From a virus, in IMG/VR virus record IMGVR_UViG_3300042465_008176, positions 1 through 64,000 of that record: a stretch of 64,000 nucleotides of DNA; one strand, 5' to 3'. Both the position numbers and the translations under genes were made by a program. Below are positions 1 to 64,000 of this stretch, piece by piece. The notes beneath the pieces were generated by a model. The model was given only the letters and a program-made list of their open reading frames with translations, made no database searches and had not been told where the DNA came from. The number at the start of each line of letters is the position of its first letter. Positions within the stretch are counted from its first letter, which is position 1.

Positions 1-75
1 GGTCTCAAGGACATGAGTATCGACGAACTCAAGGAGCTGCTCAACGGTCTCTACGAATACGGCTACGCACACTAA
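1..75 (+). CDS. 3' end of a truncated gene
   Basis: Open frame from the first base to a TAA, giving 24 C-terminal residues ending in YEYGYAH. The start lies outside the window and the visible part (LKDMSIDELKELLNGLYEYG) is only a short amphipathic helix, so no function can be given. Confidence 0.6.
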   Translation, partial: GLKDMSIDELKELLNGLYEYGYAH

Positions 76-105
76 ACTCAACCACACACACAACCACACA
101 CCATT

Positions 106-336
106 ATGAGTAATTATCCAAACATGAGCTATTGCATGTATCAAAACACTAGACTTGCACTTCAGCAAATTCTAGGCGATCTTGAAGAAGCGCACGAGAA
201 AGGTGTTACATACGAAGAGTACGTTGACGACTTTTCGTCCTCTGACGAGCGTCGTGCTATGAATGAACTCGTAGATCTCTTCGAAGAAGTACAATATATG
301 ATAAACGAATTGCGCGATACTCCAGCTCACAGCTAA
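106..336 (+). CDS. small acidic hypothetical protein
   Basis: 76 residues, not recognised. Acidic and predicted mostly helical, with no membrane segment, metal motif or signal. It follows the preceding stop by about 30 bases of A/C-rich leader without a Shine-Dalgarno site, the usual arrangement in this window. Probably an early accessory phage protein; this is inference from position only. Confidence 0.7.
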   Translation: MSNYPNMSYCMYQNTRLALQQILGDLEEAHEKGVTYEEYVDDFSSSDERRAMNELVDLFEEVQYMINELRDTPAHS

Positions 337-356
337 ATTTTAACATCTAAAAAATT

Positions 357-545
357 ATGAAACAATCTGATCCTATCAAATCACACATCACTGCATTGAT
401 TGAAAAGTATGAGAAGCGTATTGAGTCAATCAAGAACACCTTTTATATTTACACCTGCGAAGCAGATCGAGGCGATGGCGCCTTGAGCGAATTGGAAGAA
501 GTCATCGAGGACTTGAAGTGTGTTCGTGACGCAGTGGATGTATAA
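357..545 (+). CDS. small helical hypothetical protein
   Basis: 62 residues, not recognised. Charged, with two likely amphipathic helices (residues about 8-28 and 42-60) that could form a short coiled coil. Spaced 20 bases from the gene before and after, so it is probably co-transcribed with them. Confidence 0.7.
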   Translation: MKQSDPIKSHITALIEKYEKRIESIKNTFYIYTCEADRGDGALSELEEVIEDLKCVRDAVDV

Positions 546-565
546 ATCAAAATAATAATAACAAT

Positions 566-937
566 ATGAACTCAACATTATTAACCACAGAAGGCGTAAC
601 ATTATTCATTGCAACTCCATTGGTCCTACTAGCAATAGGATTATGGTATATGTATAAGCATAGCATTACTACTCACATTACATGTTTTATCGCTGCGGGA
701 ATGCTGTTCCTGCTTGGATTTACAACTGGAGGTGAACACACCGCTTATCGTTATCCTGCTCAAAAAATTAGCGATCAGAACTTTTCACTATTCTATAGCA
801 ATGACTTACACTATAAGGTTATCTCAGACAACAAGCGATGGGATAATGTGGAAGGCGACATTCTCGTCACCAAAAGACGAAACACATGGGGAGCAGAGAT
901 TAGAGAAACTGCAACTGTTGTACCAACTATCAAATAA
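566..937 (+). CDS. membrane protein with two helices and a soluble tail
   Basis: 123 residues. Two hydrophobic segments (about 10-30 and 37-55) are followed by a polar domain of about 65 residues with mixed beta-type sequence. The topology suggests an inner-membrane protein with one exposed C-terminal domain. No family was recognised. It sits in the run of small genes at the left end. Confidence 0.75.
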   Translation: MNSTLLTTEGVTLFIATPLVLLAIGLWYMYKHSITTHITCFIAAGMLFLLGFTTGGEHTAYRYPAQKISDQNFSLFYSNDLHYKVISDNKRWDNVEGDILVTKRRNTWGAEIRETATVVPTIK

Positions 938-941
938 TAAT

Positions 942-1229
942 ATGAATGCAAAATATGAACTATTGAGACACATCGCTGATCGCGAAGTAAAGTATGTTCA
1001 AATCAACCACGAACTCGGCTTGGGAGATAGTAACATAAAGATCGAAGGAACTCTTGAAGAGGTATTGCCTCGTCTCGACTTTGACTATGATAGCGGCTAT
1101 GGGAGTCAAGAACTCTTTGGCACAATTTGGTATAACGATGGCTCATGGAGTGACCGTGGCGAATATGATGGCAGTGAATGGTGGCAGTATCAAAAATGTC
1201 CACCATTGCCAGAAGGAGCATCTCAATAA
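942..1229 (+). CDS. hypothetical protein, tryptophan-rich C terminus
   Basis: 95 residues from ATG 942, which lies 4 bases after the previous stop; an upstream in-frame ATG at 714 lies inside the previous gene and is disfavoured. The C-terminal third is rich in W, Y, G and S (IWYNDGSWSDRGEYDGSEWW), which looks like a small beta domain. Not recognised. Confidence 0.7.
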   Translation: MNAKYELLRHIADREVKYVQINHELGLGDSNIKIEGTLEEVLPRLDFDYDSGYGSQELFGTIWYNDGSWSDRGEYDGSEWWQYQKCPPLPEGASQ

Positions 1230-1236
1230 TTAAAAT

Positions 1237-1410
1237 ATGAGCGGAGACGAACTTATAACAATTACAATCGAAGATCCTCATAGCGGAAAAAGATTGTCAA
1301 CTCGCTATAGCATACTACAAGCTGACGCTTGGGAACTTGCAAAAGGCGAGTATCATACTATAATGCTTGACGCTTTAATTGAACGATTTAACACAGAAAA
1401 AAGAAAATGA
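1237..1410 (+). CDS. 57-residue hypothetical protein
   Basis: ATG 1237 to TGA 1410. Begins MSGDELITITIEDP and has an alternating hydrophobic pattern followed by a helix, a possible small beta-beta-alpha fold. Its stop overlaps the next ATG by four bases (ATGA), which supports translational coupling. Not recognised. Confidence 0.6.
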   Translation: MSGDELITITIEDPHSGKRLSTRYSILQADAWELAKGEYHTIMLDALIERFNTEKRK

Positions 1411-1586
1411 AATACAGAATAAAAGAAACGATTAATAATAACAGTATCAGTACATTTACAGTTCAAACAAAATTTCTTTGGCGGTGGGAAGATAGTTCCA
1501 TTGGATGGTCGAGCAAAGAACGGGCGGAAAAACAAATCAGAAGCTGGCAAACAAAAGAAGTAAAATATCATACCGTGGAACAATGA
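1407..1586 (+). CDS. 59-residue basic hypothetical protein
   Basis: Starts in the ATGA overlap with the previous gene and ends in another ATGA overlap with the next, so three genes are coupled head to tail. Lysine-rich, with a tryptophan-containing centre (FLWRWEDSSIGWSSKERAEK). Not recognised. Confidence 0.6.
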   Translation: MKYRIKETINNNSISTFTVQTKFLWRWEDSSIGWSSKERAEKQIRSWQTKEVKYHTVEQ

Positions 1587-2047
1587 ATAGAGAACTTAAA
1601 TTTCGCGTATGGAACAAATCAACCAAAAGCTGGTTGAACGATGATGCAGGAACACACTGTTGGGGCGAATATTGTCTTAACATCTTTACTGGAGAGGTTG
1701 TGGAAATTGTTACAACTGACAACAAATTTTTCAGTAGAGACAGTGAGCCAAACTTTTATTTTGATAAAAATACACATGTAAAAGAATCTCCTTATGTTGT
1801 TCAACAATACACTGGTTGCTATGATAAGAATCGCACACCAATCTACGAAGGCGATATTCTCGCTGCTGATCATGATGGCGGAGAAGATGAAGCTAATATT
1901 GGTGTCGTCTACTTCGCAGCGGGTACATACATGATTGATGGTGATGGTCCGTTTTTTGATCATGTCTATGGTCATTCACCTGACATTTTAGACAATCATA
2001 CTGTAATTGGAAATAAGTTTGAAAACCCTGAACTATTAAAACGATAA
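1583..2047 (+). CDS. YopX-family protein
   Basis: 154 residues from ATG 1583. The start MNRELKFRVW and the later block QYTGCYDKNRTPIYEGDI match the YopX family hallmarks (N-terminal KFRxW and TGLxDKxGxxIYEGD). The family is common in phages and prophages and its function is unknown. The start overlaps the preceding stop as ATGA; the longer frame from 1505 runs through the upstream gene and was not used. Confidence 0.85.
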   Translation: MNRELKFRVWNKSTKSWLNDDAGTHCWGEYCLNIFTGEVVEIVTTDNKFFSRDSEPNFYFDKNTHVKESPYVVQQYTGCYDKNRTPIYEGDILAADHDGGEDEANIGVVYFAAGTYMIDGDGPFFDHVYGHSPDILDNHTVIGNKFENPELLKR

Positions 2048-2064
2048 AGAATATAAATTAAATT

Positions 2065-2556
2065 ATGAGCGAAACATTTAAAAACGTAGGAGAGATGTTG
2101 GATTATTTTACAAAAGAAGAAATGATTCAAGAAAGGTTTTCAGAACGTCTGATGGCAGCATATCCACAACTCTTTCCAAAGGATGATGAGGGTAAACCAA
2201 AACAACCTGATTGTGGAGCATGGTGTCCAGTTGGATGGCAACCTATGGTGGAAGAGCTATGCTCTAAGCTCGCCAAGATTGTTGATGAAAATAATCTAAC
2301 TTTCGAGATTGGTCAAATCAAAGAAAAGTTCGGAGGATTGCGATTTTATTACTCTTATGAAGGCGATCGCGTTGAAGAAATTAAAAGTCTGATTAGTGAT
2401 GCCGAAGATCGTAGCTTTAAGATTTGTGAAGTCACGGGTGAAGCTGGTAGCCTTTGCACTAAGGGCAAAGGCTATGGTTGGATAAAGACACTATCTTCTG
2501 GTGAAGCGGGGCGACAGGGTTATAAACTCTTAAAAGAAGAAATTGAAATAGAATGA
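2065..2556 (+). CDS. conserved phage hypothetical protein
   Basis: 163 residues. Contains a CPVGWQP block, a central IKEKFGGLRFYY segment and a C-terminal CEVTGEAG...GWIKTL block. I know this motif order from a conserved protein of unknown function in many phages and prophages. The conserved cysteines could bind metal, but no regular zinc finger is visible. Confidence 0.75.
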   Translation: MSETFKNVGEMLDYFTKEEMIQERFSERLMAAYPQLFPKDDEGKPKQPDCGAWCPVGWQPMVEELCSKLAKIVDENNLTFEIGQIKEKFGGLRFYYSYEGDRVEEIKSLISDAEDRSFKICEVTGEAGSLCTKGKGYGWIKTLSSGEAGRQGYKLLKEEIEIE

Positions 2557-2630
2557 TTATTAATGGAATAACAGTAATGTCATGGGCAGTATCTATTATG
2601 ATGACAATCCTTATTGGAGCGTGTATGTAA
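2553..2630 (+). CDS. 25-residue membrane peptide
   Basis: Overlaps the previous stop by four bases (ATGA) and the next ATG by one base. The peptide is almost entirely hydrophobic (VSIMMTILIGACM), a single short membrane segment. Small overlapping membrane ORFs are frequent in phage genomes but this one has no recognisable relative, so the call is tentative. Confidence 0.35.
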   Translation: MIINGITVMSWAVSIMMTILIGACM

Positions 2631-2755
2631 TGATTGATAAGTGTTATGAGCAGCCTAGCGTCAAGCATGGTCGCTTTTGGCTGTGCCAATTCATCGCTGC
2701 ATTTGTGGCACTCTGCATTTATCTAACGCGGATTGGAGTTATTGTATGGCAGTAA
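2630..2755 (+). CDS. 41-residue single-pass membrane protein
   Basis: A polar N terminus of 14 residues is followed by one strong hydrophobic stretch (about 15-39). It overlaps the previous stop by one base and the next gene's ATG by ten bases, which suggests translational coupling. Not recognised. Confidence 0.45.
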   Translation: MIDKCYEQPSVKHGRFWLCQFIAAFVALCIYLTRIGVIVWQ

Positions 2756-3168
2756 AGACTAAACAAGTCATCGTGGTACGCCGCGATCTAAAAATGAAAC
2801 ACGGTAAGATGGCGGCTCAAGTTGCGCATGCAGCAATGAGCTTTCTTACTCGTGAAGGTCGGGTTGGTTGGCAAGCTGATATGCTTAATGATGTCTTTAT
2901 GAATGACGACGACTCTATTGACATGCACAATGGCGCAATACGTGATTGGCTAGAGAACAGCTTCACAAAGGTTGTTCTTGGTGTTGACAGCGAAGAGGAG
3001 TTGCATGAGCTTGAAGCGAAAGCAACAGAAGCTGGAGTCATGGCACATCTCGTGGTTGATAATGGCCGCACGGTCTTTAATGGTGTGAGCACAGCCACTT
3101 GCATTGCATTGGGTCCTGATTGGAATGAACGATTAGATGAACTCACAAGTCACCTGAAGCTCTATTAA
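2746..3168 (+). CDS. pth2: Pth2-type peptidyl-tRNA hydrolase
   Basis: 140 residues from ATG 2746. The segment KQVIVVRRDLKMKHGKMAAQ is the N-terminal signature of Pth2, followed by AHAAM; the family normally spans about 115-120 residues, so this is complete. Pth2 cleaves the ester bond between a stalled peptide and tRNA. Phage copies probably recycle peptidyl-tRNAs during infection, which fits the large tRNA array of this genome. A longer in-frame start at 2677 overlaps the membrane protein and lacks family support. It is the last gene before a strong terminator. Confidence 0.9.
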   Translation: MAVKTKQVIVVRRDLKMKHGKMAAQVAHAAMSFLTREGRVGWQADMLNDVFMNDDDSIDMHNGAIRDWLENSFTKVVLGVDSEEELHELEAKATEAGVMAHLVVDNGRTVFNGVSTATCIALGPDWNERLDELTSHLKLY

Positions 3169-3193
3169 GAGCAGAAAAACTGCGGTTTTGGCT

Positions 3194-3239
3194 AAAAATG
3201 AAGAAAAATGTGAAAAAAATGCATTTTTCTTCATTTTTT
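3194..3239 (+). terminator. Rho-independent terminator, 17-bp stem
   Basis: A perfect 17-base inverted repeat, 3194-3210 against 3222-3238, with an 11-base loop and a run of T. It lies between a stop codon and the next promoter. Similar A/T-rich TGCATTTTT hairpins precede the promoters at 14.8, 21.8 and 26.9 kb, so terminator and promoter form a recurring unit. Confidence 0.8.
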
Positions 3240-3241
3240 GT

Positions 3242-3270
3242 TTTACAAGCTGGGTGGTTTAGTGTATAAT
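3242..3270 (+). promoter_or_regulatory. sigma70-type promoter
   Basis: TTTACA at 3242 and TATAAT at 3265 with a 17-base spacer, followed by AAATCTGTAACC, which recurs downstream of several promoters in this window. The first ATG follows within 25 bases. Confidence 0.85.
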
Positions 3271-3292
3271 AAATCTGTAACCACTAAATGTT

Positions 3293-3628
3293 ATGAAACT
3301 AATAAAAAAAGCAACTGCTCCCGCGCTCGCTGAAAACTTCAAAGCCGGTCAAGTCATTGAAGTGACTACCAGCCATCATGATGGCCGAGGCTGCACCGAA
3401 TGTGTGACACGTGAATATACGATTGCCAAAGTCAATAAAGTTACGATTGACATTGTTGACGCCAAAGGTGATACCTATCGCCTTGATCCCACCACAGTTC
3501 AACATGTTGCAATTGTGAAAAGGACTCGCAAAAACACTAACGAAAAAGCAGGTGCTTTTCTCGAATATGCTAAAGCTAAAGAAGCTCGTGGCGGCTATGA
3601 AGAAAATCGCTATGGCATTCGCCACTAA
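3293..3628 (+). CDS. hypothetical protein
   Basis: 111 residues, first gene after the promoter at 3242. Positively charged, with a beta-rich middle (EYTIAKVNKVTIDIVDAKGD) that resembles a small KOW/SH3-like barrel, and a helical tail. Not recognised. Part of a series of small genes in which each is preceded by a repeated A-rich leader. Confidence 0.7.
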   Translation: MKLIKKATAPALAENFKAGQVIEVTTSHHDGRGCTECVTREYTIAKVNKVTIDIVDAKGDTYRLDPTTVQHVAIVKRTRKNTNEKAGAFLEYAKAKEARGGYEENRYGIRH

Positions 3629-3651
3629 TCAAACTCTAACACAATCATAAT

Positions 3652-3852
3652 ATGAAAGCAAAACAATATATGTATTTTGGACCGATTGGAATTTTTGGCC
3701 CTGAAATCAAAACCTTTGATTCGTTTGAAGATATTCCAGCTCGCATCAAAAAGCAAATGATGAATCACAAGACAGGTGATTGGAAACTACTAAAAGCCGT
3801 AGGCGATAAGATCTTTCTATGCGACCGAGCAGGTCGTATCAAAACTAAATAA
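3652..3852 (+). CDS. 66-residue hypothetical protein
   Basis: Begins MKAKQYMYFGPIGIFGPEIK. Compact mixed alpha/beta sequence, no motif recognised. Spaced 23 bases from its neighbours with the recurring ACTCTAACACAATC-type leader instead of a Shine-Dalgarno site. Confidence 0.65.
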   Translation: MKAKQYMYFGPIGIFGPEIKTFDSFEDIPARIKKQMMNHKTGDWKLLKAVGDKIFLCDRAGRIKTK

Positions 3853-3874
3853 ACTCTGATACAATATTACTACA

Positions 3875-4087
3875 ATGAACGTTTACGTTATCTATGATCG
3901 AGATGGTTGGGAAATTCAAGGAATTGAAAAGATCTTCTCAACTAAAGAATCTGCGATGAAATATCTCGATACTGAAACTGCAAGACGATACTATGAGTCA
4001 AGCGTGGTCAAGCGAGCAGGCTGGGTTGGCAAAACTTATGAAAGCTGGTTGAACAGTATGATTGAAGAACATACTGTTCTCCAATAA
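3875..4087 (+). CDS. 70-residue hypothetical protein
   Basis: Starts MNVYVIYDRDGWEIQGIEKI; the N-terminal strands followed by FSTKESAMKYLD resemble small phage proteins that display a strand-strand-helix layout. No function known to me. The leader carries the CTCTGATACAATAT element seen upstream of several starts. Confidence 0.65.
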   Translation: MNVYVIYDRDGWEIQGIEKIFSTKESAMKYLDTETARRYYESSVVKRAGWVGKTYESWLNSMIEEHTVLQ

Positions 4088-4116
4088 AACAAAAACGAAC
4101 TCTAACACAATTAGAT

Positions 4117-4305
4117 ATGAACGAAATTATTTACAATACACGCGATGAAGCAGCAGCTGCATGCAAAGCTTATATTGATGCAATGCGAGACCTTCAAGAG
4201 CGTTTGGGAATCTTTGAAGACTGTGATGATAGCTGCGTTCAGAATTATGTGAATGCTAAGTATCGTCACGAGGACGGAACGATTCTCACCTACACTTATT
4301 GGTAA
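4117..4305 (+). CDS. 62-residue hypothetical protein
   Basis: Helical N-terminal half (residues 6-35, alanine-rich) and a polar C-terminal half with three cysteines. Not recognised. It is followed directly by the repeated 22-base pre-start element. Confidence 0.6.
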   Translation: MNEIIYNTRDEAAAACKAYIDAMRDLQERLGIFEDCDDSCVQNYVNAKYRHEDGTILTYTYW

Positions 4306-4327
4306 CGAACTCTGATATAATATCATT
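4306..4327 (+). promoter_or_regulatory. recurrent 22-base pre-start element
   Basis: CGAACTCTGATATAATATCATT immediately before ATG 4328, in two parts CGAACTCTGA and TATAATATCATT. Near-identical copies lie at 22018, 22274 and 22546, each ending exactly at an ATG. It contains a TATAAT/TACAAT hexamer, so it may be a -10-only promoter giving an almost leaderless mRNA, or a translation element. Confidence 0.55.
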
Positions 4328-4489
4328 ATGACTAAAGAAGAAATCAAAGAACGAATCATCGCCATTATCGACAACTATACCACTGAAATGGAAGGCTATA
4401 GCTATTGTCGCTCAAACCCAGGTGTTCGCGTAGATGACTATGAAGATATTGCAGAAGATATCTTAAAAGAATTTGAAGTAATTGGATAA
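4328..4489 (+). CDS. 53-residue hypothetical protein
   Basis: MTKEEIKERIIAIIDNYTTE at the N terminus followed by SYCRSNPGVRVDDYEDIAED; helical and acidic. It follows the 22-base element with no spacing and is followed one base later by the next ATG. Not recognised. Confidence 0.6.
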   Translation: MTKEEIKERIIAIIDNYTTEMEGYSYCRSNPGVRVDDYEDIAEDILKEFEVIG

Positions 4490-4490
4490 T

Positions 4491-4691
4491 ATGAAAACAG
4501 CAAAAGATTTTTTTGGTAATGATATCTCTGTAGGTGATATTGTTGCATTTATGCAAACAGGCTATCGCGTATTTTTAACTGGAACTGTCATAAGCATAAC
4601 AGAAAAAACTGTCTTAATTGCTCATGAAAAAACAAACGTTGGAATAACTGAGACACGACAGTTTCATGGTCAAGTTTTTGTAGAGAAATAA
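4491..4691 (+). CDS. 66-residue protein with a small beta-barrel look
   Basis: MKTAKDFFGNDISVGDIVAF opens a sequence of alternating strands typical of SH3/KOW-like folds (VFLTGTVISITEKTVLIAHE). I have seen the pattern DIxVGDxVAF in phage proteins of unknown function. ATG 4491 was chosen over an upstream TTG. Confidence 0.6.
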   Translation: MKTAKDFFGNDISVGDIVAFMQTGYRVFLTGTVISITEKTVLIAHEKTNVGITETRQFHGQVFVEK

Positions 4692-4692
4692 T

Positions 4693-4764
4693 ATGGCAAA
4701 AAATTATCCAACACCTGAAGAAGCCGAAGCAGCTGCAATCGCATATTCATATAAATATACATAA
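4693..4764 (+). CDS. 23-residue peptide ORF
   Basis: MAKNYPTPEEAEAAAIAYSY plus three residues, starting one base after the previous stop and sharing its last base with the next ATG. The tight spacing suggests a real coupled ORF, but no relative is known to me. Confidence 0.3.
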   Translation: MAKNYPTPEEAEAAAIAYSYKYT

Positions 4765-5378
4765 TGAAATCATTTAAAACATATATTTCTGAAGGATTCA
4801 CAAATTTAATTCTTTCAAAAGATGATGCTGATCGTGAAAAGTACGCTCCTGCAGTGTGGGATTTAATACAACAGTCTTATGCAAAAATTGGAGGAATTAA
4901 AGGTAAAGGATTTTCTTCGCCTGATGATATGATTATGTCTATCCCTTTTTGGAAACTCTTCTTTGATGGCGACACGCTTAAGATGGTAATGCTCTATAAA
5001 GATCGTGGTGGTCGTAAGGCAATTGCGCTAGGAACAGACGGATCGCCAAAAGCATTAAAGGTTTTATCTGACACTCTGAAAGAAACATTTAAGGTCTCTT
5101 TTGGTGAATATTCTAAAGGTATACTTGCATTCATTATGAAAACAATACCACGTGAATTAATCAAAGCATACGCGATTCCACATCAAAAAGTCGTGGAAAT
5201 CTTTGATGATGAAATTATCATTCCTACACAAGAGTATGTTAATGCTAATCTGGACCGTGCTGATCAAGCAATATACAAGCGGTTTAAAGATTGGCATCAG
5301 TATTTTTATGTAAGGGAAATTGGTGATGCGCAATTTCTTAAAATGGCAATTGGGACACCTGGAAAACCGATCTTATGA
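4764..5378 (+). CDS. possible capsid-targeted protein with prohead-protease leader
   Basis: 204 residues beginning MKSFKTYISEGFTN. The opening resembles the capsid-targeting sequence of T4 internal proteins, where a short amphipathic leader ends in (I/L)xE and is cut by the prohead protease; here ISE at residues 8-10 would be the cut site. At least five other genes in the window share such a leader. The rest (domains rich in K, F and I) is not recognised. Internal location in the head is inference. Confidence 0.6.
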   Translation: MKSFKTYISEGFTNLILSKDDADREKYAPAVWDLIQQSYAKIGGIKGKGFSSPDDMIMSIPFWKLFFDGDTLKMVMLYKDRGGRKAIALGTDGSPKALKVLSDTLKETFKVSFGEYSKGILAFIMKTIPRELIKAYAIPHQKVVEIFDDEIIIPTQEYVNANLDRADQAIYKRFKDWHQYFYVREIGDAQFLKMAIGTPGKPIL

Positions 5379-5968
5379 TTGTATACTTACATGGCTTTAA
5401 CGGCGGATATGATCCGCGTAATGCCAAGTTCGCGGCTTTACATAAACTCGATAAAGATGTCATTGGCTTTTCATATGATACCTTTGCACCACGCGAGGAT
5501 GTCATTGGTTATATCCTCGATCGTATAAGTGAATATGCAGATGACTTGCTTATTGTTGGAACCAGCTTAGGTGCATATTATGCGGACGCATGTGCTAAAG
5601 TTTTAGGAGTTCCTTGCGTATTAATTAACCCGTGCATAGACCCATACAAAACTTTTTCAGGTAAATCATTTGAAACTGAATATGTGAATTATGTAGACGG
5701 CACAGTTTCTCGTTTAACGGCTAAGACCGTAGAGTCATTCAACTGTCAATCTATAACAGAGACCGCTATGCATTCATACGTTCCTCTTGTCTTATTGGCC
5801 GATGGCGATGAACTGTTTGACTCATCTGCAACAGCTGAAGCATTAAAGAAATATGAAGTCATTCGCTTTAATGGTGGTACTCATAGATTTGAACAAATTG
5901 GGGAAGCATTAAAGGCAATTGAAATCTACTGGAATATGTGCAAGATTGCTACAAATCTCAATACTTAA
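5375..5968 (+). CDS. YqiA/YcfP-like alpha/beta hydrolase
   Basis: 197 residues. The MIVYLHGFNG start, the nucleophile elbow GTSLGAYYA (serine at about residue 66), an Asp in DGDELFD and a His near the end (GGTHRFEQ) form the Ser-Asp-His triad in the order expected for UPF0227 esterases (YqiA, YcfP). Substrate unknown. It overlaps the preceding stop by four bases. Phage versions are sometimes found beside nucleotide or cofactor genes; no such context here. Confidence 0.85.
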   Translation: MIVYLHGFNGGYDPRNAKFAALHKLDKDVIGFSYDTFAPREDVIGYILDRISEYADDLLIVGTSLGAYYADACAKVLGVPCVLINPCIDPYKTFSGKSFETEYVNYVDGTVSRLTAKTVESFNCQSITETAMHSYVPLVLLADGDELFDSSATAEALKKYEVIRFNGGTHRFEQIGEALKAIEIYWNMCKIATNLNT

Positions 5969-5977
5969 TCTTTTTTA

Positions 5978-6006
5978 TTTACAAGAGCACACTAATAGTG
6001 TATAAT
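5978..6006 (+). promoter_or_regulatory. sigma70-type promoter
   Basis: TTTACA at 5978, 17-base spacer, TATAAT at 6001, then AAATCTGTAGAC, a variant of the conserved downstream motif. Drives the gene at 6035. Confidence 0.85.
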
Positions 6007-6034
6007 AAATCTGTAGACAAACTACAATATCATT

Positions 6035-6433
6035 ATGGCAAAAAAGAACCGACAAAAATGGCTCACTGATCGTATATCAGGCGATTGGAGAGACAAAGAC
6101 ACCATCATTGAAACTGTCTTAGTGCAGTGCTTGTTCGATTATGTCGAGCAAGAAATGAAAGGTGAATTGCCTGACCGTGGTTATTATGATGAAGATCTAA
6201 AAGCAGGACATGTTAGTGAAGGCTATGCAGAGCAAAGCTATGCTTGGAATGATGCTATTCGCAAAGTGTATGCATATTTCAAAACAGAACGCGCAGTACT
6301 TGAAAAAGAAATTGATGAGGCATTTGCCGCGAACGAAATACAACGTGCGATCAAAGCAGAGAGCGATCTTTATGAACGTGACACTGAAATGTTAAGCACG
6401 ATTGTGAAGTACCGAGGCTACTTGTGGACATAA
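6035..6433 (+). CDS. hypothetical protein
   Basis: 132 residues, helical and charged, starting MAKKNRQKWLTDRISGDWRD. A long helical region covers residues 75-115. Not recognised. First gene behind the promoter at 5978. Confidence 0.65.
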   Translation: MAKKNRQKWLTDRISGDWRDKDTIIETVLVQCLFDYVEQEMKGELPDRGYYDEDLKAGHVSEGYAEQSYAWNDAIRKVYAYFKTERAVLEKEIDEAFAANEIQRAIKAESDLYERDTEMLSTIVKYRGYLWT

Positions 6434-6493
6434 GGAACATCGTTATAATTTAGAAGAGAGCAAAACAAAGAATAACTAACAAAAAATAAAATT

Positions 6494-6880
6494 ATGGGAC
6501 TTGACATGTACTTAACTTCACGATCAGAACTTAATCGTGCTAAAGCAAATGATTATGCCGATTGGGCAGAACTCGCCTATTGGCGCAAATTCAATGCATT
6601 GCATGCTTGGTTTGTTCGCAATGTACAAGACGATGTTGATGACTGCGGCGCTTATGTCGTGTCACGAACTAAACTAAGCGAGCTTGTAGAAGTTCTCAAG
6701 AAGCTGCAGCAGACAAAAGATACAAGCTTGCTGCCAACACAAAGTGGCTTCTTTTTTGGTAGCACCGTGTATGATGAATGGTATTGGAATAGAGTCAACT
6801 CCACCATTGATATTCTATCAGAAATTCTAGCAACCTTTGACTTTGAAAATGAAGAACTTCTTTATACTTCAAGCTGGTAA
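6494..6880 (+). CDS. conserved phage protein of unknown function
   Basis: 128 residues. MGLDMYL at the start, YWRKFNALHAWFV and LLPTQSGFFFGSTVYDE are the three hallmark blocks of a protein found widely in phages, of unknown role. The blocks are all present and in order, so the gene is intact. Confidence 0.8.
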   Translation: MGLDMYLTSRSELNRAKANDYADWAELAYWRKFNALHAWFVRNVQDDVDDCGAYVVSRTKLSELVEVLKKLQQTKDTSLLPTQSGFFFGSTVYDEWYWNRVNSTIDILSEILATFDFENEELLYTSSW

Positions 6881-6887
6881 CCCTACT

Positions 6888-7208
6888 ATGACAAAAAATA
6901 TGACTAAAAGAACAAAAAAATTTGAATTAGACAACAGCAACGTTGCTTATGGTGAGTCAATTGAAGAGTTGATTAAAACGCTTGAGAGCCTTAACCAAAA
7001 AGCAAAAGAACTAGGCGCAATTAGCACGTCTATTGAATTTTTTCGAGGCGACTGTGGGTATGTTGAAATTCTTGGCACCCGATATATGACAGCTGAAGAG
7101 TCTGCACAAGCTGAAGCAAATGAAGCAATCAGAGATCACAAACGACTTGACTACGAGCGCTCTCAATATGAAGCATTGCGCTCAAAATTCGAAGAGCAAT
7201 CAATATAA
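6888..7208 (+). CDS. hypothetical coiled-coil protein
   Basis: 106 residues from ATG 6888. Helical, with a likely coiled coil at residues 25-45 and a long charged helix at the C terminus, separated by a beta pair (DCGYVEILGTRYMTAEE). Not recognised. An upstream in-frame ATG at 6837 lies within the previous gene. Confidence 0.6.
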   Translation: MTKNMTKRTKKFELDNSNVAYGESIEELIKTLESLNQKAKELGAISTSIEFFRGDCGYVEILGTRYMTAEESAQAEANEAIRDHKRLDYERSQYEALRSKFEEQSI

Positions 7209-7221
7209 TTAAATAACATAT

Positions 7222-7506
7222 ATGAGTGGAGGACATTTTGAATATCAGCAAGATCGCATTGAAGACATTGCAAAAAGTATTGAAGAACTTATCAAGAGCA
7301 ATGACGATGAGTCATTGGATGAATGGGGCTATCGGCGTGGCGGAGGCTATAGTGCTGAAACAATTGAAAAGTTCAAAACTGCCGTTGATACGCTAAGAAA
7401 AGCTGCTATAATGGCTCAGCGAGTCGATTGGCTCGTTAGCGGTGATGACGGAGAAGATAGCTTTCATCGTCGTTGGGATGAAGAATTGAAAGAAATAAAA
7501 ACATGA
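7222..7506 (+). CDS. conserved phage protein (MSGGHFEY family)
   Basis: 94 residues. The start MSGGHFEYQQDRIEDIAKSI and the RxDWLVSGDDGEDSFHRRW-type ending are typical of a small protein present in many phages, function unknown. Four-base overlap (ATGA) with the metallophosphoesterase that follows suggests coupled expression. Confidence 0.8.
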   Translation: MSGGHFEYQQDRIEDIAKSIEELIKSNDDESLDEWGYRRGGGYSAETIEKFKTAVDTLRKAAIMAQRVDWLVSGDDGEDSFHRRWDEELKEIKT

Positions 7507-8009
7507 GCGTATATTTTATAGGCGACCCGCATCTGGGTCATAAAGCAATTGGAAAGTATCGTCCATGGGTTAGAGATAGTGCAGCAAACACTGCTCATAT
7601 TCATAAGCTATGGCGTGATACGGTTAAAAAGACTGACATCGTATATGTCATGGGCGATGCTGCCTTTACGGACGATGAGCTCATCGCAATGGGCAATCTA
7701 TGTGGTCGTAAGATTCTCATCAAAGGTAACCACGATGATATGACGAGCACCGCGCTACAGACTAGTGTCTTTGAAGAAATTCATGGCATCATCAAGTATA
7801 AAGCTATGTGGCTGAGTCACTCACCTATCCATCCTGCCGAACTCCGCGGCAAAAAGAACGTGCACGGCCATGTTCATCAACATAGTGTGCGCACTTGGTA
7901 TGGCACTCTTGACAAGCGTTACTATAATACTTGTGTTGATGTGGTTTATCCAAAGACGGGTAATGTGTTTGTAACTCTTGAAACGATTAAAGGTTATTTT
8001 GGATTATGA
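7503..8009 (+). CDS. calcineurin-like metallophosphoesterase
   Basis: 168 residues. Metal-binding motifs in order: GDPHLGH (residues 7-13), GDAAF, GNHDD and GHVHQH near residue 120, the normal DxH, GD, GNHD, GHxH set of this superfamily. The size matches small phage phosphodiesterases acting on nucleotides or RNA ends. The substrate cannot be read from sequence. A second, different enzyme of this family lies at 16781. Confidence 0.88.
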   Translation: MSVYFIGDPHLGHKAIGKYRPWVRDSAANTAHIHKLWRDTVKKTDIVYVMGDAAFTDDELIAMGNLCGRKILIKGNHDDMTSTALQTSVFEEIHGIIKYKAMWLSHSPIHPAELRGKKNVHGHVHQHSVRTWYGTLDKRYYNTCVDVVYPKTGNVFVTLETIKGYFGL

Positions 8010-8191
8010 ATAAAGCAAAACTATTAGGAGGCATTCTCGTATCATTGCCATTTACAATATATCTTTGTCTTATGGTAAAGGAATATGGTTTACATGATGT
8101 GCTTATTGCTGCTGGTTATGTATTAGGATTTCTGTTAATGTGGTTTTCACTTATGTTAGGAATATCATTATTAACCAATGGACAAGATTGA
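8006..8191 (+). CDS. two-helix membrane protein
   Basis: 61 residues with two hydrophobic segments (about 5-24 and 33-57). Overlaps the phosphoesterase stop by four bases. No family recognised; immediately upstream of the first tetrapeptide-repeat gene. Confidence 0.6.
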   Translation: MNKAKLLGGILVSLPFTIYLCLMVKEYGLHDVLIAAGYVLGFLLMWFSLMLGISLLTNGQD

Positions 8192-8193
8192 AT

Positions 8194-8400
8194 ATGAATA
8201 TTGAAGATAAAATAAATCGCTCAGTTTGGAACTCAGTTTGGAACTCAGTTTATGACTCAGTTTGGGACACTGTTAATAACTCAGTCTATGACTCAGTTGA
8301 TAACTCGGTTGATGACTCAGTTCGTGGCTCGGTTGTTGACTCAGTTCGTGTCTCAGTTCATGACTCACTTAACGTTGCAATAAAAGAATATGAATATTAA
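8194..8400 (+). CDS. xxSV tetrapeptide-repeat protein
   Basis: 68 residues. After MNIEDKIN the protein is about 13 tandem four-residue units ending in SV (WNSV, YDSV, NNSV, RGSV), then a conserved tail IKEYEY. The DNA repeat is 12 bases with a near-constant TCAGTT core. It is one of at least 14 such genes in three clusters here. The function is unknown to me; the strict four-residue period differs from the five-residue repeats of pentapeptide proteins. ATG 8194 is chosen because MNIxxxI begins every family member. Confidence 0.8.
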   Translation: MNIEDKINRSVWNSVWNSVYDSVWDTVNNSVYDSVDNSVDDSVRGSVVDSVRVSVHDSLNVAIKEYEY

Positions 8401-8590
8401 TATTGAAGATGAAATTAAAAGTGCAGTCTATCAACCAGTTTGGTATTCAGTTCATAAAGCAGTTCGTGATATAGTTTGGAGTTCAGTTAATAATAGAATT
8501 TGCGGTTCATTTTTACAATGCGGTCAATTGATATCTAATGACTCTGAATTTAGTTCAGTCCGTGTTACAATAAAAGAATACAAATATTAA
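8390..8590 (+). CDS. degenerate tetrapeptide-repeat protein
   Basis: 66 residues, start overlapping the previous stop by 11 bases through the family junction GAATATGAATATTAATATT. Keeps the ends (MNINIEDEI and IKEYKY), but only a few SV units survive (VWYSV, VWSSV); the centre has drifted or been replaced (ICGSFLQCGQ). Confidence 0.75.
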   Translation: MNINIEDEIKSAVYQPVWYSVHKAVRDIVWSSVNNRICGSFLQCGQLISNDSEFSSVRVTIKEYKY

Positions 8591-8594
8591 TCGT

Positions 8595-8804
8595 ATGATC
8601 AATTTCGAAAATAATGGTGTTGAAGATACCGTATGCTTTCAAACAGGCTATCGTACAAGAACTGCGCTCATCAATGAGCTTGGTTGTGCCGTATGGAAAA
8701 TTGATTTTGGGCAGCTTGGTCAAATAAGTGAAGGTGTCACATCAAGAGGTCTTAAGATTCATAGTGTATTAAATGATTATTTTGAAAATAATGAAGATAA
8801 ATAA
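8595..8804 (+). CDS. hypothetical protein
   Basis: 69 residues, MINFENNGVEDTVCFQTGYR at the start; mixed strands and helices, no motif recognised. Follows the repeat gene by four bases. Confidence 0.6.
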   Translation: MINFENNGVEDTVCFQTGYRTRTALINELGCAVWKIDFGQLGQISEGVTSRGLKIHSVLNDYFENNEDK

Positions 8805-8808
8805 AAAT

Positions 8809-8940
8809 ATGAAAAAATTCAAATATCCAGTTCACGACTATTCGAAAAATGAAAAACGTGGTTGTTGGCCAGTTGTCTTAGGCTCAATATTATTTTGGAT
8901 TGTGACAATCTATTTGCTCTGTGATTGGTTAGCTAATTAA
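8809..8940 (+). CDS. 43-residue membrane protein
   Basis: Basic N terminus ([18 protein letters not shown]) followed by one hydrophobic segment (residues 20-42), so a single-pass protein with cytoplasmic N terminus. Last small gene before the GDP-fucose genes. Not recognised. Confidence 0.55.
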
Positions 8941-8962
8941 TTATTATCATTACATATTAACA

Positions 8963-10063
8963 ATGAATAAAAAAGCACTCATAACTGGTATTACTGGACA
9001 GGATGGTTCATATCTTGCCGAATTGCTTCTTGAAAAGGGCTATGAAGTTCATGGCATTAAACGCAGATCTTCATCCTTTAATACATCACGCATTGATCAT
9101 CTTTATAAAGATCCGCATGAAGATAATAACATGTTTCATCTGCATTATGGCGATCTTTCAGATAGTTCAAATCTAATAAGACTTGTCAAAGAAATTGAGC
9201 CTGATGAAATTTATAACTTAGGTGCACAATCTCATGTTGCTGTCTCATTTGATTTGCCAGAATATACTGCTGATGTTGATGCATTAGGATCATTGCGATT
9301 GCTTGAAGCAATTCGTTTTCTTGGATTAGAAAAAAAGACCCGTTATTATCAGGCATCAACATCTGAATTATATGGCAATGTACAAAACGAGATTCAAACC
9401 GAAAAAACTCCATTTTATCCTCGTTCCCCTTATGGAGTCGCTAAGCTATATGCATATTGGATAACAGTAAACTATAGAGAAGCATATGGCATATATGCTT
9501 GTAATGGCATTCTTTTTAATCATGAATCACCTCGCCGAGGAGAAACCTTTGTAACGCGAAAAATAACGCGAGGCATAGCGAATATTGCTCTTGCTCTAGA
9601 AAAAACTTTATTTCTTGGTAATCTTAATGCATTAAGAGATTGGGGTCATGCTAAAGATTATGTTAGAATGCAATGGATGATGCTGCAACAAGATTCTCCT
9701 GATGATTTTGTTATTGCCAGTGGTAAACAAATTTCCGTAAGAGAATTTGTAAGAATGTCCGCAAAATATGCAGGCATTGAAATTGATTTTAAAGGCGAAG
9801 GCCTCGATGAAATTGGCATTGTTTCTGCCATTAGTGATTCATCAAAGGCAAGCGGTGTTAAAGTTGGTGATATTATTATACGAATCGATCCACAATATTT
9901 TCGACCAGCCGAAGTTGAAACATTGCTAGGCGATCCATCAAAAGCAATGGAAAAACTTGGTTGGAAACCCGAGATTAGTGTTGAACAAATGTGTGAAGAA
10001 ATGATAATTCACGATTTAAGGGAAGCTAATCGCATGACTCTGCTTAAAGAAAATGGCTATTAA
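8963..10063 (+). CDS. gmd: GDP-mannose 4,6-dehydratase
   Basis: 366 residues, the usual length. The Rossmann motif [10 protein letters not shown] (residues 8-17), the [11 protein letters not shown] segment, catalytic TSELYG and YxxxK (YGVAKLYA) and the C-terminal [18 protein letters not shown] block are all present. It converts GDP-D-mannose to GDP-4-keto-6-deoxymannose with bound NADP. The next gene carries out the following two steps, so the pair makes GDP-L-fucose. In phages this may serve virion or host-surface glycosylation, or modify DNA or lipopolysaccharide; the target is not visible. Confidence 0.96.
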
Positions 10064-10064
10064 T

Positions 10065-11003
10065 ATGAAGAAATTATATATTGCCGGACACAACGGAATG
10101 GTAGGCTCTGCTTTAGTACGAGCTGTAGAAAAAAGTGACAAATATGAATTGATTGTTGCATCACGAGATCAGCTTGATCTGTTGGATCAAAGAGCAGTAT
10201 TTGACTTTCTTAATGAAAAGAAACCAGATGTTGTTATTATTGCTGCCGCGAAGGTTGGAGGAATTCATGCAAATTCTCAATATCCAGCAGAATTTATATA
10301 TGAGAATCTTACAATAGCTTCAAATATTATAGAGGGCAGTCGTCGCGCTAATGTACAACGGCTCTTAAACTTAGGAAGTTCTTGTATCTATCCTAAGCAA
10401 TCACCTCAACCAATTAAAGAAAGTTATTTGCTTGAATCACAATTGGAAGTTACTAATGAAGCATATGCGGTTGCAAAAATTGCTGCACTAAAAATGTGCC
10501 AACACTATCGCAATCAATATGATCTTCTTTATCATTCTGCTATGCCTACAAATTTATATGGAACAGGTGATAATTATCATCCTGAAAATAGTCACGTTGT
10601 TCCTGGACTTATTCGTCGCATTCATCAGGCTAAAATTGACCAATCACCAAGTGTAACTATTTGGGGTACAGGCAATCCTCGAAGAGAATTTTTGCATGTT
10701 GATGATCTTGCTGTTGCATGCATGACTCTTATTGAGCAAGCAAATCCACCTGATTGGATCAATATCGGCACAGGCTATGATATTAGCATAAAAGAATTAG
10801 CTGAACTAATTATCGATATTGTTGGATTTAAAGGCACAATTGAAAATGATTATAGCAAAGCCGATGGCACTCCACAAAAACTTCTTGATGTAAGTCTATG
10901 TGAGCAGATGGGTTGGCGCGCCACAATATCTTTACGGGATGGTTTGGAGAGAGCCTATAGATCATTTCTTGAAGAAATTGAGTCAAAAACGCTAAGAATG
11001 TGA
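10065..11003 (+). CDS. fcl: GDP-L-fucose synthase
   Basis: 312 residues from ATG 10065, one base after the gmd stop. GHNGMVGSAL is the NADP-binding turn; SSCIYPK and YAVAK carry the catalytic Ser-Tyr-Lys; WGTGNPRREFLHVDDLA is the family signature. The enzyme epimerises at C3 and C5 and reduces the keto-sugar from Gmd to GDP-L-fucose. Adjacent placement after gmd is the normal operon order. Confidence 0.95.
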   Translation: MKKLYIAGHNGMVGSALVRAVEKSDKYELIVASRDQLDLLDQRAVFDFLNEKKPDVVIIAAAKVGGIHANSQYPAEFIYENLTIASNIIEGSRRANVQRLLNLGSSCIYPKQSPQPIKESYLLESQLEVTNEAYAVAKIAALKMCQHYRNQYDLLYHSAMPTNLYGTGDNYHPENSHVVPGLIRRIHQAKIDQSPSVTIWGTGNPRREFLHVDDLAVACMTLIEQANPPDWINIGTGYDISIKELAELIIDIVGFKGTIENDYSKADGTPQKLLDVSLCEQMGWRATISLRDGLERAYRSFLEEIESKTLRM

Positions 11004-11014
11004 TCATTTTTCTA

Positions 11015-11043
11015 TTTACAATTGTCAGTAAATAGTGTATAAT
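11015..11043 (+). promoter_or_regulatory. sigma70-type promoter
   Basis: TTTACA at 11015, 17-base spacer, TATAAT at 11038. It begins about 12 bases after the fcl stop and serves the small gene at 11062. Confidence 0.85.
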
Positions 11044-11061
11044 ATTGATGCAACCAATATT

Positions 11062-11298
11062 ATGAAAGCATACTTGACAGACATCCAAATGGACAGCCTC
11101 ATTAATCGCGCTAAGGAAATGCGCAAAGGCAAAAAGCTACTACACGAGCAACGCAAAGCATATACAGTGATTGCTGATGGCCATTTTGAATTTGCAACTC
11201 CAAAGACGCTGCGCAAGTTTTTGAGCGCATGCCGTTTTCCATCCGACTATCGCGTCTTTGTAAATTTTGACAAAGGCATTACAATTGATCTTTCCTAA
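11062..11298 (+). CDS. 78-residue basic hypothetical protein
   Basis: ATG 11062 is the first behind the promoter. Lysine- and arginine-rich, helical N-terminal half, then a strand-rich end (DYRVFVNFDKGITIDL). Not recognised. Confidence 0.65.
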   Translation: MKAYLTDIQMDSLINRAKEMRKGKKLLHEQRKAYTVIADGHFEFATPKTLRKFLSACRFPSDYRVFVNFDKGITIDLS

Positions 11299-11311
11299 CA
11301 CAACACTACTT

Positions 11312-11857
11312 ATGAAAATATTCTGGGACATTGATGAAACATTGATTCATAGCCGCACTTATGAATCAAAACTATATAAACATAACATACACTTTCGTTT
11401 AGACGGCGGCGAGGAGTATTTTACTTGTGTGCGTCCATGCTCGAAGGCGCTAATCCAATATAGTCGCACACTTGTTGGTGAAGAAAATGTTCACATCTTG
11501 ACCGCTGCTAGTTTTGACTATGCTAGGGAAATTTCACGCTTGGCGGAATGGGGCTTCTCAGATGAAGACATCTTTTCGCGTGAGACGATGCAAAAGTATA
11601 GCATTCGCTTACAGAGTTTGTATGGCGTTGACAAAATTGTGAATCCGCATCCTTATGCAAATAAGAATAATGTACTCATTGACAATTTGCTGCCAATGTG
11701 GAATGATGAAAAGACTACACTCATGGGCATTAATCCGCGGACTCACTATCTTAAAGTTGAAGACTATATGGGTGACAATAGCGATGAAGATATTTTTGCC
11801 GATATTGTAAAACACTTTTTGAACGAAAGACATAAAGAAGCAGGAGGAGCACAATGA
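11312..11857 (+). CDS. HAD-superfamily phosphatase
   Basis: 181 residues from ATG 11312. FWDIDETLIHS is HAD motif I (DxDET, nucleophile Asp at residue 5); LTAAS fits motif II and the ILIDNLLPMW-like region near residue 127 fits motif IV. The sequence is close to the NIF/5'-nucleotidase-like HADs of phages. Substrate unknown; a small phosphate-carrying nucleotide or protein are both possible. The stop overlaps the next start by four bases. Confidence 0.8.
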   Translation: MKIFWDIDETLIHSRTYESKLYKHNIHFRLDGGEEYFTCVRPCSKALIQYSRTLVGEENVHILTAASFDYAREISRLAEWGFSDEDIFSRETMQKYSIRLQSLYGVDKIVNPHPYANKNNVLIDNLLPMWNDEKTTLMGINPRTHYLKVEDYMGDNSDEDIFADIVKHFLNERHKEAGGAQ

Positions 11858-12267
11858 TTACATTTGATGATAAAACAACAGAGGCTCTTGGGTATGTTCG
11901 CGAGGCAGAGAAAATCATGGCAGAACTTGGTCATACAAAATATTCGTTGAGTGGCATGTGTAGCGCAGCAATGCGACACGATCTTGAGAAAGAAGTAGGC
12001 AAATTGTTGGGCAAACTCGTTGAGGCTCGAAAAGAAATAGAAAATCTTAACGGGATAATTACTGCCGCACTAAATAGTGCAAATGTAAGCCAACTTAGGG
12101 CGATTGAATATCAAAGTCAACGCGATATATTGGTTGAGGCTTTGGAGCGGTTTGATGTTGACTGGACTCTTGAAGAAGGAGAGGAAACAACCACGTATTT
12201 CACATATGAAGATCAACAAATACTAAGAGATGCCCTAGTCACAGCGGAAGGAGGGAGCCATGAGTGA
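11854..12267 (+). CDS. coiled-coil hypothetical protein
   Basis: 137 residues; helical with a probable coiled coil at residues 45-70. The ATG follows GCAGGAGGAGCACA, a strong Shine-Dalgarno site, unlike most genes in the window. Not recognised. Confidence 0.65.
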   Translation: MITFDDKTTEALGYVREAEKIMAELGHTKYSLSGMCSAAMRHDLEKEVGKLLGKLVEARKEIENLNGIITAALNSANVSQLRAIEYQSQRDILVEALERFDVDWTLEEGEETTTYFTYEDQQILRDALVTAEGGSHE

Positions 12268-12670
12268 GACACCGATAACAGATGCACGAATGCCAGACCA
12301 AGTGTATAAGCGCACCATGTATGACCACATCCAAGTGATAGAACACGAACTTACCGAAGCGCGGAATATCCTAAAGCAGTGCCTATCAATCATGCCAGTC
12401 GGGTATGTCCCAACGCACACGGTGGAGAATCTACCTGAGATGATTGGCGACTTAACGAAAGCACTCGCTGAGGAAACAACGGAGCGCGAGAAGCTCGAAC
12501 GCGAGCTTGCAGAGGCGCGGGAATGCGCTGAGATATTGCGCGACCAGTTGCAGGTTGTCGGAGAAATGTATGCAGGTGGGAGAGTCCCTCCACTGCCTGA
12601 ATTGCCATGGTCGCAACCTGATTTGTCGAGAGAGGCACTTATTGCCGCCGTGAAAGGAGGTGAATCATGA
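12260..12670 (+). CDS. coiled-coil protein with TPITDAR start
   Basis: 136 residues, MSETPITDARMPDQVYKRTM then a long heptad-type helix (ERELTEARN, TTEREKLERELAEARECAE). This layout, a TPxTDA start with repeated LERELxEAR, is frequent in phage proteins of unknown function. It has a perfect Shine-Dalgarno (GGAAGGAGGGAGCC before ATG) and is GC-richer than its neighbours, signs of recent acquisition. Confidence 0.7.
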   Translation: MSETPITDARMPDQVYKRTMYDHIQVIEHELTEARNILKQCLSIMPVGYVPTHTVENLPEMIGDLTKALAEETTEREKLERELAEARECAEILRDQLQVVGEMYAGGRVPPLPELPWSQPDLSREALIAAVKGGES

Positions 12671-12963
12671 ATGGAAAAACAACGATATGCCCGATACATA
12701 ATCCAAACAGTGCTGAGATGGATCGAAGAACATACGGATGTTCGTGGATCAATGTTTGCTTTTGGGGCAAGAGATTGATCCGCTTCACAGTAGGAAGATT
12801 AACCATGGACATCCATCGCGGAACTCTTAGTACATTTACTTGCATGGGTGGTGGCGCTAATGGCTCTGCTCGATACTGGCAACTTTGGTGGCCTTTGGGA
12901 TCAGCAATGTGGATTGTGCGCAAACCTATTAAATCCCGCCGTGAAAGGAGGATATATGAGTGA
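12667..12963 (+). CDS. doubtful ORF, possibly frameshifted
   Basis: 98 residues following AAAGGAGG at ideal spacing. The translation is unusually rich in Cys, Trp and Arg and does not look like a folded protein. A second frame from ATG 12671 gives a more protein-like sequence (RYARYIIQTVLRWIEEHTDV) that stops at 12778 and resumes in the same frame near 12790-12955 (ELLVHLLAWVVALMALLDTG) up to the next start. A decayed or frameshifted membrane-protein gene is as likely as this ORF. Confidence 0.35.
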   Translation: MNGKTTICPIHNPNSAEMDRRTYGCSWINVCFWGKRLIRFTVGRLTMDIHRGTLSTFTCMGGGANGSARYWQLWWPLGSAMWIVRKPIKSRRERRIYE

Positions 12964-13591
12964 ACGATTAGATGGTAAAAAACAACTAGAAGAAATGCTA
13001 AATCGACCAATCAAGGATTGGTCAAAAGATCCACTCCAAGATGAGTATGATCATGTTGATAGTGAGTTTGGACCGTTTGCATCGGACACTTCCTCAATTG
13101 ATTTTGCGACATATTTACAAATGCAGAGTATGCAACATCAGATCGATGAGCTGACACAAAAATTAGCCGAAGCAAACAATGAAATTCTAAATCTCAGACA
13201 TGAGTATAATGGAGCACGTGCTGCCTTTGAAGGCATATGTGGCACAGTTAAACAAAATAGCTTGAGCAGCTTGACTCATACTATTTCAGAGCGAGTGAAG
13301 ACACCAATGACATTGCAACAATTGGCAGATTATGTCTATTCAAATGAATATAGCGCAGAGCTTGCTTTACAACACGCATTGTTATTACTCAAAAAACAAA
13401 GTGAAGATATCACTGAAGCGCGACGTGAAGCAATTCGTTGGCAAGATGCATGGGTTGAAAACTCCCCGCTTGAGGAGATAAAAACAACACTTTTCCCTTG
13501 GAACAAATATTGGAACAAGGGAGAGCTTAACCTTTCCAATTGTTTGCACTGCGGAGAGTTTAGAGGACATGGACATCAATGTAAAATTTAA
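12956..13591 (+). CDS. coiled-coil protein with C-terminal zinc motif
   Basis: 211 residues from ATG 12956, behind GTGAAAGGAGGATAT, nearly the same leader as the gene at 12667. Central coiled coil (about 60-95), a second helical region (120-165), and a C-terminal CLHCGEFRGHGHQC with Cys/His spacing fitting a zinc site. Not recognised as a named family. Confidence 0.7.
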   Translation: MSERLDGKKQLEEMLNRPIKDWSKDPLQDEYDHVDSEFGPFASDTSSIDFATYLQMQSMQHQIDELTQKLAEANNEILNLRHEYNGARAAFEGICGTVKQNSLSSLTHTISERVKTPMTLQQLADYVYSNEYSAELALQHALLLLKKQSEDITEARREAIRWQDAWVENSPLEEIKTTLFPWNKYWNKGELNLSNCLHCGEFRGHGHQCKI

Positions 13592-13594
13592 ATT

Positions 13595-13858
13595 ATGAAG
13601 AAATACCTAATATATACACTATTGGCGTGCGCATCCTTTTCGTGCACGGAAAATCAAAGAGCAAAATCATATGGCGGAAGCATGACAGTTGACTTGCCGG
13701 CAAATACAAAACTCATGAATGTCACATGGAAGAATGAACAGCTATGGTATTTGACTCGTCCTCTGCGTGAAAATGAAAATCCCGAAACATCAACATTTAG
13801 CGAAAAGTCGGACTTAGGTTTGGTTGAAGGACAAGTCATCTTTAAAGAAAGCAAATAA
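13595..13858 (+). CDS. small phage lipoprotein
   Basis: 87 residues. MKKYLIYTLLACASFSC is a lipoprotein signal peptide with the lipidated cysteine at residue 17. The mature part (SYGGSMTVDLPANTKLMNVT and KSDLGLVEGQVI) matches a small conserved phage lipoprotein of unknown role. Acts in the host membrane; superinfection exclusion is one possibility but is not shown. Confidence 0.75.
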   Translation: MKKYLIYTLLACASFSCTENQRAKSYGGSMTVDLPANTKLMNVTWKNEQLWYLTRPLRENENPETSTFSEKSDLGLVEGQVIFKESK

Positions 13859-13862
13859 ACTT

Positions 13863-14030
13863 ATGAACAAAAATACAAGACAAGCACGAGCAGCTGGCTA
13901 TGCTAGCAAGAAGGACCAGAATAATGGTGGAACTAAAGTATTTGCAGGATCCAACTGCGATACAAGCTGGGACAATCCTAACAGCAAAAAACGCCGTCGT
14001 AAGACATATGGCGGAAACGGCAAAAACTAA
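13863..14030 (+). CDS. 55-residue basic protein
   Basis: Start MNKNTRQARAAGYASKKDQN, many Lys/Arg/Asn and almost no hydrophobic core, so likely an unstructured nucleic-acid-binding peptide. Start chosen at ATG 13863, just after the lipoprotein stop. Not recognised. Confidence 0.55.
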   Translation: MNKNTRQARAAGYASKKDQNNGGTKVFAGSNCDTSWDNPNSKKRRRKTYGGNGKN

Positions 14031-14036
14031 AATATT

Positions 14037-14522
14037 ATGACAGATAACGTTATACTCTCCGCTGGTGATGCATGCAACTGTGAAGCTGGTGTACCCACAC
14101 TGCTCGCGCATGTTGTGAATAATCGCGGACTCTGGGGAGCTGGCTTTGTGCTTGCGATATCACGTCGTTGGCCAGAGATAGAACGTTATTATTTAAAACG
14201 CTGCAAGGCATACGAAGATCGACCTGAAGAATTATTAGGATCAATACAATGTGTTGATGCTGCTCAGGACATCACGGTGGTGAACATGTTTGCAATGGCA
14301 GGAGTCTATCATTCAAGATATAATCCAACGCCATTGCAAACAGATTCTCTTTTTCGCTGTCTGCAGGCGCTACGTCGTAAAGCAGAGACTGACGGCTATA
14401 GAGTAATACAAATGCCAAAGATTGGAGCAGGTCTTGCTCGCGGAGATTGGTCAACAATCTTTAAGATCATCAAAACAATTTTTGCCGGCAGCAGAGTCAT
14501 TGTAAAAATCAAAACGCTATAA
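14037..14522 (+). CDS. macro-domain protein
   Basis: 161 residues. The pattern AHVVNNRGLWGAGFVLAISR (ligand loop), an NMFAMAGV strand and the late block IQMPKIGAGLARGDWSTIFK (GxG loop) fit the macro domain, closest to the yeast Poa1-like ADP-ribose 1''-phosphatase group. ADP-ribose 1''-phosphate arises in tRNA splicing/repair by one class of RNA ligation, so a link with the RNA-ligase gene at 15426 is attractive. Removal of ADP-ribose from proteins or DNA is the alternative. Confidence 0.82.
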   Translation: MTDNVILSAGDACNCEAGVPTLLAHVVNNRGLWGAGFVLAISRRWPEIERYYLKRCKAYEDRPEELLGSIQCVDAAQDITVVNMFAMAGVYHSRYNPTPLQTDSLFRCLQALRRKAETDGYRVIQMPKIGAGLARGDWSTIFKIIKTIFAGSRVIVKIKTL

Positions 14523-14531
14523 ATAAAAACC

Positions 14532-14726
14532 ATGAGTACATATTATCTCGTTGACACAAACGATTGGCGCATAGTTCAAATCAATAGCGCTATGGATAAG
14601 AGTGACATCAATGCAAAGAATCAAGGATATATGCATTCACAATCACCGTTACGTTGGTATGAAGCTGAAGACATTAAACACCTTCCGTTAGATTGGACAA
14701 CAACTCCAGAATCACTCGGAGACTAA
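14532..14726 (+). CDS. 64-residue hypothetical protein
   Basis: MSTYYLVDTNDWRIVQINSA suggests a strand-turn-strand start; polar, no motif recognised. Last gene before a terminator. Confidence 0.6.
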   Translation: MSTYYLVDTNDWRIVQINSAMDKSDINAKNQGYMHSQSPLRWYEAEDIKHLPLDWTTTPESLGD

Positions 14727-14754
14727 AAAACATAGAAAAACGGCAGTTTTTGGA

Positions 14755-14790
14755 GAAAAATGCATTTTTTTGCATTTTTCTTCATTTTTT
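14755..14790 (+). terminator. terminator hairpin
   Basis: GAAAAATGCA (14755-14764) pairs with TGCATTTTTC (14771-14780), followed by TTCATTTTTT. Same TGCATTTTT core as the other terminator-promoter units. Confidence 0.65.
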
Positions 14791-14792
14791 GT

Positions 14793-14821
14793 TTTACAAG
14801 CAGCACGGTTTGGTGTATAAT
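14793..14821 (+). promoter_or_regulatory. sigma70-type promoter
   Basis: TTTACA at 14793, 17-base spacer, TATAAT at 14816, then AAATCTGTAACC identical to the copy at 3271. Confidence 0.85.
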
Positions 14822-14836
14822 AAATCTGTAACCAAT

Positions 14837-15118
14837 ATGATCCAATACAAATTCACCACCACTCGTCCCGCACTCGAAGAAGTCAAAATCTCTGACTGCA
14901 AAGTAGGCCAAGTCTTAAGTCTTGAACAAGGCTTATATAGAATATGCGTTTTTGTTTATAACGGAAAAAATCACAACGGAAAAGATCAATACATTCTTGG
15001 AAAAGAATGGATCGACAAGGATGGAATTTGCCGCTCATCTGGAGTGTGCTTCTGCGATGGTGATGAACTCGCCATGCGCGTAAGCGATGAGTGTTACAAA
15101 GCAACACTAGCCGCCTAA
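14837..15118 (+). CDS. hypothetical protein
   Basis: 93 residues from ATG 14837, the first behind the promoter. Beta-rich (YRICVFVYNGKNHNGKDQYI) with four cysteines, no regular metal motif. The opening FTTTRPALEEVKISDCKVGQ is broadly similar in layout to the protein at 3293 (KATAPALAENFKAGQV), so the two may be distant relatives behind similar promoters. Confidence 0.65.
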   Translation: MIQYKFTTTRPALEEVKISDCKVGQVLSLEQGLYRICVFVYNGKNHNGKDQYILGKEWIDKDGICRSSGVCFCDGDELAMRVSDECYKATLAA

Positions 15119-15128
15119 TTACCTTTAT

Positions 15129-15278
15129 ATGAAAAAGATCAAAACCAAAACATTTGACTATAGCCCAATCGCATTGCGCAAATTGGCACGTCATCTTTTT
15201 GCTCCGCCTGTGGTCTCTTACACTGACAAAAAGAAAAAAGAAAAACGAACACTCTGCCGTAAAAATTATGAACACTGA
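15129..15278 (+). CDS. 49-residue basic protein
   Basis: MKKIKTKTFDYSPIALRKLA and a lysine-rich tail (DKKKKEKR). Overlaps the next gene by 11 bases. Not recognised; likely binds nucleic acid or is disordered. Confidence 0.5.
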   Translation: MKKIKTKTFDYSPIALRKLARHLFAPPVVSYTDKKKKEKRTLCRKNYEH

Positions 15279-15429
15279 TATACTTCGTAGAAAAGCTCTA
15301 GGCCTTAATCTTAAAGGCAATCGCAATCGTCGCTATGCTGACGTCCTTCGCACAGAATATATTAAAGCATGTGCTTTATCTCTAACCCTAGTCTCCGCAA
15401 TCATCACTCTAATCTCCTACATACTATGA
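15268..15429 (+). CDS. 53-residue membrane-anchored protein
   Basis: Basic N-terminal half (LRRKALGLNLKGNRNRRYAD) and a C-terminal hydrophobic segment (CALSLTLVSAIITLISYIL), giving a tail-anchored layout. ATG 15268 chosen; four-base overlap with the RNA ligase start. Confidence 0.6.
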   Translation: MNTDILRRKALGLNLKGNRNRRYADVLRTEYIKACALSLTLVSAIITLISYIL

Positions 15430-16535
15430 TCAACTCTGAAGAATTTAATATCAAGCCAGTCAAGATTGGTGCACTAAAAGAAGACTTTTTTCTCGTGACT
15501 CCAAATGATATGGGTACCACATGGAATGACGGCAATGCACGCTATCGTAGTGCAATTGTCCGTGTATCTGATGGTGCTGTTGTCTCTCAAGGCTTTGGCA
15601 AGTTTGTGAACTATGGCGAAAAGCCAGACTTTCAACCTTGGGATTCTTCATGGCCAATACAAGCACGTCACAAGATGGATGGTAGCTTGCTTATTGTTTC
15701 GCGCTATAAGGATGAGCTTATTGTTCGCACTCGTGGTACTGTTGACGCACGCCAATTGCCAAACGGACACGAGATTGAAGTCCTAATGAGTAAATATCCA
15801 CGAGTCTTTGACAAGATTAATCCATACTTGAAAGAATGGAGCTTGCTCTTTGAATGGACTACTCCTTCAAATATCATTGTCTTGCGGGAGCATGACGAGC
15901 CGACTCTCACTATGCTTGGCGCTGTGGCAAACGATACTGCAGAATATATGACTCAAGCTAATGTTGATGTCGTCTCATTTTTGCTCGATGTACCACGACC
16001 AACTCCATATTATTATAGCAGCATTGAAGAATGTATCCGTGATGTTGAAGCATGGACTGGCAAAGAAGGTGTAGTGATCTATTCACCTGACTTTCAGACA
16101 ATGAAAAAGATTAAGGCCGAAGCCTATCTAATGTTGCATCGTGTTGCAACTGGTGTGAAGGGTGTTAAGAATGTACTTGACTTATGGCTTGCAGCGCCTG
16201 AACGATATGCTAGTGTTGAAGCCTTTTATAAGTATGTTGAGTCTACTCTTGACTACGAGATTGCAGAAAAGATTAGCGATGAAATGCATGCTATAGTATC
16301 GGCATATCACGAGTTTGAAGCTGCGCATCGTGAACTGCTCCGCTTCATCTCTGTATATCATTCAACCCATGACTCCACTGCAGCAGACTATCGTAAGAAC
16401 TTTGCGCTGCTTGTGCAAGCGAATTATCCTGATTGGCGCAGTGGATTGGCATTCACTCTCTTCGTTGGCAAGACCATTGAAGAGCGTCAACTTAAAAATG
16501 CAATGCTTACTCTATTAGAAAATTATGGCAACTAA
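15426..16535 (+). CDS. rnlA: T4 Rnl1-like RNA ligase
   Basis: 369 residues, close to T4 RNA ligase 1 (374). Nucleotidyltransferase motifs in order: KMDGSLL (motif I, adenylated Lys at about resid 83), FEWTTPSN (IIIa), KEGVVIYS (IV) and KIKAEAYLMLH (V), followed by a helical C-terminal domain. It joins 5'-phosphate and 3'-OH RNA ends using ATP; in T4 this repairs tRNA cut by host anticodon nucleases. A large tRNA array, an RlaP-like protein at 24171 and a macro-domain protein at 14037 fit an RNA-repair role. Confidence 0.9.
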   Translation: MINSEEFNIKPVKIGALKEDFFLVTPNDMGTTWNDGNARYRSAIVRVSDGAVVSQGFGKFVNYGEKPDFQPWDSSWPIQARHKMDGSLLIVSRYKDELIVRTRGTVDARQLPNGHEIEVLMSKYPRVFDKINPYLKEWSLLFEWTTPSNIIVLREHDEPTLTMLGAVANDTAEYMTQANVDVVSFLLDVPRPTPYYYSSIEECIRDVEAWTGKEGVVIYSPDFQTMKKIKAEAYLMLHRVATGVKGVKNVLDLWLAAPERYASVEAFYKYVESTLDYEIAEKISDEMHAIVSAYHEFEAAHRELLRFISVYHSTHDSTAADYRKNFALLVQANYPDWRSGLAFTLFVGKTIEERQLKNAMLTLLENYGN

Positions 16536-16794
16536 AAATGATATTACTGGAGATAGCATCGCATCTCGTGTGGCGACTCAAAGCTATCGCGATGGCTGGG
16601 ATGCTATCTTCGCAAAGAAGACTGCAGAGCAATGGTTGAAAGATTCTGAGTTTGAGCATGTCTCTGCAATCATAGATCCTGACGGATGGCGCATGGATGA
16701 TACACCACTTGAAGCTCCATTGACACGCGCTGAATTTAGTCGGCGCTTAAACCATTGTACAATCCTAATGAAAAATAATCATGATTCGAATTAA
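16525..16794 (+). CDS. 89-residue hypothetical protein
   Basis: Mostly helical, with AIIDPDGWRMDDTPLEAPLT and a C-terminal LTRAEFSRRLNHCTI helix, a pattern seen in small phage proteins of unknown role. Overlaps the RNA ligase by 11 bases and the next enzyme by 14, so it is translated with them. Confidence 0.65.
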   Translation: MATKNDITGDSIASRVATQSYRDGWDAIFAKKTAEQWLKDSEFEHVSAIIDPDGWRMDDTPLEAPLTRAEFSRRLNHCTILMKNNHDSN

Positions 16795-17437
16795 GAAAAA
16801 TCGTAAAGACTATCACAACATCAAGTTTTGCAGTGACCTGCATTTTGGCCATGATAAAGATTTTGTCTATGCCAAACGCGGATTCAACAGCGCACGTGAG
16901 CATGCACTATGGCTCATTGACCAATTGGAGACACTGCACAGCGATGACCTGCTTGTGGTATTGGGCGATGTTGGTTTGAGTATCGGACCAGACTCTATTG
17001 CTGAACTTGTTCGTAGCCTTAAATGCGAAACACTTATGGTCTGGGGTAATCATAACAGCGGTGTTAAACAGCTTTATGATGCAGCACTGCCTGATGAATA
17101 TAAGAGCTGTGAAATTTATCCGCTGCGGATTACTCACAATGTGACAATGCTTGGAGACTCTGCGATGCTGCATGTTGACTCACGTCGTTACTATCTTACA
17201 CATATGTGTCCGCTTGTATGGCCTGAGCTAGGCCGCGGTGCAGTTACACTCTGTGGACATAGCCATGGCTCGCTCAAAGGTATTAATGCACATCACAGTG
17301 TACATGACATTTACGGGCCGATCCTTGATTGTGGAATTGAAAACACTCTCTCATATAACAAGAGTGCATTTTTCACGGTTGAAGAGGTGGACACCATTCT
17401 CTCAGGCCGAAAAAAAGCTGCAATTGATCATCATTAA
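16781..17437 (+). CDS. calcineurin-like metallophosphoesterase
   Basis: 218 residues. Motifs: CSDLHFGHD (residues 17-25), LGDVGLS, WGNHNSG and GHSHGS, giving the complete metal-binding set with Asn-His in the GNH motif. Distinct from the enzyme at 7503 (only the motifs agree). Adjacent to the RNA ligase, so a role in RNA end healing (removal of 2',3' phosphate) is plausible but unproven. Confidence 0.87.
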   Translation: MIRIKKNRKDYHNIKFCSDLHFGHDKDFVYAKRGFNSAREHALWLIDQLETLHSDDLLVVLGDVGLSIGPDSIAELVRSLKCETLMVWGNHNSGVKQLYDAALPDEYKSCEIYPLRITHNVTMLGDSAMLHVDSRRYYLTHMCPLVWPELGRGAVTLCGHSHGSLKGINAHHSVHDIYGPILDCGIENTLSYNKSAFFTVEEVDTILSGRKKAAIDHH

Positions 17438-17461
17438 GCCGTTTTAGGCGGTTTTTACAGA

Positions 17462-17502
17462 GTGAAAAACCTATACGTATCTATAGGTTTTTCACTTTTT
17501 TC
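17462..17502 (+). terminator. strong Rho-independent terminator
   Basis: 14-base perfect stem GTGAAAAACCTATA (17462) with TATAGGTTTTTCAC (17482), six-base loop, then TTTTTT. Ends the RNA ligase operon. Confidence 0.9.
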
Positions 17503-17522
17503 ACATTTTCATCATTTTTTGT

Positions 17523-17551
17523 TTTACAAGTATGTGTTTTTATGGTAGAAT
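17523..17551 (+). promoter_or_regulatory. sigma70-type promoter
   Basis: TTTACA at 17523, 17-base spacer, TAGAAT at 17546 (one change from consensus), then AATCATGTAACC. Confidence 0.8.
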
Positions 17552-17573
17552 AATCATGTAACCAAACCACATT

Positions 17574-17954
17574 ATGAATCTATCAGAAATTAAGCAAGCA
17601 GTTCGTGAAGGCAAAACCGTTCATTGGGGCACCACGGCATATGTCGTAACTCTTTTCGAGAAAGGCGGAGAGGAATATTGGAACATCAAATGTCCTTGGA
17701 ATAATTACTGCTTTGGCTTGACTGGTGCAAATGATACACTCGAATGCAAGGAAGAAGACTTCTTCATCGTGGCGTATTGCTCTCTCCCTTCACACGAAGA
17801 AATCTCGGAACAAATTTTAAAATTTGTAGATCTTTGCCTAAACACACCTGAGATGCATAACAGAGAATCACTGGATATGCTTATTGCCGATCTGCAGCAA
17901 TACCGAAACACTATTCCCACATGTGAGGAATATATGGAACAAAATCTGCTCTAA
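17574..17954 (+). CDS. hypothetical protein
   Basis: 126 residues. N-terminal strand-rich part (HWGTTAYVVTLFEKGGEEYW) then an acidic helical part. The opening MNLSEIKQAVREGKTVHWGT resembles small phage proteins that carry an unnamed N-terminal domain. Not recognised further. Confidence 0.65.
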   Translation: MNLSEIKQAVREGKTVHWGTTAYVVTLFEKGGEEYWNIKCPWNNYCFGLTGANDTLECKEEDFFIVAYCSLPSHEEISEQILKFVDLCLNTPEMHNRESLDMLIADLQQYRNTIPTCEEYMEQNLL

Positions 17955-17984
17955 GAACTCGTAACTCAAATAACACTATATATT

Positions 17985-18134
17985 ATGATCAACGAAGAAA
18001 TTGAATTTAATCTTATTGAAAAACGTATTCGCGAATTGAACAATATTGAGTGTCTCGACGAAGATCAACTATTTGAATATACCGAATTGCTTCGTCAGCG
18101 TTGGGAACTTATGAAATCAATTCTTTGGGGTTAA
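17985..18134 (+). CDS. 49-residue helical protein
   Basis: MINEEIEFNLIEKRIRELNN then an acidic helix; probably one helical hairpin. Not recognised. The next gene starts with a similar A-rich leader and MISEE, after which sequence character changes abruptly. Confidence 0.55.
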   Translation: MINEEIEFNLIEKRIRELNNIECLDEDQLFEYTELLRQRWELMKSILWG

Positions 18135-18149
18135 CATTAAACTTATATT

Positions 18150-18455
18150 ATGATCAGCGAAGAACGAGTTGAAACACTAAAGAGCGTCAAATCTCGCCAA
18201 GCCATTTGGACCGAATGGATGCGCCGCCTTGTTCGCTGGGGCTGGTTTGCATGTTTTCTTGGGAACCATGAGTGGTATCGTCGCCTCTACGGAGGTCTTT
18301 GGGCGCATGTCCACGTCGAGGAACCTTGCTACTCCTGCATGTGGCTCAACTGCCCCGTGGGTGCTGATGAAACCTACCGCGAATGGAACTGGCGCGGCAC
18401 TCCAGAGTTCCGCAATTACGATTCAGCGAACGCCTCTGTGGAGGCACGCCAATAA
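18150..18455 (+). CDS. chimeric first ORF of the cassette array
   Basis: 101 residues. The first ~27 residues (MISEERVETLKSVKSRQAIW) lie in phage-like AT-rich DNA; from about 18231 the DNA is GC-richer and carries the right half of an attC-like site (CCGCCTTGTTCGCT). The rest is Trp/Cys-rich (GNHEWYRRLYGGLW, CYSCMW) and ends in an attC left arm (NASVEARQ). It looks like a phage gene start fused to a captured cassette. No function recognised. Confidence 0.55.
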   Translation: MISEERVETLKSVKSRQAIWTEWMRRLVRWGWFACFLGNHEWYRRLYGGLWAHVHVEEPCYSCMWLNCPVGADETYREWNWRGTPEFRNYDSANASVEARQ

Positions 18456-18511
18456 CGACTATGAATACACCAACAGACTCCGAGGCGTTGCCTCTCACGA
18501 ATTGTTCGGCT
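18425..18511 (+). repeat. attC-like site 1
   Basis: Left core AGCGAAC with inner arm GAGGCACGCC; right inner arm GGCGTTGCCTC and right core GTTCGGCT. The arms pair as an imperfect hairpin with one extrahelical base, the attC signature. The loop holds ATGAATACACC, the start of the next frame. Confidence 0.8.
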
Positions 18512-18556
18512 TCTTTGATTCCGCACTTAACCTTCAAAGATTACAATGGAGGAACA

Positions 18557-18727
18557 ATGCGTGAGTGGCGAATCTTCTGCCAAAGCGGGTGCGGTGGTGA
18601 GGGGTTTTACTGTAAGACCAAGGCTGAATGCGTGGAACAGGCGTGGTCTGCTGGGTGGCGTGTTTTTAGTGGAAAGCCCAAATGTAATAATTGTCTGCCG
18701 AACAGGCAAGATCAGGAGCGGCAATAG
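18557..18727 (+). CDS. cassette protein, possible zinc ribbon
   Basis: 56 residues from ATG 18557, behind a Shine-Dalgarno (ATGGAGGAACA). Four cysteine pairs/singles (FCQSGCGG, FYCKTKAEC, CNNC) suggest metal binding. The same frame is open upstream to 18462, where an ATG sits in the attC loop, so a longer form is possible. The C terminus (LPNRQDQERQ) is encoded by the left arm of site 2. Confidence 0.6.
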   Translation: MREWRIFCQSGCGGEGFYCKTKAECVEQAWSAGWRVFSGKPKCNNCLPNRQDQERQ

Positions 18728-18827
18728 CCGTGTTCTGTATCGACATGTTCAATTTACAACAATATGAAAACAGAATCAGACTCAAATAACACGGCGGGCG
18801 CGGTTGCTCAGGAGCGACTTGTTCGGT
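18697..18827 (+). repeat. attC-like site 2
   Basis: Left core GCCGAAC, right core GTTCGGT; inner arms CAGGAGC/GCTCAGGAGC and GCCGTG/CACGGC pair. Loop of about 55 bases carries the ATG of the next gene. Confidence 0.75.
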
Positions 18828-19075
18828 GTGTTTGGAATAACCTAGCGGCTTCGCTAATCTGCACGCCCTTGCTCAGTGGAATCACTGTATTCACATACGG
18901 GCTAGGCGGTCATGCTGACTTAGTTGCATGGTGCGCTGCTGCCCTCGGACTGTCCGTTGGATGGATGGCGGGACTGTGTGGCGTGCTCGTTGTAATTTCT
19001 TCACCGAACGTCGATGTGATGGCATCGCTGCCGAACGCAAAGCACACGCACCCGCCCACTCAAAACCATGAATAA
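18764..19075 (+). CDS. cassette membrane protein
   Basis: 103 residues with two hydrophobic segments (about 28-48 and 55-82). The first ~20 residues (MKTESDSNNTAGAVAQERLV) are encoded within the right arm of attC site 2 and the last ~14 within the left arm of site 3. Not recognised; membrane proteins are common among integron cassettes. Confidence 0.65.
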   Translation: MKTESDSNNTAGAVAQERLVRCVWNNLAASLICTPLLSGITVFTYGLGGHADLVAWCAAALGLSVGWMAGLCGVLVVISSPNVDVMASLPNAKHTHPPTQNHE

Positions 19076-19117
19076 AGAACAGACTTCCAGCGGGTTGCGT
19101 GATGCGGCTTGTTGTGC
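19030..19117 (+). repeat. attC-like site 3
   Basis: Left core GCCGAAC, inner arm CACGCACCCGC; right inner arm GCGGGTTGCGTG with one extra T, right core GTTGTGC. The inner stem is almost perfect. Confidence 0.8.
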
Positions 19118-19346
19118 CGTTGATTTTGACGGGTGGCCTTTTGTGGTCACTATCGACCGCAACAGGATGGAACGCAGATATGTCCTGAGAACGGTTGATA
19201 CCACAGACGGATTGATGGCTGCAAGAAACGATCCGATGACGGGGGAAGAGTTCAGGGAACACTACGGATTCAGCGAGGAGTTCCCGCACGAATTTATTCA
19301 GCACAACGCCCAAGGTGACTTACAGAGTCCCGACAAAAAATCATGA
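19068..19346 (+). CDS. cassette protein, unknown
   Basis: 92 residues. N terminus MNKEQTSSGLRDAACC comes from the attC right arm, the C terminus HNAQGDLQSPDKKS from the next left arm. The middle (DFDGWPFVVTIDRNRMERRY) looks like a small alpha/beta fold. Overlaps both neighbours slightly. Not recognised. Confidence 0.6.
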   Translation: MNKEQTSSGLRDAACCAVDFDGWPFVVTIDRNRMERRYVLRTVDTTDGLMAARNDPMTGEEFREHYGFSEEFPHEFIQHNAQGDLQSPDKKS

Positions 19347-19398
19347 ATACACCAAAAGACCCAACGGGAGGCTGTTGTCCTCCACCGCCTTGTTCGCC
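19301..19398 (+). repeat. attC-like site 4
   Basis: Left core GCACAAC, right core GTTCGCC; inner arms AGTCCCG and CGGGAGGCT pair imperfectly. ATGAATACACC lies in the loop, as at site 1. Confidence 0.7.
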
Positions 19399-20011
19399 AT
19401 TTGTGGTTCACTGCAAACGGTCGAAGCATGACGTGTGTATCGGCAGGCCGTCGAAATGGGGAAACCCGTTTGAGATTGGGAAGGACGGCGACCGGGAAAC
19501 CGTGATCCGAAAATACCGTGAATGGGTAGTAACTCAACCGCATCTCATGGCTGCGCTGCATGAACTGCGCGGAAAAGTGTTGGGGTGCTGGTGCGCTCCG
19601 CAAGCCTGCCACGGGGACGTTCTTGTTTCTTTGGCGAACGATCAAGGTGAGGCACGGGCGGAAAGCGCCACTCCGATACCTCATAAACTCTCTAAGCACA
19701 TGGAAACTTCGACACACACCGCCCCGCCCGTTGTCCTCGACCACCTTGTTAGCTCTTCTTGGGCGATTCGGTTCCTCAAGGAATGTCCCACGGGATACAA
19801 GGAGGCGATTCGACGAGCAGGGGAACCCGTGGAAATATACGAAACCGACGAGACGGGAGATGTCCAGTGGGCGATTACGTTGGAGGACGGATTCTGGATG
19901 GATGCGCTACCAACTAAGGAGGAGGCCGAGAGTCTTGTGGCTGATATGGGATGGCCGATTATTGGAGCTAACGTCGAGGTAGCCCACGAATCGGGCGAGA
20001 AAAGATCATGA
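19343..20011 (+). CDS. two cassette genes read as one (DUF4326 + unknown)
   Basis: 222 residues crossing attC site 5. Residues about 20-97 match DUF4326 (VVHCKRSKHDVCIGRPSKWG, later GCWCAPQACHGDVLVSLA), a small phage/bacterial domain with conserved Cys/His. The frame then runs through the attC arm (NDQGEARAESATPIP) without a stop into a second gene whose own start is probably ATG 19700 (METSTHTAPPVVLDHLVSSS), an unrecognised acidic protein of about 103 residues. A read-through fusion made by cassette joining is the likely reason. Confidence 0.7.
   Translation: MNTPKDPTGGCCPPPPCSPFVVHCKRSKHDVCIGRPSKWGNPFEIGKDGDRETVIRKYREWVVTQPHLMAALHELRGKVLGCWCAPQACHGDVLVSLANDQGEARAESATPIPHKLSKHMETSTHTAPPVVLDHLVSSSWAIRFLKECPTGYKEAIRRAGEPVEIYETDETGDVQWAITLEDGFWMDALPTKEEAESLVADMGWPIIGANVEVAHESGEKRS
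19633..19754 (+). repeat. attC-like site 5
   Basis: Left core GGCGAAC, arm AGGTGAGGCACGGGCGG; right arm CCCGCCCGTTGTCCTCGACC, right core GTTAGCT. Strong pairing with one unpaired base. Lies inside an open reading frame. Confidence 0.8.
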
Positions 20012-20063
20012 ATACAAAACCAACTCCACCGCCCGATTCGTTGGGCTCACCGTCTTGTGGTGC
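19966..20063 (+). repeat. attC-like site 6
   Basis: Left core AGCTAAC; inner arms GCCCACGAATCGGGCG and CGCCCGATTCGTTGGGC pair over 16 bases with one extra T. The right core is degenerate (GTGGTGC), so recombination here may be impaired. Confidence 0.75.
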
Positions 20064-20367
20064 TTCTTCCGAACCCGAGTGGAAGCCCGACTACACAAAG
20101 ACCCCTCGCCGCGTGGTATGCGCTGCTAATCGGCACCGTGTGAACAAGCTGCTAATCATCTGCGGTGCTCGGCACTGGGACAAGCTCATGAGGGTGCAAG
20201 CCAATGCTATGGGTCACGACTTCAAAGCATGGGATCAAGGATTCGTGGATCAGTTCGGGGACTGGATGACCCGTGAAGAAGCGTGGATCGTCGCCGTCGA
20301 TCAGAACCAAGTCCGTCGACGCTGCGGGGGCGATGGCGAGCGGCTGTTCAGCGAGAACCTTTATTAG
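20008..20367 (+). CDS. cassette protein of a phage-associated family
   Basis: 119 residues. The blocks LIICGARHWDKLMR, QGFVDQFGDWMTREEAW and a final LFSENLY are those of a widespread phage/prophage protein of unknown function. N-terminal ~25 residues (MNTKPTPPPDSLGSPSCGAS) are encoded by the attC right arm. Finding a phage family inside a cassette hints at cassette traffic between phages and integrons. Confidence 0.75.
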   Translation: MNTKPTPPPDSLGSPSCGASSEPEWKPDYTKTPRRVVCAANRHRVNKLLIICGARHWDKLMRVQANAMGHDFKAWDQGFVDQFGDWMTREEAWIVAVDQNQVRRRCGGDGERLFSENLY

Positions 20368-20420
20368 CACAACAGCCAAGCACAGGCACGCCCAGCGTTG
20401 CTTGATGCGGAATGTTCGGA
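20367..20420 (+). repeat. attC-like site 7 (short type)
   Basis: Left core GCACAAC, arm AGCACAGGCACGCC; right arm AGCGTTGCTTGATGCGG, right core GTTCGGA. Only 54 bases long, with almost no loop, as in the shortest integron attC sites. Confidence 0.75.
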
Positions 20421-20435
20421 ACAACAAACAATAAA

Positions 20436-20633
20436 ATGAACCAACACCTCAAGAAAACAATCACAAAGATACGTCGTCAGCGAAGAAACGGAAGGTCTAA
20501 CAAGAAAAGCATTCAAAAAGGACACGTCCACAAATGGAATCTCGGATGCACAATCATTATCGGGAAAAGAACCCCCATGAGGTATCATTGGTGCTATTGC
20601 GGAGACCATAGAACAACTGAAATAAACTCATGA
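20436..20633 (+). CDS. cassette basic protein with CxC end
   Basis: 65 residues from ATG 20436. Very basic N-terminal half (KTITKIRRQRRNGRSNKKSI), then HKWNLGCTIIIGKRTPMRYH and WCYCGDHR, possibly a metal or nucleic-acid binding end. Not recognised. Confidence 0.55.
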   Translation: MNQHLKKTITKIRRQRRNGRSNKKSIQKGHVHKWNLGCTIIIGKRTPMRYHWCYCGDHRTTEINS

Positions 20634-20803
20634 CTGGTCTCGAAGAAATGACAGACAAAAACAGAGAAGAGAAAATAGCAAGGCTGCGAGTTCTCTGCCG
20701 AACGACAAAGATCTGGCGCGGCGGGCGCTGGACTCCGAATAAACCAAACAGGCAACTTCCCGCCGTTGCCAGCATTCACTTGTTAGCCTCTTACGAATTA
20801 TGA
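20630..20803 (+). CDS. small cassette ORF running through attC 8
   Basis: 57 residues, ATG overlapping the previous stop (ATGA) and TGA overlapping the next ATG. Its second half is encoded entirely by attC site 8. Tight overlaps favour translation, but the protein is not recognised. Confidence 0.4.
   Translation: MTGLEEMTDKNREEKIARLRVLCRTTKIWRGGRWTPNKPNRQLPAVASIHLLASYEL
20697..20788 (+). repeat. attC-like site 8
   Basis: Left core GCCGAAC, arm ATCTGGCGCGGCGGG; right arm CCCGCCGTTGCCAGCAT, right core GTTAGCC. Inner stem nearly perfect with one unpaired base. Confidence 0.8.
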
Positions 20804-20997
20804 AGAAACTCCGCAAACTAAAAACAGGTAGCCGCCAATGGCTTGCACAACTCATGGAAACCGTAATCGGGGAATGCCCCGAACTGGTCGAATGCGACCA
20901 TTGCGGGCGAGTAATCCGAAACGGGTATGTCTGCTGCCACTGCGGAAGCGATGACCCTGGTGAAAACATCATCCGCCCCGAGGAATTTCTTGGCTAA
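20800..20997 (+). CDS. cassette zinc-ribbon protein
   Basis: 65 residues. CDHCGRVIRNGYVCCHCG gives two CxxC knuckles of a zinc ribbon. Ends at the left core of attC site 9. Likely binds zinc; partner unknown. Confidence 0.7.
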   Translation: MKKLRKLKTGSRQWLAQLMETVIGECPELVECDHCGRVIRNGYVCCHCGSDDPGENIIRPEEFLG

Positions 20998-21123
20998 CGC
21001 CACAGCGCAGACACCGCCGATCTACAACCAAACAAACGACCAAAACACCAATGAACTCTGAATTGCCAAACGATACCCAAAACACCAGCAACAAGGCGGT
21101 TGATCTGCCGCGACTTGTTCGGC
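20992..21123 (+). repeat. attC-like site 9
   Basis: Left core GGCTAAC, arm AGCGCAGACACCGCC; right arm GGCGGTTGATCTGCCGCG, right core GTTCGGC. ATG of the next gene lies in the loop at 21051. Confidence 0.8.
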
Positions 21124-21395
21124 TTCTTGCGGTGGCTCAACCAGTGATGGAAGCATGGGCAAAATACCACGAACTGGACGAGTGGCATTGTCGCTGCGAA
21201 GACATGATCGGCACGGCATACCCGCGCAATCTCTGCCCCGTGTGCTGTGTGGAGTCCTCGATCAACTGGCGGGACGGTAAGCCGTATTACTACTGCCCCG
21301 ATCACGGCGAACTGGATGACCTTTATTCTGAGCCGAACGCACAAGGTGAGGCACGCGGCGAGAGCGCCACTCCGACCACGCCCAAACCTCAGTAA
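21051..21395 (+). CDS. last cassette gene, zinc-binding protein
   Basis: 114 residues. WHCRCEDMIG, CPVCCVE and YYYCPDHGELDD supply Cys/His clusters of a zinc-binding domain. N-terminal ~30 residues come from attC 9; the tail NAQGEARGESATPTTPKPQ comes from an unpaired left attC arm and is almost the same as the internal DQGEARAESATP segment of the 19343 ORF. Confidence 0.65.
   Translation: MNSELPNDTQNTSNKAVDLPRLVRLLAVAQPVMEAWAKYHELDEWHCRCEDMIGTAYPRNLCPVCCVESSINWRDGKPYYYCPDHGELDDLYSEPNAQGEARGESATPTTPKPQ
21332..21372 (+). repeat. orphan attC left half-site
   Basis: GCCGAAC followed by GCACAAGGTGAGGCACGCG matches the left arms of sites 4 and 5, but no matching right arm is found downstream before the phage genes resume. 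It could complete the isolated right half at about 18215-18237. Confidence 0.6.
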
Positions 21396-21400
21396 CTACC

Positions 21401-21559
21401 ATGGAAAATCAAATTGGTGATGACGAATGTGGATATTGGGAAAGATACGAATATGATGATGAAGGCAACGAGATACTACACGAAAGCTTGATCCAATCAT
21501 CTGTTAGACTTGAAGACGACGAAAATTATGAAACATTTACAAGACATCCCTTGCTTTGA
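21401..21559 (+). CDS. 52-residue acidic protein
   Basis: MENQIGDDECGYWERYEYDD and an acidic tail; phage-like AT-rich DNA resumes here. It overlaps the next gene by 32 bases in another frame. Not recognised. Confidence 0.5.
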   Translation: MENQIGDDECGYWERYEYDDEGNEILHESLIQSSVRLEDDENYETFTRHPLL

Positions 21560-21755
21560 TTGCGACGGCACTCTGCGTGTCGAATATCAGAAGTTCGACA
21601 AAACGGTCGAAGGACAAAACTATGTTGTGGAGAATGTGCCTGTTCATAAGTGTGACTCTTGCGGAGATGAAGTCTTAAGCTCTGCGGCATGTCGCTACAT
21701 TGAAGAACAGCTACCGCCTCGTCCACTGCGTGGCCCACGGCGCATCAAGGACTAA
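21528..21755 (+). CDS. YgiT/MqsA-type zinc-finger protein
   Basis: 75 residues from ATG 21528. CFDCDGTLRVEYQKF and ENVPVHKCDSCGDEVLSSAA are the two CxxC halves of the YgiT-type zinc domain found at the N terminus of MqsA antitoxins. The DNA-binding C-terminal half of MqsA is absent and no toxin gene is adjacent, so it may be a stand-alone zinc protein. Confidence 0.8.
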   Translation: MKHLQDIPCFDCDGTLRVEYQKFDKTVEGQNYVVENVPVHKCDSCGDEVLSSAACRYIEEQLPPRPLRGPRRIKD

Positions 21756-21783
21756 AAAAGTCTCCCCAAGGAGTATTTTTGTG

Positions 21784-21810
21784 AAAAAAATGCATTTTTT
21801 CGCATTTTTT
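21784..21810 (+). terminator. terminator-like A/T hairpin
   Basis: AAAAAATGCATTTTTT palindrome followed by CGCATTTTTTT, just before a promoter; a weaker GC hairpin (CTCC-CCAA-GGAG) lies at 21762. Confidence 0.45.
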
Positions 21811-21812
21811 TA

Positions 21813-21841
21813 TTTACAAGTGTGCATTTTTGTGGTAGAAT
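21813..21841 (+). promoter_or_regulatory. sigma70-type promoter
   Basis: TTTACA at 21813, 17-base spacer, TAGAAT at 21836, then AATCTTGTAACC. Confidence 0.8.
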
Positions 21842-21863
21842 AATCTTGTAACCAAATCACATC

Positions 21864-22016
21864 ATGACCGATAATAAAGAATACTACGAAATGTTCGCCG
21901 CCGTTCAAAGAGGCGAGATCACTCAAGAGGCTTGGGTTGACTACTGCATGAAGCTGCTCGCTGATATCATGGAAGACAACAAAGATGTCTTCATCCGTTT
22001 GAAGTACCGCGGCTAA
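21864..22016 (+). CDS. 50-residue hypothetical protein
   Basis: MTDNKEYYEMFAAVQRGEIT followed by an acidic helix with WVDYCMKLLADIM. First gene behind the promoter. Not recognised, although EYYEMFxAVQRGEITxExW-type sequences occur in other phages. Confidence 0.6.
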   Translation: MTDNKEYYEMFAAVQRGEITQEAWVDYCMKLLADIMEDNKDVFIRLKYRG

Positions 22017-22017
22017 A

Positions 22018-22039
22018 CGAACTCTGATACAATATCATT
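22018..22039 (+). promoter_or_regulatory. recurrent pre-start element, copy 2
   Basis: CGAACTCTGATACAATATC then ATT, ending at ATG 22040; differs from the copy at 4306 by one base. Confidence 0.55.
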
Positions 22040-22273
22040 ATGACCAAAGTAACTCCTGAAGAAATCGCGATCCTTAAACGTATCGCTGCAATTGAGAGCA
22101 TCTCCCACACAGTCGAACGGATGTGTAATGTTGAGGATTATGATTGTTTTTACTCACGTGTCCACGGTAAGTCTTTTGAATGGTGTGCGCGCTATGATAG
22201 CTTTGAAGACTTCATTCGCGATTACGCTAAATTCAAATATGAATGCGGCTACCAAACTGCAGCAAGTTGGTAA
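22040..22273 (+). CDS. 77-residue hypothetical protein
   Basis: MTKVTPEEIAILKRIAAIES then an aromatic-rich middle (DYDCFYSRVHGKSFEWCARY). Not recognised. Preceded directly by the 22-base element. Confidence 0.6.
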   Translation: MTKVTPEEIAILKRIAAIESISHTVERMCNVEDYDCFYSRVHGKSFEWCARYDSFEDFIRDYAKFKYECGYQTAASW

Positions 22274-22295
22274 CTAACTCCGATACAATATCATT
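22274..22295 (+). promoter_or_regulatory. recurrent pre-start element, copy 3
   Basis: CTAACTCCGATACAATATC then ATT before ATG 22296. Confidence 0.5.
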
Positions 22296-22544
22296 ATGAA
22301 AGAACACATTTTCTACGGCCAGCTCAACCAAGCCAATCGTCTCTTCATTCAAGAGAAGGCTAAGACTAAAAAGGATGGAGTGTATCAAGCTCGCTGGATT
22401 GGCTTCCGTGTCCGCAATGGTCAGGTAACTCACTATGTTAAGCATGCTGAGATACTTGCCAACTATGGAGCATTCGTCACTCCAGTTGGAACATTCAGCA
22501 ACAACGATGCAGCACTCAAAGCACTCAAAGCACTCAAAGATTAA
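22296..22544 (+). CDS. 82-residue basic hypothetical protein
   Basis: Lysine-rich, ending in repeated KALKALKALKD-type residues encoded by three copies of GCACTCAAA, a small slippage repeat at the 3' end. Not recognised. Confidence 0.6.
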   Translation: MKEHIFYGQLNQANRLFIQEKAKTKKDGVYQARWIGFRVRNGQVTHYVKHAEILANYGAFVTPVGTFSNNDAALKALKALKD

Positions 22545-22545
22545 A

Positions 22546-22567
22546 CGAACTCTGATACAATATCATT
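22546..22567 (+). promoter_or_regulatory. recurrent pre-start element, copy 4
   Basis: Identical to copy 2 over the whole element, ending at ATG 22568. Confidence 0.55.
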
Positions 22568-22858
22568 ATGACACCACACTACACATTCTGGCAACACATC
22601 TCTCCGATTCGCATAATGCAACGTCACGTCGAGCACACTGTTAAGGTTACTCACCTTGGTGGAGGAGTCTATGGTTGCCGAGTATTCCTGAATGGAGCGC
22701 TCAATGCTGAGAATCGCTGCCGAGGCAAGGCGCATATTGGAGCTGCTTGCCGCGACTTGTTGCGCTGGGAGAGTAAGCTTGCCAACTGGTCTGACTATGC
22801 TCAATGCTCTCGCTCTCGCGGTGGTCGCAAACAAGCAGCTCGAACAAACAAACACTAA
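22568..22858 (+). CDS. 96-residue basic hypothetical protein
   Basis: Strand-rich N-terminal half (HTVKVTHLGGGVYGCRVFLN), helical middle (AHIGAACRDLLRWESK) and a basic, disordered tail. Not recognised; nucleic-acid binding is possible from charge alone. Confidence 0.6.
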   Translation: MTPHYTFWQHISPIRIMQRHVEHTVKVTHLGGGVYGCRVFLNGALNAENRCRGKAHIGAACRDLLRWESKLANWSDYAQCSRSRGGRKQAARTNKH

Positions 22859-22870
22859 TATCATATAATT

Positions 22871-23182
22871 ATGAACACGTCTGAAGCAATACAAATCATT
22901 AAGCGTAACAAGTGGAAAGTAGTCAAGCTCGACTCCGGTAACTTCAATGTTCTCCATTTTAGCTGGAGTGATTACAAAGAATATACGCCTCGTAAGCTTA
23001 TTGAATTGGCACGTTGCTATACGCATGACAATAAGCGTGCAACTAATATTAATCAAAGCACAAAGGACGAGCATAACAGTAAGAATCGTGCAGCAACTCG
23101 CGATGCATTGAATGTCGCCGACTATGACGCTATTCCGCTTGACGCTCCAACAAAAAGTGGTAACCGCTGGAACTGGGATTGA
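22871..23182 (+). CDS. hypothetical protein before repeat cluster
   Basis: 103 residues. Opens with a helix (TSEAIQIIKRNKWKVVKL) and a strand pair, then a polar tail. Its TGA (GATTGA) is followed after two bases by the start of a tetrapeptide-repeat gene, the same arrangement as at 8189-8194. Not recognised. Confidence 0.6.
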   Translation: MNTSEAIQIIKRNKWKVVKLDSGNFNVLHFSWSDYKEYTPRKLIELARCYTHDNKRATNINQSTKDEHNSKNRAATRDALNVADYDAIPLDAPTKSGNRWNWD

Positions 23183-23184
23183 AT

Positions 23185-23337
23185 ATGAATATTAACGATA
23201 AAATAAATCTCTCAGTTAATGTCTCTGTTTGGGGCTCAGTTTATGGCTCAGTTAGTGACTCAGTACATGGCTCAGTCTATGACTCTGTTAGGGACTCTGT
23301 TAATGCTCAAATGTTAGAATATAATTATGACTACTGA
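23185..23337 (+). CDS. xxSV tetrapeptide-repeat protein
   Basis: 50 residues: MNINDKIN, about eight four-residue units (VWGSV, YGSV, HGSV, YDSV), tail QMLEYNYDY. Its stop overlaps the next ATG by 11 bases. Shortest complete member of the second cluster. Confidence 0.75.
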   Translation: MNINDKINLSVNVSVWGSVYGSVSDSVHGSVYDSVRDSVNAQMLEYNYDY

Positions 23338-23527
23338 AGAAAAAATATTGAAATCTGTTTGGGTCTCTGTTGGGGTCTCTGTTGGGGTCTCTGTTGGGAA
23401 CTCTGTTTGGAACTCTGTTTGGGACTCTGTTGGGGTCTCTGTTTGGAACTCTGTTTGGAACTCTGTTAGGGTCTCTGTTAGGGACTCTGTTAATGCGCAG
23501 ATGCTAGAATATAATTATGACTACTGA
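23327..23527 (+). CDS. xxSV tetrapeptide-repeat protein
   Basis: 66 residues: start MTTEEKILKSV, about 12 units dominated by WVSV, GVSV and WNSV, tail MLEYNYDY. The start region is duplicated in the next gene, and codon TCT replaces TCA in most units, so this gene and the next form a subfamily. Confidence 0.8.
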   Translation: MTTEEKILKSVWVSVGVSVGVSVGNSVWNSVWDSVGVSVWNSVWNSVRVSVRDSVNAQMLEYNYDY

Positions 23528-23795
23528 AGAAAAAATATTGAAATCTGTTTGGGTCTCTGTTTGGAACTCTGTTGGGGTCTCTGTTGGGGTCTCTGTTTGG
23601 GACTCTGTTTGGGACTCTGTTTGGGACTCAGTACATAGCTTAGTACATGTCTCAGTACATGTCTCTGTTCGTAGCTCAGTTAGAGACTCGGTTAGTAACT
23701 CAGTTTGGAGCTCAGTACATGGCTCAGTTTGGAACTTAGTTGAGAGCTCAGTTGAGAACTCTGTTAACGCTACAATGAAAGAATATGGATATTAA
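23517..23795 (+). CDS. xxSV tetrapeptide-repeat protein, longest
   Basis: 92 residues with about 19 units. The first part uses TCT codons like its upstream neighbour and the second uses TCA like the other cluster members, so the gene looks like a recombinant. Ends KEYGY. Overlaps both neighbours by 11 bases. Confidence 0.8.
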   Translation: MTTEEKILKSVWVSVWNSVGVSVGVSVWDSVWDSVWDSVHSLVHVSVHVSVRSSVRDSVSNSVWSSVHGSVWNLVESSVENSVNATMKEYGY

Positions 23796-23994
23796 ACGGG
23801 AAATAGATCTCTCAGTCGAAAAATCAGTTAGCGGCTCAGTTTGGGACTCAGTTAATAACTCAGTTTATGACTCAGTTGATATCTCAGTTTGGAACTCAAT
23901 ACATCGCTCTGTTTGGAACTCAGTTATGAACTCAGTTATGAACACAGTTAACGCTACAATAGTAGAATATGAATATAGGATACGCAATAAATGA
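23785..23994 (+). CDS. xxSV tetrapeptide-repeat protein
   Basis: 69 residues, start MDIKREIDLSV, about 12 units. An 80-base stretch (23811-23890) is identical to 29278-29357 in the third cluster, showing recent copying between loci. Tail EYEYRIRNK is extended because the usual stop is lost. Confidence 0.8.
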   Translation: MDIKREIDLSVEKSVSGSVWDSVNNSVYDSVDISVWNSIHRSVWNSVMNSVMNTVNATIVEYEYRIRNK

Positions 23995-24193
23995 AGCTCT
24001 GTATGAGCATGTGTGGAAGTGTGTACAGAGTGAATGTAGACAAACAGCAGCAGATCAAACCACACCATACATAAGCACTAGCGTATATGATTCGATAGGA
24101 TTCAAAATTGACAATATACTTTGTGGGGATATAGCTCTTGAAGTAAGAAGAATTATAACGAAGGAAAAATATGAATATCCAAGAACATCTTAG
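23969..24193 (+). CDS. repeat-family protein with replaced centre
   Basis: 74 residues. Start MNIGYAINEAL and late EKYEYPRTS resemble the family ends, but the centre (EHVWKCVQSECRQTAADQTT) lacks SV units. Start and stop overlap the flanking genes. Perhaps a diverged relative using the same junction. Confidence 0.6.
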   Translation: MNIGYAINEALYEHVWKCVQSECRQTAADQTTPYISTSVYDSIGFKIDNILCGDIALEVRRIITKEKYEYPRTS

Positions 24194-24929
24194 TTTTATC
24201 AAATATGACTCTAGTCTATTGTGCAGTCTTGTAGGTGGTAGCAATCTTTATGGATTGGCGACAGCTGACTCTGATGTTGACTATCGCGGTCTCTTTGTTG
24301 CACGCGCTCCCCTGCATAAGAGTGGGTTACATACAATCACAAATATTGTTACAAACTCACCACACGACGCAACATATTATGAGATTGGCCATTATATGTC
24401 ATTGCTGCGCAAGAGCAATACTCAAGTCATGGAAATATTGTTTGCTCCATTGGAGTCATTCACTTATCGTTCTAAGTTTATGATTGAATTATATCATCTT
24501 CGCTATAGCTTAATCAACACTGAAGTTTTGAAAAATAGCTTGCGCGGTTATGTCTATAGCGAATTAAAACTTGCAACGGGTGAGCGCAGTGGTCGTCTTG
24601 GCGGCAAGCGCAAAGATGCGGTGCAACACTATGGCTTTTCTCCAAAGAACTTTGTTCAAATCTTACGGCTATGTGAAGTGGGTAAACGCTTTTTTGAATC
24701 TGGAGAGTATGTGGTAAATGTTGCGGATTTTGGAACAGAGTTTCATATGCTGCTGCTTGACATCAAAACAAATCCATCATCATACACCTGTGAGACTCTT
24801 GAGAAGCTGGTATCTGATAGCTTTGCGGAGCTAAATCTTGTCATGGACGGCAGCAAATTGCGCTATGATTTTAACGAAAATCTTGCGGCAGAGCTCATTT
24901 TGGAGGCTAGGGAGCTATGCGGCAATTAA
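24171..24929 (+). CDS. RlaP-like nucleotidyltransferase
   Basis: 252 residues. VGGSNLYGLATADSDVDYRG carries the GS...DxD motif of polymerase-beta-type nucleotidyltransferases; the long helical remainder with GGKRKDAVQHYGFSPKNF fits the RNA-repair-associated RlaP family (PF10127). The family is found beside RNA ligases in phages and bacteria; here the Rnl1-like ligase is 8 kb upstream. Substrate unknown, probably an RNA end. Its start codon lies in the ATATGAATAT junction used by the repeat genes. Confidence 0.85.
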   Translation: MNIQEHLSFIKYDSSLLCSLVGGSNLYGLATADSDVDYRGLFVARAPLHKSGLHTITNIVTNSPHDATYYEIGHYMSLLRKSNTQVMEILFAPLESFTYRSKFMIELYHLRYSLINTEVLKNSLRGYVYSELKLATGERSGRLGGKRKDAVQHYGFSPKNFVQILRLCEVGKRFFESGEYVVNVADFGTEFHMLLLDIKTNPSSYTCETLEKLVSDSFAELNLVMDGSKLRYDFNENLAAELILEARELCGN

Positions 24930-24982
24930 TCTTTGCATTCACATTCCACTAATCATTTGGAACATTCGACAATATAAGAAAT

Positions 24983-25363
24983 ATGGAACTTCGCAGCTTT
25001 AATGAATGGTCGCAACGCGGTTATAAAATTCTCAAAGGCGAGAAGGCAATAGCTCGAATGAATGATGGCACTCCATTGTTTAGTGAAGATCAGGTTGAGA
25101 AACCATTGTCTCCTCGCGCTCGTAGATTTATTGAACAATCACAAAAAGAGTATGATGCTTATTATAAAGCCCATTATGATAGTCGACCTAAAGATCATGG
25201 CTCACCTGTTTGTGATGCCACTGGAGCAGAAATAGGCACCCGTATCTACCACAAATATGGTGATGTATGGGAAGCTCATACTGTTTATCCGAATGGTGCA
25301 GGAGTGTGGCACGGTGGTGGACCGTGCGGGGATTTATATTACGACGAATTTGGAAATACTTAA
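24983..25363 (+). CDS. phage hypothetical protein
   Basis: 126 residues. FNEWSQRGYKILKGEKAIAR is a motif also found in the N-terminal part of ArdC-like and phage ssDNA-associated proteins; the rest, ending in a Gly-rich AGVWHGGGPCGDLYYDEFGN, is not recognised. No catalytic motif visible. Confidence 0.6.
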   Translation: MELRSFNEWSQRGYKILKGEKAIARMNDGTPLFSEDQVEKPLSPRARRFIEQSQKEYDAYYKAHYDSRPKDHGSPVCDATGAEIGTRIYHKYGDVWEAHTVYPNGAGVWHGGGPCGDLYYDEFGNT

Positions 25364-25369
25364 ACAACT

Positions 25370-25600
25370 ATGAAACATAAATTTTATTATTACGAATATT
25401 CTGATGATGGTGGAGTAACATGGACGAGGGGTGATTATCGTCGTTATCTCATGCCGATTGTAGAATTGGCAAATGCGCAGCCTTATCGTTTTCGTGTTTG
25501 TGATCAAGATGATGTCGTGATAGATTCTGTAGAAATACAAGAAGCAACTGACCAAATACGTTTAATGAATTTAGTCTTTGGTAAAGAAGGTCAATTATGA
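25370..25600 (+). CDS. 76-residue hypothetical protein
   Basis: Starts MKHKFYYYEYSDDGGVTWTR; strand-rich, no recognised motif. Four-base overlap with the next gene. Confidence 0.6.
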   Translation: MKHKFYYYEYSDDGGVTWTRGDYRRYLMPIVELANAQPYRFRVCDQDDVVIDSVEIQEATDQIRLMNLVFGKEGQL

Positions 25601-25809
25601 AACTAATCAAAGCGGGTAATAAACACAAAAGAATCTGGCGTGGAACATGTCGACATTGCGACTCAGAGTTTGAAGATACAGATGAAACCGTAAGACTCGG
25701 AGTTGTTGAAAGTTGTCCTCGCGAACATTATGAATTTGCGCATTGTGATTGTCCAGAGTGTGGAAGTAAAGCTGGATGGGCAGTCATTCTTTATCCCGTT
25801 GAATTTTAA
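25597..25809 (+). CDS. small zinc-finger protein
   Basis: 70 residues. CRHCDSEFE near residue 15 and HCDCPECGSKAGW near the end supply two CxxC pairs with an extra CPREH, fitting a zinc ribbon of the kind used in small phage proteins. Function unknown. Confidence 0.7.
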   Translation: MKLIKAGNKHKRIWRGTCRHCDSEFEDTDETVRLGVVESCPREHYEFAHCDCPECGSKAGWAVILYPVEF

Positions 25810-25815
25810 TAAAAT

Positions 25816-26133
25816 ATGAAAAATAAACCAGAAGATTTTAAAGTATATCATCATGCAGTGCCTCAAAAGGAGGACATCTATTCATACACAAATGTTTGTG
25901 TTTTGCCTGAACTCTATGGCAAAGTATGGAATGACATTGCACTCGCTTATGTCCTATCATTAGAGCCAACAGCAATTCGTGTCTCAACAGGCATGGTGAC
26001 TCTTGACAGCTACACTGGACGTATCACGGTTATTGTTGATGAGGCTGATGTTATTCAGAGTATTGATAAGGAGGTGAGAATCCCATTACCAGAGGGCGTT
26101 AAAAATGCTTATGATTTAAAGTGTAAACTATGA
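25816..26133 (+). CDS. hypothetical protein
   Basis: 105 residues, alternating strands and helices (DIALAYVLSLEPTAIRVSTG). Overlaps the next gene by four bases. Not recognised. Confidence 0.6.
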   Translation: MKNKPEDFKVYHHAVPQKEDIYSYTNVCVLPELYGKVWNDIALAYVLSLEPTAIRVSTGMVTLDSYTGRITVIVDEADVIQSIDKEVRIPLPEGVKNAYDLKCKL

Positions 26134-26330
26134 TGAACATCAAATATGAAATAGCAGGATCATCCATCTTAAACGACTTGCTATATGCATTTAGCGGTGT
26201 TTGCATTGACGGATTGTCTGCTAGTAATCTTCCTAGCTCCTTACACACCGATGTTTGGTATCCTGTTGACTTTCAAGTACGAGCTTCAATCATCAGCGAA
26301 ATAAGAGAATATGAACACTGTAAAAATTAA
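26130..26330 (+). CDS. diverged member of the repeat family
   Basis: 66 residues. Begins MMNIKYEIAGSSI and ends SEIREYEHCKN, like the MNIxxEI and IKEYEY ends of the tetrapeptide-repeat proteins, but the middle (GVCIDGLSASNLPSSLHTDV) has no SV period. It overlaps the next gene through a TATGAACAC junction. Evidence that the ends are conserved while the middle changes. Confidence 0.55.
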   Translation: MMNIKYEIAGSSILNDLLYAFSGVCIDGLSASNLPSSLHTDVWYPVDFQVRASIISEIREYEHCKN

Positions 26331-26526
26331 CAAACGTGACATGATTCGGCTGCCATCCGAATGTTTTCAAATTGCCGAGGCTGTGCGCATGAGCTCCTCA
26401 TATGAGCTGCTCAACAATATAACCGAAAGATTTAATCTTGACGATAATGGCCTCTTTTGGATTGTTGAGGCTGCCTCCTTTCATAACACACAAATAAAAA
26501 TACACAATGGAAAAAATAACATTTGA
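26311..26526 (+). CDS. 71-residue hypothetical protein
   Basis: MNTVKINKRDMIRLPSECFQ then helical; no motif recognised. Overlaps both neighbours by about 20 bases. Confidence 0.6.
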   Translation: MNTVKINKRDMIRLPSECFQIAEAVRMSSSYELLNNITERFNLDDNGLFWIVEAASFHNTQIKIHNGKNNI

Positions 26527-26842
26527 AGAACTGCGAAACTATATCATCTCACAAGATGATGAACGCGCAGTGAATATGGCGCACAATCATTATAGAGATA
26601 GTTGTGGTTGTGTAATGATGCACTATGCATTTGACTTTTTGGATGTTGAAAATCCATGCGCAGGCTATGCTTCTATCTTTGATGAAAATGAAAACGAGGT
26701 TGCTCAATTATCGTTTAATATAAATGATCTCATCCACAATGCATTCACCAGTGAAGCTCGCACCTATGGTGAACTAAAGAACGAATTGCAGAAAAGTCCG
26801 CGGCATGATGCTCTTGGAGACGCCTCAAACGATTTTTTGTGA
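26507..26842 (+). CDS. hypothetical protein
   Basis: 111 residues, acidic. Residues 20-45 contain HNHYRDSCGCVMMHYA with His/Cys that may bind metal. Last gene before a terminator-promoter unit. Not recognised. Confidence 0.6.
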   Translation: MEKITFEELRNYIISQDDERAVNMAHNHYRDSCGCVMMHYAFDFLDVENPCAGYASIFDENENEVAQLSFNINDLIHNAFTSEARTYGELKNELQKSPRHDALGDASNDFL

Positions 26843-26843
26843 A

Positions 26844-26870
26844 AAAAATGCATTTTTCTTCATTTTTTTA
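26844..26870 (+). terminator. terminator-like A/T hairpin
   Basis: AAAAATGCATTTTT palindrome followed by CTTCATTTTTTT; overlaps the end of the gene's leader to the next promoter. Same motif as upstream of 3242 and 21813. Confidence 0.45.
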
Positions 26871-26899
26871 TTTACAAGCAGCGTTTTTTAGTGTATAAT
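26871..26899 (+). promoter_or_regulatory. sigma70-type promoter
   Basis: TTTACA at 26871, 17-base spacer, TATAAT at 26894, then AATCTTGTAGCC. Confidence 0.85.
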
Positions 26900-26926
26900 A
26901 ATCTTGTAGCCAGTACCACACAGTTT

Positions 26927-27151
26927 ATGAATATCCACACCGTTACTCTTAACTTAAACAAGATATCGAGAGGATATTACACAAACACCTATGGCTCGAT
27001 GACAATCACCGTTTCAAATTCGGCAGCTGTCATTGGCGGAAAGCCTCAATGGCAAATCACCATCATAGATGGCAATGAAATTGAGCTTAGCGCCTTTGCA
27101 AATACAAAAGCTGAATGCTACATGATTGGAGTAAAACACCTAACAAAATAA
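26927..27151 (+). CDS. 74-residue hypothetical protein
   Basis: From ATG 26927, first behind the promoter. Predicted beta-rich (MTITVSNSAAVIGGKPQWQI), no motif recognised. Confidence 0.6.
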   Translation: MNIHTVTLNLNKISRGYYTNTYGSMTITVSNSAAVIGGKPQWQITIIDGNEIELSAFANTKAECYMIGVKHLTK

Positions 27152-27164
27152 CAACGCGCATAAT

Positions 27165-27344
27165 ATGATCCGACGAATCCTGCAAAAAATTAAGCTAACA
27201 TTCAAACGCAAACAACCAAAGTATGGAGCAAACATTTTCAAATCACAGTCATGGATCGAGCGGCAAATTGCTGATGAACTCTACAAGCGGAATATGCTAC
27301 TTGGAACTGGGTTCAGCAGCGCATCCTTTCCTAAACGAAAATAA
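27165..27344 (+). CDS. 59-residue basic protein
   Basis: MIRRILQKIKLTFKRKQPKY start, strongly basic, with SQSWIERQIADELYKRNML. A similar small basic protein type is common in phages. Not recognised. Confidence 0.55.
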   Translation: MIRRILQKIKLTFKRKQPKYGANIFKSQSWIERQIADELYKRNMLLGTGFSSASFPKRK

Positions 27345-27346
27345 TT

Positions 27347-27472
27347 ATGAAAGTTATCTTCAAGGATTGCGTGAATGTGCTTCTCTTGGAGAAAATAAAA
27401 TTTCAGGTGTGGTTACCTCGTCCCGGGAGATCACACGCGTGTGATCTCCCGGGACAAAATTTCCTAAGATAA
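27347..27472 (+). CDS. 41-residue ORF ending in a palindrome
   Basis: MKVIFKDCVNVLLLEKIKFQ then PRPGRSHACDLPG, the latter encoded by a 36-base perfect palindrome. Whether it is translated is uncertain; the palindrome may be an insertion that truncated a gene. Confidence 0.35.
   Translation: MKVIFKDCVNVLLLEKIKFQVWLPRPGRSHACDLPGQNFLR
27420..27455 (+). repeat. 36-base perfect palindrome
   Basis: Left half GTCCCGGGAGATCACACG is followed directly by its exact reverse complement. It is GC-rich in an AT-rich surrounding and has no T tract after it, so it differs from the other terminators here. It could be a terminator, a protein-binding site or an insertion remnant. Confidence 0.85.
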
Positions 27473-27488
27473 AAGATTCATTTTTTAT

Positions 27489-27517
27489 TTTACAAACTCA
27501 CACTAACCGTATATAAT
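27489..27517 (+). promoter_or_regulatory. sigma70-type promoter
   Basis: TTTACA at 27489, 17-base spacer, TATAAT at 27512, then AAATCTGTAACA. Confidence 0.85.
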
Positions 27518-27538
27518 AAATCTGTAACAAATATCACT

Positions 27539-27730
27539 ATGAACACAAACACACAAACACAAGTCGTTAAAAGCAATTGGTCAGTCCGTTTTGGAGCTGT
27601 GAAAAGCGTTGATGTATCTGATGTACAATTCAAGCCAAAAGCAAAGGCTAATCAATACATTCGTAACAAAACATATCTCAAGCGTCCAAGTATTAATCTT
27701 AAAAGCATGAGCAACTCTGAAGCATACTAA
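27539..27730 (+). CDS. 63-residue basic protein
   Basis: MNTNTQTQVVKSNWSVRFGA and a lysine-rich end; likely disordered or nucleic-acid binding. Not recognised. Confidence 0.55.
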   Translation: MNTNTQTQVVKSNWSVRFGAVKSVDVSDVQFKPKAKANQYIRNKTYLKRPSINLKSMSNSEAY

Positions 27731-27732
27731 CT

Positions 27733-27801
27733 ATGATTGCAATCATACTAATTTTCGTATTAATCTTCATTCTTCGCGATGCAGAAAACTCTCACAAATA
27801 A
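27733..27801 (+). CDS. 22-residue membrane peptide
   Basis: MIAIILIFVLIFILRDAENS is a single hydrophobic helix with a short polar tail. Directly behind the previous stop. Plausible but without relatives known to me. Confidence 0.35.
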   Translation: MIAIILIFVLIFILRDAENSHK

Positions 27802-27808
27802 ACATACT

Positions 27809-28789
27809 ATGTCAGAAAAACAAAAAATTGATAAGCTCACTCCTGAGCAAGAAGCTAAGATGCCCGAATATGTCGCAAAATGGATTGCGGTTGGTACTGA
27901 TACTGCTCGTCTTGATCCTACTCGAACCAAGAAGACAGTTGATCAGTATCGCGCGCTCATTAACCGTCCTGTAGATGTGCCGCTGATTATTCTTGACAAT
28001 CCATTGGAGGCTTGGGCTGCGTGTCACCTCTTGAGCAACTTTAATGTAAGCTTTGAAAATTTGAATGCTGAGCTTGATAGTGTCTTCAATGGCAATACTA
28101 AGAAGTATGATATTCCCGCTGCACAACTCCCATGGCAGAGTGGCTCATTCTTCGCTGCAACCTTCTCCTTCTATGACTTTATGTTTGAAGAAGTTGGGGT
28201 GGAGGTAGACGCTGAGCTCTACGCTAAGTATAAGACATGGGAAGCAACGGCGCAACTTGGCTGTATCTACCCTATGGAAGAATATACCATTGTGTGCGAG
28301 AAGCCTACTGAAATCTTCCTCAATGAAGAGAATCGCTTGCATCGTGATGGCGGAGCTGCGCTAACTTATGCTGGTCGTGGTGACCTTAAGGTCTATTCCC
28401 TCAACGGTGTTCGTGTGCCAGAGTATATTGCCGTGACTCCTGAAGAGAAGTTGGATCTTGAGTACTACAAGACTATTCAAAACGCTGACGTGAAAGCTGA
28501 GTTTGTGCGCAAGGCTGGTATCGAACGCTTCAAGAGCTTAGGCAAATTGCTTGATACCTATCAGAACTATACTGGTGCTGAATATGAGTGGTGGGTCAAG
28601 AGTCAATACGAGCTCTGGGATATGGAAGCAATCTTTGATGGCTTGTCTAGTGCGCCATATCTCAGCATGGTCAATCAGACTACTAGTATCTTCCACTTTG
28701 AAGGTGTATCGCCAGACTGTAAAGATCTAGTGAGTGCAATCAAACAACGTCTAGGTGGACGTGATATGATCATCTCTACAATCGCATAA
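27809..28789 (+). CDS. DUF6745-family protein
   Basis: 326 residues from ATG 27809. The KWIAVGTDTARLDPTRTKKT start, the PLIILDNPLEAWAACHLLSN strand-helix unit and the late LHRDGGAALTYAGRGDLKVY / LNGVRVPEYIAVTP segment are typical of DUF6745 proteins, which occur in bacteria and giant phages; function unknown. The gene just downstream is its usual partner. Confidence 0.75.
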   Translation: MSEKQKIDKLTPEQEAKMPEYVAKWIAVGTDTARLDPTRTKKTVDQYRALINRPVDVPLIILDNPLEAWAACHLLSNFNVSFENLNAELDSVFNGNTKKYDIPAAQLPWQSGSFFAATFSFYDFMFEEVGVEVDAELYAKYKTWEATAQLGCIYPMEEYTIVCEKPTEIFLNEENRLHRDGGAALTYAGRGDLKVYSLNGVRVPEYIAVTPEEKLDLEYYKTIQNADVKAEFVRKAGIERFKSLGKLLDTYQNYTGAEYEWWVKSQYELWDMEAIFDGLSSAPYLSMVNQTTSIFHFEGVSPDCKDLVSAIKQRLGGRDMIISTIA

Positions 28790-28830
28790 ATAATCCTAGC
28801 AATTAACAAACAGTAAACTATAATATAGAT

Positions 28831-29163
28831 ATGAAACCAAACGTAATCCTCCATGGCGAAGCCATGTTGTTCCCCGCAGAACTGCCAGCAGATGCAGTTG
28901 AAATTAAGCCTACTAACAACGATCTGCATATTATTGCAGACAGTGAGACGACTGGCAATCACCATGTCGTTGATATGGTAGCAGGCACTAAAGTGTTTCG
29001 CTCTGGCGATCGTACATTCATTCGCAACTCTAAACCTACTCAGGTGCGTTGCGTGCATGCTAATCGTCACGATGCTATCGCTATGCCTCCTGGTGTATGG
29101 GAAGTTGGCATTCAACAAGAGTATGATCACTTTGCACAAAACATGCGAGCAGTTCGCGACTAA
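28831..29163 (+). CDS. partner of the DUF6745 protein
   Basis: 110 residues, beta-rich. GHAHxV-like NHHVVDMV and a late PPGVWEVGIQQEYDHFAQ motif occur in small proteins encoded next to DUF6745 genes. Function unknown; the pair probably acts together. Ends just before a terminator. Confidence 0.7.
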   Translation: MKPNVILHGEAMLFPAELPADAVEIKPTNNDLHIIADSETTGNHHVVDMVAGTKVFRSGDRTFIRNSKPTQVRCVHANRHDAIAMPPGVWEVGIQQEYDHFAQNMRAVRD

Positions 29164-29183
29164 GCTTTAACACAAATAGATAT

Positions 29184-29223
29184 AGCGAGGAGTTTGTATT
29201 ATAATAAGCTCCTCGCTTTTTTG
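29184..29223 (+). terminator. Rho-independent terminator
   Basis: AGCGAGGAG (29184) pairs with CTCCTCGCT (29209), followed by TTTTTT. The loop contains TATTATAATAAG, a possible -10 box, so transcription of the repeat cluster could start inside the hairpin. Confidence 0.85.
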
Positions 29224-29227
29224 TTGT

Positions 29228-29422
29228 ATGAATATTGAAAAGGTAATATATACCTCAGTTTATGACTCAGTTAATAACTCAGTCGAAAAATCAGTTAGCG
29301 GCTCAGTTTGGGACTCAGTTAATAACTCAGTTTATGACTCAGTTGATATCTCAGTTTATGGCTCAGTTGAGAGCTCTGTTGAGAGCTCTGTTAACGCTGC
29401 AGTAAAAGAATATGAATATTGA
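29228..29422 (+). CDS. xxSV tetrapeptide-repeat protein, first of third cluster
   Basis: 64 residues: MNIEKVIYTSV, about 12 units, tail VKEYEY. Shares an identical 80-base block with the gene at 23785. First of nine consecutive overlapping genes just behind a terminator. Confidence 0.8.
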   Translation: MNIEKVIYTSVYDSVNNSVEKSVSGSVWDSVNNSVYDSVDISVYGSVESSVESSVNAAVKEYEY

Positions 29423-29564
29423 AAAGGAAGTATATAGTGCAGTTTATGACTCAGTTCGTAGCTCAGTTCGTAGCTCAGTTTGGAACTTAGTTAGCGGCTC
29501 AGTTCGTAACTCAGTTTGGAACACTGTTGACATTACAATAAAAGAATATGAATACGAATATTAA
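29412..29564 (+). CDS. xxSV tetrapeptide-repeat protein
   Basis: 50 residues: MNIEKEVYSAV, about eight units (RSSV, WNLV, RNSV), tail IKEYEYEY. Overlaps the previous gene by 11 bases and the next by 17. Confidence 0.75.
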   Translation: MNIEKEVYSAVYDSVRSSVRSSVWNLVSGSVRNSVWNTVDITIKEYEYEY

Positions 29565-29760
29565 AAAGGAAATAGATGGCTCAGTTAATAACTCAGTTAA
29601 TAGATCAGTTAGTAGCTCAGTTTTTGATACAGTATATAATTCTGTTCATATATTACCTATCACCACGATTGGTAGCAAGGTCACTCAGCCTGTTGCTGGT
29701 TCAGTTGGCATTTCTGTTGGTATTAATATAAAGAGTGAAATAAAAGAATATGGATATTAA
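29548..29760 (+). CDS. tetrapeptide-repeat protein with non-repeat end
   Basis: 70 residues: MNTNIKKEIDGSV, six SV units, then ITTIGSKVTQPVAGSVGISV without period, tail IKEYGY. A mosaic of repeat and other sequence. Confidence 0.75.
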   Translation: MNTNIKKEIDGSVNNSVNRSVSSSVFDTVYNSVHILPITTIGSKVTQPVAGSVGISVGINIKSEIKEYGY

Positions 29761-29947
29761 ACAAGATTTGCGGCAAGAGCTATGGTCTGCAACATGGGAG
29801 TATGTTTTGGATAATGGTGATAGAATAACAGGTACCCTACCAACAATATCGCTTTATAATAGTGTTCGTAACTCGTTTCAGGATTCTATAGGAGATGCTG
29901 GGCGGTACAATAATTTAGCAGCACACATAGCAGAGTATGGATATTAA
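29750..29947 (+). CDS. family ends with unrelated centre
   Basis: 65 residues: MDIKQDLRQELWSATWEYVL and tail HIAEYGY. The ends and 11-base overlaps fit the family but the centre (NGDRITGTLPTISLYNSVRN) is not repetitive, as if a different domain were placed between standard ends. Confidence 0.65.
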   Translation: MDIKQDLRQELWSATWEYVLDNGDRITGTLPTISLYNSVRNSFQDSIGDAGRYNNLAAHIAEYGY

Positions 29948-30191
29948 AAAGGAAATATATTATTCAGTCGATGACTCAGTTAATCGCTCAGTTGATGTCT
30001 CACTTCGTAAGATAGTTTATGACTCAGTCTATGACTCAGTCTATGACTCAGTTAGTGACTCAGTACATGGCTCAGTTTGGGACTCAGTTAGGAACTCAGT
30101 ACATGACTCAGTTAATGTCTCAGCTTATGTCTCAGTTTATGGCTCAGTTGAGAGCTCTGTTAATATTACACTAAGGGAGTATGAATATTGA
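29937..30191 (+). CDS. xxSV tetrapeptide-repeat protein
   Basis: 84 residues with about 17 units, including three consecutive YDSV units encoded by identical 12-base repeats. Ends LREYEY. Confidence 0.8.
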   Translation: MDIKKEIYYSVDDSVNRSVDVSLRKIVYDSVYDSVYDSVSDSVHGSVWDSVRNSVHDSVNVSAYVSVYGSVESSVNITLREYEY

Positions 30192-30375
30192 AAAGGAAAT
30201 ATATAGTGCAGTTTATGACTCAGTTCGTAGCTCAGTTCGTAGCTCAGTTCGTAACTTAGTTTATAACTCAGTTTATAACTCAGTTTATAACTCAGTTTAT
30301 GACTCAGTTTTTGTCTCAGTTTGGGACTCAGTTGATGACAATTTGCGGAGTGAAATAGAAGAGTATGAATATTGA
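30181..30375 (+). CDS. xxSV tetrapeptide-repeat protein
   Basis: 64 residues, about 11 units with three consecutive YNSV; ends IEEYEY. Confidence 0.8.
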   Translation: MNIEKEIYSAVYDSVRSSVRSSVRNLVYNSVYNSVYNSVYDSVFVSVWDSVDDNLRSEIEEYEY

Positions 30376-30571
30376 AAAGGAAATAGATGACTCAGTTAAT
30401 AACTCAGTCCGTGACTCAGTACATGGCTCAGTTTATGGCTCAGTTTGGGTCTCAGTTTGGGGCTCAGTTCATGACTCAGTTAGGAACTCAGTTAGGAACT
30501 CAGCTGGTATCTCAGTTAGTGACTCAGTTAGGAACTCTGTTAATATTACACTAAGGGAGTATGAATATTGA
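30365..30571 (+). CDS. xxSV tetrapeptide-repeat protein
   Basis: 68 residues, about 13 units (NNSV, RDSV, HGSV, WGSV, RNSV); ends LREYEY with the same 3' sequence as the gene at 29937. Confidence 0.8.
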   Translation: MNIEKEIDDSVNNSVRDSVHGSVYGSVWVSVWGSVHDSVRNSVRNSAGISVSDSVRNSVNITLREYEY

Positions 30572-30707
30572 AAAGGAAATATATAGTGCAGTTTATGACT
30601 CAGTTAATATCTCAGTTATTAACTCAGTTTGGAACTCAGTTTGGGGCTCAGTTCGTAACTCAGTTAGGAACACTGTTGACATTGCAATACAAGAATATGA
30701 ATATTGA
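30561..30707 (+). CDS. xxSV tetrapeptide-repeat protein
   Basis: 48 residues, eight units; first 45 bases match the start of the gene at 30181, and the end (RNTVDIAIQEYEY) matches that of 29412. ATG 30561 overlaps the upstream stop. Confidence 0.75.
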   Translation: MNIEKEIYSAVYDSVNISVINSVWNSVWGSVRNSVRNTVDIAIQEYEY

Positions 30708-30918
30708 AAAGGAAGTATATAGCTCAGTTTGTAACTCAGTTAGCGGCTCAGTTTGGGACTCAGTTAATAACTCAGTCCGTGACTCAGTACATGGCTCAGT
30801 TTATGTCTCAGTTTGGGGCTCAGTTTATGACTCAGTTAGAGACTCAGTTTATGGCTCAGTTTATGACTCAGTTAGCATTGCGATAAAGGATTATGAATAT
30901 GACAAAGCAATCAATTGA
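30697..30918 (+). CDS. xxSV tetrapeptide-repeat protein
   Basis: 73 residues from ATG 30697, about 13 units, tail IKDYEYDKAIN extended past the usual stop position. Last repeat gene of the cluster. Confidence 0.8.
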   Translation: MNIEKEVYSSVCNSVSGSVWDSVNNSVRDSVHGSVYVSVWGSVYDSVRDSVYGSVYDSVSIAIKDYEYDKAIN

Positions 30919-31150
30919 AGTTTGTGTTTGGAACACGGTGTGGCGTGATGTTGATTTTTTGCGTGTTGCTTTAAAAAAGAATGTTGCAGATCACGTCGAT
31001 GATGACCCTTTGCATAAAGCATTGAGTAATGTTCCACGCAATATTATAAACACAATTGGTGGTAATGTTCCATTCGTCGGCGGTTTTGAATTAAAGTCAA
31101 TTCTCAACAATACGCTCTTAGAGCACCAATATATAAACTATGAAATTTGA
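30893..31150 (+). CDS. hypothetical protein at end of repeat cluster
   Basis: 85 residues starting in the same TTATGAATATGA-type junction. VCVWNTVWRDVDF at the start retains a trace of the W..V pattern, the rest is unrelated. Not recognised; possibly a remote member. Confidence 0.6.
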   Translation: MNMTKQSIEVCVWNTVWRDVDFLRVALKKNVADHVDDDPLHKALSNVPRNIINTIGGNVPFVGGFELKSILNNTLLEHQYINYEI

Positions 31151-31247
31151 TTTTACAGTCTCTGAAGGTTGGATGTGGGTCATGTGCGCCATTCTGCTAA
31201 TCAAGCTGGTTGACGTAATTTGGCGATCAATAAATGGTGACTATTAA
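31140..31247 (+). CDS. 35-residue membrane protein
   Basis: MKFDFTVSEGWMWVMCAILL then LIKLVDVIW, one membrane helix. Overlaps the previous gene by 11 bases. Not recognised. Confidence 0.45.
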   Translation: MKFDFTVSEGWMWVMCAILLIKLVDVIWRSINGDY

Positions 31248-31304
31248 GCTGTGCTTTTGTATAAATATGTTTGAGAAATCATTCTCAAATAACCACAAAA
31301 ACAT

Positions 31305-31502
31305 ATGATTGAACAACTCGTAACTCTAATCCAAAATTACCCATGGTTTGCTGTAGTGACTGCTGCGGTATCATTAGCTAGTGCAATTGCAAGCATTACA
31401 CCAACACCAGCCCCTGGGACTAAACTTGCAAAGGTTTATGCTGTAATTGATTTTATTGCTCTTAATATCGGCAAGGCAAAAGATACAGGTGTAAAAAAGT
31501 AA
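31305..31502 (+). CDS. holin-like small membrane protein
   Basis: 65 residues. One strong hydrophobic segment (PWFAVVTAAVSLASAIASIT) followed by PTPAPGTKLAKVYAVIDFIA and a polar tail, a layout conserved in phage proteins found next to lysis genes. Next to spanin candidates. Holin activity is inferred from context. Confidence 0.6.
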   Translation: MIEQLVTLIQNYPWFAVVTAAVSLASAIASITPTPAPGTKLAKVYAVIDFIALNIGKAKDTGVKK

Positions 31503-31503
31503 G

Positions 31504-31737
31504 ATGAACGTCTTTACTGCACTATTGCTTGCCATAACAGCGCTTGCAAATCAATATGCTGAATACCTTAAAAATAAACGTGAAAACGAAATTGATGAAC
31601 TTGAAGATGAAATTGATCGTTTGGCCGCTGATGGTTCTCCTGCCAGTAAGTTGCGCTTGGAGAGATTATCAAAAAGAATCAAACGAAAGACTCAACTCCT
31701 CACAGCTATATACACCCGAGACGATAACACTAAGTGA
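31504..31737 (+). CDS. putative i-spanin (Rz-like)
   Basis: 77 residues. N-terminal membrane segment (MNVFTALLLAITALANQYAE) and a charged coiled coil (NEIDELEDEIDRLAAD), the type II membrane layout of inner-membrane spanins. A lipoprotein frame begins inside it, which is the classical nested Rz/Rz1 arrangement. Spanins fuse inner and outer membrane at lysis. Confidence 0.65.
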   Translation: MNVFTALLLAITALANQYAEYLKNKRENEIDELEDEIDRLAADGSPASKLRLERLSKRIKRKTQLLTAIYTRDDNTK

Positions 31738-31843
31738 CGGTGTAACATATCAGTTTAAAGAGGGAATACTCACTGGTCGTGGTGAAAAGTATCACAGCGA
31801 CTATAGCTATCGGAGAGCAATCATTATTGGAAACGGCAATTAA
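31595..31843 (+). CDS. putative o-spanin lipoprotein (Rz1-like), nested
   Basis: 82 residues from ATG 31595 (or 78 from 31607), in a different frame inside and beyond the 31504 gene. MKLIVWPLMVLLPVSC is a lipoprotein signal with lipidated Cys; the mature part is short, with TLSDGVTYQFKEGILTGRGE and DYSYRRAII. Implies a host with an outer membrane. Confidence 0.6.
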   Translation: MNLKMKLIVWPLMVLLPVSCAWRDYQKESNERLNSSQLYTPETITLSDGVTYQFKEGILTGRGEKYHSDYSYRRAIIIGNGN

Positions 31844-31877
31844 CAATAGTGCACTGGAAAACAACAAATTTAACGAG

Positions 31878-31909
31878 AGCCAAGGTATATTACATACCTT
31901 GGCTTTTTT
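31878..31909 (+). terminator. Rho-independent terminator
   Basis: AGCCAAGGTAT (31878) pairs perfectly with ATACCTTGGCT (31894), loop ATTAC, then TTTTT. Ends the lysis genes. Confidence 0.9.
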
Positions 31910-31919
31910 CTTTATGTAT

Positions 31920-32669
31920 ATGAAAGCAAAAACTACAACCACACGCAAACCAAGGAAGCCAGCAGTCAATCAACACGATGAAAGCATTGAAAAATCATTG
32001 GCTGAAAACTTTAATTATAACATACGCATTAAAAAGCCATTTCATTTTAATGAAAAGCATCGCGCATTTTATGAATGTTGTAAAGATGAGAGCTCAAATA
32101 TCGTATTTGTTGACGGCAGCGCCGGCACAGCAAAGAGTTACATTGCAGTATTAGCAGCGCTCGAAACATTTAAAGAAAAGCGCACAAAACAAATCATTTA
32201 TATACGCAGTGTGGTGGAAAGCGCCAGCCGCAGTATTGGGTTACTCCCAGGTGAAATTGATGACAAGTTTGGGCCTTATGCAATGCCACTCATTGAAAAG
32301 GTTCGAGAGATAACAGATGAATCTACTGCGCAATACCTCAAAGCAAATGGTGTGCTGCAAGCTATACCAGTAAACTTTGCACGCGGCTTAACATTCAACG
32401 ATTCCTTTGTAATTATTGATGAAATTCAAAACATGACCAAATCTGAAATTGTTACAATCCTAACACGATTTGGTAAGAATACTCGTTATGTTATATGCGG
32501 TGACCTAAAGCAAACTGACATTGGTAAACTATCAGGTTATGCTGAAGTATATAACAAATTTGATACCGCTGAGTGCCGTGAAAATGGTATACACACGTTT
32601 AAGTTTAGCTATTCCGAAATTGTACGTTCGAAAATACTTAAATTCATTGTGAATATTCTCGAGGCATAA
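31920..32669 (+). CDS. phoH: PhoH-like ATPase
   Basis: 249 residues from ATG 31920. Walker A GSAGTAKS and Walker B FVIIDEIQN with the PhoH pattern between; common in marine and T4-like phages. A NTP-binding RNA helicase-like protein of uncertain role, often part of phosphate-stress regulons in hosts. ATG 31914 is the only close alternative start. The gene starts immediately after the terminator, so its promoter must overlap the hairpin or it relies on read-through. Confidence 0.9.
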   Translation: MKAKTTTTRKPRKPAVNQHDESIEKSLAENFNYNIRIKKPFHFNEKHRAFYECCKDESSNIVFVDGSAGTAKSYIAVLAALETFKEKRTKQIIYIRSVVESASRSIGLLPGEIDDKFGPYAMPLIEKVREITDESTAQYLKANGVLQAIPVNFARGLTFNDSFVIIDEIQNMTKSEIVTILTRFGKNTRYVICGDLKQTDIGKLSGYAEVYNKFDTAECRENGIHTFKFSYSEIVRSKILKFIVNILEA

Positions 32670-32693
32670 GCGCTAACTATAGCACCACTTTTA

Positions 32694-32728
32694 AGAGAGC
32701 AGGGAGTCATCTTTGCTCTCTTTTTTTC
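32694..32728 (+). terminator. Rho-independent terminator
   Basis: AGAGAGCA (32694) pairs with TGCTCTCT (32714), 12-base loop, run of seven T. Confidence 0.85.
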
Positions 32729-32739
32729 TAAAAAAGTTA

Positions 32740-32767
32740 TTTACATTTTCGATTTTTTTGATATAAT
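32740..32767 (+). promoter_or_regulatory. sigma70-type promoter
   Basis: TTTACA at 32740, 16-base spacer, TATAAT at 32762. The ATG of the next gene follows at 32775, so the transcript is nearly leaderless. Confidence 0.8.
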
Positions 32768-32774
32768 AATCTAT

Positions 32775-33149
32775 ATGGAAAGTACAATACAAACCGATAC
32801 ATTAATGGGTAGACTATCAGCAATGGTATCTGCAAAAAAGAAAAAAGAATATGGCGAAAATCTGTTACAGGAACAGATGTTTTCTAGAGTTGTTTCATTG
32901 GTTGAAGATAAAAGTTTCCTTGAAGAAACCGTTTGCGATTCCACCGAAGGTGGTCACAATGTACATGATGCAGTATCTGATGTCTATACATATATTAAAT
33001 TTGACCGTCCAAAGTTGCTTGACAAGATTATCATATCCGATCTTGAAGATAGCCTTGATGAATACACATCGTATTCAGTTGAATTACATGAACAAGACGG
33101 TTTTCACCTTAAACAACTAATTGATATTCGTAACATTATTTTCGCATGA
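32775..33149 (+). CDS. hypothetical protein
   Basis: 124 residues, acidic and helical. Residues 1-22 (MESTIQTDTLMGRLSAMVSA) form a separate helix. Four-base overlap with the TS-family gene. Not recognised. Confidence 0.65.
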   Translation: MESTIQTDTLMGRLSAMVSAKKKKEYGENLLQEQMFSRVVSLVEDKSFLEETVCDSTEGGHNVHDAVSDVYTYIKFDRPKLLDKIIISDLEDSLDEYTSYSVELHEQDGFHLKQLIDIRNIIFA

Positions 33150-33808
33150 ATGTAGCAAACCTTAGAGATTATTTTATACAAGCATATAAAGACCGTGACT
33201 TTGTGCTTGATAAGAATGGCGGTAGCACAATTGAACTTGTTGGTGCTAGCTTTATGGCTGATGAACCCGCAATCTTTGGCGAACCTAATGATGACTATAT
33301 CCAACGTGAATTGGAATGGTACCTATCACAAAGCTTGAGAGTAGCAGACATCCCAGGTGTCACTCCAAAGATTTGGGAAAGCGTAGCATCGCGTGAAGGA
33401 CTTATTAATAGTAACTATGGTTACCTTGTCTATAGTGCAGAAAACAAAAGTCAATATGATTCAGCACTTGCAGAGCTAAGAAATAATCCGTTTTCACGTC
33501 GTGCAATTATGATTTACACACGCCCTAGTATACAAACAGAATATTGCGCCGACGGCATGAGTGACTTTATTTGTACTAATGCAGTACAATACTTGCAGCG
33601 TAATGGCGCGCTCCATGCTGTTGTGCAGATGCGGAGCAATGATGTGGTCTTCGGATATCGCAATGACTATGCATGGCAGCTGTATGTCTTGCAGCAACTG
33701 GCAGCTGACCTAGGTGTCCCAGCTGGGAATATCACATGGCAAGTGGGCAGCTTGCACGTATATGAGCGGCATTACAGCATGATTGAAAAATATATCGCAC
33801 ATGCATAA
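33146..33808 (+). CDS. thymidylate-synthase-family dCMP-modifying enzyme
   Basis: 220 residues. YLxxNGALHAVVQMRSNDVVFG matches the active-site region of the TS superfamily; the nucleophile is in FICTNAVQYL. The residue that in thymidylate synthases is the dUMP-specifying Asn (PFN) is Asp here (YRNDY), as in T4 gp42 dCMP hydroxymethylase. So dCMP hydroxymethylation or methylation is more likely than dTMP synthesis. Neighbouring Nmad1, glycosyltransferase and methyltransferase genes support base modification. Confidence 0.8.
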   Translation: MNVANLRDYFIQAYKDRDFVLDKNGGSTIELVGASFMADEPAIFGEPNDDYIQRELEWYLSQSLRVADIPGVTPKIWESVASREGLINSNYGYLVYSAENKSQYDSALAELRNNPFSRRAIMIYTRPSIQTEYCADGMSDFICTNAVQYLQRNGALHAVVQMRSNDVVFGYRNDYAWQLYVLQQLAADLGVPAGNITWQVGSLHVYERHYSMIEKYIAHA

Positions 33809-33816
33809 CTTTTCCA

Positions 33817-33843
33817 TTTACAATTCATCACAAACCGTATAAT
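33817..33843 (+). promoter_or_regulatory. sigma70-type promoter
   Basis: TTTACA at 33817, 15-base spacer, TATAAT at 33838; ATG 33852 follows 8 bases later. Confidence 0.75.
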
Positions 33844-33851
33844 ATAACAAC

Positions 33852-34184
33852 ATGAAGAAACAATCAATTATAGTTCTTGAAGAGTGCGCTGAATTGCAGC
33901 TTAAGAAAAGTAATGACTATCAAAACCCACATAGCCGCATTCGTCAGGCTGACTATTATCCTCGCGGTGCCGCAAGTATCCTTGATATTATTCAAGCGAA
34001 AGTCTTGCGTATGTATAGCGTAATTGAAGCAATGGAAAGCGATCCTGATTATGTACCCAACTTTGAGAGCATTGAAGATAGCGGTAAAGACTTGATTAAT
34101 TATTCAAGCTTTCTCGTAGCATGGTGCCGTGGCGGTATTGATGGACAAGACACTAATCGTGACTTCTTAAACAGAAGCAAATAA
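33852..34184 (+). CDS. Nmad1 (DUF1599) nucleotide-modification protein
   Basis: 110 residues. ECAELQLKKSNDYQNPHSRI and the long helix ILDIIQAKVLRMYSVIEAME then DLINYSSFLVAW match DUF1599, the nucleotide modification associated domain 1, related to phage enzymes acting on modified deoxynucleotides. It sits directly after the dCMP enzyme. Confidence 0.8.
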   Translation: MKKQSIIVLEECAELQLKKSNDYQNPHSRIRQADYYPRGAASILDIIQAKVLRMYSVIEAMESDPDYVPNFESIEDSGKDLINYSSFLVAWCRGGIDGQDTNRDFLNRSK

Positions 34185-34205
34185 TAATGCTATAGATACA
34201 CTCAT

Positions 34206-35249
34206 ATGAGTTCGCATACTACTACACTTGTTGTGGATTATGATGATACGATTGCAATAACATTCAATCGTGACTGGGAGCATGCTAAACCCAACACATC
34301 ATTAATCTCTAAACTAAATGAATTATATCATTGCGGTTGGACAATTCATATTGTCACTGCACGTGGGCAGCTATCTTGCAATGGAGATTGCGATGCAGCC
34401 GATCTTAAGTATCGGAATCAAATTGAGAGTTGGTTGGTTGCGCACGATGTTTGTTATCATACGCTTTCGTTTCAAAAGAAACTTGCGGCATATTACATTG
34501 ATGATAAGGGTATTACACCAGAACAATTTGTAGAAAAGTTTGATCGTATTGACTTGAATGCAGGCTGGAGCGGAGCAAGCGTCTATTATGATCGTGTAAC
34601 AGATTGCGTCTATAAGACTGCAGGCAACAGTCATAGTGCAATAGGATGGTATGAACATGCAAAAGACTTAGGATATAATACGCCATACATTCACAACATT
34701 ATTGGTGATACTATTCGCATGGATATGTTGCCAGAATATAATGGAAGTGTCTATAGTGTTGTAAATGTTATACGCTCATTTTCTAACCATCCTGCACTAC
34801 AAGGAGACTCTGATCCTGCACGTTATGTAGAGCGTTGCACTGCACGTGCTATGAAATATTTGCAACCGCTACAAGTTGAAAAGATTAAGAACATATTGCA
34901 GCATGCAATGAAAAGCACGCCATACACATTTGGCCATGGAGATTGCTCTGTCAGTAATATCATGGGCAAAAATTCGTGTGAGAGCGATGTTCCTGCATTT
35001 ATTGATCCTATTAATGACTCAACGCTATACAGCAGTTGGGTACTCGACATATCTAAATATTATGCAAGCATAGGTATGTTTGGATATGAGCGTGTCTCAA
35101 CATCTGAAGTTGTAGCTCATTCGGGATTGGACGCTGCTCTAATACGCGCACACGCTCTTGGTCAATATTGTCGTGCATTACCATATGCGCCTGAATCTTC
35201 TCGTACAAATATACTTAACCTTATAACAGCAGAATTAAATGTTCTTTGA
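34206..35249 (+). CDS. HAD phosphatase-phosphotransferase fusion
   Basis: 347 residues, two domains. N-terminal HAD domain: LVVDYDDTIAI (motif I), IVTARG (II) and YYIDDKG (IV), residues 1-115. C-terminal APH/choline-kinase-like domain, residues 120-347, with HGDCSVSNIMG (catalytic loop HGDxxxxN) and AFIDPIN (metal-binding Asp). Such fusions occur in capsular polysaccharide clusters; here it opens a sugar-nucleotide gene group. Overlaps the next gene by 11 bases. Confidence 0.8.
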   Translation: MSSHTTTLVVDYDDTIAITFNRDWEHAKPNTSLISKLNELYHCGWTIHIVTARGQLSCNGDCDAADLKYRNQIESWLVAHDVCYHTLSFQKKLAAYYIDDKGITPEQFVEKFDRIDLNAGWSGASVYYDRVTDCVYKTAGNSHSAIGWYEHAKDLGYNTPYIHNIIGDTIRMDMLPEYNGSVYSVVNVIRSFSNHPALQGDSDPARYVERCTARAMKYLQPLQVEKIKNILQHAMKSTPYTFGHGDCSVSNIMGKNSCESDVPAFIDPINDSTLYSSWVLDISKYYASIGMFGYERVSTSEVVAHSGLDAALIRAHALGQYCRALPYAPESSRTNILNLITAELNVL

Positions 35250-35697
35250 TAGAAAATCAGTTGCCGAACGTATTGGCAAGGAGCCACATGAAGTAAAGAT
35301 TGGATTCACTTGCTCAACATTTGACTTGTTTCATGCAGGTCATAATGTTATGCTTATGGAGTCAAAACAGTTATGCGACTATCTTATTGTTGGATTACTA
35401 GTTGATCCAACGAGTGATCGTCCAGATACAAAAAATAAACCAATACAAAGCGCCTTTGAGCGATACACACAGCTTGCTAGCTGTAAGTATGTTGACGAAA
35501 TCATTCCATTTGAAACTGAAAAAGATCTTGTGGATATGATTATGACAATCAATCCTGACATACGTATTGTTGGTGAAGAATATAAAGGCACGGATCATAC
35601 TGGCGTTGGGCTGTGTCCAATACATTATAACAAACGACGCCATTCATTTAGCACAACAGAACTAAGAACACGTGTAAGCAACACAAGCAATATATAA
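35239..35697 (+). CDS. cytidylyltransferase-like protein
   Basis: 152 residues. TFDLFHAGHNVMLM carries the HxGH motif of the TagD/RfaE nucleotidyltransferase family and FSTTELRTRV the final ISTTxLR-like signature. It would activate a sugar phosphate or polyol phosphate with CTP or ATP. Its place between the HAD/kinase fusion and the epimerase supports a nucleotide-sugar pathway. Confidence 0.85.
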   Translation: MFFDRKSVAERIGKEPHEVKIGFTCSTFDLFHAGHNVMLMESKQLCDYLIVGLLVDPTSDRPDTKNKPIQSAFERYTQLASCKYVDEIIPFETEKDLVDMIMTINPDIRIVGEEYKGTDHTGVGLCPIHYNKRRHSFSTTELRTRVSNTSNI

Positions 35698-35703
35698 CTC
35701 AAT

Positions 35704-36723
35704 ATGAAAGTACTAATTACAGGAGGTGCCGGTTTTGTCGGTACAAATTTAATCCCAAGCTTATTGGATGAAGGGCATGATGTATATGTTTATGATAACC
35801 TTGCACAAGGATCATACATTCCAGCCGTTCATGATCGTGTGAATTTTTGCAAAGGAGATATCACATCACGTGAAACACTTTTTGACTATGTGGGCCGCGT
35901 CAAGCCAGCTGTTACATTCCACTTTGCAGGACTTGTTAGCATTTATGACTGTCATCGTGACTCCGCAAGCGCGCTGTTAAATAATGTCTATGGTTCATTG
36001 AATGTATTTGATGCACTCCTAGAGCATGGCTGCCCAAGAATTATCTTTTCAGAAACAAGTGCAGTATATGAAAATTGTGCATTACCACAGCACGGATTTT
36101 GTGAAGATCAAAGCGATCCCACAACATTCTATAGTACATCCAAATCATGTGTTGCTCTTATGGCAGAGAGTTATGCGCGCACCAAAGGATTAGAATATAC
36201 AGCATTGCGTTACTTTAATGTAGCAGGTCCTATTCAAGACTATCGTCGCACAGTGCCGCCACTCTTTGCAGGATTTGCAATACGACTTATGGCAGGCAAT
36301 CACCCAATCATATTTGGAGATGGCGCACGTCGTCGTGACTTTATTCACGTGAATGATATTAATAGTTTCCATTTACTTGCAATGAAAGACTCTCGTACCA
36401 TTGGAGAAACATATAATCTTGGGCGTGGCGAAAGTTATAGCCTACTTGAAATTGGTTCTATTGTAGGCGATGTATTGCGCAAGCGTGGTTATGATATACC
36501 ACAAGAAATCACCTATACATATATGCCAGAGATTAACGGAGAAGCATTTGATATTTATGCTGATATCACTAAAGCGAAGGGGTTGGGCTGGGAGCCAACA
36601 CACAGCATTGCTGTTGCACTGGATGATACCGTATGTTACCTTGAAGCTGAAATAGCGCGCGGCGCAATTGTGCCGTCTACATATATGAGCAACATAAACA
36701 TTGAAAACGTAAAGATTGGATAA
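35704..36723 (+). CDS. NAD-dependent sugar epimerase/dehydratase
   Basis: 339 residues. GGAGFVGTNL is the NAD turn; SETSAVYE and YSTSK give the catalytic Ser and YxxxK; RYFNVAGP and GDGARRRDFIHVND are typical of UDP-glucose 4-epimerase-like enzymes. The exact substrate is unknown. Confidence 0.88.
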   Translation: MKVLITGGAGFVGTNLIPSLLDEGHDVYVYDNLAQGSYIPAVHDRVNFCKGDITSRETLFDYVGRVKPAVTFHFAGLVSIYDCHRDSASALLNNVYGSLNVFDALLEHGCPRIIFSETSAVYENCALPQHGFCEDQSDPTTFYSTSKSCVALMAESYARTKGLEYTALRYFNVAGPIQDYRRTVPPLFAGFAIRLMAGNHPIIFGDGARRRDFIHVNDINSFHLLAMKDSRTIGETYNLGRGESYSLLEIGSIVGDVLRKRGYDIPQEITYTYMPEINGEAFDIYADITKAKGLGWEPTHSIAVALDDTVCYLEAEIARGAIVPSTYMSNINIENVKIG

Positions 36724-36724
36724 T

Positions 36725-37984
36725 ATGAATATATTTGTTGGAAAGTTAGGAAAGAGCATCTTGTTTAATCGCAAGTCATGGGGCTCTATTGGCGGAGATA
36801 ATGAAGCTCCTACATATTACGAAAACCTTTTTTATCATAATCCTGAGGTAAACTTTTACCTGCTAGGCAGTAATGACTATAGCCGTTTGGATGAGCGTGA
36901 GCGCAATCGTATTAATCGTCACGGTAATGTACACGATATCTGGGGCGAAGGTTGGAAAAACTTTAAGAAGAACCACACTGTTACAAAACTAGGTGGTCGT
37001 GTTGCATACGTAGATCACTGGGCTGCAGAATCAAAACGTGCGGGATTAGAGATGGATGGTGGAATCATTATTGCAGGACCAAATGCAACAACGAATATTC
37101 CATACCGTTGCACTCAAATGAAAAATCCAACACAGGAGTCAACCCCTATTGAAATGATTGGATGTTACACTGGTCCGCTAGCATCATACCTAAATGAATA
37201 TCGTGTGCCATACATTTTAATTGTAAATGATCCGCGGTATTTTCCATTTATGGCTAAAGATATTATGCATGCGCCTGGTGCAGTCCTATCACAATATAAC
37301 GAGACCATACAATACAAGCATCGTATTGCATATAAAGATAACACGGTAAATAGTTTTCCACTTGAATGTTTGTATGCATCAATGGAAACAATCTATTTGA
37401 TTGATCCACCGCCGGCAGCGCCAGATGAGTGCACACTTGATAGTTTCTTTAATGACGAGCCTACAGTTGAGTCCCCGCCAGTTGAAAAGGATGTATCATT
37501 TCTTGTAGTATTAAACGAAGGACGTCCTTCACGCTATGATATGCTAAAGAATAGTATTCTTGATGGTGTACAAGATGTTGAGATTTATGGAAAGTGGGAT
37601 CCTGAAACAATTGGGGATGACTCTCGCTTTAAAGGTAGTTTACCCTATGAGGAGTTACAACGTCTATTACCACGTGTTAAATATTCATATTGTATTCCCA
37701 TTAAGAAGGGATGGACTACAATGAAGTTTTGGGAACTGATAAATCATGGCGTCATACCATTCTTACATCCAACATATGATGAACAAAATAACTTGAAGGC
37801 TCCTGAGTTTTTGAGAGTGCCAGATAGTAAGGAGTTGTTTAAGCGCATTAGTTTTCTTGAAGAAAACCCTGACGCATATCAAACACTCTTAACCAACCTA
37901 AAGAATATGATCACAACAGAACATCGCGATGGCACATTACTAAATCGCACTACAATGAATAGCCTTAAAGCAATTATAAATTAA
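36725..37984 (+). CDS. phage glycosyltransferase, candidate DNA glucosyltransferase
   Basis: 419 residues from ATG 36725. Starts MNIFVGKLGKSILFNRKSWG; C-terminal GWTTMKFWELINHGVIPFLH followed by PTYDEQ resembles the acceptor/donor end of GT-B enzymes including phage alpha-glucosyltransferases. With the dCMP enzyme nearby it may glucosylate 5-hydroxymethylcytosine in DNA; glycosylation of a surface polymer with the neighbouring sugar enzymes is the alternative. A TTG at 36716 was rejected as start. Confidence 0.65.
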   Translation: MNIFVGKLGKSILFNRKSWGSIGGDNEAPTYYENLFYHNPEVNFYLLGSNDYSRLDERERNRINRHGNVHDIWGEGWKNFKKNHTVTKLGGRVAYVDHWAAESKRAGLEMDGGIIIAGPNATTNIPYRCTQMKNPTQESTPIEMIGCYTGPLASYLNEYRVPYILIVNDPRYFPFMAKDIMHAPGAVLSQYNETIQYKHRIAYKDNTVNSFPLECLYASMETIYLIDPPPAAPDECTLDSFFNDEPTVESPPVEKDVSFLVVLNEGRPSRYDMLKNSILDGVQDVEIYGKWDPETIGDDSRFKGSLPYEELQRLLPRVKYSYCIPIKKGWTTMKFWELINHGVIPFLHPTYDEQNNLKAPEFLRVPDSKELFKRISFLEENPDAYQTLLTNLKNMITTEHRDGTLLNRTTMNSLKAIIN

Positions 37985-37987
37985 TAT

Positions 37988-39220
37988 ATGAAGTATGCAT
38001 CAATAATCCCGCTTATTGGCGGAGAGAGTTTAGGAATCATGGAAGCGACAAATGGACAGCTCCCAGAATATGTCTTGAGTTATAGTCCGTTTAAAAATAA
38101 TGATAGTCATTATATACAATACATTCGCGAAAAGCGTGGATGGACTGGTGACTATGTATTTCTCGATGAAGATAAAACATATAAGCCATCAACTGTTGAT
38201 GTTGTAAATAGTGTGTGCCCATGCGCAGGTCTTAGCAGCTTGAGCGTAAGCAGCAGCGCAAATAGTGCAGTGAATGATTGGTTATATACCACAGCAGAAT
38301 ATGTATTGAGTGAGATTGGACCTAAAGTATTTTGGGGAGAGAATGCGCCGCGTCTATATACGAGTGCAGGCGCACCTGTAGCGGATCGCCTATATGAAAT
38401 TGGGCAGCGTTATGGTTATAGTCTTAACTTGTATTATACAGAAAGCCGCTTGCATGGTCTTGCACAAAAGCGTCCGCGTACATTCTACTTCTTTACGCGC
38501 AGTGAGCGCGCTCCAATATTCCCATGGCACCGTCGTGAATTTGAGCCGGTTGAACGTATCTTTGAACGTGCCATTGATCCAAATGATCCAATGAATATAC
38601 GCGGAAATAACGATGATCCGATGGATAACCCATGGCTCCGCTATTGCATGCACAAGACAGGATCGGAAACAATCATGGACTACTTTAACAAAATCAATAA
38701 GTCAACAAATTGTATTGTAGAATCTGATCGTGGATTTGATGGCACACTATATGATGTTGCTGATTGGATGCGTAATAAAGGATATGATCGTTTTGCTGAC
38801 CGTGCAGTTGCAATGCAAAAGAAACTTGAAGATGGGAAAGGTTACTGGGCGCATGGTATTACAATGGGCAAAGGTGAAATTCCTTCACTCATTGGCGCGC
38901 AGCCACACTATTTGATTAATGCATATACTGGACGATTTGTTACCGTTCGTGAATGTATGCGCATTATGAAAATGCCTGATGACTTTAACCTAGCTGGTGA
39001 TAATCCACGCTCTAAGATTAATCATATATGTCAAAACGTACCTGTGAGTACCGCTGCGGATATGATGCGTGGGATCATGGCTTACCTAGCTGGTCAAACT
39101 GACTTTGGACCAAGTTCATATGTCAAACAAAATAACAAGTCACAGGTATACAGCAGCGCTCTAACCGTTAAAGAAGAGTCAAATACTGAGCCACTCGATG
39201 CATTTTTCCATTTACATTGA
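37988..39220 (+). CDS. cytosine-5 DNA methyltransferase homologue
   Basis: 410 residues. CPCAGLSS (motif IV, Pro-Cys), FWGENAPRLY (motif VI, ENA), KRPRTFYFF (motif VIII) and TGRFVTVRECMRIMKMPDDF (motif IX/X) then ICQNVPVSTAADM appear in the C5-methyltransferase order. Motif I is degenerate (IPLIGGESLGIM in place of FxGxGG). It would methylate, or in this context otherwise act on, cytosine C5. Target sequence not deducible. Confidence 0.8.
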   Translation: MKYASIIPLIGGESLGIMEATNGQLPEYVLSYSPFKNNDSHYIQYIREKRGWTGDYVFLDEDKTYKPSTVDVVNSVCPCAGLSSLSVSSSANSAVNDWLYTTAEYVLSEIGPKVFWGENAPRLYTSAGAPVADRLYEIGQRYGYSLNLYYTESRLHGLAQKRPRTFYFFTRSERAPIFPWHRREFEPVERIFERAIDPNDPMNIRGNNDDPMDNPWLRYCMHKTGSETIMDYFNKINKSTNCIVESDRGFDGTLYDVADWMRNKGYDRFADRAVAMQKKLEDGKGYWAHGITMGKGEIPSLIGAQPHYLINAYTGRFVTVRECMRIMKMPDDFNLAGDNPRSKINHICQNVPVSTAADMMRGIMAYLAGQTDFGPSSYVKQNNKSQVYSSALTVKEESNTEPLDAFFHLH

Positions 39221-39239
39221 AGAAAAAACCGTATATAAT
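39211..39239 (+). promoter_or_regulatory. sigma70-type promoter
   Basis: TTTACA at 39211, 17-base spacer, TATAAT at 39234. The -35 overlaps the end of the methyltransferase gene. Serves uvsX. Confidence 0.85.
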
Positions 39240-39262
39240 AACTATACAAAATAAATTAAATT

Positions 39263-40333
39263 ATGTCAAATATACTAGAGAAACTAAAAAAGAATTGCCG
39301 CATTAAAGAAGCGGATGTCCTATCAGATAGTGAATTTTATGCTGAGAAAGATATTACTACAACAAGCGTACCAATGATTAATGTTGCACTTGGAGGTAGC
39401 ATTGATGCTGGATTAACAAGTGGACTAACAGTACTTGCAGGTCCAAGTAAACACTTTAAGACCAGCTTTGCACTACTTATGGCAAGTGCATATCTTAAGA
39501 AACATAGCGATGCATGTCTTATGTTTTATGATAGTGAATTTGGCAGTCCTCAGAGTTACTTTGAGAGCTTTGGTATTGACACAAAGCGTGTCTTGCATAT
39601 TCCTATTAAAAACATTGAAGAACTTAAGTTTGATATTGTGAATCAGCTTGAGCAGATGGAGCGCAAAGATAAGGTAATTATTGTTATTGATAGTGTTGGT
39701 AACCTTGCAAGTAAGAAAGAACTTGAAGATGCAATGAATGAAAAGAGCGTGGCCGATATGACACGTGCTAAAGCGCTTAAAGGATTGTTCCGTATGGTTA
39801 CGCCATACCTTACAATGAAAAACATTTGCTTGCTTGCAATCAACCATACCTATCAAGAAATTGGCTTGTTCCCAAAAGCTATTGTTAGCGGTGGAACTGG
39901 CATCATGTATAGTGCGGACAATGTTTGGATTATTGGTCGCCAACAAGATAAAGATGGTACCGAAATTCAAGGCTATCACTTTGTAATCAATGTAGAGAAG
40001 AGCCGCTTTGTTAAAGAAAAGAGCAAGATTCCAATTAGTGTAAGTTGGAAAGGCGGTATTGAAAAATGGAGTGGATTACTTGCTGTTGCGGTTGATGCTG
40101 GATATGTAGTGAAGCCAAAGAACGGATGGTATGTTGCGCATAACCCTGCAACCAAAACCGATCTTAGCGGTTCATTGCGTGAAGCTGCAACCATGACCAA
40201 AGAGTTCTGGGAAAACGTATTTAAGAATACTGATTTTGCAGATTACATTAAGAACAAGTATACCATTGGCTTACGCGACATGATTACGGATAGCGAAGAC
40301 GCGATGGTTGACTTACACGAAGACGAAGCATAA
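39263..40333 (+). CDS. uvsX: UvsX recombinase
   Basis: 356 residues. RecA/UvsX core: Walker A GPSKHFKTSF (residues 59-68), IIVIDSVGNLASKK (Walker B), NHTYQE. T4 UvsX is 391 residues. It binds ssDNA and drives strand exchange in recombination-dependent replication. It precedes the replicative helicase genes as in T4-like phages. Confidence 0.93.
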   Translation: MSNILEKLKKNCRIKEADVLSDSEFYAEKDITTTSVPMINVALGGSIDAGLTSGLTVLAGPSKHFKTSFALLMASAYLKKHSDACLMFYDSEFGSPQSYFESFGIDTKRVLHIPIKNIEELKFDIVNQLEQMERKDKVIIVIDSVGNLASKKELEDAMNEKSVADMTRAKALKGLFRMVTPYLTMKNICLLAINHTYQEIGLFPKAIVSGGTGIMYSADNVWIIGRQQDKDGTEIQGYHFVINVEKSRFVKEKSKIPISVSWKGGIEKWSGLLAVAVDAGYVVKPKNGWYVAHNPATKTDLSGSLREAATMTKEFWENVFKNTDFADYIKNKYTIGLRDMITDSEDAMVDLHEDEA

Positions 40334-40338
40334 AGGAT

Positions 40339-40647
40339 ATGCCCAGTGAAATAAGCGACTATATTTTCATTGACGATCCCGCAAACCAAAATGTTTGTGG
40401 GATCCAATGCACAAACGCAAAGTACTATGGAATACGATATAAGTATGGTACCATAAGCGTAGATGAAGATGTGAAACATGATAAGTGTCAATTAAATTTT
40501 GACTATAAAATTATTTACAAACCAGCGTGTTTTGATATAATTGACTTAAACGCAGACACCGACTTTAAAAACTTTGCTGGTGATGTCTTGTGCGATATCT
40601 TAACAAATCAGGAATACAAAATTGGAAAACATGGAGACAAATCTTGA
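40339..40647 (+). CDS. hypothetical protein between uvsX and helicase
   Basis: 102 residues with five cysteines, strand-rich; not recognised. It overlaps the helicase start by 17 bases. The position suggests a replication accessory role; in T4 the corresponding slot holds gp40, but no similarity is evident. Confidence 0.6.
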   Translation: MPSEISDYIFIDDPANQNVCGIQCTNAKYYGIRYKYGTISVDEDVKHDKCQLNFDYKIIYKPACFDIIDLNADTDFKNFAGDVLCDILTNQEYKIGKHGDKS

Positions 40648-41272
40648 AACAACAATCATTAACAATCTTATACACAATGAAGTATTTTGTCGCAAAGCGC
40701 TGCCACACATAAAGCCTGAATATTTTGATGGTATTCATCGCACTATATATGAGGCTATCTTAAAGTTTATTACCAAGTATAATAAGCTGCCAAACAGTAC
40801 AGCATTAAGTATTGAATATAAGGCGTCTGACGCTAGTCGTAATGCCAATGCAGCCGAGGTTAACTATTACATCAATGCATTATCAGAACACCTAACGGTT
40901 GACGAGCAATGGATTATTGATAGTACCGAAAAATGGTGTAAGGACCGTGCAGTATATCTTGCCATCATGGAGTCAATCTCTATCATTGATGGTAAAGATC
41001 TTGAAAAGAGTGAAGGCTCAATTCCTACTATATTAAGTAAAGCATTAAGCGTCACTTTTGATACAAATGTAGGACACGATTACCTTGAGAATGCTGAAAG
41101 CCGTTATGAATTTTATCATAAGACCGAAGATAAGATACCATTTGATCTTGATATGTTTAATGTTATTACAGGCGGAGGTATACCACGCAAGACGCTTAAT
41201 ATTATTCTTGCCGGCTGTGTTCACCCTGAGACTCCAATTCGAGTAAGGATTCATAAGAAAATTCTTTCTTAG
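40631..41272 (+). CDS. 41: replicative helicase gp41, fragment 1 with intein N part
   Basis: 213 residues from ATG 40631. Residues 1-195 are the N-terminal domain of a DnaB/gp41 helicase ending IPRKTLNIILAG just before the Walker A loop. Residue 196 is Cys and starts an intein N fragment of only 18 residues (CVHPETPIRVRIHKKILS), then stop. The partner is encoded at 42071. After trans-splicing ILAG joins TGCGKS and rebuilds the ATP-binding loop. Confidence 0.88.
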   Translation: METNLETTIINNLIHNEVFCRKALPHIKPEYFDGIHRTIYEAILKFITKYNKLPNSTALSIEYKASDASRNANAAEVNYYINALSEHLTVDEQWIIDSTEKWCKDRAVYLAIMESISIIDGKDLEKSEGSIPTILSKALSVTFDTNVGHDYLENAESRYEFYHKTEDKIPFDLDMFNVITGGGIPRKTLNIILAGCVHPETPIRVRIHKKILS

Positions 41273-42017
41273 ACCGCTTGCGATCTGGTTGGTAATTGCG
41301 TGCTTTTCCTAATTGCCAACCACGCAAAAGCAATTCAAATATCTTATTGGTTTCAATACGAAATGTTTTTTCTCCGTTATTCACATATTCTTTTCCACCA
41401 TCTTTCATACCGTATTGCCATCCTTCATCAATTTTTTGTTGAATTTCATTATAAAGACATCGTGTTATAACATCGTTTTTATGAATCCATAATTTACCAA
41501 TATGTGATTTTCCTCCCATATGTCCACGCTTCGAGCGGCCTTCCTTTGAGGCCCAATACGCCCATGGGTTATTGGGCGAAATTATTGAAGCTTTTCCACC
41601 AAGTGATGCAAATTTTGAAAAGTTTTCTGGATTGTGAATGCCTAATTTATTTTTAATTTGTGTCTTAATTCCTTTACGTGAAATTTCAGCTCGATCTTCC
41701 TTACCAATTGAAAACATTCCTATCTTATTCTCATAACACCATTTGCCAACAATACGTCTTTGTTCATATGTTAAATTTGCTCCTAGCATATGCATTGATC
41801 GTAGGTCATTAACCATACCATGAATTTTCCACAATAAGAAATGTGCTGCTATATGCTGTCTAATACTAAGGTAAGTAAAATTACTTTCATCTTCTCCGCC
41901 GCCCGCATGTCGTGGAATGATATGATGTTTATGTATGTTTGATCCTTTACAATAATGAATTTTGTTATTTACATTTTCATTACATATGTTATAATAGATT
42001 CGAGCGTAAAATTTCAT
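41202..42017 (-). CDS. HNH homing endonuclease, antisense inside the split
   Basis: 271 residues on the minus strand from ATG 42017 (AGGAATC-rich leader; a longer form from 42062 is possible). HKHHIIPRHAGG...NFTYLSIRQHIAAH is the HNH site, followed by two copies of a W...EGW.YG DNA-binding repeat (WIHKNDVITRCLYNEIQQKI; YVNNGEKTFRIETNKIFELL). Its 3' end overlaps the end of helicase fragment 1. It would cut intein-less helicase alleles and spread the locus. Confidence 0.8.
   Translation of the reverse strand: MKFYARIYYNICNENVNNKIHYCKGSNIHKHHIIPRHAGGGEDESNFTYLSIRQHIAAHFLLWKIHGMVNDLRSMHMLGANLTYEQRRIVGKWCYENKIGMFSIGKEDRAEISRKGIKTQIKNKLGIHNPENFSKFASLGGKASIISPNNPWAYWASKEGRSKRGHMGGKSHIGKLWIHKNDVITRCLYNEIQQKIDEGWQYGMKDGGKEYVNNGEKTFRIETNKIFELLLRGWQLGKARNYQPDRKRSKKEFSYESLLELESQGEHSRQE
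41968..41995 (+). promoter_or_regulatory. promoter for helicase fragment 2
   Basis: TTTACA at 41968, 16-base spacer, TATAAT at 41990, on the plus strand inside the antisense endonuclease gene. It gives the second helicase fragment its own transcript, needed because the endonuclease faces the other way. Confidence 0.75.
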
Positions 42018-42070
42018 AAGATTGATTCCTGTTCCAGCTAACATTATATTTATACAAATCACACCTTTAT

Positions 42071-43249
42071 ATGACCGAAAAAATTATTAAAATTAAAGAA
42101 ATTGAAGAGCTCCTGAATGCAGGATACACAATAGAAGTAGATTCACCCGATGGTTTTGTTCCCGTATCAGCATTTGTTGATAAAGGAATGTGGGAAGAAT
42201 ACGTTTTATTGCTTAATAGCGGAAAAGTTATTCGAGTCAATGAAAATCACTTGTTTGAAACTATTGATGGTTGGCAATATGCAAAAGATCTAGTTCTTAA
42301 AAAACAGCAATATCTGACTGAAGACGGATACCAAATTGGTATTGTTACAAAAACAGGAAAGCAAATTCCAATCGTTGATATTCAAGTTGAGCATGAAAAT
42401 CACCGATACTATACTGATGGTGTTTCTTCACATAATACGGGTTGCGGAAAGAGCTTAGGTATGTGTCACATGGCAAGCGCTGCATTGGCACAAGGTCGTA
42501 ATGTACTATACATTACAATGGAAATGGCTGAAGAAAAGATTGCAGAACGTATTGATGCCAATCTTTTTGATGTTCGTATTGACCAATTAAAAGACTTGAC
42601 TAAAGCATCATTCAACACAAAGGTTAAAGGTATTAGCGATAAAACCAAAGGTAAACTTGTTGTCAAAGAATATCCAACCGCGAGCGCACACGTTGGTCAC
42701 TTTCGCGCATTGTTACTTGAACTCAAATTGAAAAAGAAGTTTGAGCCAGACATCATTTATATTGATTATCTAAACATTTGCGCGAGTAGTCGCATGAAAG
42801 GATTGAGCGGTAGTGTCAATACTTATAGTCTTATCAAAAGTATTGCTGAAGAAATTCGTGGATTGGCTGTTGAATTTAATGTTCCTATCTGGAGCGCAAC
42901 TCAAGTTACAAGAGCGGGATATTCCAGCAGTGATATCGAAATTACGGATACAAGTGAATGTATTGCTATTACTGAATCCGTTACTATGCGTGATGGACAA
43001 GTTAAAACACTCGATGAAGTTAAACTAGGTGACCAAATTACTGCAAATGATGAATATAAAACAGTAATGTTTAAGCATCATAATAAGATGAAAGATTGTG
43101 TAAAGATTACAACCGAAAGCGGTAAATCAATAATTGTTTCGAAGGATCATGTATTTCCATGTAAAAACAATGGGAATGTTAAACGTATTAGTGTTAATAC
43201 CGGATTAAATGTTTCAGACATTCTATCTGTTGTACTCGGCAAAATGTAA
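42071..43249 (+). CDS. 41: helicase gp41, fragment 2 between two split inteins
   Basis: 392 residues. 1-122: intein C part (VHEN-like late block EHENHRYYTDGVSSHN, ending His-Asn). 123-296: helicase RecA domain from TGCGKSLGM (Walker A) through IIYIDYLNICAS (Walker B) to IEITDTSE. 297-392: N part of a second intein (CIAITESV, block B VSKDHVFPC). Thus it is spliced at both ends in trans. Intein 1 totals 18+122 residues, intein 2 96+89. Confidence 0.9.
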   Translation: MTEKIIKIKEIEELLNAGYTIEVDSPDGFVPVSAFVDKGMWEEYVLLLNSGKVIRVNENHLFETIDGWQYAKDLVLKKQQYLTEDGYQIGIVTKTGKQIPIVDIQVEHENHRYYTDGVSSHNTGCGKSLGMCHMASAALAQGRNVLYITMEMAEEKIAERIDANLFDVRIDQLKDLTKASFNTKVKGISDKTKGKLVVKEYPTASAHVGHFRALLLELKLKKKFEPDIIYIDYLNICASSRMKGLSGSVNTYSLIKSIAEEIRGLAVEFNVPIWSATQVTRAGYSSSDIEITDTSECIAITESVTMRDGQVKTLDEVKLGDQITANDEYKTVMFKHHNKMKDCVKITTESGKSIIVSKDHVFPCKNNGNVKRISVNTGLNVSDILSVVLGKM

Positions 43250-43280
43250 TTATTATAAATAATATCATACTACAGATTTT

Positions 43281-44342
43281 ATGATAGCTATTACTGATCC
43301 ATTAGAGAGAAAACCCATACGTGACATAATTAATAAATTGCCTGATGATAAAAAACAATATTTTATTCAATTTATAGCTGAATATATTGGTCATAAAAAA
43401 CTATCATCGTCCCTTAAGCGCAAATATGAATTGTTTAAAGACATACTTATGAATAATGAAAATTCATATATTTCATTATTCACAGAATACAATTCATCTA
43501 ATAATCAATATCGTAAAGCGGATATTAGACATGGCTTAGGCTCAGGTAAAAAGTTAAAAACCACATACGCGGCGCGGCCCAAAGCGGTAAATATTAATTC
43601 ATGCTTTACGATTACTTATTGGATTGCTAAAGGCTTATCTGCCGAAGAAGCCAAAAAGCAGGTTTCTGAATTGCAAAGTAAAAACTCAAAGAAGAAGCAT
43701 CATAAATTTAAATTGAACAGCTTAAGTTATAAAGAATATTTACCCAATTGTATTGAATATTGGATTGCTAGAGGCTATGATTTAAACGAGTCGGAAATTC
43801 TCAGAAAACAAATTTCTATAAAATCTGAGTTATCATATGCAAATTATATTGAAAAATATGGGTTTGATATAGGTACGACTAAATTAAAAGCACAGCACGA
43901 AAAACGAAAGGCTACATTGATTGAACGGTTTGGCACAACTGCAGTGAATGGCAAATGCTCAAAGGAATCACTTAAATTTTTCATCCCGCTTTATAAAAGT
44001 ATTAGAAAACTAGGTGTTAATAAAAATGATATCTTTTGGGGCATTCGCGGAAGTAAAGAATTTGCGCATCATTATAATGGCATGAACTTCTTTTATGATT
44101 TTACGATTCAATCATTAAAAATAACAATTGAATATAATGGTGCATTTTGGCACGCGCGTCCTGAAACTGAGTGGAAAGGCTTTGGATCTAAAGAAGAAAA
44201 CCTTGCTTATAACCATATTAAAGAAAATACTATTAAACAGTACGGCCATGATTTATACATTGTATGGTCGGACGAAGATCTTGAATTAAAAAGAAATACT
44301 ATAACACAAAATATTAAAGAAAAATACTATGCAACCGCTTGA
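43281..44342 (+). CDS. Vsr-like homing endonuclease in second split
   Basis: 353 residues. C-terminal catalytic part (about 270-345) has NFFYDFTIQSLKITIEYNGA and FWHARPE, the pattern of the EDxHD/Vsr-like homing endonucleases described from fractured phage genes. N-terminal two thirds is helical with DNA-binding-like repeats (YWIAKGLSAEEAKKQV and YWIARGYDLNESEILRKQIS). Overlaps fragment 3 by 14 bases. Confidence 0.82.
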   Translation: MIAITDPLERKPIRDIINKLPDDKKQYFIQFIAEYIGHKKLSSSLKRKYELFKDILMNNENSYISLFTEYNSSNNQYRKADIRHGLGSGKKLKTTYAARPKAVNINSCFTITYWIAKGLSAEEAKKQVSELQSKNSKKKHHKFKLNSLSYKEYLPNCIEYWIARGYDLNESEILRKQISIKSELSYANYIEKYGFDIGTTKLKAQHEKRKATLIERFGTTAVNGKCSKESLKFFIPLYKSIRKLGVNKNDIFWGIRGSKEFAHHYNGMNFFYDFTIQSLKITIEYNGAFWHARPETEWKGFGSKEENLAYNHIKENTIKQYGHDLYIVWSDEDLELKRNTITQNIKEKYYATA

Positions 44343-44877
44343 AGAATATTGTCTAATTAAAGCAAATGAGCTTATCACAAAGGGTATGGTGTCCGAACAT
44401 ACCGATGTTTTTGAATTAACTGATATGTTAATTGCGCTTGAAACTGAAAAAATTGATAAGAATACAAAAAGTGATCTTAACCTAAATTATAATGATCCTA
44501 TTGTTTCTATTGAGGATGTTGGTGAGGTTGAAACTACAGACATTTCAACCTCAGGCGATAACCTATTTTACTGCAACGGCATTTTAACAAAAAACAGTTT
44601 TGGACTACCTGCAACAGCCGATTTGATGCTTGCATTTATTCGCACCGAACAACTTGACAAGATGAATCAAATTATGGTTAAGCAACTTAAGAATCGGTAC
44701 AATGATCCAACAACCAACAAGCGATTTACTATTGGAATTGATTTACCAAAGATGAGACTGTATGATATTAGTGATCCTATGGCAAACATCTCAACAGAGC
44801 CTGATAACACGCCTGTGGCCAATACGCCGTTTAGTTCTGGACGAAAGTCTCGTGCAGTGAGTGGCTTAAATGTGTAA
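44329..44877 (+). CDS. 41: helicase gp41, fragment 3 with intein C part
   Basis: 182 residues. 1-89: intein C part ending YCNGILTKN; the usual penultimate His is Lys. 90-182: helicase C terminus from SFGLPATADLMLAFIRTEQL. Joined extein fragments give 195+174+93 = 462 residues, close to T4 gp41 (475), so the protein is complete when assembled. Confidence 0.88.
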   Translation: MQPLEEYCLIKANELITKGMVSEHTDVFELTDMLIALETEKIDKNTKSDLNLNYNDPIVSIEDVGEVETTDISTSGDNLFYCNGILTKNSFGLPATADLMLAFIRTEQLDKMNQIMVKQLKNRYNDPTTNKRFTIGIDLPKMRLYDISDPMANISTEPDNTPVANTPFSSGRKSRAVSGLNV

Positions 44878-44907
44878 TTTTATAAATAATGCTATATAAA
44901 TAGTTTT

Positions 44908-46437
44908 ATGTCAAGCCTAAATCATTATAAAGAATACCTATCCGAAGCGCTATCCACCTCTGGTGTTAATAAAGCTGCATTCATTATTTCACGTTATCTT
45001 AAAAAGAAGACTGGTAAAGTTTTCTTCCGCTACCCAGGCCTAGAGCAATATCAAAATTCCAACGGTGTTGGTTTTGGATTACGTTTCTATGCAGTGCGTA
45101 AAGGACTTAGCGTACGTTTTAACTGGAAACAAAGTGGAGCTGCAGGATTAAATAACCTTGAGAGTATTGACTATTGGGATGGTATCTCATCTGCGCCATT
45201 TCACATTGAATTTGATCAAACTGTATCTCTTGTAAAAACACTTCCAGTGATTGCTGACATTATTAGCAGTGGCACACCATCACTAGGATCTATTAGCACT
45301 ATTGCTGATGGTGTACCGCTATATGAAAACGTATTGCATGAGGCAGCTGAATACGACTTTGATACAATCTTTGACGAAATTGTCGATATGATTGTTGACC
45401 CTTCTTTTAGCAAAGGTAAAGTTTGGAATGCATTTAAAAGTTCAGGCGTAAAGATTTTTGATGCGCTTGAAATGAAATACCCAGATCTTATTACCAAGCA
45501 AGGCACCAAGTATGTCTGGGCTGGCTCTAATAAAGATCTTAAAGCACTTAAGAGCGGCAAAGAAGAAATCTTGCAAAAGGTTGGTATTGTAACAGGTAAG
45601 ATTACCAAAGGTAGTTCAATAGAGCGCTATAAAGGAGATGCTCAAATTGACGAGCTTGAAAATCAACGTACACGCCTATCCTTTGAAGCGCAATTGCAAG
45701 ATCTTGAGCGCCTTGTTAAATTTACAGTAAACGGCGCATCCAATGCACTGTTTGTATCTGGTAAAGGCGGCGTAGGTAAAACACACACCACAGAAAAGAT
45801 TCTTGCCGACCTTGGATTGAGAGATGGTAACGGTTACTTCAAGAATACAGGTAGCGCAAGTGCTGCTGGACTATATAGCTTGTTGTTCCGTTATAAGAAT
45901 GAAGTTGTATTCTTCGATGATAGTGACGATGCATTGGGCGACCAAGAAGCACGTAACCTTCTTAAAGCGGCAACCGATACTAAGAAGGTACGTAAGCTCG
46001 TATGGAACAAGATGGGCAAAAACGTAGTTGATCCTGAAGGAGATCTTACAGACGAAGAAATTCTCGATAACGGTCAAATCCCACGTTACTTTGAATTTAC
46101 TGGTAAGATTATCTTTATCTCCAACTTGAGCTTGGATAAATTGGATCCAGATGGTGCGCTGCGTACACGCGCACTTATTATTAACATCGATCCAACCGAA
46201 ATGGAAATTTATGATTTCATGGAGAAGATTGTTGGCACCATTGAATTGGCTGACGGCATGAAACTGGACCAAAAATCAAGATTACATGTTGTTGAATTAC
46301 TTCGCAAAGGTAAGAGCAAGCAAAGCGCAAACCTTCGTAAGTTATCACGTGGATTGAATATGTCAGCAGGCGCGCTTGCAGCTGGTATTGAAATTCCAGA
46401 TAGCGAACTTGCGCGTATGATTGAAGATTACGCATAA
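44908..46437 (+). CDS. AAA+ ATPase, possible virion-associated leader
   Basis: 509 residues. Walker A VSGKGGVGKT (about 294), Walker B VVFFDDSDD, sensor-like IIFISNL, and an arginine-rich RTRALIINID, as in AAA ATPases of many large phages with unknown role. The N terminus HYKEYLSEAL resembles the capsid-targeting leaders of neighbouring genes, with LSE as a possible cleavage site; the family elsewhere is not known to be packaged, so this is weak. Confidence 0.75.
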   Translation: MSSLNHYKEYLSEALSTSGVNKAAFIISRYLKKKTGKVFFRYPGLEQYQNSNGVGFGLRFYAVRKGLSVRFNWKQSGAAGLNNLESIDYWDGISSAPFHIEFDQTVSLVKTLPVIADIISSGTPSLGSISTIADGVPLYENVLHEAAEYDFDTIFDEIVDMIVDPSFSKGKVWNAFKSSGVKIFDALEMKYPDLITKQGTKYVWAGSNKDLKALKSGKEEILQKVGIVTGKITKGSSIERYKGDAQIDELENQRTRLSFEAQLQDLERLVKFTVNGASNALFVSGKGGVGKTHTTEKILADLGLRDGNGYFKNTGSASAAGLYSLLFRYKNEVVFFDDSDDALGDQEARNLLKAATDTKKVRKLVWNKMGKNVVDPEGDLTDEEILDNGQIPRYFEFTGKIIFISNLSLDKLDPDGALRTRALIINIDPTEMEIYDFMEKIVGTIELADGMKLDQKSRLHVVELLRKGKSKQSANLRKLSRGLNMSAGALAAGIEIPDSELARMIEDYA

Positions 46438-46459
46438 GAGATTTTAAAAACCCAACTCA

Positions 46460-46497
46460 TTTTGGCGCTATCAGAAATGGTAGCGCCAAAATTGTTT
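46460..46497 (+). terminator. probable terminator
   Basis: TTTTGGCGCTA (46460) pairs with TAGCGCCAAAA (46481), ten-base loop; only a broken T tract (TTGTTT) follows. Confidence 0.6.
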
Positions 46498-46511
46498 ATA
46501 ATTAATATTGT

Positions 46512-46937
46512 ATGATAAGAGTACGTGTCTATGGATTAAAACACGATCCTGAATTGCGAACGACAGTAAAGAAAGCAATAACATTTGCTCTACAAGAATT
46601 GTTACCACGCAAGAGATGTCTATACCTTACCGTTAAGTGCGCAAACAACCTGTTAGAGAAGGAAGGCGCTTATGGATTATGCTATAGTACTACTGATATA
46701 CATACATATTATATTGACTTACATCTTGTGCAATGCGCAAAAGAGTTCTTACTTACGCTCTTTCATGAGTTGGTACACGTAAAACAATTTACTCTTAAAG
46801 AACTCGTCTATCATGGAGATTATGAACTATGGCATGGCGTACGTTATAAGAGTAAAGAATGCGAATATTCACGCCCGTGGGAAAAAGAAGCGCGGCGTAT
46901 GGAAGCCTTGCTATATAAGATGTTTATGAAATTATAA
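46512..46937 (+). CDS. zinc metalloprotease-like protein
   Basis: 141 residues. FHELVHVKQF is the HExxH zinc site, with a downstream WEKEARRMEA that could supply the third ligand, as in SprT-like and related small peptidases. Target unknown; SprT-type proteins in hosts act on DNA-bound proteins. Confidence 0.8.
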   Translation: MIRVRVYGLKHDPELRTTVKKAITFALQELLPRKRCLYLTVKCANNLLEKEGAYGLCYSTTDIHTYYIDLHLVQCAKEFLLTLFHELVHVKQFTLKELVYHGDYELWHGVRYKSKECEYSRPWEKEARRMEALLYKMFMKL

Positions 46938-46949
46938 ATATATATTACA

Positions 46950-48002
46950 ATGGGCAAATTGAATGAAGGCGATGTTATTGAAGGCATTTTTACAATTGCT
47001 CTAAGTTTGTACTTGGCATATGGAAAAGTCGATAAACAAAAACTCAATCAAATTCGCACTAAGATTGATACCTCTGTTTTTGCAAAAGGAAGATTTAAGT
47101 ATGATGTAGTGACCAATAATAAACGTCAGGTTGGAAAAAATATGCCTGACTTTATTAACGTTTCATTTGAAATGAGACTAAAACCAAAATCTATACAAGG
47201 TGCTTTTGGTAAAGATTATGATGTCTTGTATAGGTCATCAAAAGATATTGGAAACATTGATAGGAAGATAGATCAGCTCATAAAGGCAGTTCAAAATTCT
47301 GCATTTGTCCGTCGTGCCGATGCTGCCATAAATACATTCTTAAAAAATAAAACTGCAGATATCATAAACATTATTGTTATTGCTGATGGTATTGCTGGAG
47401 AATCCTCAGGCGGAAAAATCAAAGGAGATGTCACATTAACAATATATGCACAAACACGTAACGGAAATAAAAAGATAACATCTGGTGATATTCCGTTTTC
47501 GTTGAAGTCAGAATCGGTTACCGTATCAAGTCTTTCACCATACTTTGGTATGTTGGGCATTGCCGAAGCTCTTAATATAAAATGGGATGCAAAAGAAAAA
47601 TATGTTAGACTCGCAAAGTCGTTTGTTGGTCCTGTTGAGCAAAAAGCTAAATTTGCACTTATTAGAAGTATGTATGAAGACTTGAAAGACAAAATACTTC
47701 TTAATAGTAATAGCCCAAGTTTTACGCTCAATGCATTAAACTTTTTAGGCAAAAATATATTTGGTGATGATTTGGCAGATGTAATTGATATACAACGCGG
47801 TGCTGTAAAAGAAATCACGCAAGACTATTTTAACAAACTCAAAAAATCGGTTAAACTAATAGCACAAGTAAAAGGATCAAATTTGATTTTTCTCGACAAG
47901 AACACAAAAGCAGCAATTTTTCAAATAAGAACAAAATTGCGTGAAGAAGCAAATGAAGCTAAATTTTATCTAGAGGTTGGTTCTGGAATATACGCAAAAT
48001 AA
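46950..48002 (+). CDS. large hypothetical protein
   Basis: 350 residues, mixed alpha/beta, no recognised motif. The C-terminal FQIRTKLREEANEAKFYLEV is reminiscent of endings of phage proteins next to head-maturation genes and of some restriction-type proteins. Its position among putative packaged proteins is the only clue. Confidence 0.65.
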   Translation: MGKLNEGDVIEGIFTIALSLYLAYGKVDKQKLNQIRTKIDTSVFAKGRFKYDVVTNNKRQVGKNMPDFINVSFEMRLKPKSIQGAFGKDYDVLYRSSKDIGNIDRKIDQLIKAVQNSAFVRRADAAINTFLKNKTADIINIIVIADGIAGESSGGKIKGDVTLTIYAQTRNGNKKITSGDIPFSLKSESVTVSSLSPYFGMLGIAEALNIKWDAKEKYVRLAKSFVGPVEQKAKFALIRSMYEDLKDKILLNSNSPSFTLNALNFLGKNIFGDDLADVIDIQRGAVKEITQDYFNKLKKSVKLIAQVKGSNLIFLDKNTKAAIFQIRTKLREEANEAKFYLEVGSGIYAK

Positions 48003-48027
48003 ATATGATAGGATTTAAACAATACAT

Positions 48028-48495
48028 ATGAAAAGCTTTAAAAGATATTTAGATGAAGACTATTATACTGGTCTTGCAAAGAGCACACGCGCACGTCGGG
48101 CTGCACAATTTAATCGTCAAGCATCAAAGGACGATGACGATCCTTCGGCATACAAGCCTGCACCCGGTGACGCCTCAGCTGAAACAGTTCCTTCCAAATA
48201 TACCAAAGCGTATGCTGCAAAATATGGTAAAGAATCTGTAGATTTTGATCAATACCAAACGCTCGATGAAGAAGCGCAACTTGCTGGACTAAAGACTAAA
48301 TCTGAAAAAAGTGGAATTGCATATGGGATACTTAAACAAGTATTTGATCGAGGAATGGCTGCTTGGAAAACAGGGCATCGCCCGGGAGCAGGACAATTTC
48401 AATGGGCGTATGCACGCGTTAATAGTTTTATAGTTGGTGGTAAAACACGAACAACTGGTGATGCTGACTTATGGGCAAACCATAAGAAAGGTTAA
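48028..48495 (+). CDS. DUF5824 protein with capsid-targeting-like leader
   Basis: 155 residues. MKSFKRYLDEDYYTGLAK at the start, LDE a possible prohead-protease site; after a disordered stretch, residues 60-150 match DUF5824 (GLKTKSEKSGIAYGILKQVF, GHRPGAGQFQWAYARVNSFI). Function unknown; structural or encapsidated by leader and neighbourhood. Confidence 0.75.
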   Translation: MKSFKRYLDEDYYTGLAKSTRARRAAQFNRQASKDDDDPSAYKPAPGDASAETVPSKYTKAYAAKYGKESVDFDQYQTLDEEAQLAGLKTKSEKSGIAYGILKQVFDRGMAAWKTGHRPGAGQFQWAYARVNSFIVGGKTRTTGDADLWANHKKG

Positions 48496-48517
48496 GTATA
48501 TATAAATATACTATACG

Positions 48518-49006
48518 ATGAAAACACCACTAAGATTACGAGACCTAATGACTGTTGATCCAACAGACGGTTCATACGATTATGATCCGCTAGACCTAAT
48601 GATTAATGCATATCGCAAACGTAAGAAAGGTCCGTTCATGGCTGATGAAGGTGCTGAAACTGATGAAAGCACACCTGAACTTAAAGAAGTACTTACAGCT
48701 GCACAGCGTATGGCTAGACGCGCATCGTTTCGTCGCAACAAGTCTGCACTTAGGATTGGCCGTGCGCGCTCGTTGCGTCGCCGTGCAAGTAACGTAGTAT
48801 TAAAAGCACGTGCATTGCGTGCAGCTCGCGCCGAAATTACAAAGCGTCTAACTGGTGGAAAAAATAAAGGAGATCTTTCCTTTGGCGCACGTGCTGGTGT
48901 TGAAAAACAACTTGCACGTAAAAAGACCATCATTAAGAGTTTGGCAGCTCGCCTATTGCCGCAAGTTCGCGCAAAAGATGCAGCTCGCTTTCAGCGTAAA
49001 AAATAA
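48518..49006 (+). CDS. basic head-associated-like protein
   Basis: 162 residues. Acidic first 60, then strongly basic (AAQRMARRASFRRNKSALRI, RSLRRRASNVV). Similar MARRASFRRNKxKI sequences occur in proteins next to phage head genes in T4-like cyanophages; probably binds packaged DNA. Confidence 0.6.
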   Translation: MKTPLRLRDLMTVDPTDGSYDYDPLDLMINAYRKRKKGPFMADEGAETDESTPELKEVLTAAQRMARRASFRRNKSALRIGRARSLRRRASNVVLKARALRAARAEITKRLTGGKNKGDLSFGARAGVEKQLARKKTIIKSLAARLLPQVRAKDAARFQRKK

Positions 49007-49011
49007 TTATA

Positions 49012-49995
49012 ATGAAGAGCTTTAAAGGATACATTACTGAAAAGACGCGTGAACTTGTTGCGATATATGATTCGTTTAATCCACCAACAATACACGATGA
49101 AGCACTACTTAATGCTGCAAGTGTACACTCTAAAAAGAGCGCAACGCTTCGTGTATATTCATTTCAAACTGAAGGGTATGAAGAACACCCGTTAAACTAT
49201 GATGATAAAATACGGTATATGCGCAAGATGTTTCCACAATATGGCCGTAATATTATACGTGATTGTAATATTAAAGATGCCGTAGATGTTGCGGTATCAG
49301 CTTATAATGAGGGTTACACAAAGCTAACAATGTTAGTACGGACTGAACATATAGTTGAATTTAAACAACAGCTGCATGCATATAATGGTATACGCGGTGT
49401 GCATGGTTATTATAAATTTTCTGATGGTATACGAATAGTGCCAGCACCATCAGCGCTACATGAAAGTGTACAACGTAATGCGGCTGCTAATAATGACCTA
49501 AAGACATTTGCTGAAGGATGCCCTAAAACATTTGGGGAAGTTAAAGAGTTATTTAATGCAGTGCGCACTGGGATGGGCCTTAAGGAAAGCCATAGTTTTC
49601 GCAAGCATATACAATTCCAATCTTTAGGTGAAACACGTGAACGTTATATCTCTGGCGAGATATACAATATTGGCGAAAGAATCATTTCTAAAAAAGATGG
49701 GCTATCGTATACAATTAAAGAGCGTGGGCCTAACTATATAACATGCATTTCTGAAACTGGAGGTCATACTAAATTTTTTATACAGGATGTTATTTATGAA
49801 GAAAGCTGGGAAGATGGTTATGAGCGCCGTGTAGTGCGCACAACCGATCCTGAGCGTTTAAGTGCAGGTTATGATTGGCGCATCAAAGGTAAAGATGACG
49901 ATGCACGAACAATTAAATATTATAAAAAGAAACCAGACTTTGATGAATTTACTCGTCAAATGAAAAGAGTTGCAGGACATGAATTTGGAGCTTGA
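49012..49995 (+). CDS. nucleotidyltransferase-like protein with capsid-targeting-like leader
   Basis: 327 residues. MKSFKGYITEKTREL: ITE at 8-10 is a possible cleavage site. Residues 14-170 resemble a cytidylyltransferase-fold domain (AIYDSFNPPTIHDEALLNAA, LTMLVRTEHIVEF), as seen in T4-like cyanophages, but the HxGH motif is degenerate (TIHDE), so catalysis is doubtful. The C-terminal part is beta-rich and unrecognised. Confidence 0.7.
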   Translation: MKSFKGYITEKTRELVAIYDSFNPPTIHDEALLNAASVHSKKSATLRVYSFQTEGYEEHPLNYDDKIRYMRKMFPQYGRNIIRDCNIKDAVDVAVSAYNEGYTKLTMLVRTEHIVEFKQQLHAYNGIRGVHGYYKFSDGIRIVPAPSALHESVQRNAAANNDLKTFAEGCPKTFGEVKELFNAVRTGMGLKESHSFRKHIQFQSLGETRERYISGEIYNIGERIISKKDGLSYTIKERGPNYITCISETGGHTKFFIQDVIYEESWEDGYERRVVRTTDPERLSAGYDWRIKGKDDDARTIKYYKKKPDFDEFTRQMKRVAGHEFGA

Positions 49996-50980
49996 TGAAG
50001 AATATGGCGCAGGCTTTGAAGGTACACCTAGCCTATTATATAAATACATAAAGGACACCCCAGGGCAACGCATACAACAATTTAACACCGAGATGAAACA
50101 AAAAACATATCAAGAGTTTGAAGCTCAACACAAAAAGATGTATCCTTCACATACGACGGATCAAATAAAAGCTGCATACAAAAAATACAGCGAATATTTT
50201 GAAATGGAAGAAGCTTATGGTGAATCATGGGTTGTTTACAATAAGGACGCCAAAGCAAAAATCAAACCTTTCAAAACAAGAAAAGGTGCGTATGAATATG
50301 CTGCAAAAAATGGAGGAGTTGTATACAGTGGTGAATATTACCATGATCACCAAGATGACATTAATTCCGGTAAACTTGTAAAAGAAGAATCTTTACAAGA
50401 AGCTGTTCCAAAAATTGATGTTGAAGAACTGCTTGATGCAGCTGCTAAAATGCGAAAGGAAATGCCGGCATTGCGTAAAGGACAATCTATAATGATTACC
50501 TTATATAATATGAATCCAAAACTATATTCAATGGCAGTGGACAAAGCAGATGCATTTACGGTTGACGCAAAAATCCCAGATTTGATCAACTTCTTGGATC
50601 CAAAATATTATGCTGAATCCGCAAATCTCGATGAAGCTACTGGTACTCATTCTATGGGTACTGTAACCATCACAGCACCGGGAAATATATTGCATGGAAA
50701 AACAGCTAATATCTTTCACAAGTTTCCTGATGGGCGCATTAATGTTCAGCATAGAAAGAGCGACAAAAAAGGCGATGTTATTAATCTTACACTCAAAAAA
50801 GGAGAATATAAGTTAGATGAAGCCGTTGACTTAGAGACTGCACGTAAGATTAAAATTGTTGCACTTGCAACAGGTTCTTGCGACCTAGAACATATTCATG
50901 AATTTGTATCGCTCAATCCAAACATGGAGTCAATCGTAACACTTAAAGAAACTTATAATAAATATATTCAATCACTATGA
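49979..50980 (+). CDS. hypothetical protein, possibly virion-associated
   Basis: 333 residues from ATG 49979, overlapping the previous gene by 17 bases. Several acidic LDEA-, EEAYGES-type stretches separate small domains, a composition seen in processed head proteins. Central KGQSIMITLYNMNPKLYSMA and a beta segment (MGTVTITAPGNILHGKTANI). Not recognised. Confidence 0.6.
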   Translation: MNLELDEEYGAGFEGTPSLLYKYIKDTPGQRIQQFNTEMKQKTYQEFEAQHKKMYPSHTTDQIKAAYKKYSEYFEMEEAYGESWVVYNKDAKAKIKPFKTRKGAYEYAAKNGGVVYSGEYYHDHQDDINSGKLVKEESLQEAVPKIDVEELLDAAAKMRKEMPALRKGQSIMITLYNMNPKLYSMAVDKADAFTVDAKIPDLINFLDPKYYAESANLDEATGTHSMGTVTITAPGNILHGKTANIFHKFPDGRINVQHRKSDKKGDVINLTLKKGEYKLDEAVDLETARKIKIVALATGSCDLEHIHEFVSLNPNMESIVTLKETYNKYIQSL

Positions 50981-51747
50981 AGAAACTAAATGATATCCTA
51001 AACGAATCGGCATCTGAAGTCGAAATTAAATTACTTAAGAGCGTATTAAAGACTCTTGGATTTAAAGCAGCTAAACCTGGGAATAACACCTACTATACAA
51101 ATGTCGATAACATTATCGAATTGTATGGTCTTCCAATGAGAGCAGGCAAGTATGCTGACATCTTTGTTGCAGTTACCGATAATGCGTCCAAACCATATTC
51201 ATTGGTTGACATTGAAGGTACATTAAAATATGCAAAAGTTAACGATATTGTAAAGGAGTTACAAAAGCGCAGCAACAGCATTAAAGAGGGCGCAGAGGAA
51301 ACCGATCCTGTAGGTGAAGCATTGGCTTTACTTGATGAAATTACAGAAATGACTGAAGAGATTTATGATTGCATTTCAGATCAAGAAAATATTGATGACG
51401 ATATTGTAAAGGCTATCTCAAACATCTATGCAACGGTTGACGAATTATATACTGCTGTTGACGAGAAATACGATATTAATATTGATGATGGCGAATATGA
51501 ATATGGCGATGTCAAGATGACCAATGAAAGTGTTGACTATACCAAGTTTAAACAGCTTGCAGCTGTTGGTCTGGTAGATGAAACAAACATTCAACCTTTG
51601 GTTCTTGCTGTTAAGAATCTTGAAGATGGCAAAACTTTAACACCATCTCAAAAGGATCTAATCATGAATACATTCCTGTCACTTGTTGGAATAATTACAG
51701 GTGATTCATCATTGATTAATACTTTAAAACGTAATATCAAATCTTAA
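50977..51747 (+). CDS. hypothetical protein with possible cleavable leader
   Basis: 256 residues. MKKLNDILNESASEVEIK: LNE at 8-10 fits the (L/I)xE processing pattern. Residues 40-90 form an alpha/beta unit, followed by a long acidic helical region. Four-base overlap with the previous gene. Not recognised. Confidence 0.6.
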   Translation: MKKLNDILNESASEVEIKLLKSVLKTLGFKAAKPGNNTYYTNVDNIIELYGLPMRAGKYADIFVAVTDNASKPYSLVDIEGTLKYAKVNDIVKELQKRSNSIKEGAEETDPVGEALALLDEITEMTEEIYDCISDQENIDDDIVKAISNIYATVDELYTAVDEKYDINIDDGEYEYGDVKMTNESVDYTKFKQLAAVGLVDETNIQPLVLAVKNLEDGKTLTPSQKDLIMNTFLSLVGIITGDSSLINTLKRNIKS

Positions 51748-51825
51748 GGCGTATTTAAATTACGTTGTTGTATTATATTGAATCTATATTATTATACCAC
51801 ATAATTTTAAAATGTAAATAAAAAA

Positions 51826-53097
51826 ATGCCTACACAATACATATCAAGTACTAACACTCTAACGCGGCAAGGTGCACGTTACGAGGTAAATATGCTATCA
51901 GACCAAATTACACCAGGTGGCGCTCTTGTAGATGCATTTGGACGTTTACGTGTGTCTGAACCATTCACGCTATTTGAAAGCCAACATCGTTATACCGAAA
52001 ATGATAAATGGAGTACTGTAACTGCGTCTGGCGGAAGCACCACTCATGTCTCTGCGGAGAGTGCAATCAATATGTCAGTTACAACAACAACTGGCAGCAA
52101 GGTCATTCGCGAGTCAAAGCGGGTAATGCCATATCAACCTGGGAAAAGTTTGCTCATTATGTCAACCTTTGTTATGGCAACTCCAGTCACTGGGCTACGC
52201 CAAAGAGTTGGTTATTTTGGTAATGACAATGGAATATATTTAGAAAATGATGGCACTGGAAACTTCCTTGTGCTTCGCAGTCAAAGCTTAGGTACAACAA
52301 TTCGTGTACCTCAAAGCGAATGGATCGGCGATAAATTTAATGGATCTGGTTATTCAGACGTGACACTCGACGTTACAAAGTCTAATATTTTTTGGATTGA
52401 CATTGAATGGCTTGGTGTAGGCGACGTTCGTTGTGGATTTATTGTACACGGTAAACCTGTTGTCGCTCATGTATTTCATAATGATAATGTTCGCACCACG
52501 ACATACATGACAACTGCATGTCTGCCAATACGATATGAAATTGAAAATTTAGGATCTGCTAGTGGAACACTTAAACAAATATGCAGCACTGCTATTTCAG
52601 AGGGTGGCTATAACCCAGAATCAATTACATATTGTCAGGCATCGTCGGCATCAGTATTTGTCACACGGCAAACCAATGCGACAACTGCTGATCGAGGAAA
52701 ATTCTTTAATGCTGTATCAATTCGCTTATCATCGTCTAAGTTAGATGGTATAATTATTCCTACTGGTGTTTCTATTGTTATTGAACAAAATAAAAAATAT
52801 CAATGGGCTCTAATAAAAAATGCAACCTTTACAACATCTCCTACATGGACTGTTCACCCAGATTGCGTCACTACCGAATTTGCAATAAGTGATTCAATTA
52901 TGACTGGTGGAACCATAGTAAAATCCGGATTCCTTACAAATGCCAGCGAATCAGTAGAATTGGATAATTTGGGAAGTTTATTTTTACAATTAGGTCGAAC
53001 TCAAGCAGGTGTTTCTGATGTATACACATTAGCAATAGCTGCGGATGCAACCAATTCTACATTTAATGCACTGCTAAACTGGTATCAAATTATATGA
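51826..53097 (+). CDS. virion structural protein, fibre-like
   Basis: 423 residues. GALVDAFGRLRVSEPFTLFE and SQHRYTENDKW are the N-terminal hallmarks of a structural protein common in T4-like cyanophages and other marine myoviruses; the rest is beta-rich (jelly-roll-like) and Ser/Thr-rich. Probably part of a fibre or decoration; exact place in the virion unknown. It follows a 78-base gap after the previous gene. Confidence 0.75.
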   Translation: MPTQYISSTNTLTRQGARYEVNMLSDQITPGGALVDAFGRLRVSEPFTLFESQHRYTENDKWSTVTASGGSTTHVSAESAINMSVTTTTGSKVIRESKRVMPYQPGKSLLIMSTFVMATPVTGLRQRVGYFGNDNGIYLENDGTGNFLVLRSQSLGTTIRVPQSEWIGDKFNGSGYSDVTLDVTKSNIFWIDIEWLGVGDVRCGFIVHGKPVVAHVFHNDNVRTTTYMTTACLPIRYEIENLGSASGTLKQICSTAISEGGYNPESITYCQASSASVFVTRQTNATTADRGKFFNAVSIRLSSSKLDGIIIPTGVSIVIEQNKKYQWALIKNATFTTSPTWTVHPDCVTTEFAISDSIMTGGTIVKSGFLTNASESVELDNLGSLFLQLGRTQAGVSDVYTLAIAADATNSTFNALLNWYQII

Positions 53098-53408
53098 TGC
53101 GCTTTAAAGAATATATCTCCGAAGAGGCTGAATACGATGGGCGTAAGGTAACACTTAATGCGCCGTTTCGTAGCGACGACAATAAGCATAAATTTTATGT
53201 ATATGTTCGCAATGATAAAGGCAATGTAATCAAGCTTGGATTTGGTGATCCTAATATGGAAATTAAACGTGATGATCCTGCACGTCTTAAAAACTTCCGC
53301 GCACGTCATAGCTGCGATGATGCCCCAGGACCAAAATGGAAAGCACGCTATTGGAGCTGCAAGTTCTGGGAAAAAGGCAAATCGGTGACAGACCTACTGG
53401 CACAATAA
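53094..53408 (+). CDS. DUF5754-like protein with capsid-targeting-like leader
   Basis: 104 residues. MMRFKEYISEEAEYDGRK: ISE at about 8-10 a possible cleavage site. The remainder with GFGDPNMEIKRDDPARLKNF and ARYWSCKFWEKG is a conserved small phage domain (DUF5754-like). ATG 53097 is the alternative start. Confidence 0.75.
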   Translation: MMRFKEYISEEAEYDGRKVTLNAPFRSDDNKHKFYVYVRNDKGNVIKLGFGDPNMEIKRDDPARLKNFRARHSCDDAPGPKWKARYWSCKFWEKGKSVTDLLAQ

Positions 53409-53427
53409 GATTCATATAAATTATAAT

Positions 53428-53796
53428 ATGAATCTATTGACGGATTTGAATGATAAGAACTTTATGCTTTATGCAGCTAAGCATTATAATAATCCAAAGT
53501 GTTTGGACTTTGACGAATTTAGTGCTGACCTCGCACATTTAAAGTATGCACGTAAGTTACTAAGGCGATATACTGAAAAAGACATACTACAAGAGCGGCT
53601 CATACTTAATCACCTTATCATATTTTATAATATGTTTTATCCTGAAGCTGCAACACGCATGTGCTTTTATCGTATTGATGAAGAATGTTGGCCTGCACTA
53701 AAAACATTCCTACTCTACCTAAATTACATTCCAAAAGGAGAATATATAAATATACCTATTGATCTATTGATCGTAAAGAAATTACAAACACTCTAA
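53428..53796 (+). CDS. conserved T4-like phage protein
   Basis: 122 residues. The pattern FMLYAAKHYNNPKCLDFDEF, RLILNHLIIFYNMFYPEAAT and ALKTFLLYLNYIP is a well-conserved protein of T4-like phages, DUF7207-type, of unknown function. Helical. Confidence 0.75.
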   Translation: MNLLTDLNDKNFMLYAAKHYNNPKCLDFDEFSADLAHLKYARKLLRRYTEKDILQERLILNHLIIFYNMFYPEAATRMCFYRIDEECWPALKTFLLYLNYIPKGEYINIPIDLLIVKKLQTL

Positions 53797-53800
53797 ACTT

Positions 53801-54385
53801 ATGGGACTATTCACACGCGCCGCCGATACATTTTATGCATTTCGATTTCTTCGTTTGCTTACTACACCATGGCAAAAAATGGGTGCATATAAGTTGGGAT
53901 TGATAGATGCACAAGGTAATATATTACGCAAGGCTGAAACGAGTGAAGAGCGCAGTAAATATAATGTATTTCATAAGCTTGTATTTAATGTTAAGCGCTT
54001 ACTAAATAAGCTACCTTTTGGCAAAACAACAATTGCATCATACCTAGCTGCATTATATCTTATTAAAGAAAAGACAGGATTATCGGATGAAGCGCTATCA
54101 AAGGCGCTTTTAGAAGTTACTGGATTTGATATCAATACTGCGCCGTTAAATGAATCACGTTGGTACCTGACAGAAGATCAACATTTACGTGCAGGGCGCT
54201 ATACATTACGTCATGACGTTGCGCTGCCACTTACAGGCGAAGTCCTAGCTCTTAAAAAGTCACTGGTAACAATAAGTGAAAATGTTGCACCATGCGGAAC
54301 TATTTTTGGCGTACCTGTATATACAGCAACACACAATAAAACACATCAACGGATCCTAATTACTCAACATGATATTGTTCAATGA
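53801..54385 (+). CDS. conserved T4-like phage protein, head-related
   Basis: 194 residues. FLRLLTTPWQKMGAYKLGLI, VFHKLVFNVKRLLNKLPFGK and SYLAALYLIKE match a conserved protein found next to structural genes in T4-like cyanophages. Role unknown. Four-base overlap with the next gene. Confidence 0.7.
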   Translation: MGLFTRAADTFYAFRFLRLLTTPWQKMGAYKLGLIDAQGNILRKAETSEERSKYNVFHKLVFNVKRLLNKLPFGKTTIASYLAALYLIKEKTGLSDEALSKALLEVTGFDINTAPLNESRWYLTEDQHLRAGRYTLRHDVALPLTGEVLALKKSLVTISENVAPCGTIFGVPVYTATHNKTHQRILITQHDIVQ

Positions 54386-54675
54386 AAACTGAAGACACGA
54401 CAACCGCATCGGTAGCGATGCCACCATCAGATTACCCAAAGACAGGCGCTACATGGCGCTTGTTTAATGTACCATCTGAAATATTCCGACGCTTCGAAAC
54501 AGGTCGTAATAAGTTTGAGCGCTGGGGTAAATACCTAGACTTGGCTGATGACGAGCAACAGAGCTTGTATAATTACGCAAAGAAAAATCCAAAACATACC
54601 GTCATTTTGAGAGATTCAAATAATGGCGCATTGCGTAGCATACGCCGTCGGGCTATGAATGAAAATCGTAAATAA
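54382..54675 (+). CDS. hypothetical protein
   Basis: 97 residues, basic, helical C-terminal half (RRFETGRNKFERWGKYLDLA). Not recognised. Confidence 0.6.
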   Translation: MKTEDTTTASVAMPPSDYPKTGATWRLFNVPSEIFRRFETGRNKFERWGKYLDLADDEQQSLYNYAKKNPKHTVILRDSNNGALRSIRRRAMNENRK

Positions 54676-54680
54676 TCTTG

Positions 54681-54708
54681 TTTACATTTTACTTTATTAG
54701 TATATAAT
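54681..54708 (+). promoter_or_regulatory. sigma70-type promoter for nrd genes
   Basis: TTTACA at 54681, 16-base spacer, TATAAT at 54703; 24 bases before nrdB. Confidence 0.82.
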
Positions 54709-54732
54709 AATAGTATACACGCTTTACGATTT

Positions 54733-55737
54733 ATGAATAACGAGACAAAACAACACAGCATTTTTGAAGAACAAATTTCACGAAAACCAAACCATTATCC
54801 ATGGACTGAACAATTCATTGAGGCCATGCATAATGGTTTTTGGACAGATAAAGAATTTAACTTTAGTGCAGATGTTCATCAATTCAAGACCGTATTAACA
54901 GATCAATATCGTGAGATTATTGTACGCACATTGAGTGCTGTTGGTCAAATTGAAGTTGCGGTAAAAACATTCTGGGCAAAACTTGGAGAAAACTTGCCGC
55001 ATCCTGCACTACAAGACTTGGGTTATGTAATGGCCAACATTGAAGTTATTCATAACAGCGCATATGAGCGGTTGCTATCTGTTCTTGAACTTGAAGATAT
55101 CTTTGAAGAGAACCTCAAGCTGGAATGGATTCAAGGACGAGTTAAGTATCTTAAGAAATATACACACCGTTTTTATAAGGATAGCAAAAAGCAATACCTA
55201 TATGCTCTTATCTTGTTTACTCTATTTGTTGAAAACGTAAGTCTCTTTAGCCAATTTTATGTAATTAATTGGTTTGCTACATTTAAGAATGTGCTTAAAG
55301 ATACTGACCAACAAGTTAAGTATACTCGCAATGAAGAAAATATTCATGCACTTGTTGGTATTAAGATTATTAATACCATACGTGAAGAGCATCCTGAACT
55401 CTTTGACGCTGAACTTGAAGAGCGCATTGCAAGTGAAGCAATCGAGGCATTTAAAGCTGAGAGCAAGATTGTTGATTGGATGGTTAACGGCGTAAACGAA
55501 CACGGACTAAGTGCACCAATTCTTAAAGAGTTTATCAAGAGTCGTATAAATGAAAGCATGGTTGCAATTGGATTTGCACAACCTTTCACATGCGATGAGA
55601 CACTGCTAAAAGATACTCTTTGGTTTGACGAGCAGTTGCATGGTAATAACATGACCGACTTTTTCCATAGCCGCCCAACGGAATATAGCAAAAAAGGCCA
55701 AAGCTTTAGCGAAGACGATTTGTTTGATTTGTTTTAA
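54733..55737 (+). CDS. nrdB: ribonucleotide reductase beta subunit
   Basis: 334 residues. Diiron ligands: E in GQIEVAVKTFW, E and H in NIEVIHNSAY, E in FVENVSLFSQF and E/H in RNEENIHALVG; the radical Tyr follows the His by four residues (HNSAY). C terminus FSEDDLFDLF fits the peptide that docks to NrdA. It generates the tyrosyl radical for class I ribonucleotide reduction. Confidence 0.94.
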   Translation: MNNETKQHSIFEEQISRKPNHYPWTEQFIEAMHNGFWTDKEFNFSADVHQFKTVLTDQYREIIVRTLSAVGQIEVAVKTFWAKLGENLPHPALQDLGYVMANIEVIHNSAYERLLSVLELEDIFEENLKLEWIQGRVKYLKKYTHRFYKDSKKQYLYALILFTLFVENVSLFSQFYVINWFATFKNVLKDTDQQVKYTRNEENIHALVGIKIINTIREEHPELFDAELEERIASEAIEAFKAESKIVDWMVNGVNEHGLSAPILKEFIKSRINESMVAIGFAQPFTCDETLLKDTLWFDEQLHGNNMTDFFHSRPTEYSKKGQSFSEDDLFDLF

Positions 55738-55757
55738 GCGATATATAAATTTAGATT

Positions 55758-57410
55758 ATGAATGAACAAATACATTGGTTGAATGCCGATTCAAGAAAAT
55801 TCCTTGAACGTGGCTATTTGGTAGAAGGCGAAACGCCTGAGGCGCGCATGGCTGATATTGCGGCGCATGCAGAGAAATTATTAAATCTTAAAGGCTTTGG
55901 CTCAAAATTTTTAGGTTACTTACATGCTGGTTATTATTCTTTAAGCAGCCCAATCTGGAGCAACTTTGGACGTAAGCGCGGGTTACCTATTAGTTGCTTT
56001 GGCAGTTATATTAGCGATTCGCTTGAAGAAATTGCTGGCAGTAAATATGCTGAGATTGCAATGATGACAAAGCATGGCGGAGGAACAAGCGCATACTTTG
56101 GTGATGTACGTGGACGCGGCGCACCTATTAACAGCGGAGGAACAAGTACTGGTGCAGTCCATTTTATGGAGCTGTATGAAGGACTTATGGATGTTGTCTC
56201 GCAAGGCAATGTACGACGTGGCTCCTTTGCGGCATACCTACCAATTGATCATCCAGATATTGAAGAATTTTTAAAAATTCGAGGTGAAGGCCATAAGATA
56301 CAAAATATGAGTATTGGCGTTACTGTTAGTGATGAATGGATGAATTTAATGAAGGCGGGCGATAAAGAAAAACGTTCGGTATGGGGCAAGGTTATCAAGA
56401 AACGATTTGAGAGTGGATATCCATACATTTTCTTTAGTGATAACGCAAACAATGCTGCACCGCAGGTTTATAAGGATAAAGGTAAAACTATTCATGCCAG
56501 TAACTTATGCAGTGAAATTTTCCTAAGCACAACGGCCGACGAAAGTTTTGTATGCAATCTTAGCAGCCTCAACCTTGAGCTGTGGGACGAACTTGCGCAG
56601 ACAGATGCCATACAAACACTCGTATATTTCTTGGATGCCGTTATGACGGAATTTATAGACAAGACCGAAGGTATGGCTCACATGAGCGCGCCACGTAATT
56701 TTGCAATACGCCAACGTGCATTGGGCGTAGGAGTACTAGGTTGGCATAATTACCTACAAAAGAATGATGTTGCATTTGAGAGTATTGAAGCACAAGCACG
56801 TAACATTCAAATTTGGAGTAAGATACGTGAAGACGCCGATGCAGCAACAACGGAACTTGCCACACTATATGGAGAGCCTGAGTTGCTTGTTGGTTATGGG
56901 CGCCGTAATACAACAACACTGGCGGTTGCACCTACAACAAGCAGCAGCTTTATCTTAGGACAAGTAAGTCCAAGTATTGAGCCGCTTAATAGTAATTACT
57001 TTGTTAAGGATCTTGCCAAAGGTAAATTCACATTTAAGAATCCTTATCTTAAAACATTGCTGCAGCGCAAAGGATTGGATAAATCTGATGTTTGGAAAGA
57101 TATACTTGTTCATGGTGGCAGCGTGCAACACTTAACAACACTAACTCCTGAAGAGCGCGCTGTATTTAAAACGTTTGGCGAAATTTCTCAGAAGGATATT
57201 ATTATTCAAGCTGCACAACGCCAACCATACATTGACCAAGGGCAGAGTTTAAACATCATGATTTCATCTGATGCAAAGCCAAAGCTTGTAAATGAACTTA
57301 TGATCTTTGCCTGGGAGAACGGCATTAAGAGCTTGTATTATCAACGTGGTACAAATCCTTCACAAGAACTTGCACGTTCAATTACAACCTGCACTACATG
57401 TGAAGCATAA
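55758..57410 (+). CDS. nrdA: ribonucleotide reductase alpha subunit, short form
   Basis: 550 residues, about 200 shorter than E. coli NrdA: the N-terminal ATP cone is absent, so ATP/dATP activity control is probably lost. Active site: ISCFGSYI and FVCNLSSL (redox cysteines), SNLCSE (N, C, E), SLYYQR (radical-transfer Tyr pair), C-terminal CTTCEA for reduction by thioredoxin. Supplies dNTPs; cotranscribed with nrdB. Confidence 0.94.
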   Translation: MNEQIHWLNADSRKFLERGYLVEGETPEARMADIAAHAEKLLNLKGFGSKFLGYLHAGYYSLSSPIWSNFGRKRGLPISCFGSYISDSLEEIAGSKYAEIAMMTKHGGGTSAYFGDVRGRGAPINSGGTSTGAVHFMELYEGLMDVVSQGNVRRGSFAAYLPIDHPDIEEFLKIRGEGHKIQNMSIGVTVSDEWMNLMKAGDKEKRSVWGKVIKKRFESGYPYIFFSDNANNAAPQVYKDKGKTIHASNLCSEIFLSTTADESFVCNLSSLNLELWDELAQTDAIQTLVYFLDAVMTEFIDKTEGMAHMSAPRNFAIRQRALGVGVLGWHNYLQKNDVAFESIEAQARNIQIWSKIREDADAATTELATLYGEPELLVGYGRRNTTTLAVAPTTSSSFILGQVSPSIEPLNSNYFVKDLAKGKFTFKNPYLKTLLQRKGLDKSDVWKDILVHGGSVQHLTTLTPEERAVFKTFGEISQKDIIIQAAQRQPYIDQGQSLNIMISSDAKPKLVNELMIFAWENGIKSLYYQRGTNPSQELARSITTCTTCEA

Positions 57411-57415
57411 AGACA

Positions 57416-57613
57416 ATGAACGAAAATAATAGATGCCCAAAATGCAAGTATGTATATGAAGTTATTTGGGACGATGATGACGACAAATACTATTGTGACG
57501 ATGAAGACGATTTTGGCGACCTAGAACGCGATGAATTATATCCAGAGTTTTGCCCGTTTTGTGGTACACACCATTTGTATGGCACCGAAGGCGACTCAGA
57601 AGACGATGAATAA
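57416..57613 (+). CDS. acidic zinc-ribbon protein
   Basis: 65 residues. RCPKCKYVY and EFCPFCGTH are the two zinc knuckles, separated by a run of Asp/Glu (IWDDDDDKYYCDDEDDFGDL). Next to nrdA; in T4-like phages a small glutaredoxin/thioredoxin often sits here, but no redox motif is present. Confidence 0.7.
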   Translation: MNENNRCPKCKYVYEVIWDDDDDKYYCDDEDDFGDLERDELYPEFCPFCGTHHLYGTEGDSEDDE

Positions 57614-57622
57614 ATAAATCGT

Positions 57623-58057
57623 ATGAGTCCATGGACGTATCAAAATAACACTTTTACTAAAGAAGATGCCGAACTAAAAATTGCAGAAGGCTGCATTGGA
57701 TTCATCTATGAAATTACAGATGTATTAAACGGCAAAAAGTATATCGGCAAAAAGCTGTTAATTACAAAAAGAAAACGTCCACCGCTGAAAGGCCAAAAAC
57801 GAAAGCGTATTGACATTATTCAAAGTGATTGGGCAAAGTACTATGGCAGCAGTGAAAAAGTTAAGCTTTTGGTTGATGAACGTCCAGCTGATTTTCGGCG
57901 TGAAATACTTGAGTTTTGTAAAGCAAAAGGTGAACTATCTTATATTGAAGCAAAGTGGCAATTCACTAAAGAAGTGCTATTGACAGATGATTATTACAAT
58001 GAGTTTATCGGTGTGAAAATACACAGCGCTCATGTGAAAAATTTATGGAAAAAATGA
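57623..58057 (+). CDS. GIY-YIG-like endonuclease
   Basis: 144 residues. GFIYEITDVLNGKKYIGKKL is a GIY-YIG type core (GxIY...YIG), followed by YYGSS and an E in YIEAKWQFTKEVL. Relatives in T4-like phages are SegE-like free-standing nucleases. It lies next to nrdA, a usual target of phage homing nucleases. Confidence 0.75.
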   Translation: MSPWTYQNNTFTKEDAELKIAEGCIGFIYEITDVLNGKKYIGKKLLITKRKRPPLKGQKRKRIDIIQSDWAKYYGSSEKVKLLVDERPADFRREILEFCKAKGELSYIEAKWQFTKEVLLTDDYYNEFIGVKIHSAHVKNLWKK

Positions 58058-58086
58058 TTTACAAACTAGGCAAATTAGTATATAAT
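58058..58086 (+). promoter_or_regulatory. sigma70-type promoter
   Basis: TTTACA at 58058 overlapping the stop region of the preceding gene, 17-base spacer, TATAAT at 58081; ATG 58094 follows within 8 bases, nearly leaderless. Confidence 0.8.
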
Positions 58087-58093
58087 AAACCGT

Positions 58094-58963
58094 ATGCAAA
58101 TTGTAGACTATAGCGGAATTGCTATTGCGGGAATCTTCTCTCAATCAGCGCGGGGAAATATTACTGAAGATTTTATGCGTCATATTATTCTCAATAGCTT
58201 GAGAATGTATAATGTCAAATACCGTGATAAGTATGGACGCATGATTCTCGCTGTTGACAGTGGAAGTTGGCGCAAAAAATATTATCCTGAATATAAGGCA
58301 TCACGCAAAAAGAATAGAGACTCATCTCCATTAGATTGGGATATGATCTTTGGCATTATTAATACAGTACGTGATGAGATTATAGAGCATATGCCATATA
58401 GTGTTGTTGGTGCACCACACGCAGAAGCCGATGATGTTATTGCAACACTTGTTGAAAATACACAAGAGTTTGGTTCTTATGAACCAGTCATGATCATTAG
58501 CGCTGATAAAGATTTTATCCAGCTGCAAAAGTATGATAATGTAACTCAATTTAGTCCAATGACTAAAAAACTAATTACAGACTCAAATCCACATCGTTAC
58601 CTATGTGAACATATCTTCCGTGGGGACAGCGGAGATGGTGTACCAAATGTACTCTCTGAAGATCGCGTGTTTGTTGACGGTGGACGTCAAAAACCATTAA
58701 GCGCTAAGAAGATTGATGAATGGTATGCTGCACTGAAAAAAGGCAACCTTAGGGACGTTATGCCAGATGACGTCTATCGTAACTATTCTCGCAATTCACG
58801 TGTCATTGACTTATCGTGTATACCTGATGAAGTGGTACAAAAAATCAATGAAGCTTATGCCGCGGCACCAGCAAAATCCAACAGTAAGGTATTAAATTAT
58901 CTTATCTCCAAAAGATGTAATATGTTGGTAGATTGTGCCGAAGAATTTTTCACATATAAATAA
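58094..58963 (+). CDS. rnh: T4-type RNase H (flap/5'-3' exonuclease)
   Basis: 289 residues (T4 Rnh is 305). Acidic active-site residues: VDYSGIAI, LAVDSGSWRKKYYPEYKASR, AEADDVIATLV, ISADKDFIQ, GDSGDGVPN, the order of FEN/PIN nucleases. Removes RNA primers and 5' flaps on the lagging strand. Confidence 0.92.
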   Translation: MQIVDYSGIAIAGIFSQSARGNITEDFMRHIILNSLRMYNVKYRDKYGRMILAVDSGSWRKKYYPEYKASRKKNRDSSPLDWDMIFGIINTVRDEIIEHMPYSVVGAPHAEADDVIATLVENTQEFGSYEPVMIISADKDFIQLQKYDNVTQFSPMTKKLITDSNPHRYLCEHIFRGDSGDGVPNVLSEDRVFVDGGRQKPLSAKKIDEWYAALKKGNLRDVMPDDVYRNYSRNSRVIDLSCIPDEVVQKINEAYAAAPAKSNSKVLNYLISKRCNMLVDCAEEFFTYK

Positions 58964-58974
58964 GAATGTAGATT

Positions 58975-59418
58975 ATGAAAACAGCAAAAAATAATGTAAA
59001 TAAATTACCGTTTGAGGTATTTGAAGCCGTGCAGACTGCTGATAAACAGGCAGATAGAATTGCGCTGCTACAAGAGAATGAGAGTTATGAATTAAAAACA
59101 ATCTTACAAGCAGCCTTTAGAGCTGATATTGTTTTTGACTTGCCGGCAGGCGCTCCTCCATATACGGTTAATCCATCGCCAGCTGGTATGATGCACATGT
59201 CAATGAAAAAACATGTTAATATGCTGCCATTACTACTTGTAGGAAATCCACGTTGGCCTAAAATGAAAAAGGAGATGTCCTTTATTCGTCTGCTTGAAGA
59301 GGTATGTGAAAAGGATGCTGAGATTTTTATTGCTATGAAAGATAAAGCGTTGACTAAAAAATATTCGACGCTTACGCCTTCATTGGTTAAAAAGGCATTC
59401 ACGGACCTAGGAATTTAA
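58975..59418 (+). CDS. DUF6433-family phage protein
   Basis: 147 residues. LKTILQAAFRADIVFDLPAG followed by APPY and RLLEEVCEKDAEIFIAMKDK then TLTPSLVKKAFTDLGI match DUF6433, a conserved protein in T4-like cyanophages of unknown function, usually close to replication genes. Confidence 0.8.
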   Translation: MKTAKNNVNKLPFEVFEAVQTADKQADRIALLQENESYELKTILQAAFRADIVFDLPAGAPPYTVNPSPAGMMHMSMKKHVNMLPLLLVGNPRWPKMKKEMSFIRLLEEVCEKDAEIFIAMKDKALTKKYSTLTPSLVKKAFTDLGI

Positions 59419-59421
59419 AAT

Positions 59422-59679
59422 ATGACATATTCATATAACTGCAAGAGTTGTGCCGCCGTATGGGATCTAAGGCTACCTTTGGATTCTCGTGACGCGCCGT
59501 GCGCAGATTCTTGTCCACATTGCAAATGCGTCGATTGTGTAATGCGAACTATAGCCGCACCGGCGCTTTCATATGCTGGTGGGTTGACTGTATTGCAACG
59601 CGCAGGGAGCGGATGGAATGATGTATTAAATAAGGTTAAGAAGAGTAGCGGAAGACAAAGTAAAATTGAAACACGATAA
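59422..59679 (+). CDS. FmdB-like zinc-ribbon protein
   Basis: 85 residues. YSYNCKSCAAVWDLRL and CPHCKCVDCVMR give an FmdB-type zinc ribbon, with a Gly-rich then basic tail (RAGSGWNDVLNKVKKSSG), as in T4-like cyanophages. Possibly a transcription or replication accessory. Confidence 0.75.
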   Translation: MTYSYNCKSCAAVWDLRLPLDSRDAPCADSCPHCKCVDCVMRTIAAPALSYAGGLTVLQRAGSGWNDVLNKVKKSSGRQSKIETR

Positions 59680-59687
59680 AAGTACTT

Positions 59688-59840
59688 ATGAAAAAAGGTA
59701 AAAAAAATCGAGATCGTAATAAACGTAATGTAGATGAAGGTGCGCGTAAATATAAGCAAAAGAATAGCCGCTTTGAAGATGCACGCAAAAACAAAGAAAC
59801 ACACCGTAATATCTTTACTGAATGGGACTATTTAAAATGA
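59688..59840 (+). CDS. 50-residue highly basic protein
   Basis: MKKGKKNRDRNKRNVDEGAR then more Lys/Arg; the C terminus is NIFTEWDYLK. Its last codons overlap the next ATG (ATGA). Probably RNA/DNA binding. Not recognised. Confidence 0.6.
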   Translation: MKKGKKNRDRNKRNVDEGARKYKQKNSRFEDARKNKETHRNIFTEWDYLK

Positions 59841-60538
59841 AGATAGCTCGCAAATGTTTCAAGCACACTCCTGTTAAGCTAGATTATGACGATCTTGATG
59901 CAGTCACTGGAAAAACTGGACGCCAATATGTTACACCAGACGGACGTCGTTATCCTAGCATTACAACAGTATTAAGTGTACTTAGCAAGGATGGTATACG
60001 TGAATGGCGCGCACGTGTAGGCGAAGAAGAAGCAAATCGTGTTATGCGGCATGCTGCAACACGTGGTACTGCAATGCATACCATTGCAGAGCGTTATCTT
60101 AATAATGAAGAGCACTATTTTGATCCTCAAGAAATGCCTCACGTGAAGGGTATGTTTGGCGCAATACAAACTATCATTGACGCAAACATTGATGAAGTTG
60201 TGCTACAAGAATGTCCTCTTTATAGCAATCATCTTGGCGTTGCAGGTCGTGTGGATCTTGTTGCAAAATTTAATGGTAAACATAGTATTGTTGACTTTAA
60301 GACAAGCTCTCGTGTAAAGACACGTGATCATATACAGAGCTATTTCATGCAGGCTGCAGCATATGCAATCATGTTTGAAGAACGCACTGGTATACCTGTG
60401 CCACAACTAGTAATACTTATGGCCGTTGAAAATTCAACAGAGCCTCTCGTTTTTGTTGAGAAGAGAGACACCTGGGTTCCTGGGTTGATAGATACAATAA
60501 ATGAATACAATAAAAGTAAACTATTCGGACATGCATAA
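59837..60538 (+). CDS. PD-(D/E)XK exonuclease
   Basis: 233 residues from ATG 59837 (59822 possible). RYPSITTVLSVL, RGTAMHTIAERYL, VAGRVDLVAKF and HSIVDFKTSSR (D...DxK active site) then YFMQAAAYAIMFEE are the motifs of the lambda-exonuclease/RecB-like nucleases found in marine myoviruses. Likely acts in recombination or host DNA degradation. Confidence 0.85.
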   Translation: MKIARKCFKHTPVKLDYDDLDAVTGKTGRQYVTPDGRRYPSITTVLSVLSKDGIREWRARVGEEEANRVMRHAATRGTAMHTIAERYLNNEEHYFDPQEMPHVKGMFGAIQTIIDANIDEVVLQECPLYSNHLGVAGRVDLVAKFNGKHSIVDFKTSSRVKTRDHIQSYFMQAAAYAIMFEERTGIPVPQLVILMAVENSTEPLVFVEKRDTWVPGLIDTINEYNKSKLFGHA

Positions 60539-61184
60539 AAATAATAAAAATAAAAATAACGCCGAACTATTCGGCAAACTATTCAAACCTGACAATACGC
60601 ATTCATATGCAAATGACTATGGAGCAGTAAAGGAATATTACCTTAGTGATACTATTGGTGACCCATCAGAATATGTTGATTGGTTTCATGATATACGTAA
60701 TAGCCGCCCAACTGATGTAATTAAACTTCACATTAATTGCCCAGGCGGTAACATCTTTACAACCATTCAATTCTTACAAGCACTATCTGAAACGGAAGCG
60801 CATATCATTGCAAGTGTTGAAGGAGCATGCATGAGCGCAGCAACTCTTATCTTCCTTATGGCAGATGAATATATGATTACTGATCATAGTGTATTCTTGT
60901 TTCACAACTATAGCTCACAAACAATGGGCAAAGGTGGCGAGATGTATAGCTGCTTAATTCACGAGCGTGGATGGAGTGAACGTCTCTTTAAGGATATGTA
61001 TACGGACTTCTTGAGTGAAGCTGAAATTAAAGATATGATTGAAGACCGTGACATTTGGATGACTGCAGCCGAAGTAATGACACGTCTTGAGGCACGCACT
61101 GCAGCACGTGAGGCTGCAGAAGCTGCCTCAGCGGCACCACAGCCTACTCCTAAGACTGCCAAAAAATCTAAGAAAGACTCATAA
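60531..61184 (+). CDS. clpP: ClpP-like serine protease
   Basis: 217 residues. LHINCPGGNIFTTIQFLQAL (oxyanion region), EGACMSAATLIFL (catalytic Ser), DHSVFLFHNYSS (His) fit the ClpP/SppA crotonase fold as in T4-like phage ClpP homologues. C-terminal tail Ala/Lys-rich. May process head or host proteins; no Clp ATPase nearby. ATG 60531 overlaps the previous stop by 8 bases. Confidence 0.82.
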   Translation: MHKNNKNKNNAELFGKLFKPDNTHSYANDYGAVKEYYLSDTIGDPSEYVDWFHDIRNSRPTDVIKLHINCPGGNIFTTIQFLQALSETEAHIIASVEGACMSAATLIFLMADEYMITDHSVFLFHNYSSQTMGKGGEMYSCLIHERGWSERLFKDMYTDFLSEAEIKDMIEDRDIWMTAAEVMTRLEARTAAREAAEAASAAPQPTPKTAKKSKKDS

Positions 61185-61202
61185 GGTCATCTCATATTTC
61201 AT

Positions 61203-61243
61203 AAAAACCGCATCTGGCCGCGTGCTTAGATGCGGTTTTTTGC
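61203..61243 (+). terminator. strong Rho-independent terminator
   Basis: AAAAACCGCATCT (61203) pairs with AGATGCGGTTTTT (61228), T run. Separates the protein genes from the tRNA region. Confidence 0.92.
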
Positions 61244-61295
61244 GTCTTTTACACCATATACAATATAGGAATATGCATTTTTTTGCATAAAGTTA

Positions 61296-61324
61296 TTTAC
61301 ATTGCGCAAAAAATAGTGTATAAT
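61296..61324 (+). promoter_or_regulatory. tRNA-region promoter 1
   Basis: TTTACA at 61296, 17-base spacer, TATAAT at 61319, then AATCTCGTAACG. First of two or three promoters before the tRNA array. Confidence 0.85.
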
Positions 61325-61396
61325 AATCTCGTAACGAACGGCAACGGTAAATAAATCGAAGCTGTTCCGATCAAGAAAAAAGTTGAAAAAAAGTTA

Positions 61397-61424
61397 TTTA
61401 CTTTCATAAAAAAGTATATATAAT
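61397..61424 (+). promoter_or_regulatory. tRNA-region promoter 2
   Basis: TTTACT at 61397, 16-base spacer, TATAAT at 61419. Tandem with promoter 1, suggesting strong transcription of the array. Confidence 0.75.
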
Positions 61425-61683
61425 ATCTCAACAATATATAAATAGTAATTCAAGGTTCATGACGAGGGAGTACCTGAAACGCCCAAGCGAGCACAAATAG
61501 GTGTCATCATAAACGAGGTTTTTATGAGTAGTCAATAATTTTACTCGTTTGCATATATCGTATAATATGCACGCCATCAGGGTGTCGGTCGCCTGATGTA
61601 AAAGAAAAGACCGAACATTTTCAACAGTATGGGTAGTCCCATCGGAGCATGACTGTGATACCGTTACAGTTAAGATTTTCAAT
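61425..61683 (+). other. structured non-coding leader of the tRNA array
   Basis: No gene seen. Contains a third promoter-like pair (TTTACT 61540, TATAAT 61561, 15-base spacer) and hairpins CATCAGG/CCTGATG (from 61573), ATGGG/CCCAT (from 61628) and ACTGT/ACAGT (from 61651). Pieces are separated by ATTTTCAA, the same spacer found between the tRNAs, so processed small RNAs are possible. Confidence 0.5.
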
Positions 61684-61758
61684 CGCGGGGTAGAGTAGAG
61701 GTAACTCAACGGTCTCATAAGCCGTGCACGTGGGTTCGAATCCCACCCGCCGCAACCA
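61684..61758 (+). tRNA. tRNA-Met (CAT), initiator-like
   Basis: D arm GAGT/ACTC, anticodon arm ACGGT-CTCATAA-GCCGT, T arm GTGGG-TTCGAAT-CCCAC, ACCA encoded. C1 opposite A72 and CGCGGGG start resemble initiator tRNA. One extra base in the 3' acceptor strand gives a bulge. Confidence 0.8.
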
Positions 61759-61802
61759 ATTTAATCTCAATATTCATATTGAGAGAATACCAACAGCATG
61801 CC

Positions 61803-61869
61803 AGTGTATCGTGCGTTGATAGTGGCTTACAAACCCATGTTGCAGTAGAAGGTTCTGCGTACACTCCCA
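61803..61869 (+). ncRNA. truncated tRNA-like element
   Basis: 67 bases closed by AGTGTAT/GTACACT with CCA at the end; a GCAG/CTGC arm sits at the T position and GTGG/CCAT with loop CTTACAAAC at the anticodon position. Arms are short and loops long, so it is a decayed or unusual tRNA. Confidence 0.4.
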
Positions 61870-62004
61870 TTTCAACTCCCCCGTGGCAGTACTAATTTCG
61901 TTACTATTGTAACTGTGGTTAACGCTGCAGCTATTACGAATGCAATGATTATTCAGAATTTCGGTGATCTGAATCCAAAGAAAACACCGTACAATTTTTC
62001 AATC
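61870..62004 (+). other. spacer with tRNA-Glu 3' remnant and hairpin
   Basis: CAACTCCCCCGTGGCAGTAC (from 61874) nearly repeats the 3' end of the tRNA-Glu at 62260, followed by a mutated CTA in place of CCA. Further on, ATTCAGA/TCTGAAT (about 61950-61973) forms a 7-bp hairpin. No intact tRNA seen. Confidence 0.45.
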
Positions 62005-62083
62005 CTCCGTGTACGCAAACTGGCAAAGCGACTGCCTTCAAGGGGCGGTGATATTGTGAGTTCGACTCTCACCTAGGAGACCA
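62005..62083 (+). tRNA. tRNA-Leu (CAA)
   Basis: Anticodon arm CTGCC-TTCAAGG-GGCGG, T arm GTGAG-TTCGACT-CTCAC, CCA encoded. Acceptor CTCCGTG/CTAGGAG has two mismatches and the variable arm is short for Leu. Confidence 0.6.
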
Positions 62084-62160
62084 ATTTTGAGAGCTGCAAC
62101 TCTCGTTAAGTGAACATCGAGACTCTGAGAAGAGAGGCTTGCAGGCCTTGAGTCAAAGAT

Positions 62161-62232
62161 GGCAATTATTGTGTAATGGCTTGCGCGCCCGTCGTGAAAA
62201 CGGGAGGGACGGTTCGATTCCGTATTTTGCTT
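62161..62232 (+). ncRNA. tRNA-like element, anticodon GTG-like
   Basis: Arm CCCGT-CGTGAAA-ACGGG at the anticodon position, T-arm-like ACGG-TTCGATT-CCGT, weak acceptor GGCAATT/TTTTGCT, no CCA. Base 33 is G not T, so it is probably not a normal decoding tRNA. Confidence 0.35.
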
Positions 62233-62259
62233 CGCTTGATGTTCATCTAATTTTCCAAC

Positions 62260-62334
62260 GCTGCCATCGTCTATCGGTTAGGACAAATGGTTTTCAACCA
62301 TTAGAGCGGGGTTCAACTCCCCGTGGCAGTACCA
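62260..62334 (+). tRNA. tRNA-Glu (TTC)
   Basis: Acceptor GCTGCCA/TGGCAGT, anticodon arm AATGG-TTTTCAA-CCATT, T arm CGGGG-TTCAACT-CCCCG, ACCA. Confidence 0.9.
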
Positions 62335-62344
62335 ATTTTCAAAA

Positions 62345-62433
62345 GTACGTGAGGCTACTGTTGGTTGTGTGGCGGCAGACTGTAACCCTGCTCATCAGAA
62401 ACATCGTTGGTTCGATTCCAACCGCGTACACCA
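62345..62433 (+). tRNA. tRNA-Tyr (GTA)
   Basis: Acceptor GTACGTG/CGCGTAC, anticodon loop CTGTAAC, long variable arm as for Tyr, T arm GTTGG-TTCGATT-CCAAC, CCA. Confidence 0.88.
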
Positions 62434-62440
62434 TTTTATT

Positions 62441-62515
62441 CCGAGGTTAGCATATGTAGTAATGTCCTGCCTTGTGACGGCAGCGAATATGGTGCAAGTC
62501 CATGACCGCGGACCA
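62441..62515 (+). tRNA. tRNA-His (GTG)
   Basis: Anticodon arm CTGCC-TTGTGAC-GGCAG, acceptor CCGAGGT/ACCGCGG with one mismatch, CCA. The T loop is TGCAAGT in place of TTCRANN. Confidence 0.75.
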
Positions 62516-62517
62516 TT

Positions 62518-62614
62518 TTTGAGCAGCGAGAACTCGGACTAAGTAAAAGGAGGTTCAACTCCTCCATTCTCTGGCTAGTCACTATCAGGATGACAACCTG
62601 ACTGCTCAAATCCA
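62518..62614 (+). tRNA. class II tRNA-like, anticodon CAA (Leu)
   Basis: Acceptor TGAGCAG/CTGCTCA; arm GGAGG-TTCAACT-CCTCC at the anticodon position; long variable region; T position arm TCAGG-ATGACAA-CCTGA with a non-standard loop; 3' end AATCCA. Geometry fits a long-variable-arm tRNA, but the D arm is poor. Confidence 0.45.
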
Positions 62615-62625
62615 CTTTCTTTAAT

Positions 62626-62702
62626 GCCTCCTTAGCTCAATTGGCAGTAGCAGCTCATTTGTAATGAGCAGGTTATCCGTTCAAGTCGGATAGGAGGCTC
62701 CA
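62626..62702 (+). tRNA. tRNA-Thr (TGT)
   Basis: Acceptor GCCTCCT/AGGAGGC, anticodon arm GCTCA-TTTGTAA-TGAGC, T arm ATCCG-TTCAAGT-CGGAT, CCA. Confidence 0.9.
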
Positions 62703-62707
62703 ATTTC

Positions 62708-62872
62708 AATTATGATACTATTCGGTGAGTTAGGTGCATATGTGTATGCATACAGGCTTGAAATTCCGTGCTGAAGATAATGTCAGTGTATCATAATTAA
62801 AGATCGCTACGATCTTCAGTAGCTAGCTTCAGTCCTAAGTGAGTCGTAGGCCGCAATGCTATGGACATACCA
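62708..62872 (+). ncRNA. 165-base structured tRNA-array element
   Basis: AATTATGATAC (62708) pairs with GTATCATAATT (62788), 11 bp, enclosing a small folded region; the downstream half contains GATCGCTACGATC and CCTA/TAGG hairpins and ends CATACCA plus the array spacer AATTTTCAA. Not a recognisable tRNA. Confidence 0.45.
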
Positions 62873-62881
62873 ATTTTCAAC

Positions 62882-62957
62882 TCCCGAGTAGCTCAATGGT
62901 AGATGCGCTGAGCTGTTAACTCAGATGTTGCACGTTCGAGTCGTGCCTCGGGAGCCA
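62882..62957 (+). tRNA. tRNA-Asn (GTT)
   Basis: Acceptor TCCCGAG/CTCGGGA, anticodon arm CTGAG-CTGTTAA-CTCAG, T arm GCACG-TTCGAGT-CGTGC, GCCA. Confidence 0.92.
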
Positions 62958-62966
62958 TTTTCAAAA

Positions 62967-63040
62967 GCGCTATAAGTGTTACGGTAGCACGTGATCCTTC
63001 CAAGTTCGAGGCGTGGGTTCGACTCCCACATGGCGTACCA
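62967..63040 (+). tRNA. tRNA-Gly (TCC)
   Basis: Acceptor GCGCTAT/ATGGCGT with wobble pairs, D arm GTGT/GCAC, anticodon loop CTTCCAA (stem has one T-T), T arm GTGGG-TTCGACT-CCCAC, ACCA. Confidence 0.8.
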
Positions 63041-63044
63041 ATTT

Positions 63045-63208
63045 TGACACAGACGGTCTAGCTGATGTAATTTACGAGACCATAAGAGAGGGTGACTGCG
63101 AGTGCGGATTTACGGAGTAAGTCTTTTAGACCGAAACAAAACAATATCTCGACAAGACCGGATACTTGAACAAATTTCTGCCTCTCAAACTTCAGCGTGT
63201 GTCATCCA
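63045..63208 (+). ncRNA. 164-base element with perfect acceptor-like stem
   Basis: TGACACA (63045) pairs with TGTGTCA (63198) and is followed by TCCA, exactly like a tRNA acceptor, but the interior is twice tRNA length and shows other stems (GGTCT/AGACC from 63055). No T arm or anticodon arm is recognisable. Confidence 0.5.
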
Positions 63209-63212
63209 ATTT

Positions 63213-63289
63213 ACTAGACTTCGTCTAAGCGTTAAGGACCTCACGACAGTACGTGAGAAGTGTAGGCTTCAATCTACAGTCTAGTTCTA
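63213..63289 (+). ncRNA. tRNA-like element with eight-base loops
   Basis: Acceptor ACTAGAC/GTCTAGT, arm CTCAC-GACAGTAC-GTGAG and arm TGTAG-GCTTCAAT-CTACA in the right order, 3' end TCTA in place of NCCA. Both loops have eight bases and T33 is absent, so decoding is unlikely. Confidence 0.45.
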
Positions 63290-63308
63290 ATTTACCTAAA
63301 CGGGCTCA

Positions 63309-63392
63309 TGAAACATAGGGACGGGCTCTTCCACCAGCGTGATGGCTGAAGTCTTCGGACGAAGAGTATGTATATCTTGCAGAAGTGTTTCA
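63309..63392 (+). ncRNA. structured RNA element with UUCG hairpin
   Basis: Outer stem TGAAACA/TGTTTCA (63309, 63386); inner stem CTCTTC/GAAGAG (63326, 63361); a CTTCGG tetraloop hairpin GTC-TTCG-GAC at 63351. Contains an internal CACCA. Not a normal tRNA. Confidence 0.45.
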
Positions 63393-63405
63393 ACTTAATT
63401 TTTAT

Positions 63406-63483
63406 CAGAGGGTGGTGGAGCGGTCTAACACACCTAGTTTGGAACTAGGAACAACGCAGGTTCAAATCCTGCCTCTCTGACCA
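63406..63483 (+). tRNA. tRNA-Pro (TGG)
   Basis: Acceptor CAGAGGG/CTCTCTG, anticodon arm CCTAG-TTTGGAA-CTAGG, T arm GCAGG-TTCAAAT-CCTGC, ACCA. Confidence 0.9.
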
Positions 63484-63491
63484 TTTTCAAT

Positions 63492-63570
63492 GGTTGTGTG
63501 AATTTCGACTTGGTAAGAAGTAGATTTCATAAGTCTAAGTATATAGGTTCAAATCCTATCACAACCACCA
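63492..63570 (+). tRNA. tRNA with CAT anticodon (Met or Ile2)
   Basis: Acceptor GGTTGTG/CACAACC, anticodon arm TAGAT-TTCATAA-GTCTA, T arm ATAGG-TTCAAAT-CCTAT, ACCA. Elongator Met, or Ile if C34 is lysidinylated. Confidence 0.85.
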
Positions 63571-63579
63571 AACTTCAAA

Positions 63580-63652
63580 GGGGATGTAGCTCAATTGGTA
63601 GAGCGCTTGCCTTGCACGCAGGATGTTGCAGATTCGAGTTCTGTCATCTCCA
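63580..63652 (+). tRNA. tRNA-Ala (TGC)
   Basis: Acceptor GGGGATG/CATCTCC, anticodon arm CTTGC-CTTGCAC-GCAGG, T arm GCAGA-TTCGAGT-TCTGT. CCA not encoded (ACTT), unlike its neighbours. Confidence 0.88.
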
Positions 63653-63662
63653 CTTTTTTAAT

Positions 63663-63739
63663 ACGACTATAGCTCAGATGGTCAGAGCACAGCTTTGATA
63701 AAGCTGGGGTCGAAGGTTCAAATCCTTCTAGTCGTACCA
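63663..63739 (+). tRNA. tRNA-Ile (GAT)
   Basis: Acceptor ACGACTA/TAGTCGT, anticodon arm CAGCT-TTGATAA-AGCTG, T loop TTCAAAT, ACCA. Confidence 0.92.
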
Positions 63740-63743
63740 TAAC

Positions 63744-63818
63744 GGACGTTAAGCTTTAATAGTGAAGCACATGGCTTTTAACCATGAGAACTGGGAGCAT
63801 TACCCAGAACGTCTACCA
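63744..63818 (+). tRNA. tRNA-Lys (TTT)
   Basis: Acceptor GGACGTT/AACGTCT, anticodon arm CATGG-CTTTTAA-CCATG, ACCA. The T loop is AGCATTA instead of TTCRANN. Confidence 0.8.
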
Positions 63819-63825
63819 ACTTTCT

Positions 63826-63900
63826 CCACACTTAGCTGAGATGGATTAGCACAAGACTGAAAATCTTGAGAGGACCGATCGTTACGGTCAGTGTGGACCA
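63826..63900 (+). tRNA. tRNA-Phe (GAA)
   Basis: Acceptor CCACACT/AGTGTGG, anticodon arm CAAGA-CTGAAAA-TCTTG, ACCA. The T loop is ATCGTTA instead of TTCRANN. Confidence 0.8.
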
Positions 63901-63904
63901 TAAT

Positions 63905-63984
63905 GCTCCTGTAGCTCAGTCGTGGTCAGAGCACCCGCCTTATAAGTGGGAGGTCATGGGTTCAATCCCCCATCAGGAGTACCA
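63905..63984 (+). tRNA. tRNA-Ile (TAT)
   Basis: Acceptor GCTCCTG/CAGGAGT, anticodon arm CCCGC-CTTATAA-GTGGG, ACCA. The T loop has one extra base. Reads ATA codons without lysidine. The array continues past the window. Confidence 0.85.
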
Positions 63985-64000
63985 ATTTTCAAATACGCCT

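Follow-up and report, generated by a model that had tools for sequence, protein, structure and literature searches.

An integron cassette array in a phage genome, with its genes flipped relative to bacterial cassettes

Integrons are generally described as bacterial devices whose cassettes are inserted in one orientation and read from a promoter beside the integrase, but clusters of attC sites without an integrase (CALINs), carrying small cassette genes, have also been described in phages, and five of six phage attC sites tested in that work were recombined by IntI1 in E. coli (Qi et al. 2023, PMC9892861). Integrons comprising IntI and cassettes have likewise been reported in temperate phages, namely Shewanella M16-3 and Vibrio anguillarum phages (PMC9892861). 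Here, we analyzed a window of 64,000 nucleotides, positions 1 to 64,000 of the 73,442-bp record IMGVR_UViG_3300042465_008176, from a phage with T4-like genes, and show that positions 18231-21338 are an integron cassette array without an integrase, in which nine attC sites and two boundary halves separate ten cassettes. A first-pass annotation had correctly recognized this region as a cluster of attC sites lacking an integrase in a phage. It missed, however, that this kind of object is published, as well as two features that look new: the genes are reversed relative to the attC sites, and the reading frame usually starts inside the attC.

The sites were evaluated with two covariance models. Model R1 was built without window sequences and finds 6 of 9 sites at E values of 1.9e-25 to 2.9e-5, all on the + strand, while the best off-array hit is at 0.41. 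Model R2 was built from sites in bacterial genomes only, and its nine best hits of 17 (E up to 10) in the window lie in the array on +, from 1.3e-8 to 0.83, with the first off-array hit at 2.0. Some circularity should be borne in mind, since the rows of R1 and four rows of R2 come from pattern searches seeded with window sites S1, S4 and S5, and the other eleven rows of R2 were found with R1. The structure of R1 covaries, with 9 pairs changed on both sides against a shuffled mean of 3.8, and a covariation score of 0.212 against 0.099. By contrast, single-sequence DNA folding is weak evidence, as only S6 clearly beats its shuffles (z -3.9; the others -1.5 to +0.2). In the alignment and model structure, three extra bases lie on the right arm, with which the single-sequence folds agree only partly.

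At the left edge of the array, all of whose features lie on +, S0 (about 18210-18237) is the right half of an attC (R2 0.81), with a box GTTCGCT at 18231 that matches AGCGAAC at 18425. S1 (18425-18510; R1 2.4e-13, R2 7.3e-6) is a type-1 site with an ATG at 18461 in the loop, and the same right half occurs in 10 viral stretches besides a 100,774-bp twin record. It is followed by S2 (18697-18827; R1 0.22 on part of it, R2 0.33), S3 (19030-19117; R1 2.9e-5, R2 0.83) and S4 (19301-19398; R1 1.9e-25, R2 5.8e-4), a type-2 site with an ATG at 19343 in the loop. S5 (19633-19754; R1 7e-8, R2 1.3e-8) and S6 (19966-20063; R1 5.2e-9, R2 9.3e-4) are found by both models, whereas S7 (20367-20420), short and the weakest site, is missed by both and rests on its boxes only. 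S8 (20697-20788; R1 8e-8, R2 1.2e-4) has no ATG in the loop and has a near-identical site in locus L060. S9 (20992-21123) is supported by its boxes and by R2 at 0.073 on its right part, but is missed by R1. At the right edge, S10 (21332-21375) is the left half of an attC, within a 62-nt stretch 77% identical to one at the left half of S5.

The first-pass annotation proposed that the two halves of each site end in GCCGAAC/GTTCGGC words. We found instead that the 7-bp core boxes usually do not match within a site (0 of 9) but do match between the start and end of one cassette (7 of 10 exact, 67 of 70 letters; 6 of 200,000 permutations as good, P 3e-5), the trace of crossover inside the box. Over all model-found sites, the corresponding counts are 22 of 32 against 3 of 56 viral sites, 8 of 68 sites without a recognizable box having been dropped. 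In addition, between two close relatives, L189 and L190, one attC-gene unit changed place with breaks at GAACG in the core box. R2 finds the attC of this unit at both places, and its ORF starts inside that attC. These observations, together with the detection of the sites by a model from bacterial genomes, make it very unlikely that the sites are merely repeated hairpins between phage genes shuffled by homologous recombination, even though folding energies are mostly not below those of shuffles and phage genomes tend to be mosaic.

G+C content is 0.49-0.55 over 18-21 kb and mostly 0.33-0.45 elsewhere. The two best promoter-like sites, copies of one repeat at 17523-17561 and 21813-21851 (both +), flank the array, and one weaker site lies inside it (20648); 7 such sites were found in 17400-22000 against a shuffled mean of 5.1. 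No tyrosine recombinase (PF00589) was found in the 73-kb record, and no TIGR02249 in the twin, although both records may be incomplete.

The cassette genes are arranged on the + strand. ORF A (18150-18455) has a phage-like start, 95% identical over 21 nt to the start region of the gene before, fused to the first cassette body. ORF B (18461-18727) takes its leader MNTPTDSEALPLTNCS from S1, and its body recurs in phage contig L102. ORF C (18764-19075) and ORF D (19068-19346) are followed by ORF E+F (19343-20011), in which a DUF4326 cassette (PF14216, 98 bits; phrog_464) reads in frame through attC S5 into cassette F. ORF G (20008-20367) belongs to the phrog_839 family (8.1e-33). The first ATG of ORF H (20412-20633) overlaps the box, with a second ATG at 20436, while ORF I (20800-20997) is Cys-rich and starts after the box. 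Finally, ORF J (21051-21395) has its ATG inside attC S9 and ends beyond the half site S10.

The polarity of these genes looks new. Of 46 viral intervals (L190 left out as a near-duplicate), 38 read on the same strand as the attC model, 4 on the opposite strand and 4 are ties, against 1 same and 25 opposite of 26 in Verrucomicrobiota (Fisher 2e-13). For single sites, the counts are 68/18/2 of 88 viral against 9/50/2 of 61 Verrucomicrobial sites, and 0 of 4 in other phyla. Published markers agree, in that extrahelical bases lie on the R''-L'' arm, recombination is only at R', and a G follows AAC of R' in most sites (PMC2727003). Here, the extra bases lie on the right arm, and G follows the left-box AAC in 79 of 92 viral and 46 of 49 Verrucomicrobial sites. 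The phage cassette is therefore attC first, then gene. Nevertheless, some observations do not fit this arrangement. In L189/L190, one attC (5914/6297) is 98% identical but followed by different genes, which attC-first units do not predict. Moreover, cassette E is preceded by a type-2 attC here and by a type-1 half site in loci L006-L008, and two related bodies in L102 have unrelated upstream sites.

An ATG in the attC loop usually opens the frame, in 24 of 31 sites in viral integrase contigs against 5 of 62 Verrucomicrobial sites under the same model. This comparison used 31 of 40 hits, nine being dropped (near-duplicates L179, L181 and L194 and the one minus-strand hit), and 62 of 63 Verrucomicrobial sites, one lying too near its contig end. 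A further count of 48 of 63 is biased, since a scan for the ATG pattern, which gave 93 viral stretches, most of them unrelated coding sequence by eye, helped to pick those sites. It is possible, though in our view unlikely, that translation does not start in the sites, that the open leader is fortuitous and that internal starts are used. In this regard, leader codons show no amino-acid conservation (type 1: 7 synonymous, 8 not; type 2: 10 and 31), ORF B also has an internal GGAGG-ATG, and 1,709 of 5,000 random same-strand stretches in these phages also pass the reading test. On the other hand, none of 16 distinct leaders has a stop, and bodies A, C and F have no early in-frame ATG. In the window, the ATG overlaps or abuts the previous stop for B, D, E and G (gaps 5, -8, -4, -4), though not for C and J (36, 53).

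The first-pass annotation assumed a chromosomal integron as donor. The reading that a phage captured an ordinary bacterial cassette cluster from its host, with polarity and ATG incidental, has some support: phage and bacterial sites share the L boxes, 113 of 387 Verrucomicrobiota genomes have an integron integrase at E 1e-50 or better (107 of them over the cut-off), and phage cassette clusters from hosts are published. We consider it unlikely, however, because the gene strand is opposite in bacteria and a loop ATG reads through in 5 of 62 Verrucomicrobial sites, the contig of one of the five being a phage. In addition, the type-1 half site is in 11 viral stretches and in none of 84,980 genomes. 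R1 scores at most 56.5 bits in the 387 Verrucomicrobiota genomes, and that best site is on the phage contig, against 83.9 for window S4. As R1 is a mainly type-2 model and the other window sites score 12.9-48.2, this speaks only to the type-2 form, and few candidates per genome were scored. That phage contig (G162:C38), with a phage-type attC, lies in a Verrucomicrobiota genome bin, which is only a hint as to the host. In a second genome scan, of 15 stretches 5 are attC, in agreement with R1, and 10 are coding matches judged by eye. Rfam gave only tRNAs at its thresholds, and blastn of the array and flanks and of one phage attC against 50,697 phage records gave nothing.

The evidence points rather to a pool of phage-type cassettes, some of them in phages with an integrase of their own. 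Of 31 attC-bearing viral records, some with a single site or half site, 2 encode an integron integrase, on the gene strand and downstream, and both hold terminase, portal, head and tape-measure genes. Another virus, Rctr41k, has an integrase-like gene but no R1 hit or convincing attC in the 11.6 kb examined. Collectively, we propose, with a probability of roughly 0.78, that the array is a set of phage-type integron cassettes, each an attC followed by its gene. In this model, an integron-type tyrosine recombinase, supplied in trans by a host or by a co-infecting phage, would recombine the folded strand of the attC that is also the coding strand. Crossover would fall at the AAC of the left core box (by analogy with known attC sites, between A and C), so that a circle carries attC plus gene. 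Because the genes are reversed relative to bacterial cassettes, a phage transcript from the promoter-like site at 17.52 kb could read the whole row, and in most cassettes translation would start at an ATG in the loop of the cassette's own attC, often close to or overlapping the stop codon of the gene before, so that neighbors are probably translationally coupled. Present activity, the source of the integrase, promoter and start-codon use and the function of the cassette proteins are inferences. It is tempting to go further and hypothesize, as we consider likely, that phages have their own kind of integron, with self-starting cassettes read toward a phage-encoded integrase of separate lineage, which circulate as a shared pool among diverse phages, including integrase-less ones such as this. 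A phage lineage with flipped cassettes and a start codon inside the attC would be a second working solution, giving phages a modular gene-capture system and explaining how small accessory genes hop between diverse phages.

Compared with the published phage CALINs, R1 gives 1 hit in the pieces examined, in MW202573 1-30,000 (E 1.9e-4), and none in TJE1 1-49,000, H101 1-50,000 or the whole of M16-3, and reversed polarity or a loop start codon is not mentioned in the parts of that study that we consulted (PMC9892861). In M16-3, IntI is on the strand opposite to the neighboring genes, while in the phages found here it lies on the gene strand, downstream. The position of the integrase is not itself a phage-only trait, since in the four contigs of Verrucomicrobiota chromosomal integrons looked at, attC sites with similar boxes also lie upstream of the integrase on the model strand, and only the genes are flipped. 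Moreover, in 57 of 62 Verrucomicrobial sites the loops are short, or long without a read-through ATG. Finally, short ORFs in attC sites have been described by Jacquier et al. (as told in PMC8876359) to help ribosomes past the hairpin by termination-reinitiation, but there the short ORF is separate, whereas here the frame usually runs on into the cassette gene.

We found that the window is part of a 73,442-bp virus record and that a second record of 100,774 bp, hereafter the twin, carries the same 20,654 bp, array included, at 100%, so the array is unlikely to be an assembly chimera. The phage has T4-like genes, including a UvsX-like recombinase, ribonucleotide reductase, and a virion protein whose best matches are about 42% identical in cyanophages. 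It also has a run of 14 tRNA genes at 61685-63984, and a family of small proteins built of four-residue repeats (SVWNSVWDSVYDSV..., many ending EYEY), present in several neighbouring copies at 8140-8400, 23223-23976, and 29227-30918. Between 18231 and 21338, ten small cassettes lie on the + strand, separated by nine attC sites (S1 to S9), with a half site at each edge. Cassette E encodes a DUF4326 protein, cassette G belongs to phrog_839, and cassette B has a weak phrog_926 match (E 0.0004), while the other ORFs tested have no match below E 0.004 in Pfam or PHROGs. Cassettes E and F read as one open frame through attC S5 (19343-20011), a cassette fusion. Interestingly, the two exact copies of a conserved promoter-like repeat, TTTACAAG-N-ATAATNNTGTAA, flank the array at 17523-17561 and 21813-21851, with looser copies near 3209, 14771, and 26834. 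A relative of this phage, about 70% identical elsewhere, carries DUF4326 and further cassette-like sequence at another place (contig L008, 7885-8500), suggesting repeated uptake.

To test whether the sites are genuine, we built two covariance models without window sequence: R1, from nine phage and three bacterial sites, and R2, from fifteen sites in bacterial genomes. R1 finds six of the nine sites at E 2.9e-5 or better, and the nine best R2 hits in the window all lie in the array on the + strand. The rows of R1 and four rows of R2 were found with patterns seeded by window sites S1, S4, and S5, and the other R2 rows were found with R1, so the test is strictest for S3, S6, and S8, which seeded nothing. 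For these three sites, R1 gives E-values of 2.9e-5, 5.2e-9, and 8e-8, and R2 gives 0.83, 9.3e-4, and 1.2e-4, respectively.

The core boxes of the array follow a rule. The 7-bp box that opens a cassette is the reverse complement of the box that closes it in 7 of 10 cassettes, and never within one site (0 of 9). These boxes were placed by eye, and for cassette C we kept the structurally placed box although a perfectly matching one starts 27 bp before it. Over sites placed by the model, the counts are 22 of 32 cassettes against 3 of 56 viral sites, beyond every one of 50,000 permutations, although 8 of 68 sites without a recognisable box were dropped and contigs that share sequence were not all removed. 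A circle closed by crossover inside the core box leaves exactly this trace.

The right half of S1 occurs in 11 viral stretches, one of them the twin, and in none of 84,980 genomes. A second subtype, represented by S4 and S5, occurs in 18 viral stretches (17 of them attC by eye, two of them the twin) and in 15 genome stretches, of which 5 are attC. Since genome bins probably lose integron arrays often, absence from genomes is weaker evidence than it looks. The phage sites we aligned carry an expanded loop with an ATG, mostly ATGAATACACC, whereas the three bacterial sites in that alignment carry short hairpins, and other bacterial sites are longer but mostly without a read-through ATG. A phage contig with a phage-type attC lies in a Verrucomicrobiota genome bin (G162:C38, or L274), which gives only a hint of the host.

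We identified a difference in gene polarity between viral and Verrucomicrobial cassettes. In Verrucomicrobiota, the longest ORF between sites lies on the strand opposite to the model in 25 of 26 intervals, while in viral contigs it lies on the model strand in 38 of 46, with 4 against and 4 ties. For single sites, the counts are 50 of 61 opposite in Verrucomicrobiota against 68 of 88 same in viral contigs, with the caveat that the Verrucomicrobial set includes at least one phage contig. The arm with extra bases and the G after AAC agree with published attC anatomy and name the phage left box as the crossover box. Therefore, the phage unit is attC plus downstream gene. Homologous cassette bodies agree on the whole: of seven pairs with both flanking sites known, the upstream site was the more alike in four and the downstream site in none.

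Two contigs provide an example of a unit that moved. Contigs L189 and L190 are 99.4% identical over 7.65 kb, integrase included, and a unit of about 750 bp sits at two different places in them. In L190 it interrupts a junction that is direct in L189, and identity stops at or within a few bases of GAACG at each end. R2 finds an attC at the start of the unit at both places (L190 3724-3813 and L189 6263-6352). One other attC in the pair is kept while the gene after it differs, which a unit of attC plus downstream gene does not explain. The ORF of the moved unit in L190 starts inside its attC, at 3740.

Using the same model for both groups, we found that 24 of 31 sites in viral contigs identified through their integrase have an ATG in the loop that reads at least 90 nt past the box, against 5 of 62 in Verrucomicrobiota (Fisher 1.7e-11; L189 and L190 share sites). 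The contig of one of those five is itself a phage, with terminase, portal, and head protease genes. In dense phage DNA the test is also passed by 1,709 of 5,000 random stretches, so the bacterial contrast carries more weight than the raw share. In the window, the ATG sits within 8 bp of the previous stop for cassettes B, D, E, and G, and further from it for C and J.

Of 31 attC-bearing viral records tested, 2 hold an integron integrase: that of record G016 scores 278 bits against a cut-off of 265, and that of record G029 scores 180 bits. Both match 2a3v (listed as IntI4) best in the PDB, TIGR02249 is their best NCBIfam model, and both records carry terminase, portal, major head, and tape-measure genes. 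A viral scan with an integrase alignment gave 32 loci, some of them duplicates; 12 of them hold R1 sites, and 39 of 40 hits lie on the integrase strand, mostly upstream of the integrase. Three viral-collection contigs (L184, L185, and L188) have an integron integrase scoring 316-339 bits but no R1 attC in the stretch examined. In a tree, the nine integrases next to phage-type attC fall on one side of a branch with modest support (90/72), in two clades, one on a very long stem, while the integrase of L186, a locus with a single weak site, fell outside. The comparison set was limited to the 20 best-scoring Verrucomicrobial integrases, three other viral ones, and one from Shewanella, so their deeper placement remains open. 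The phage studied here has no integrase in either record, so its cassettes most likely came with help in trans or are now fixed. The edges of the array, a right half site on the left and a left half site on the right, would fit a block taken in by a rarer event.

In literature searches restricted to open-licence papers and mostly to listings, and in the work we consulted (PMC2727003, PMC2426708, PMC8618304, PMC8352920, PMC9024848), we found no report of reversed cassettes with the start codon in the attC, nor of a phage lineage of integron integrases. Other elements of this picture are already known: phage attC clusters, and their recombination by IntI1, have been published (PMC9892861), as has a short ORF inside attC that helps translation (PMC8876359).
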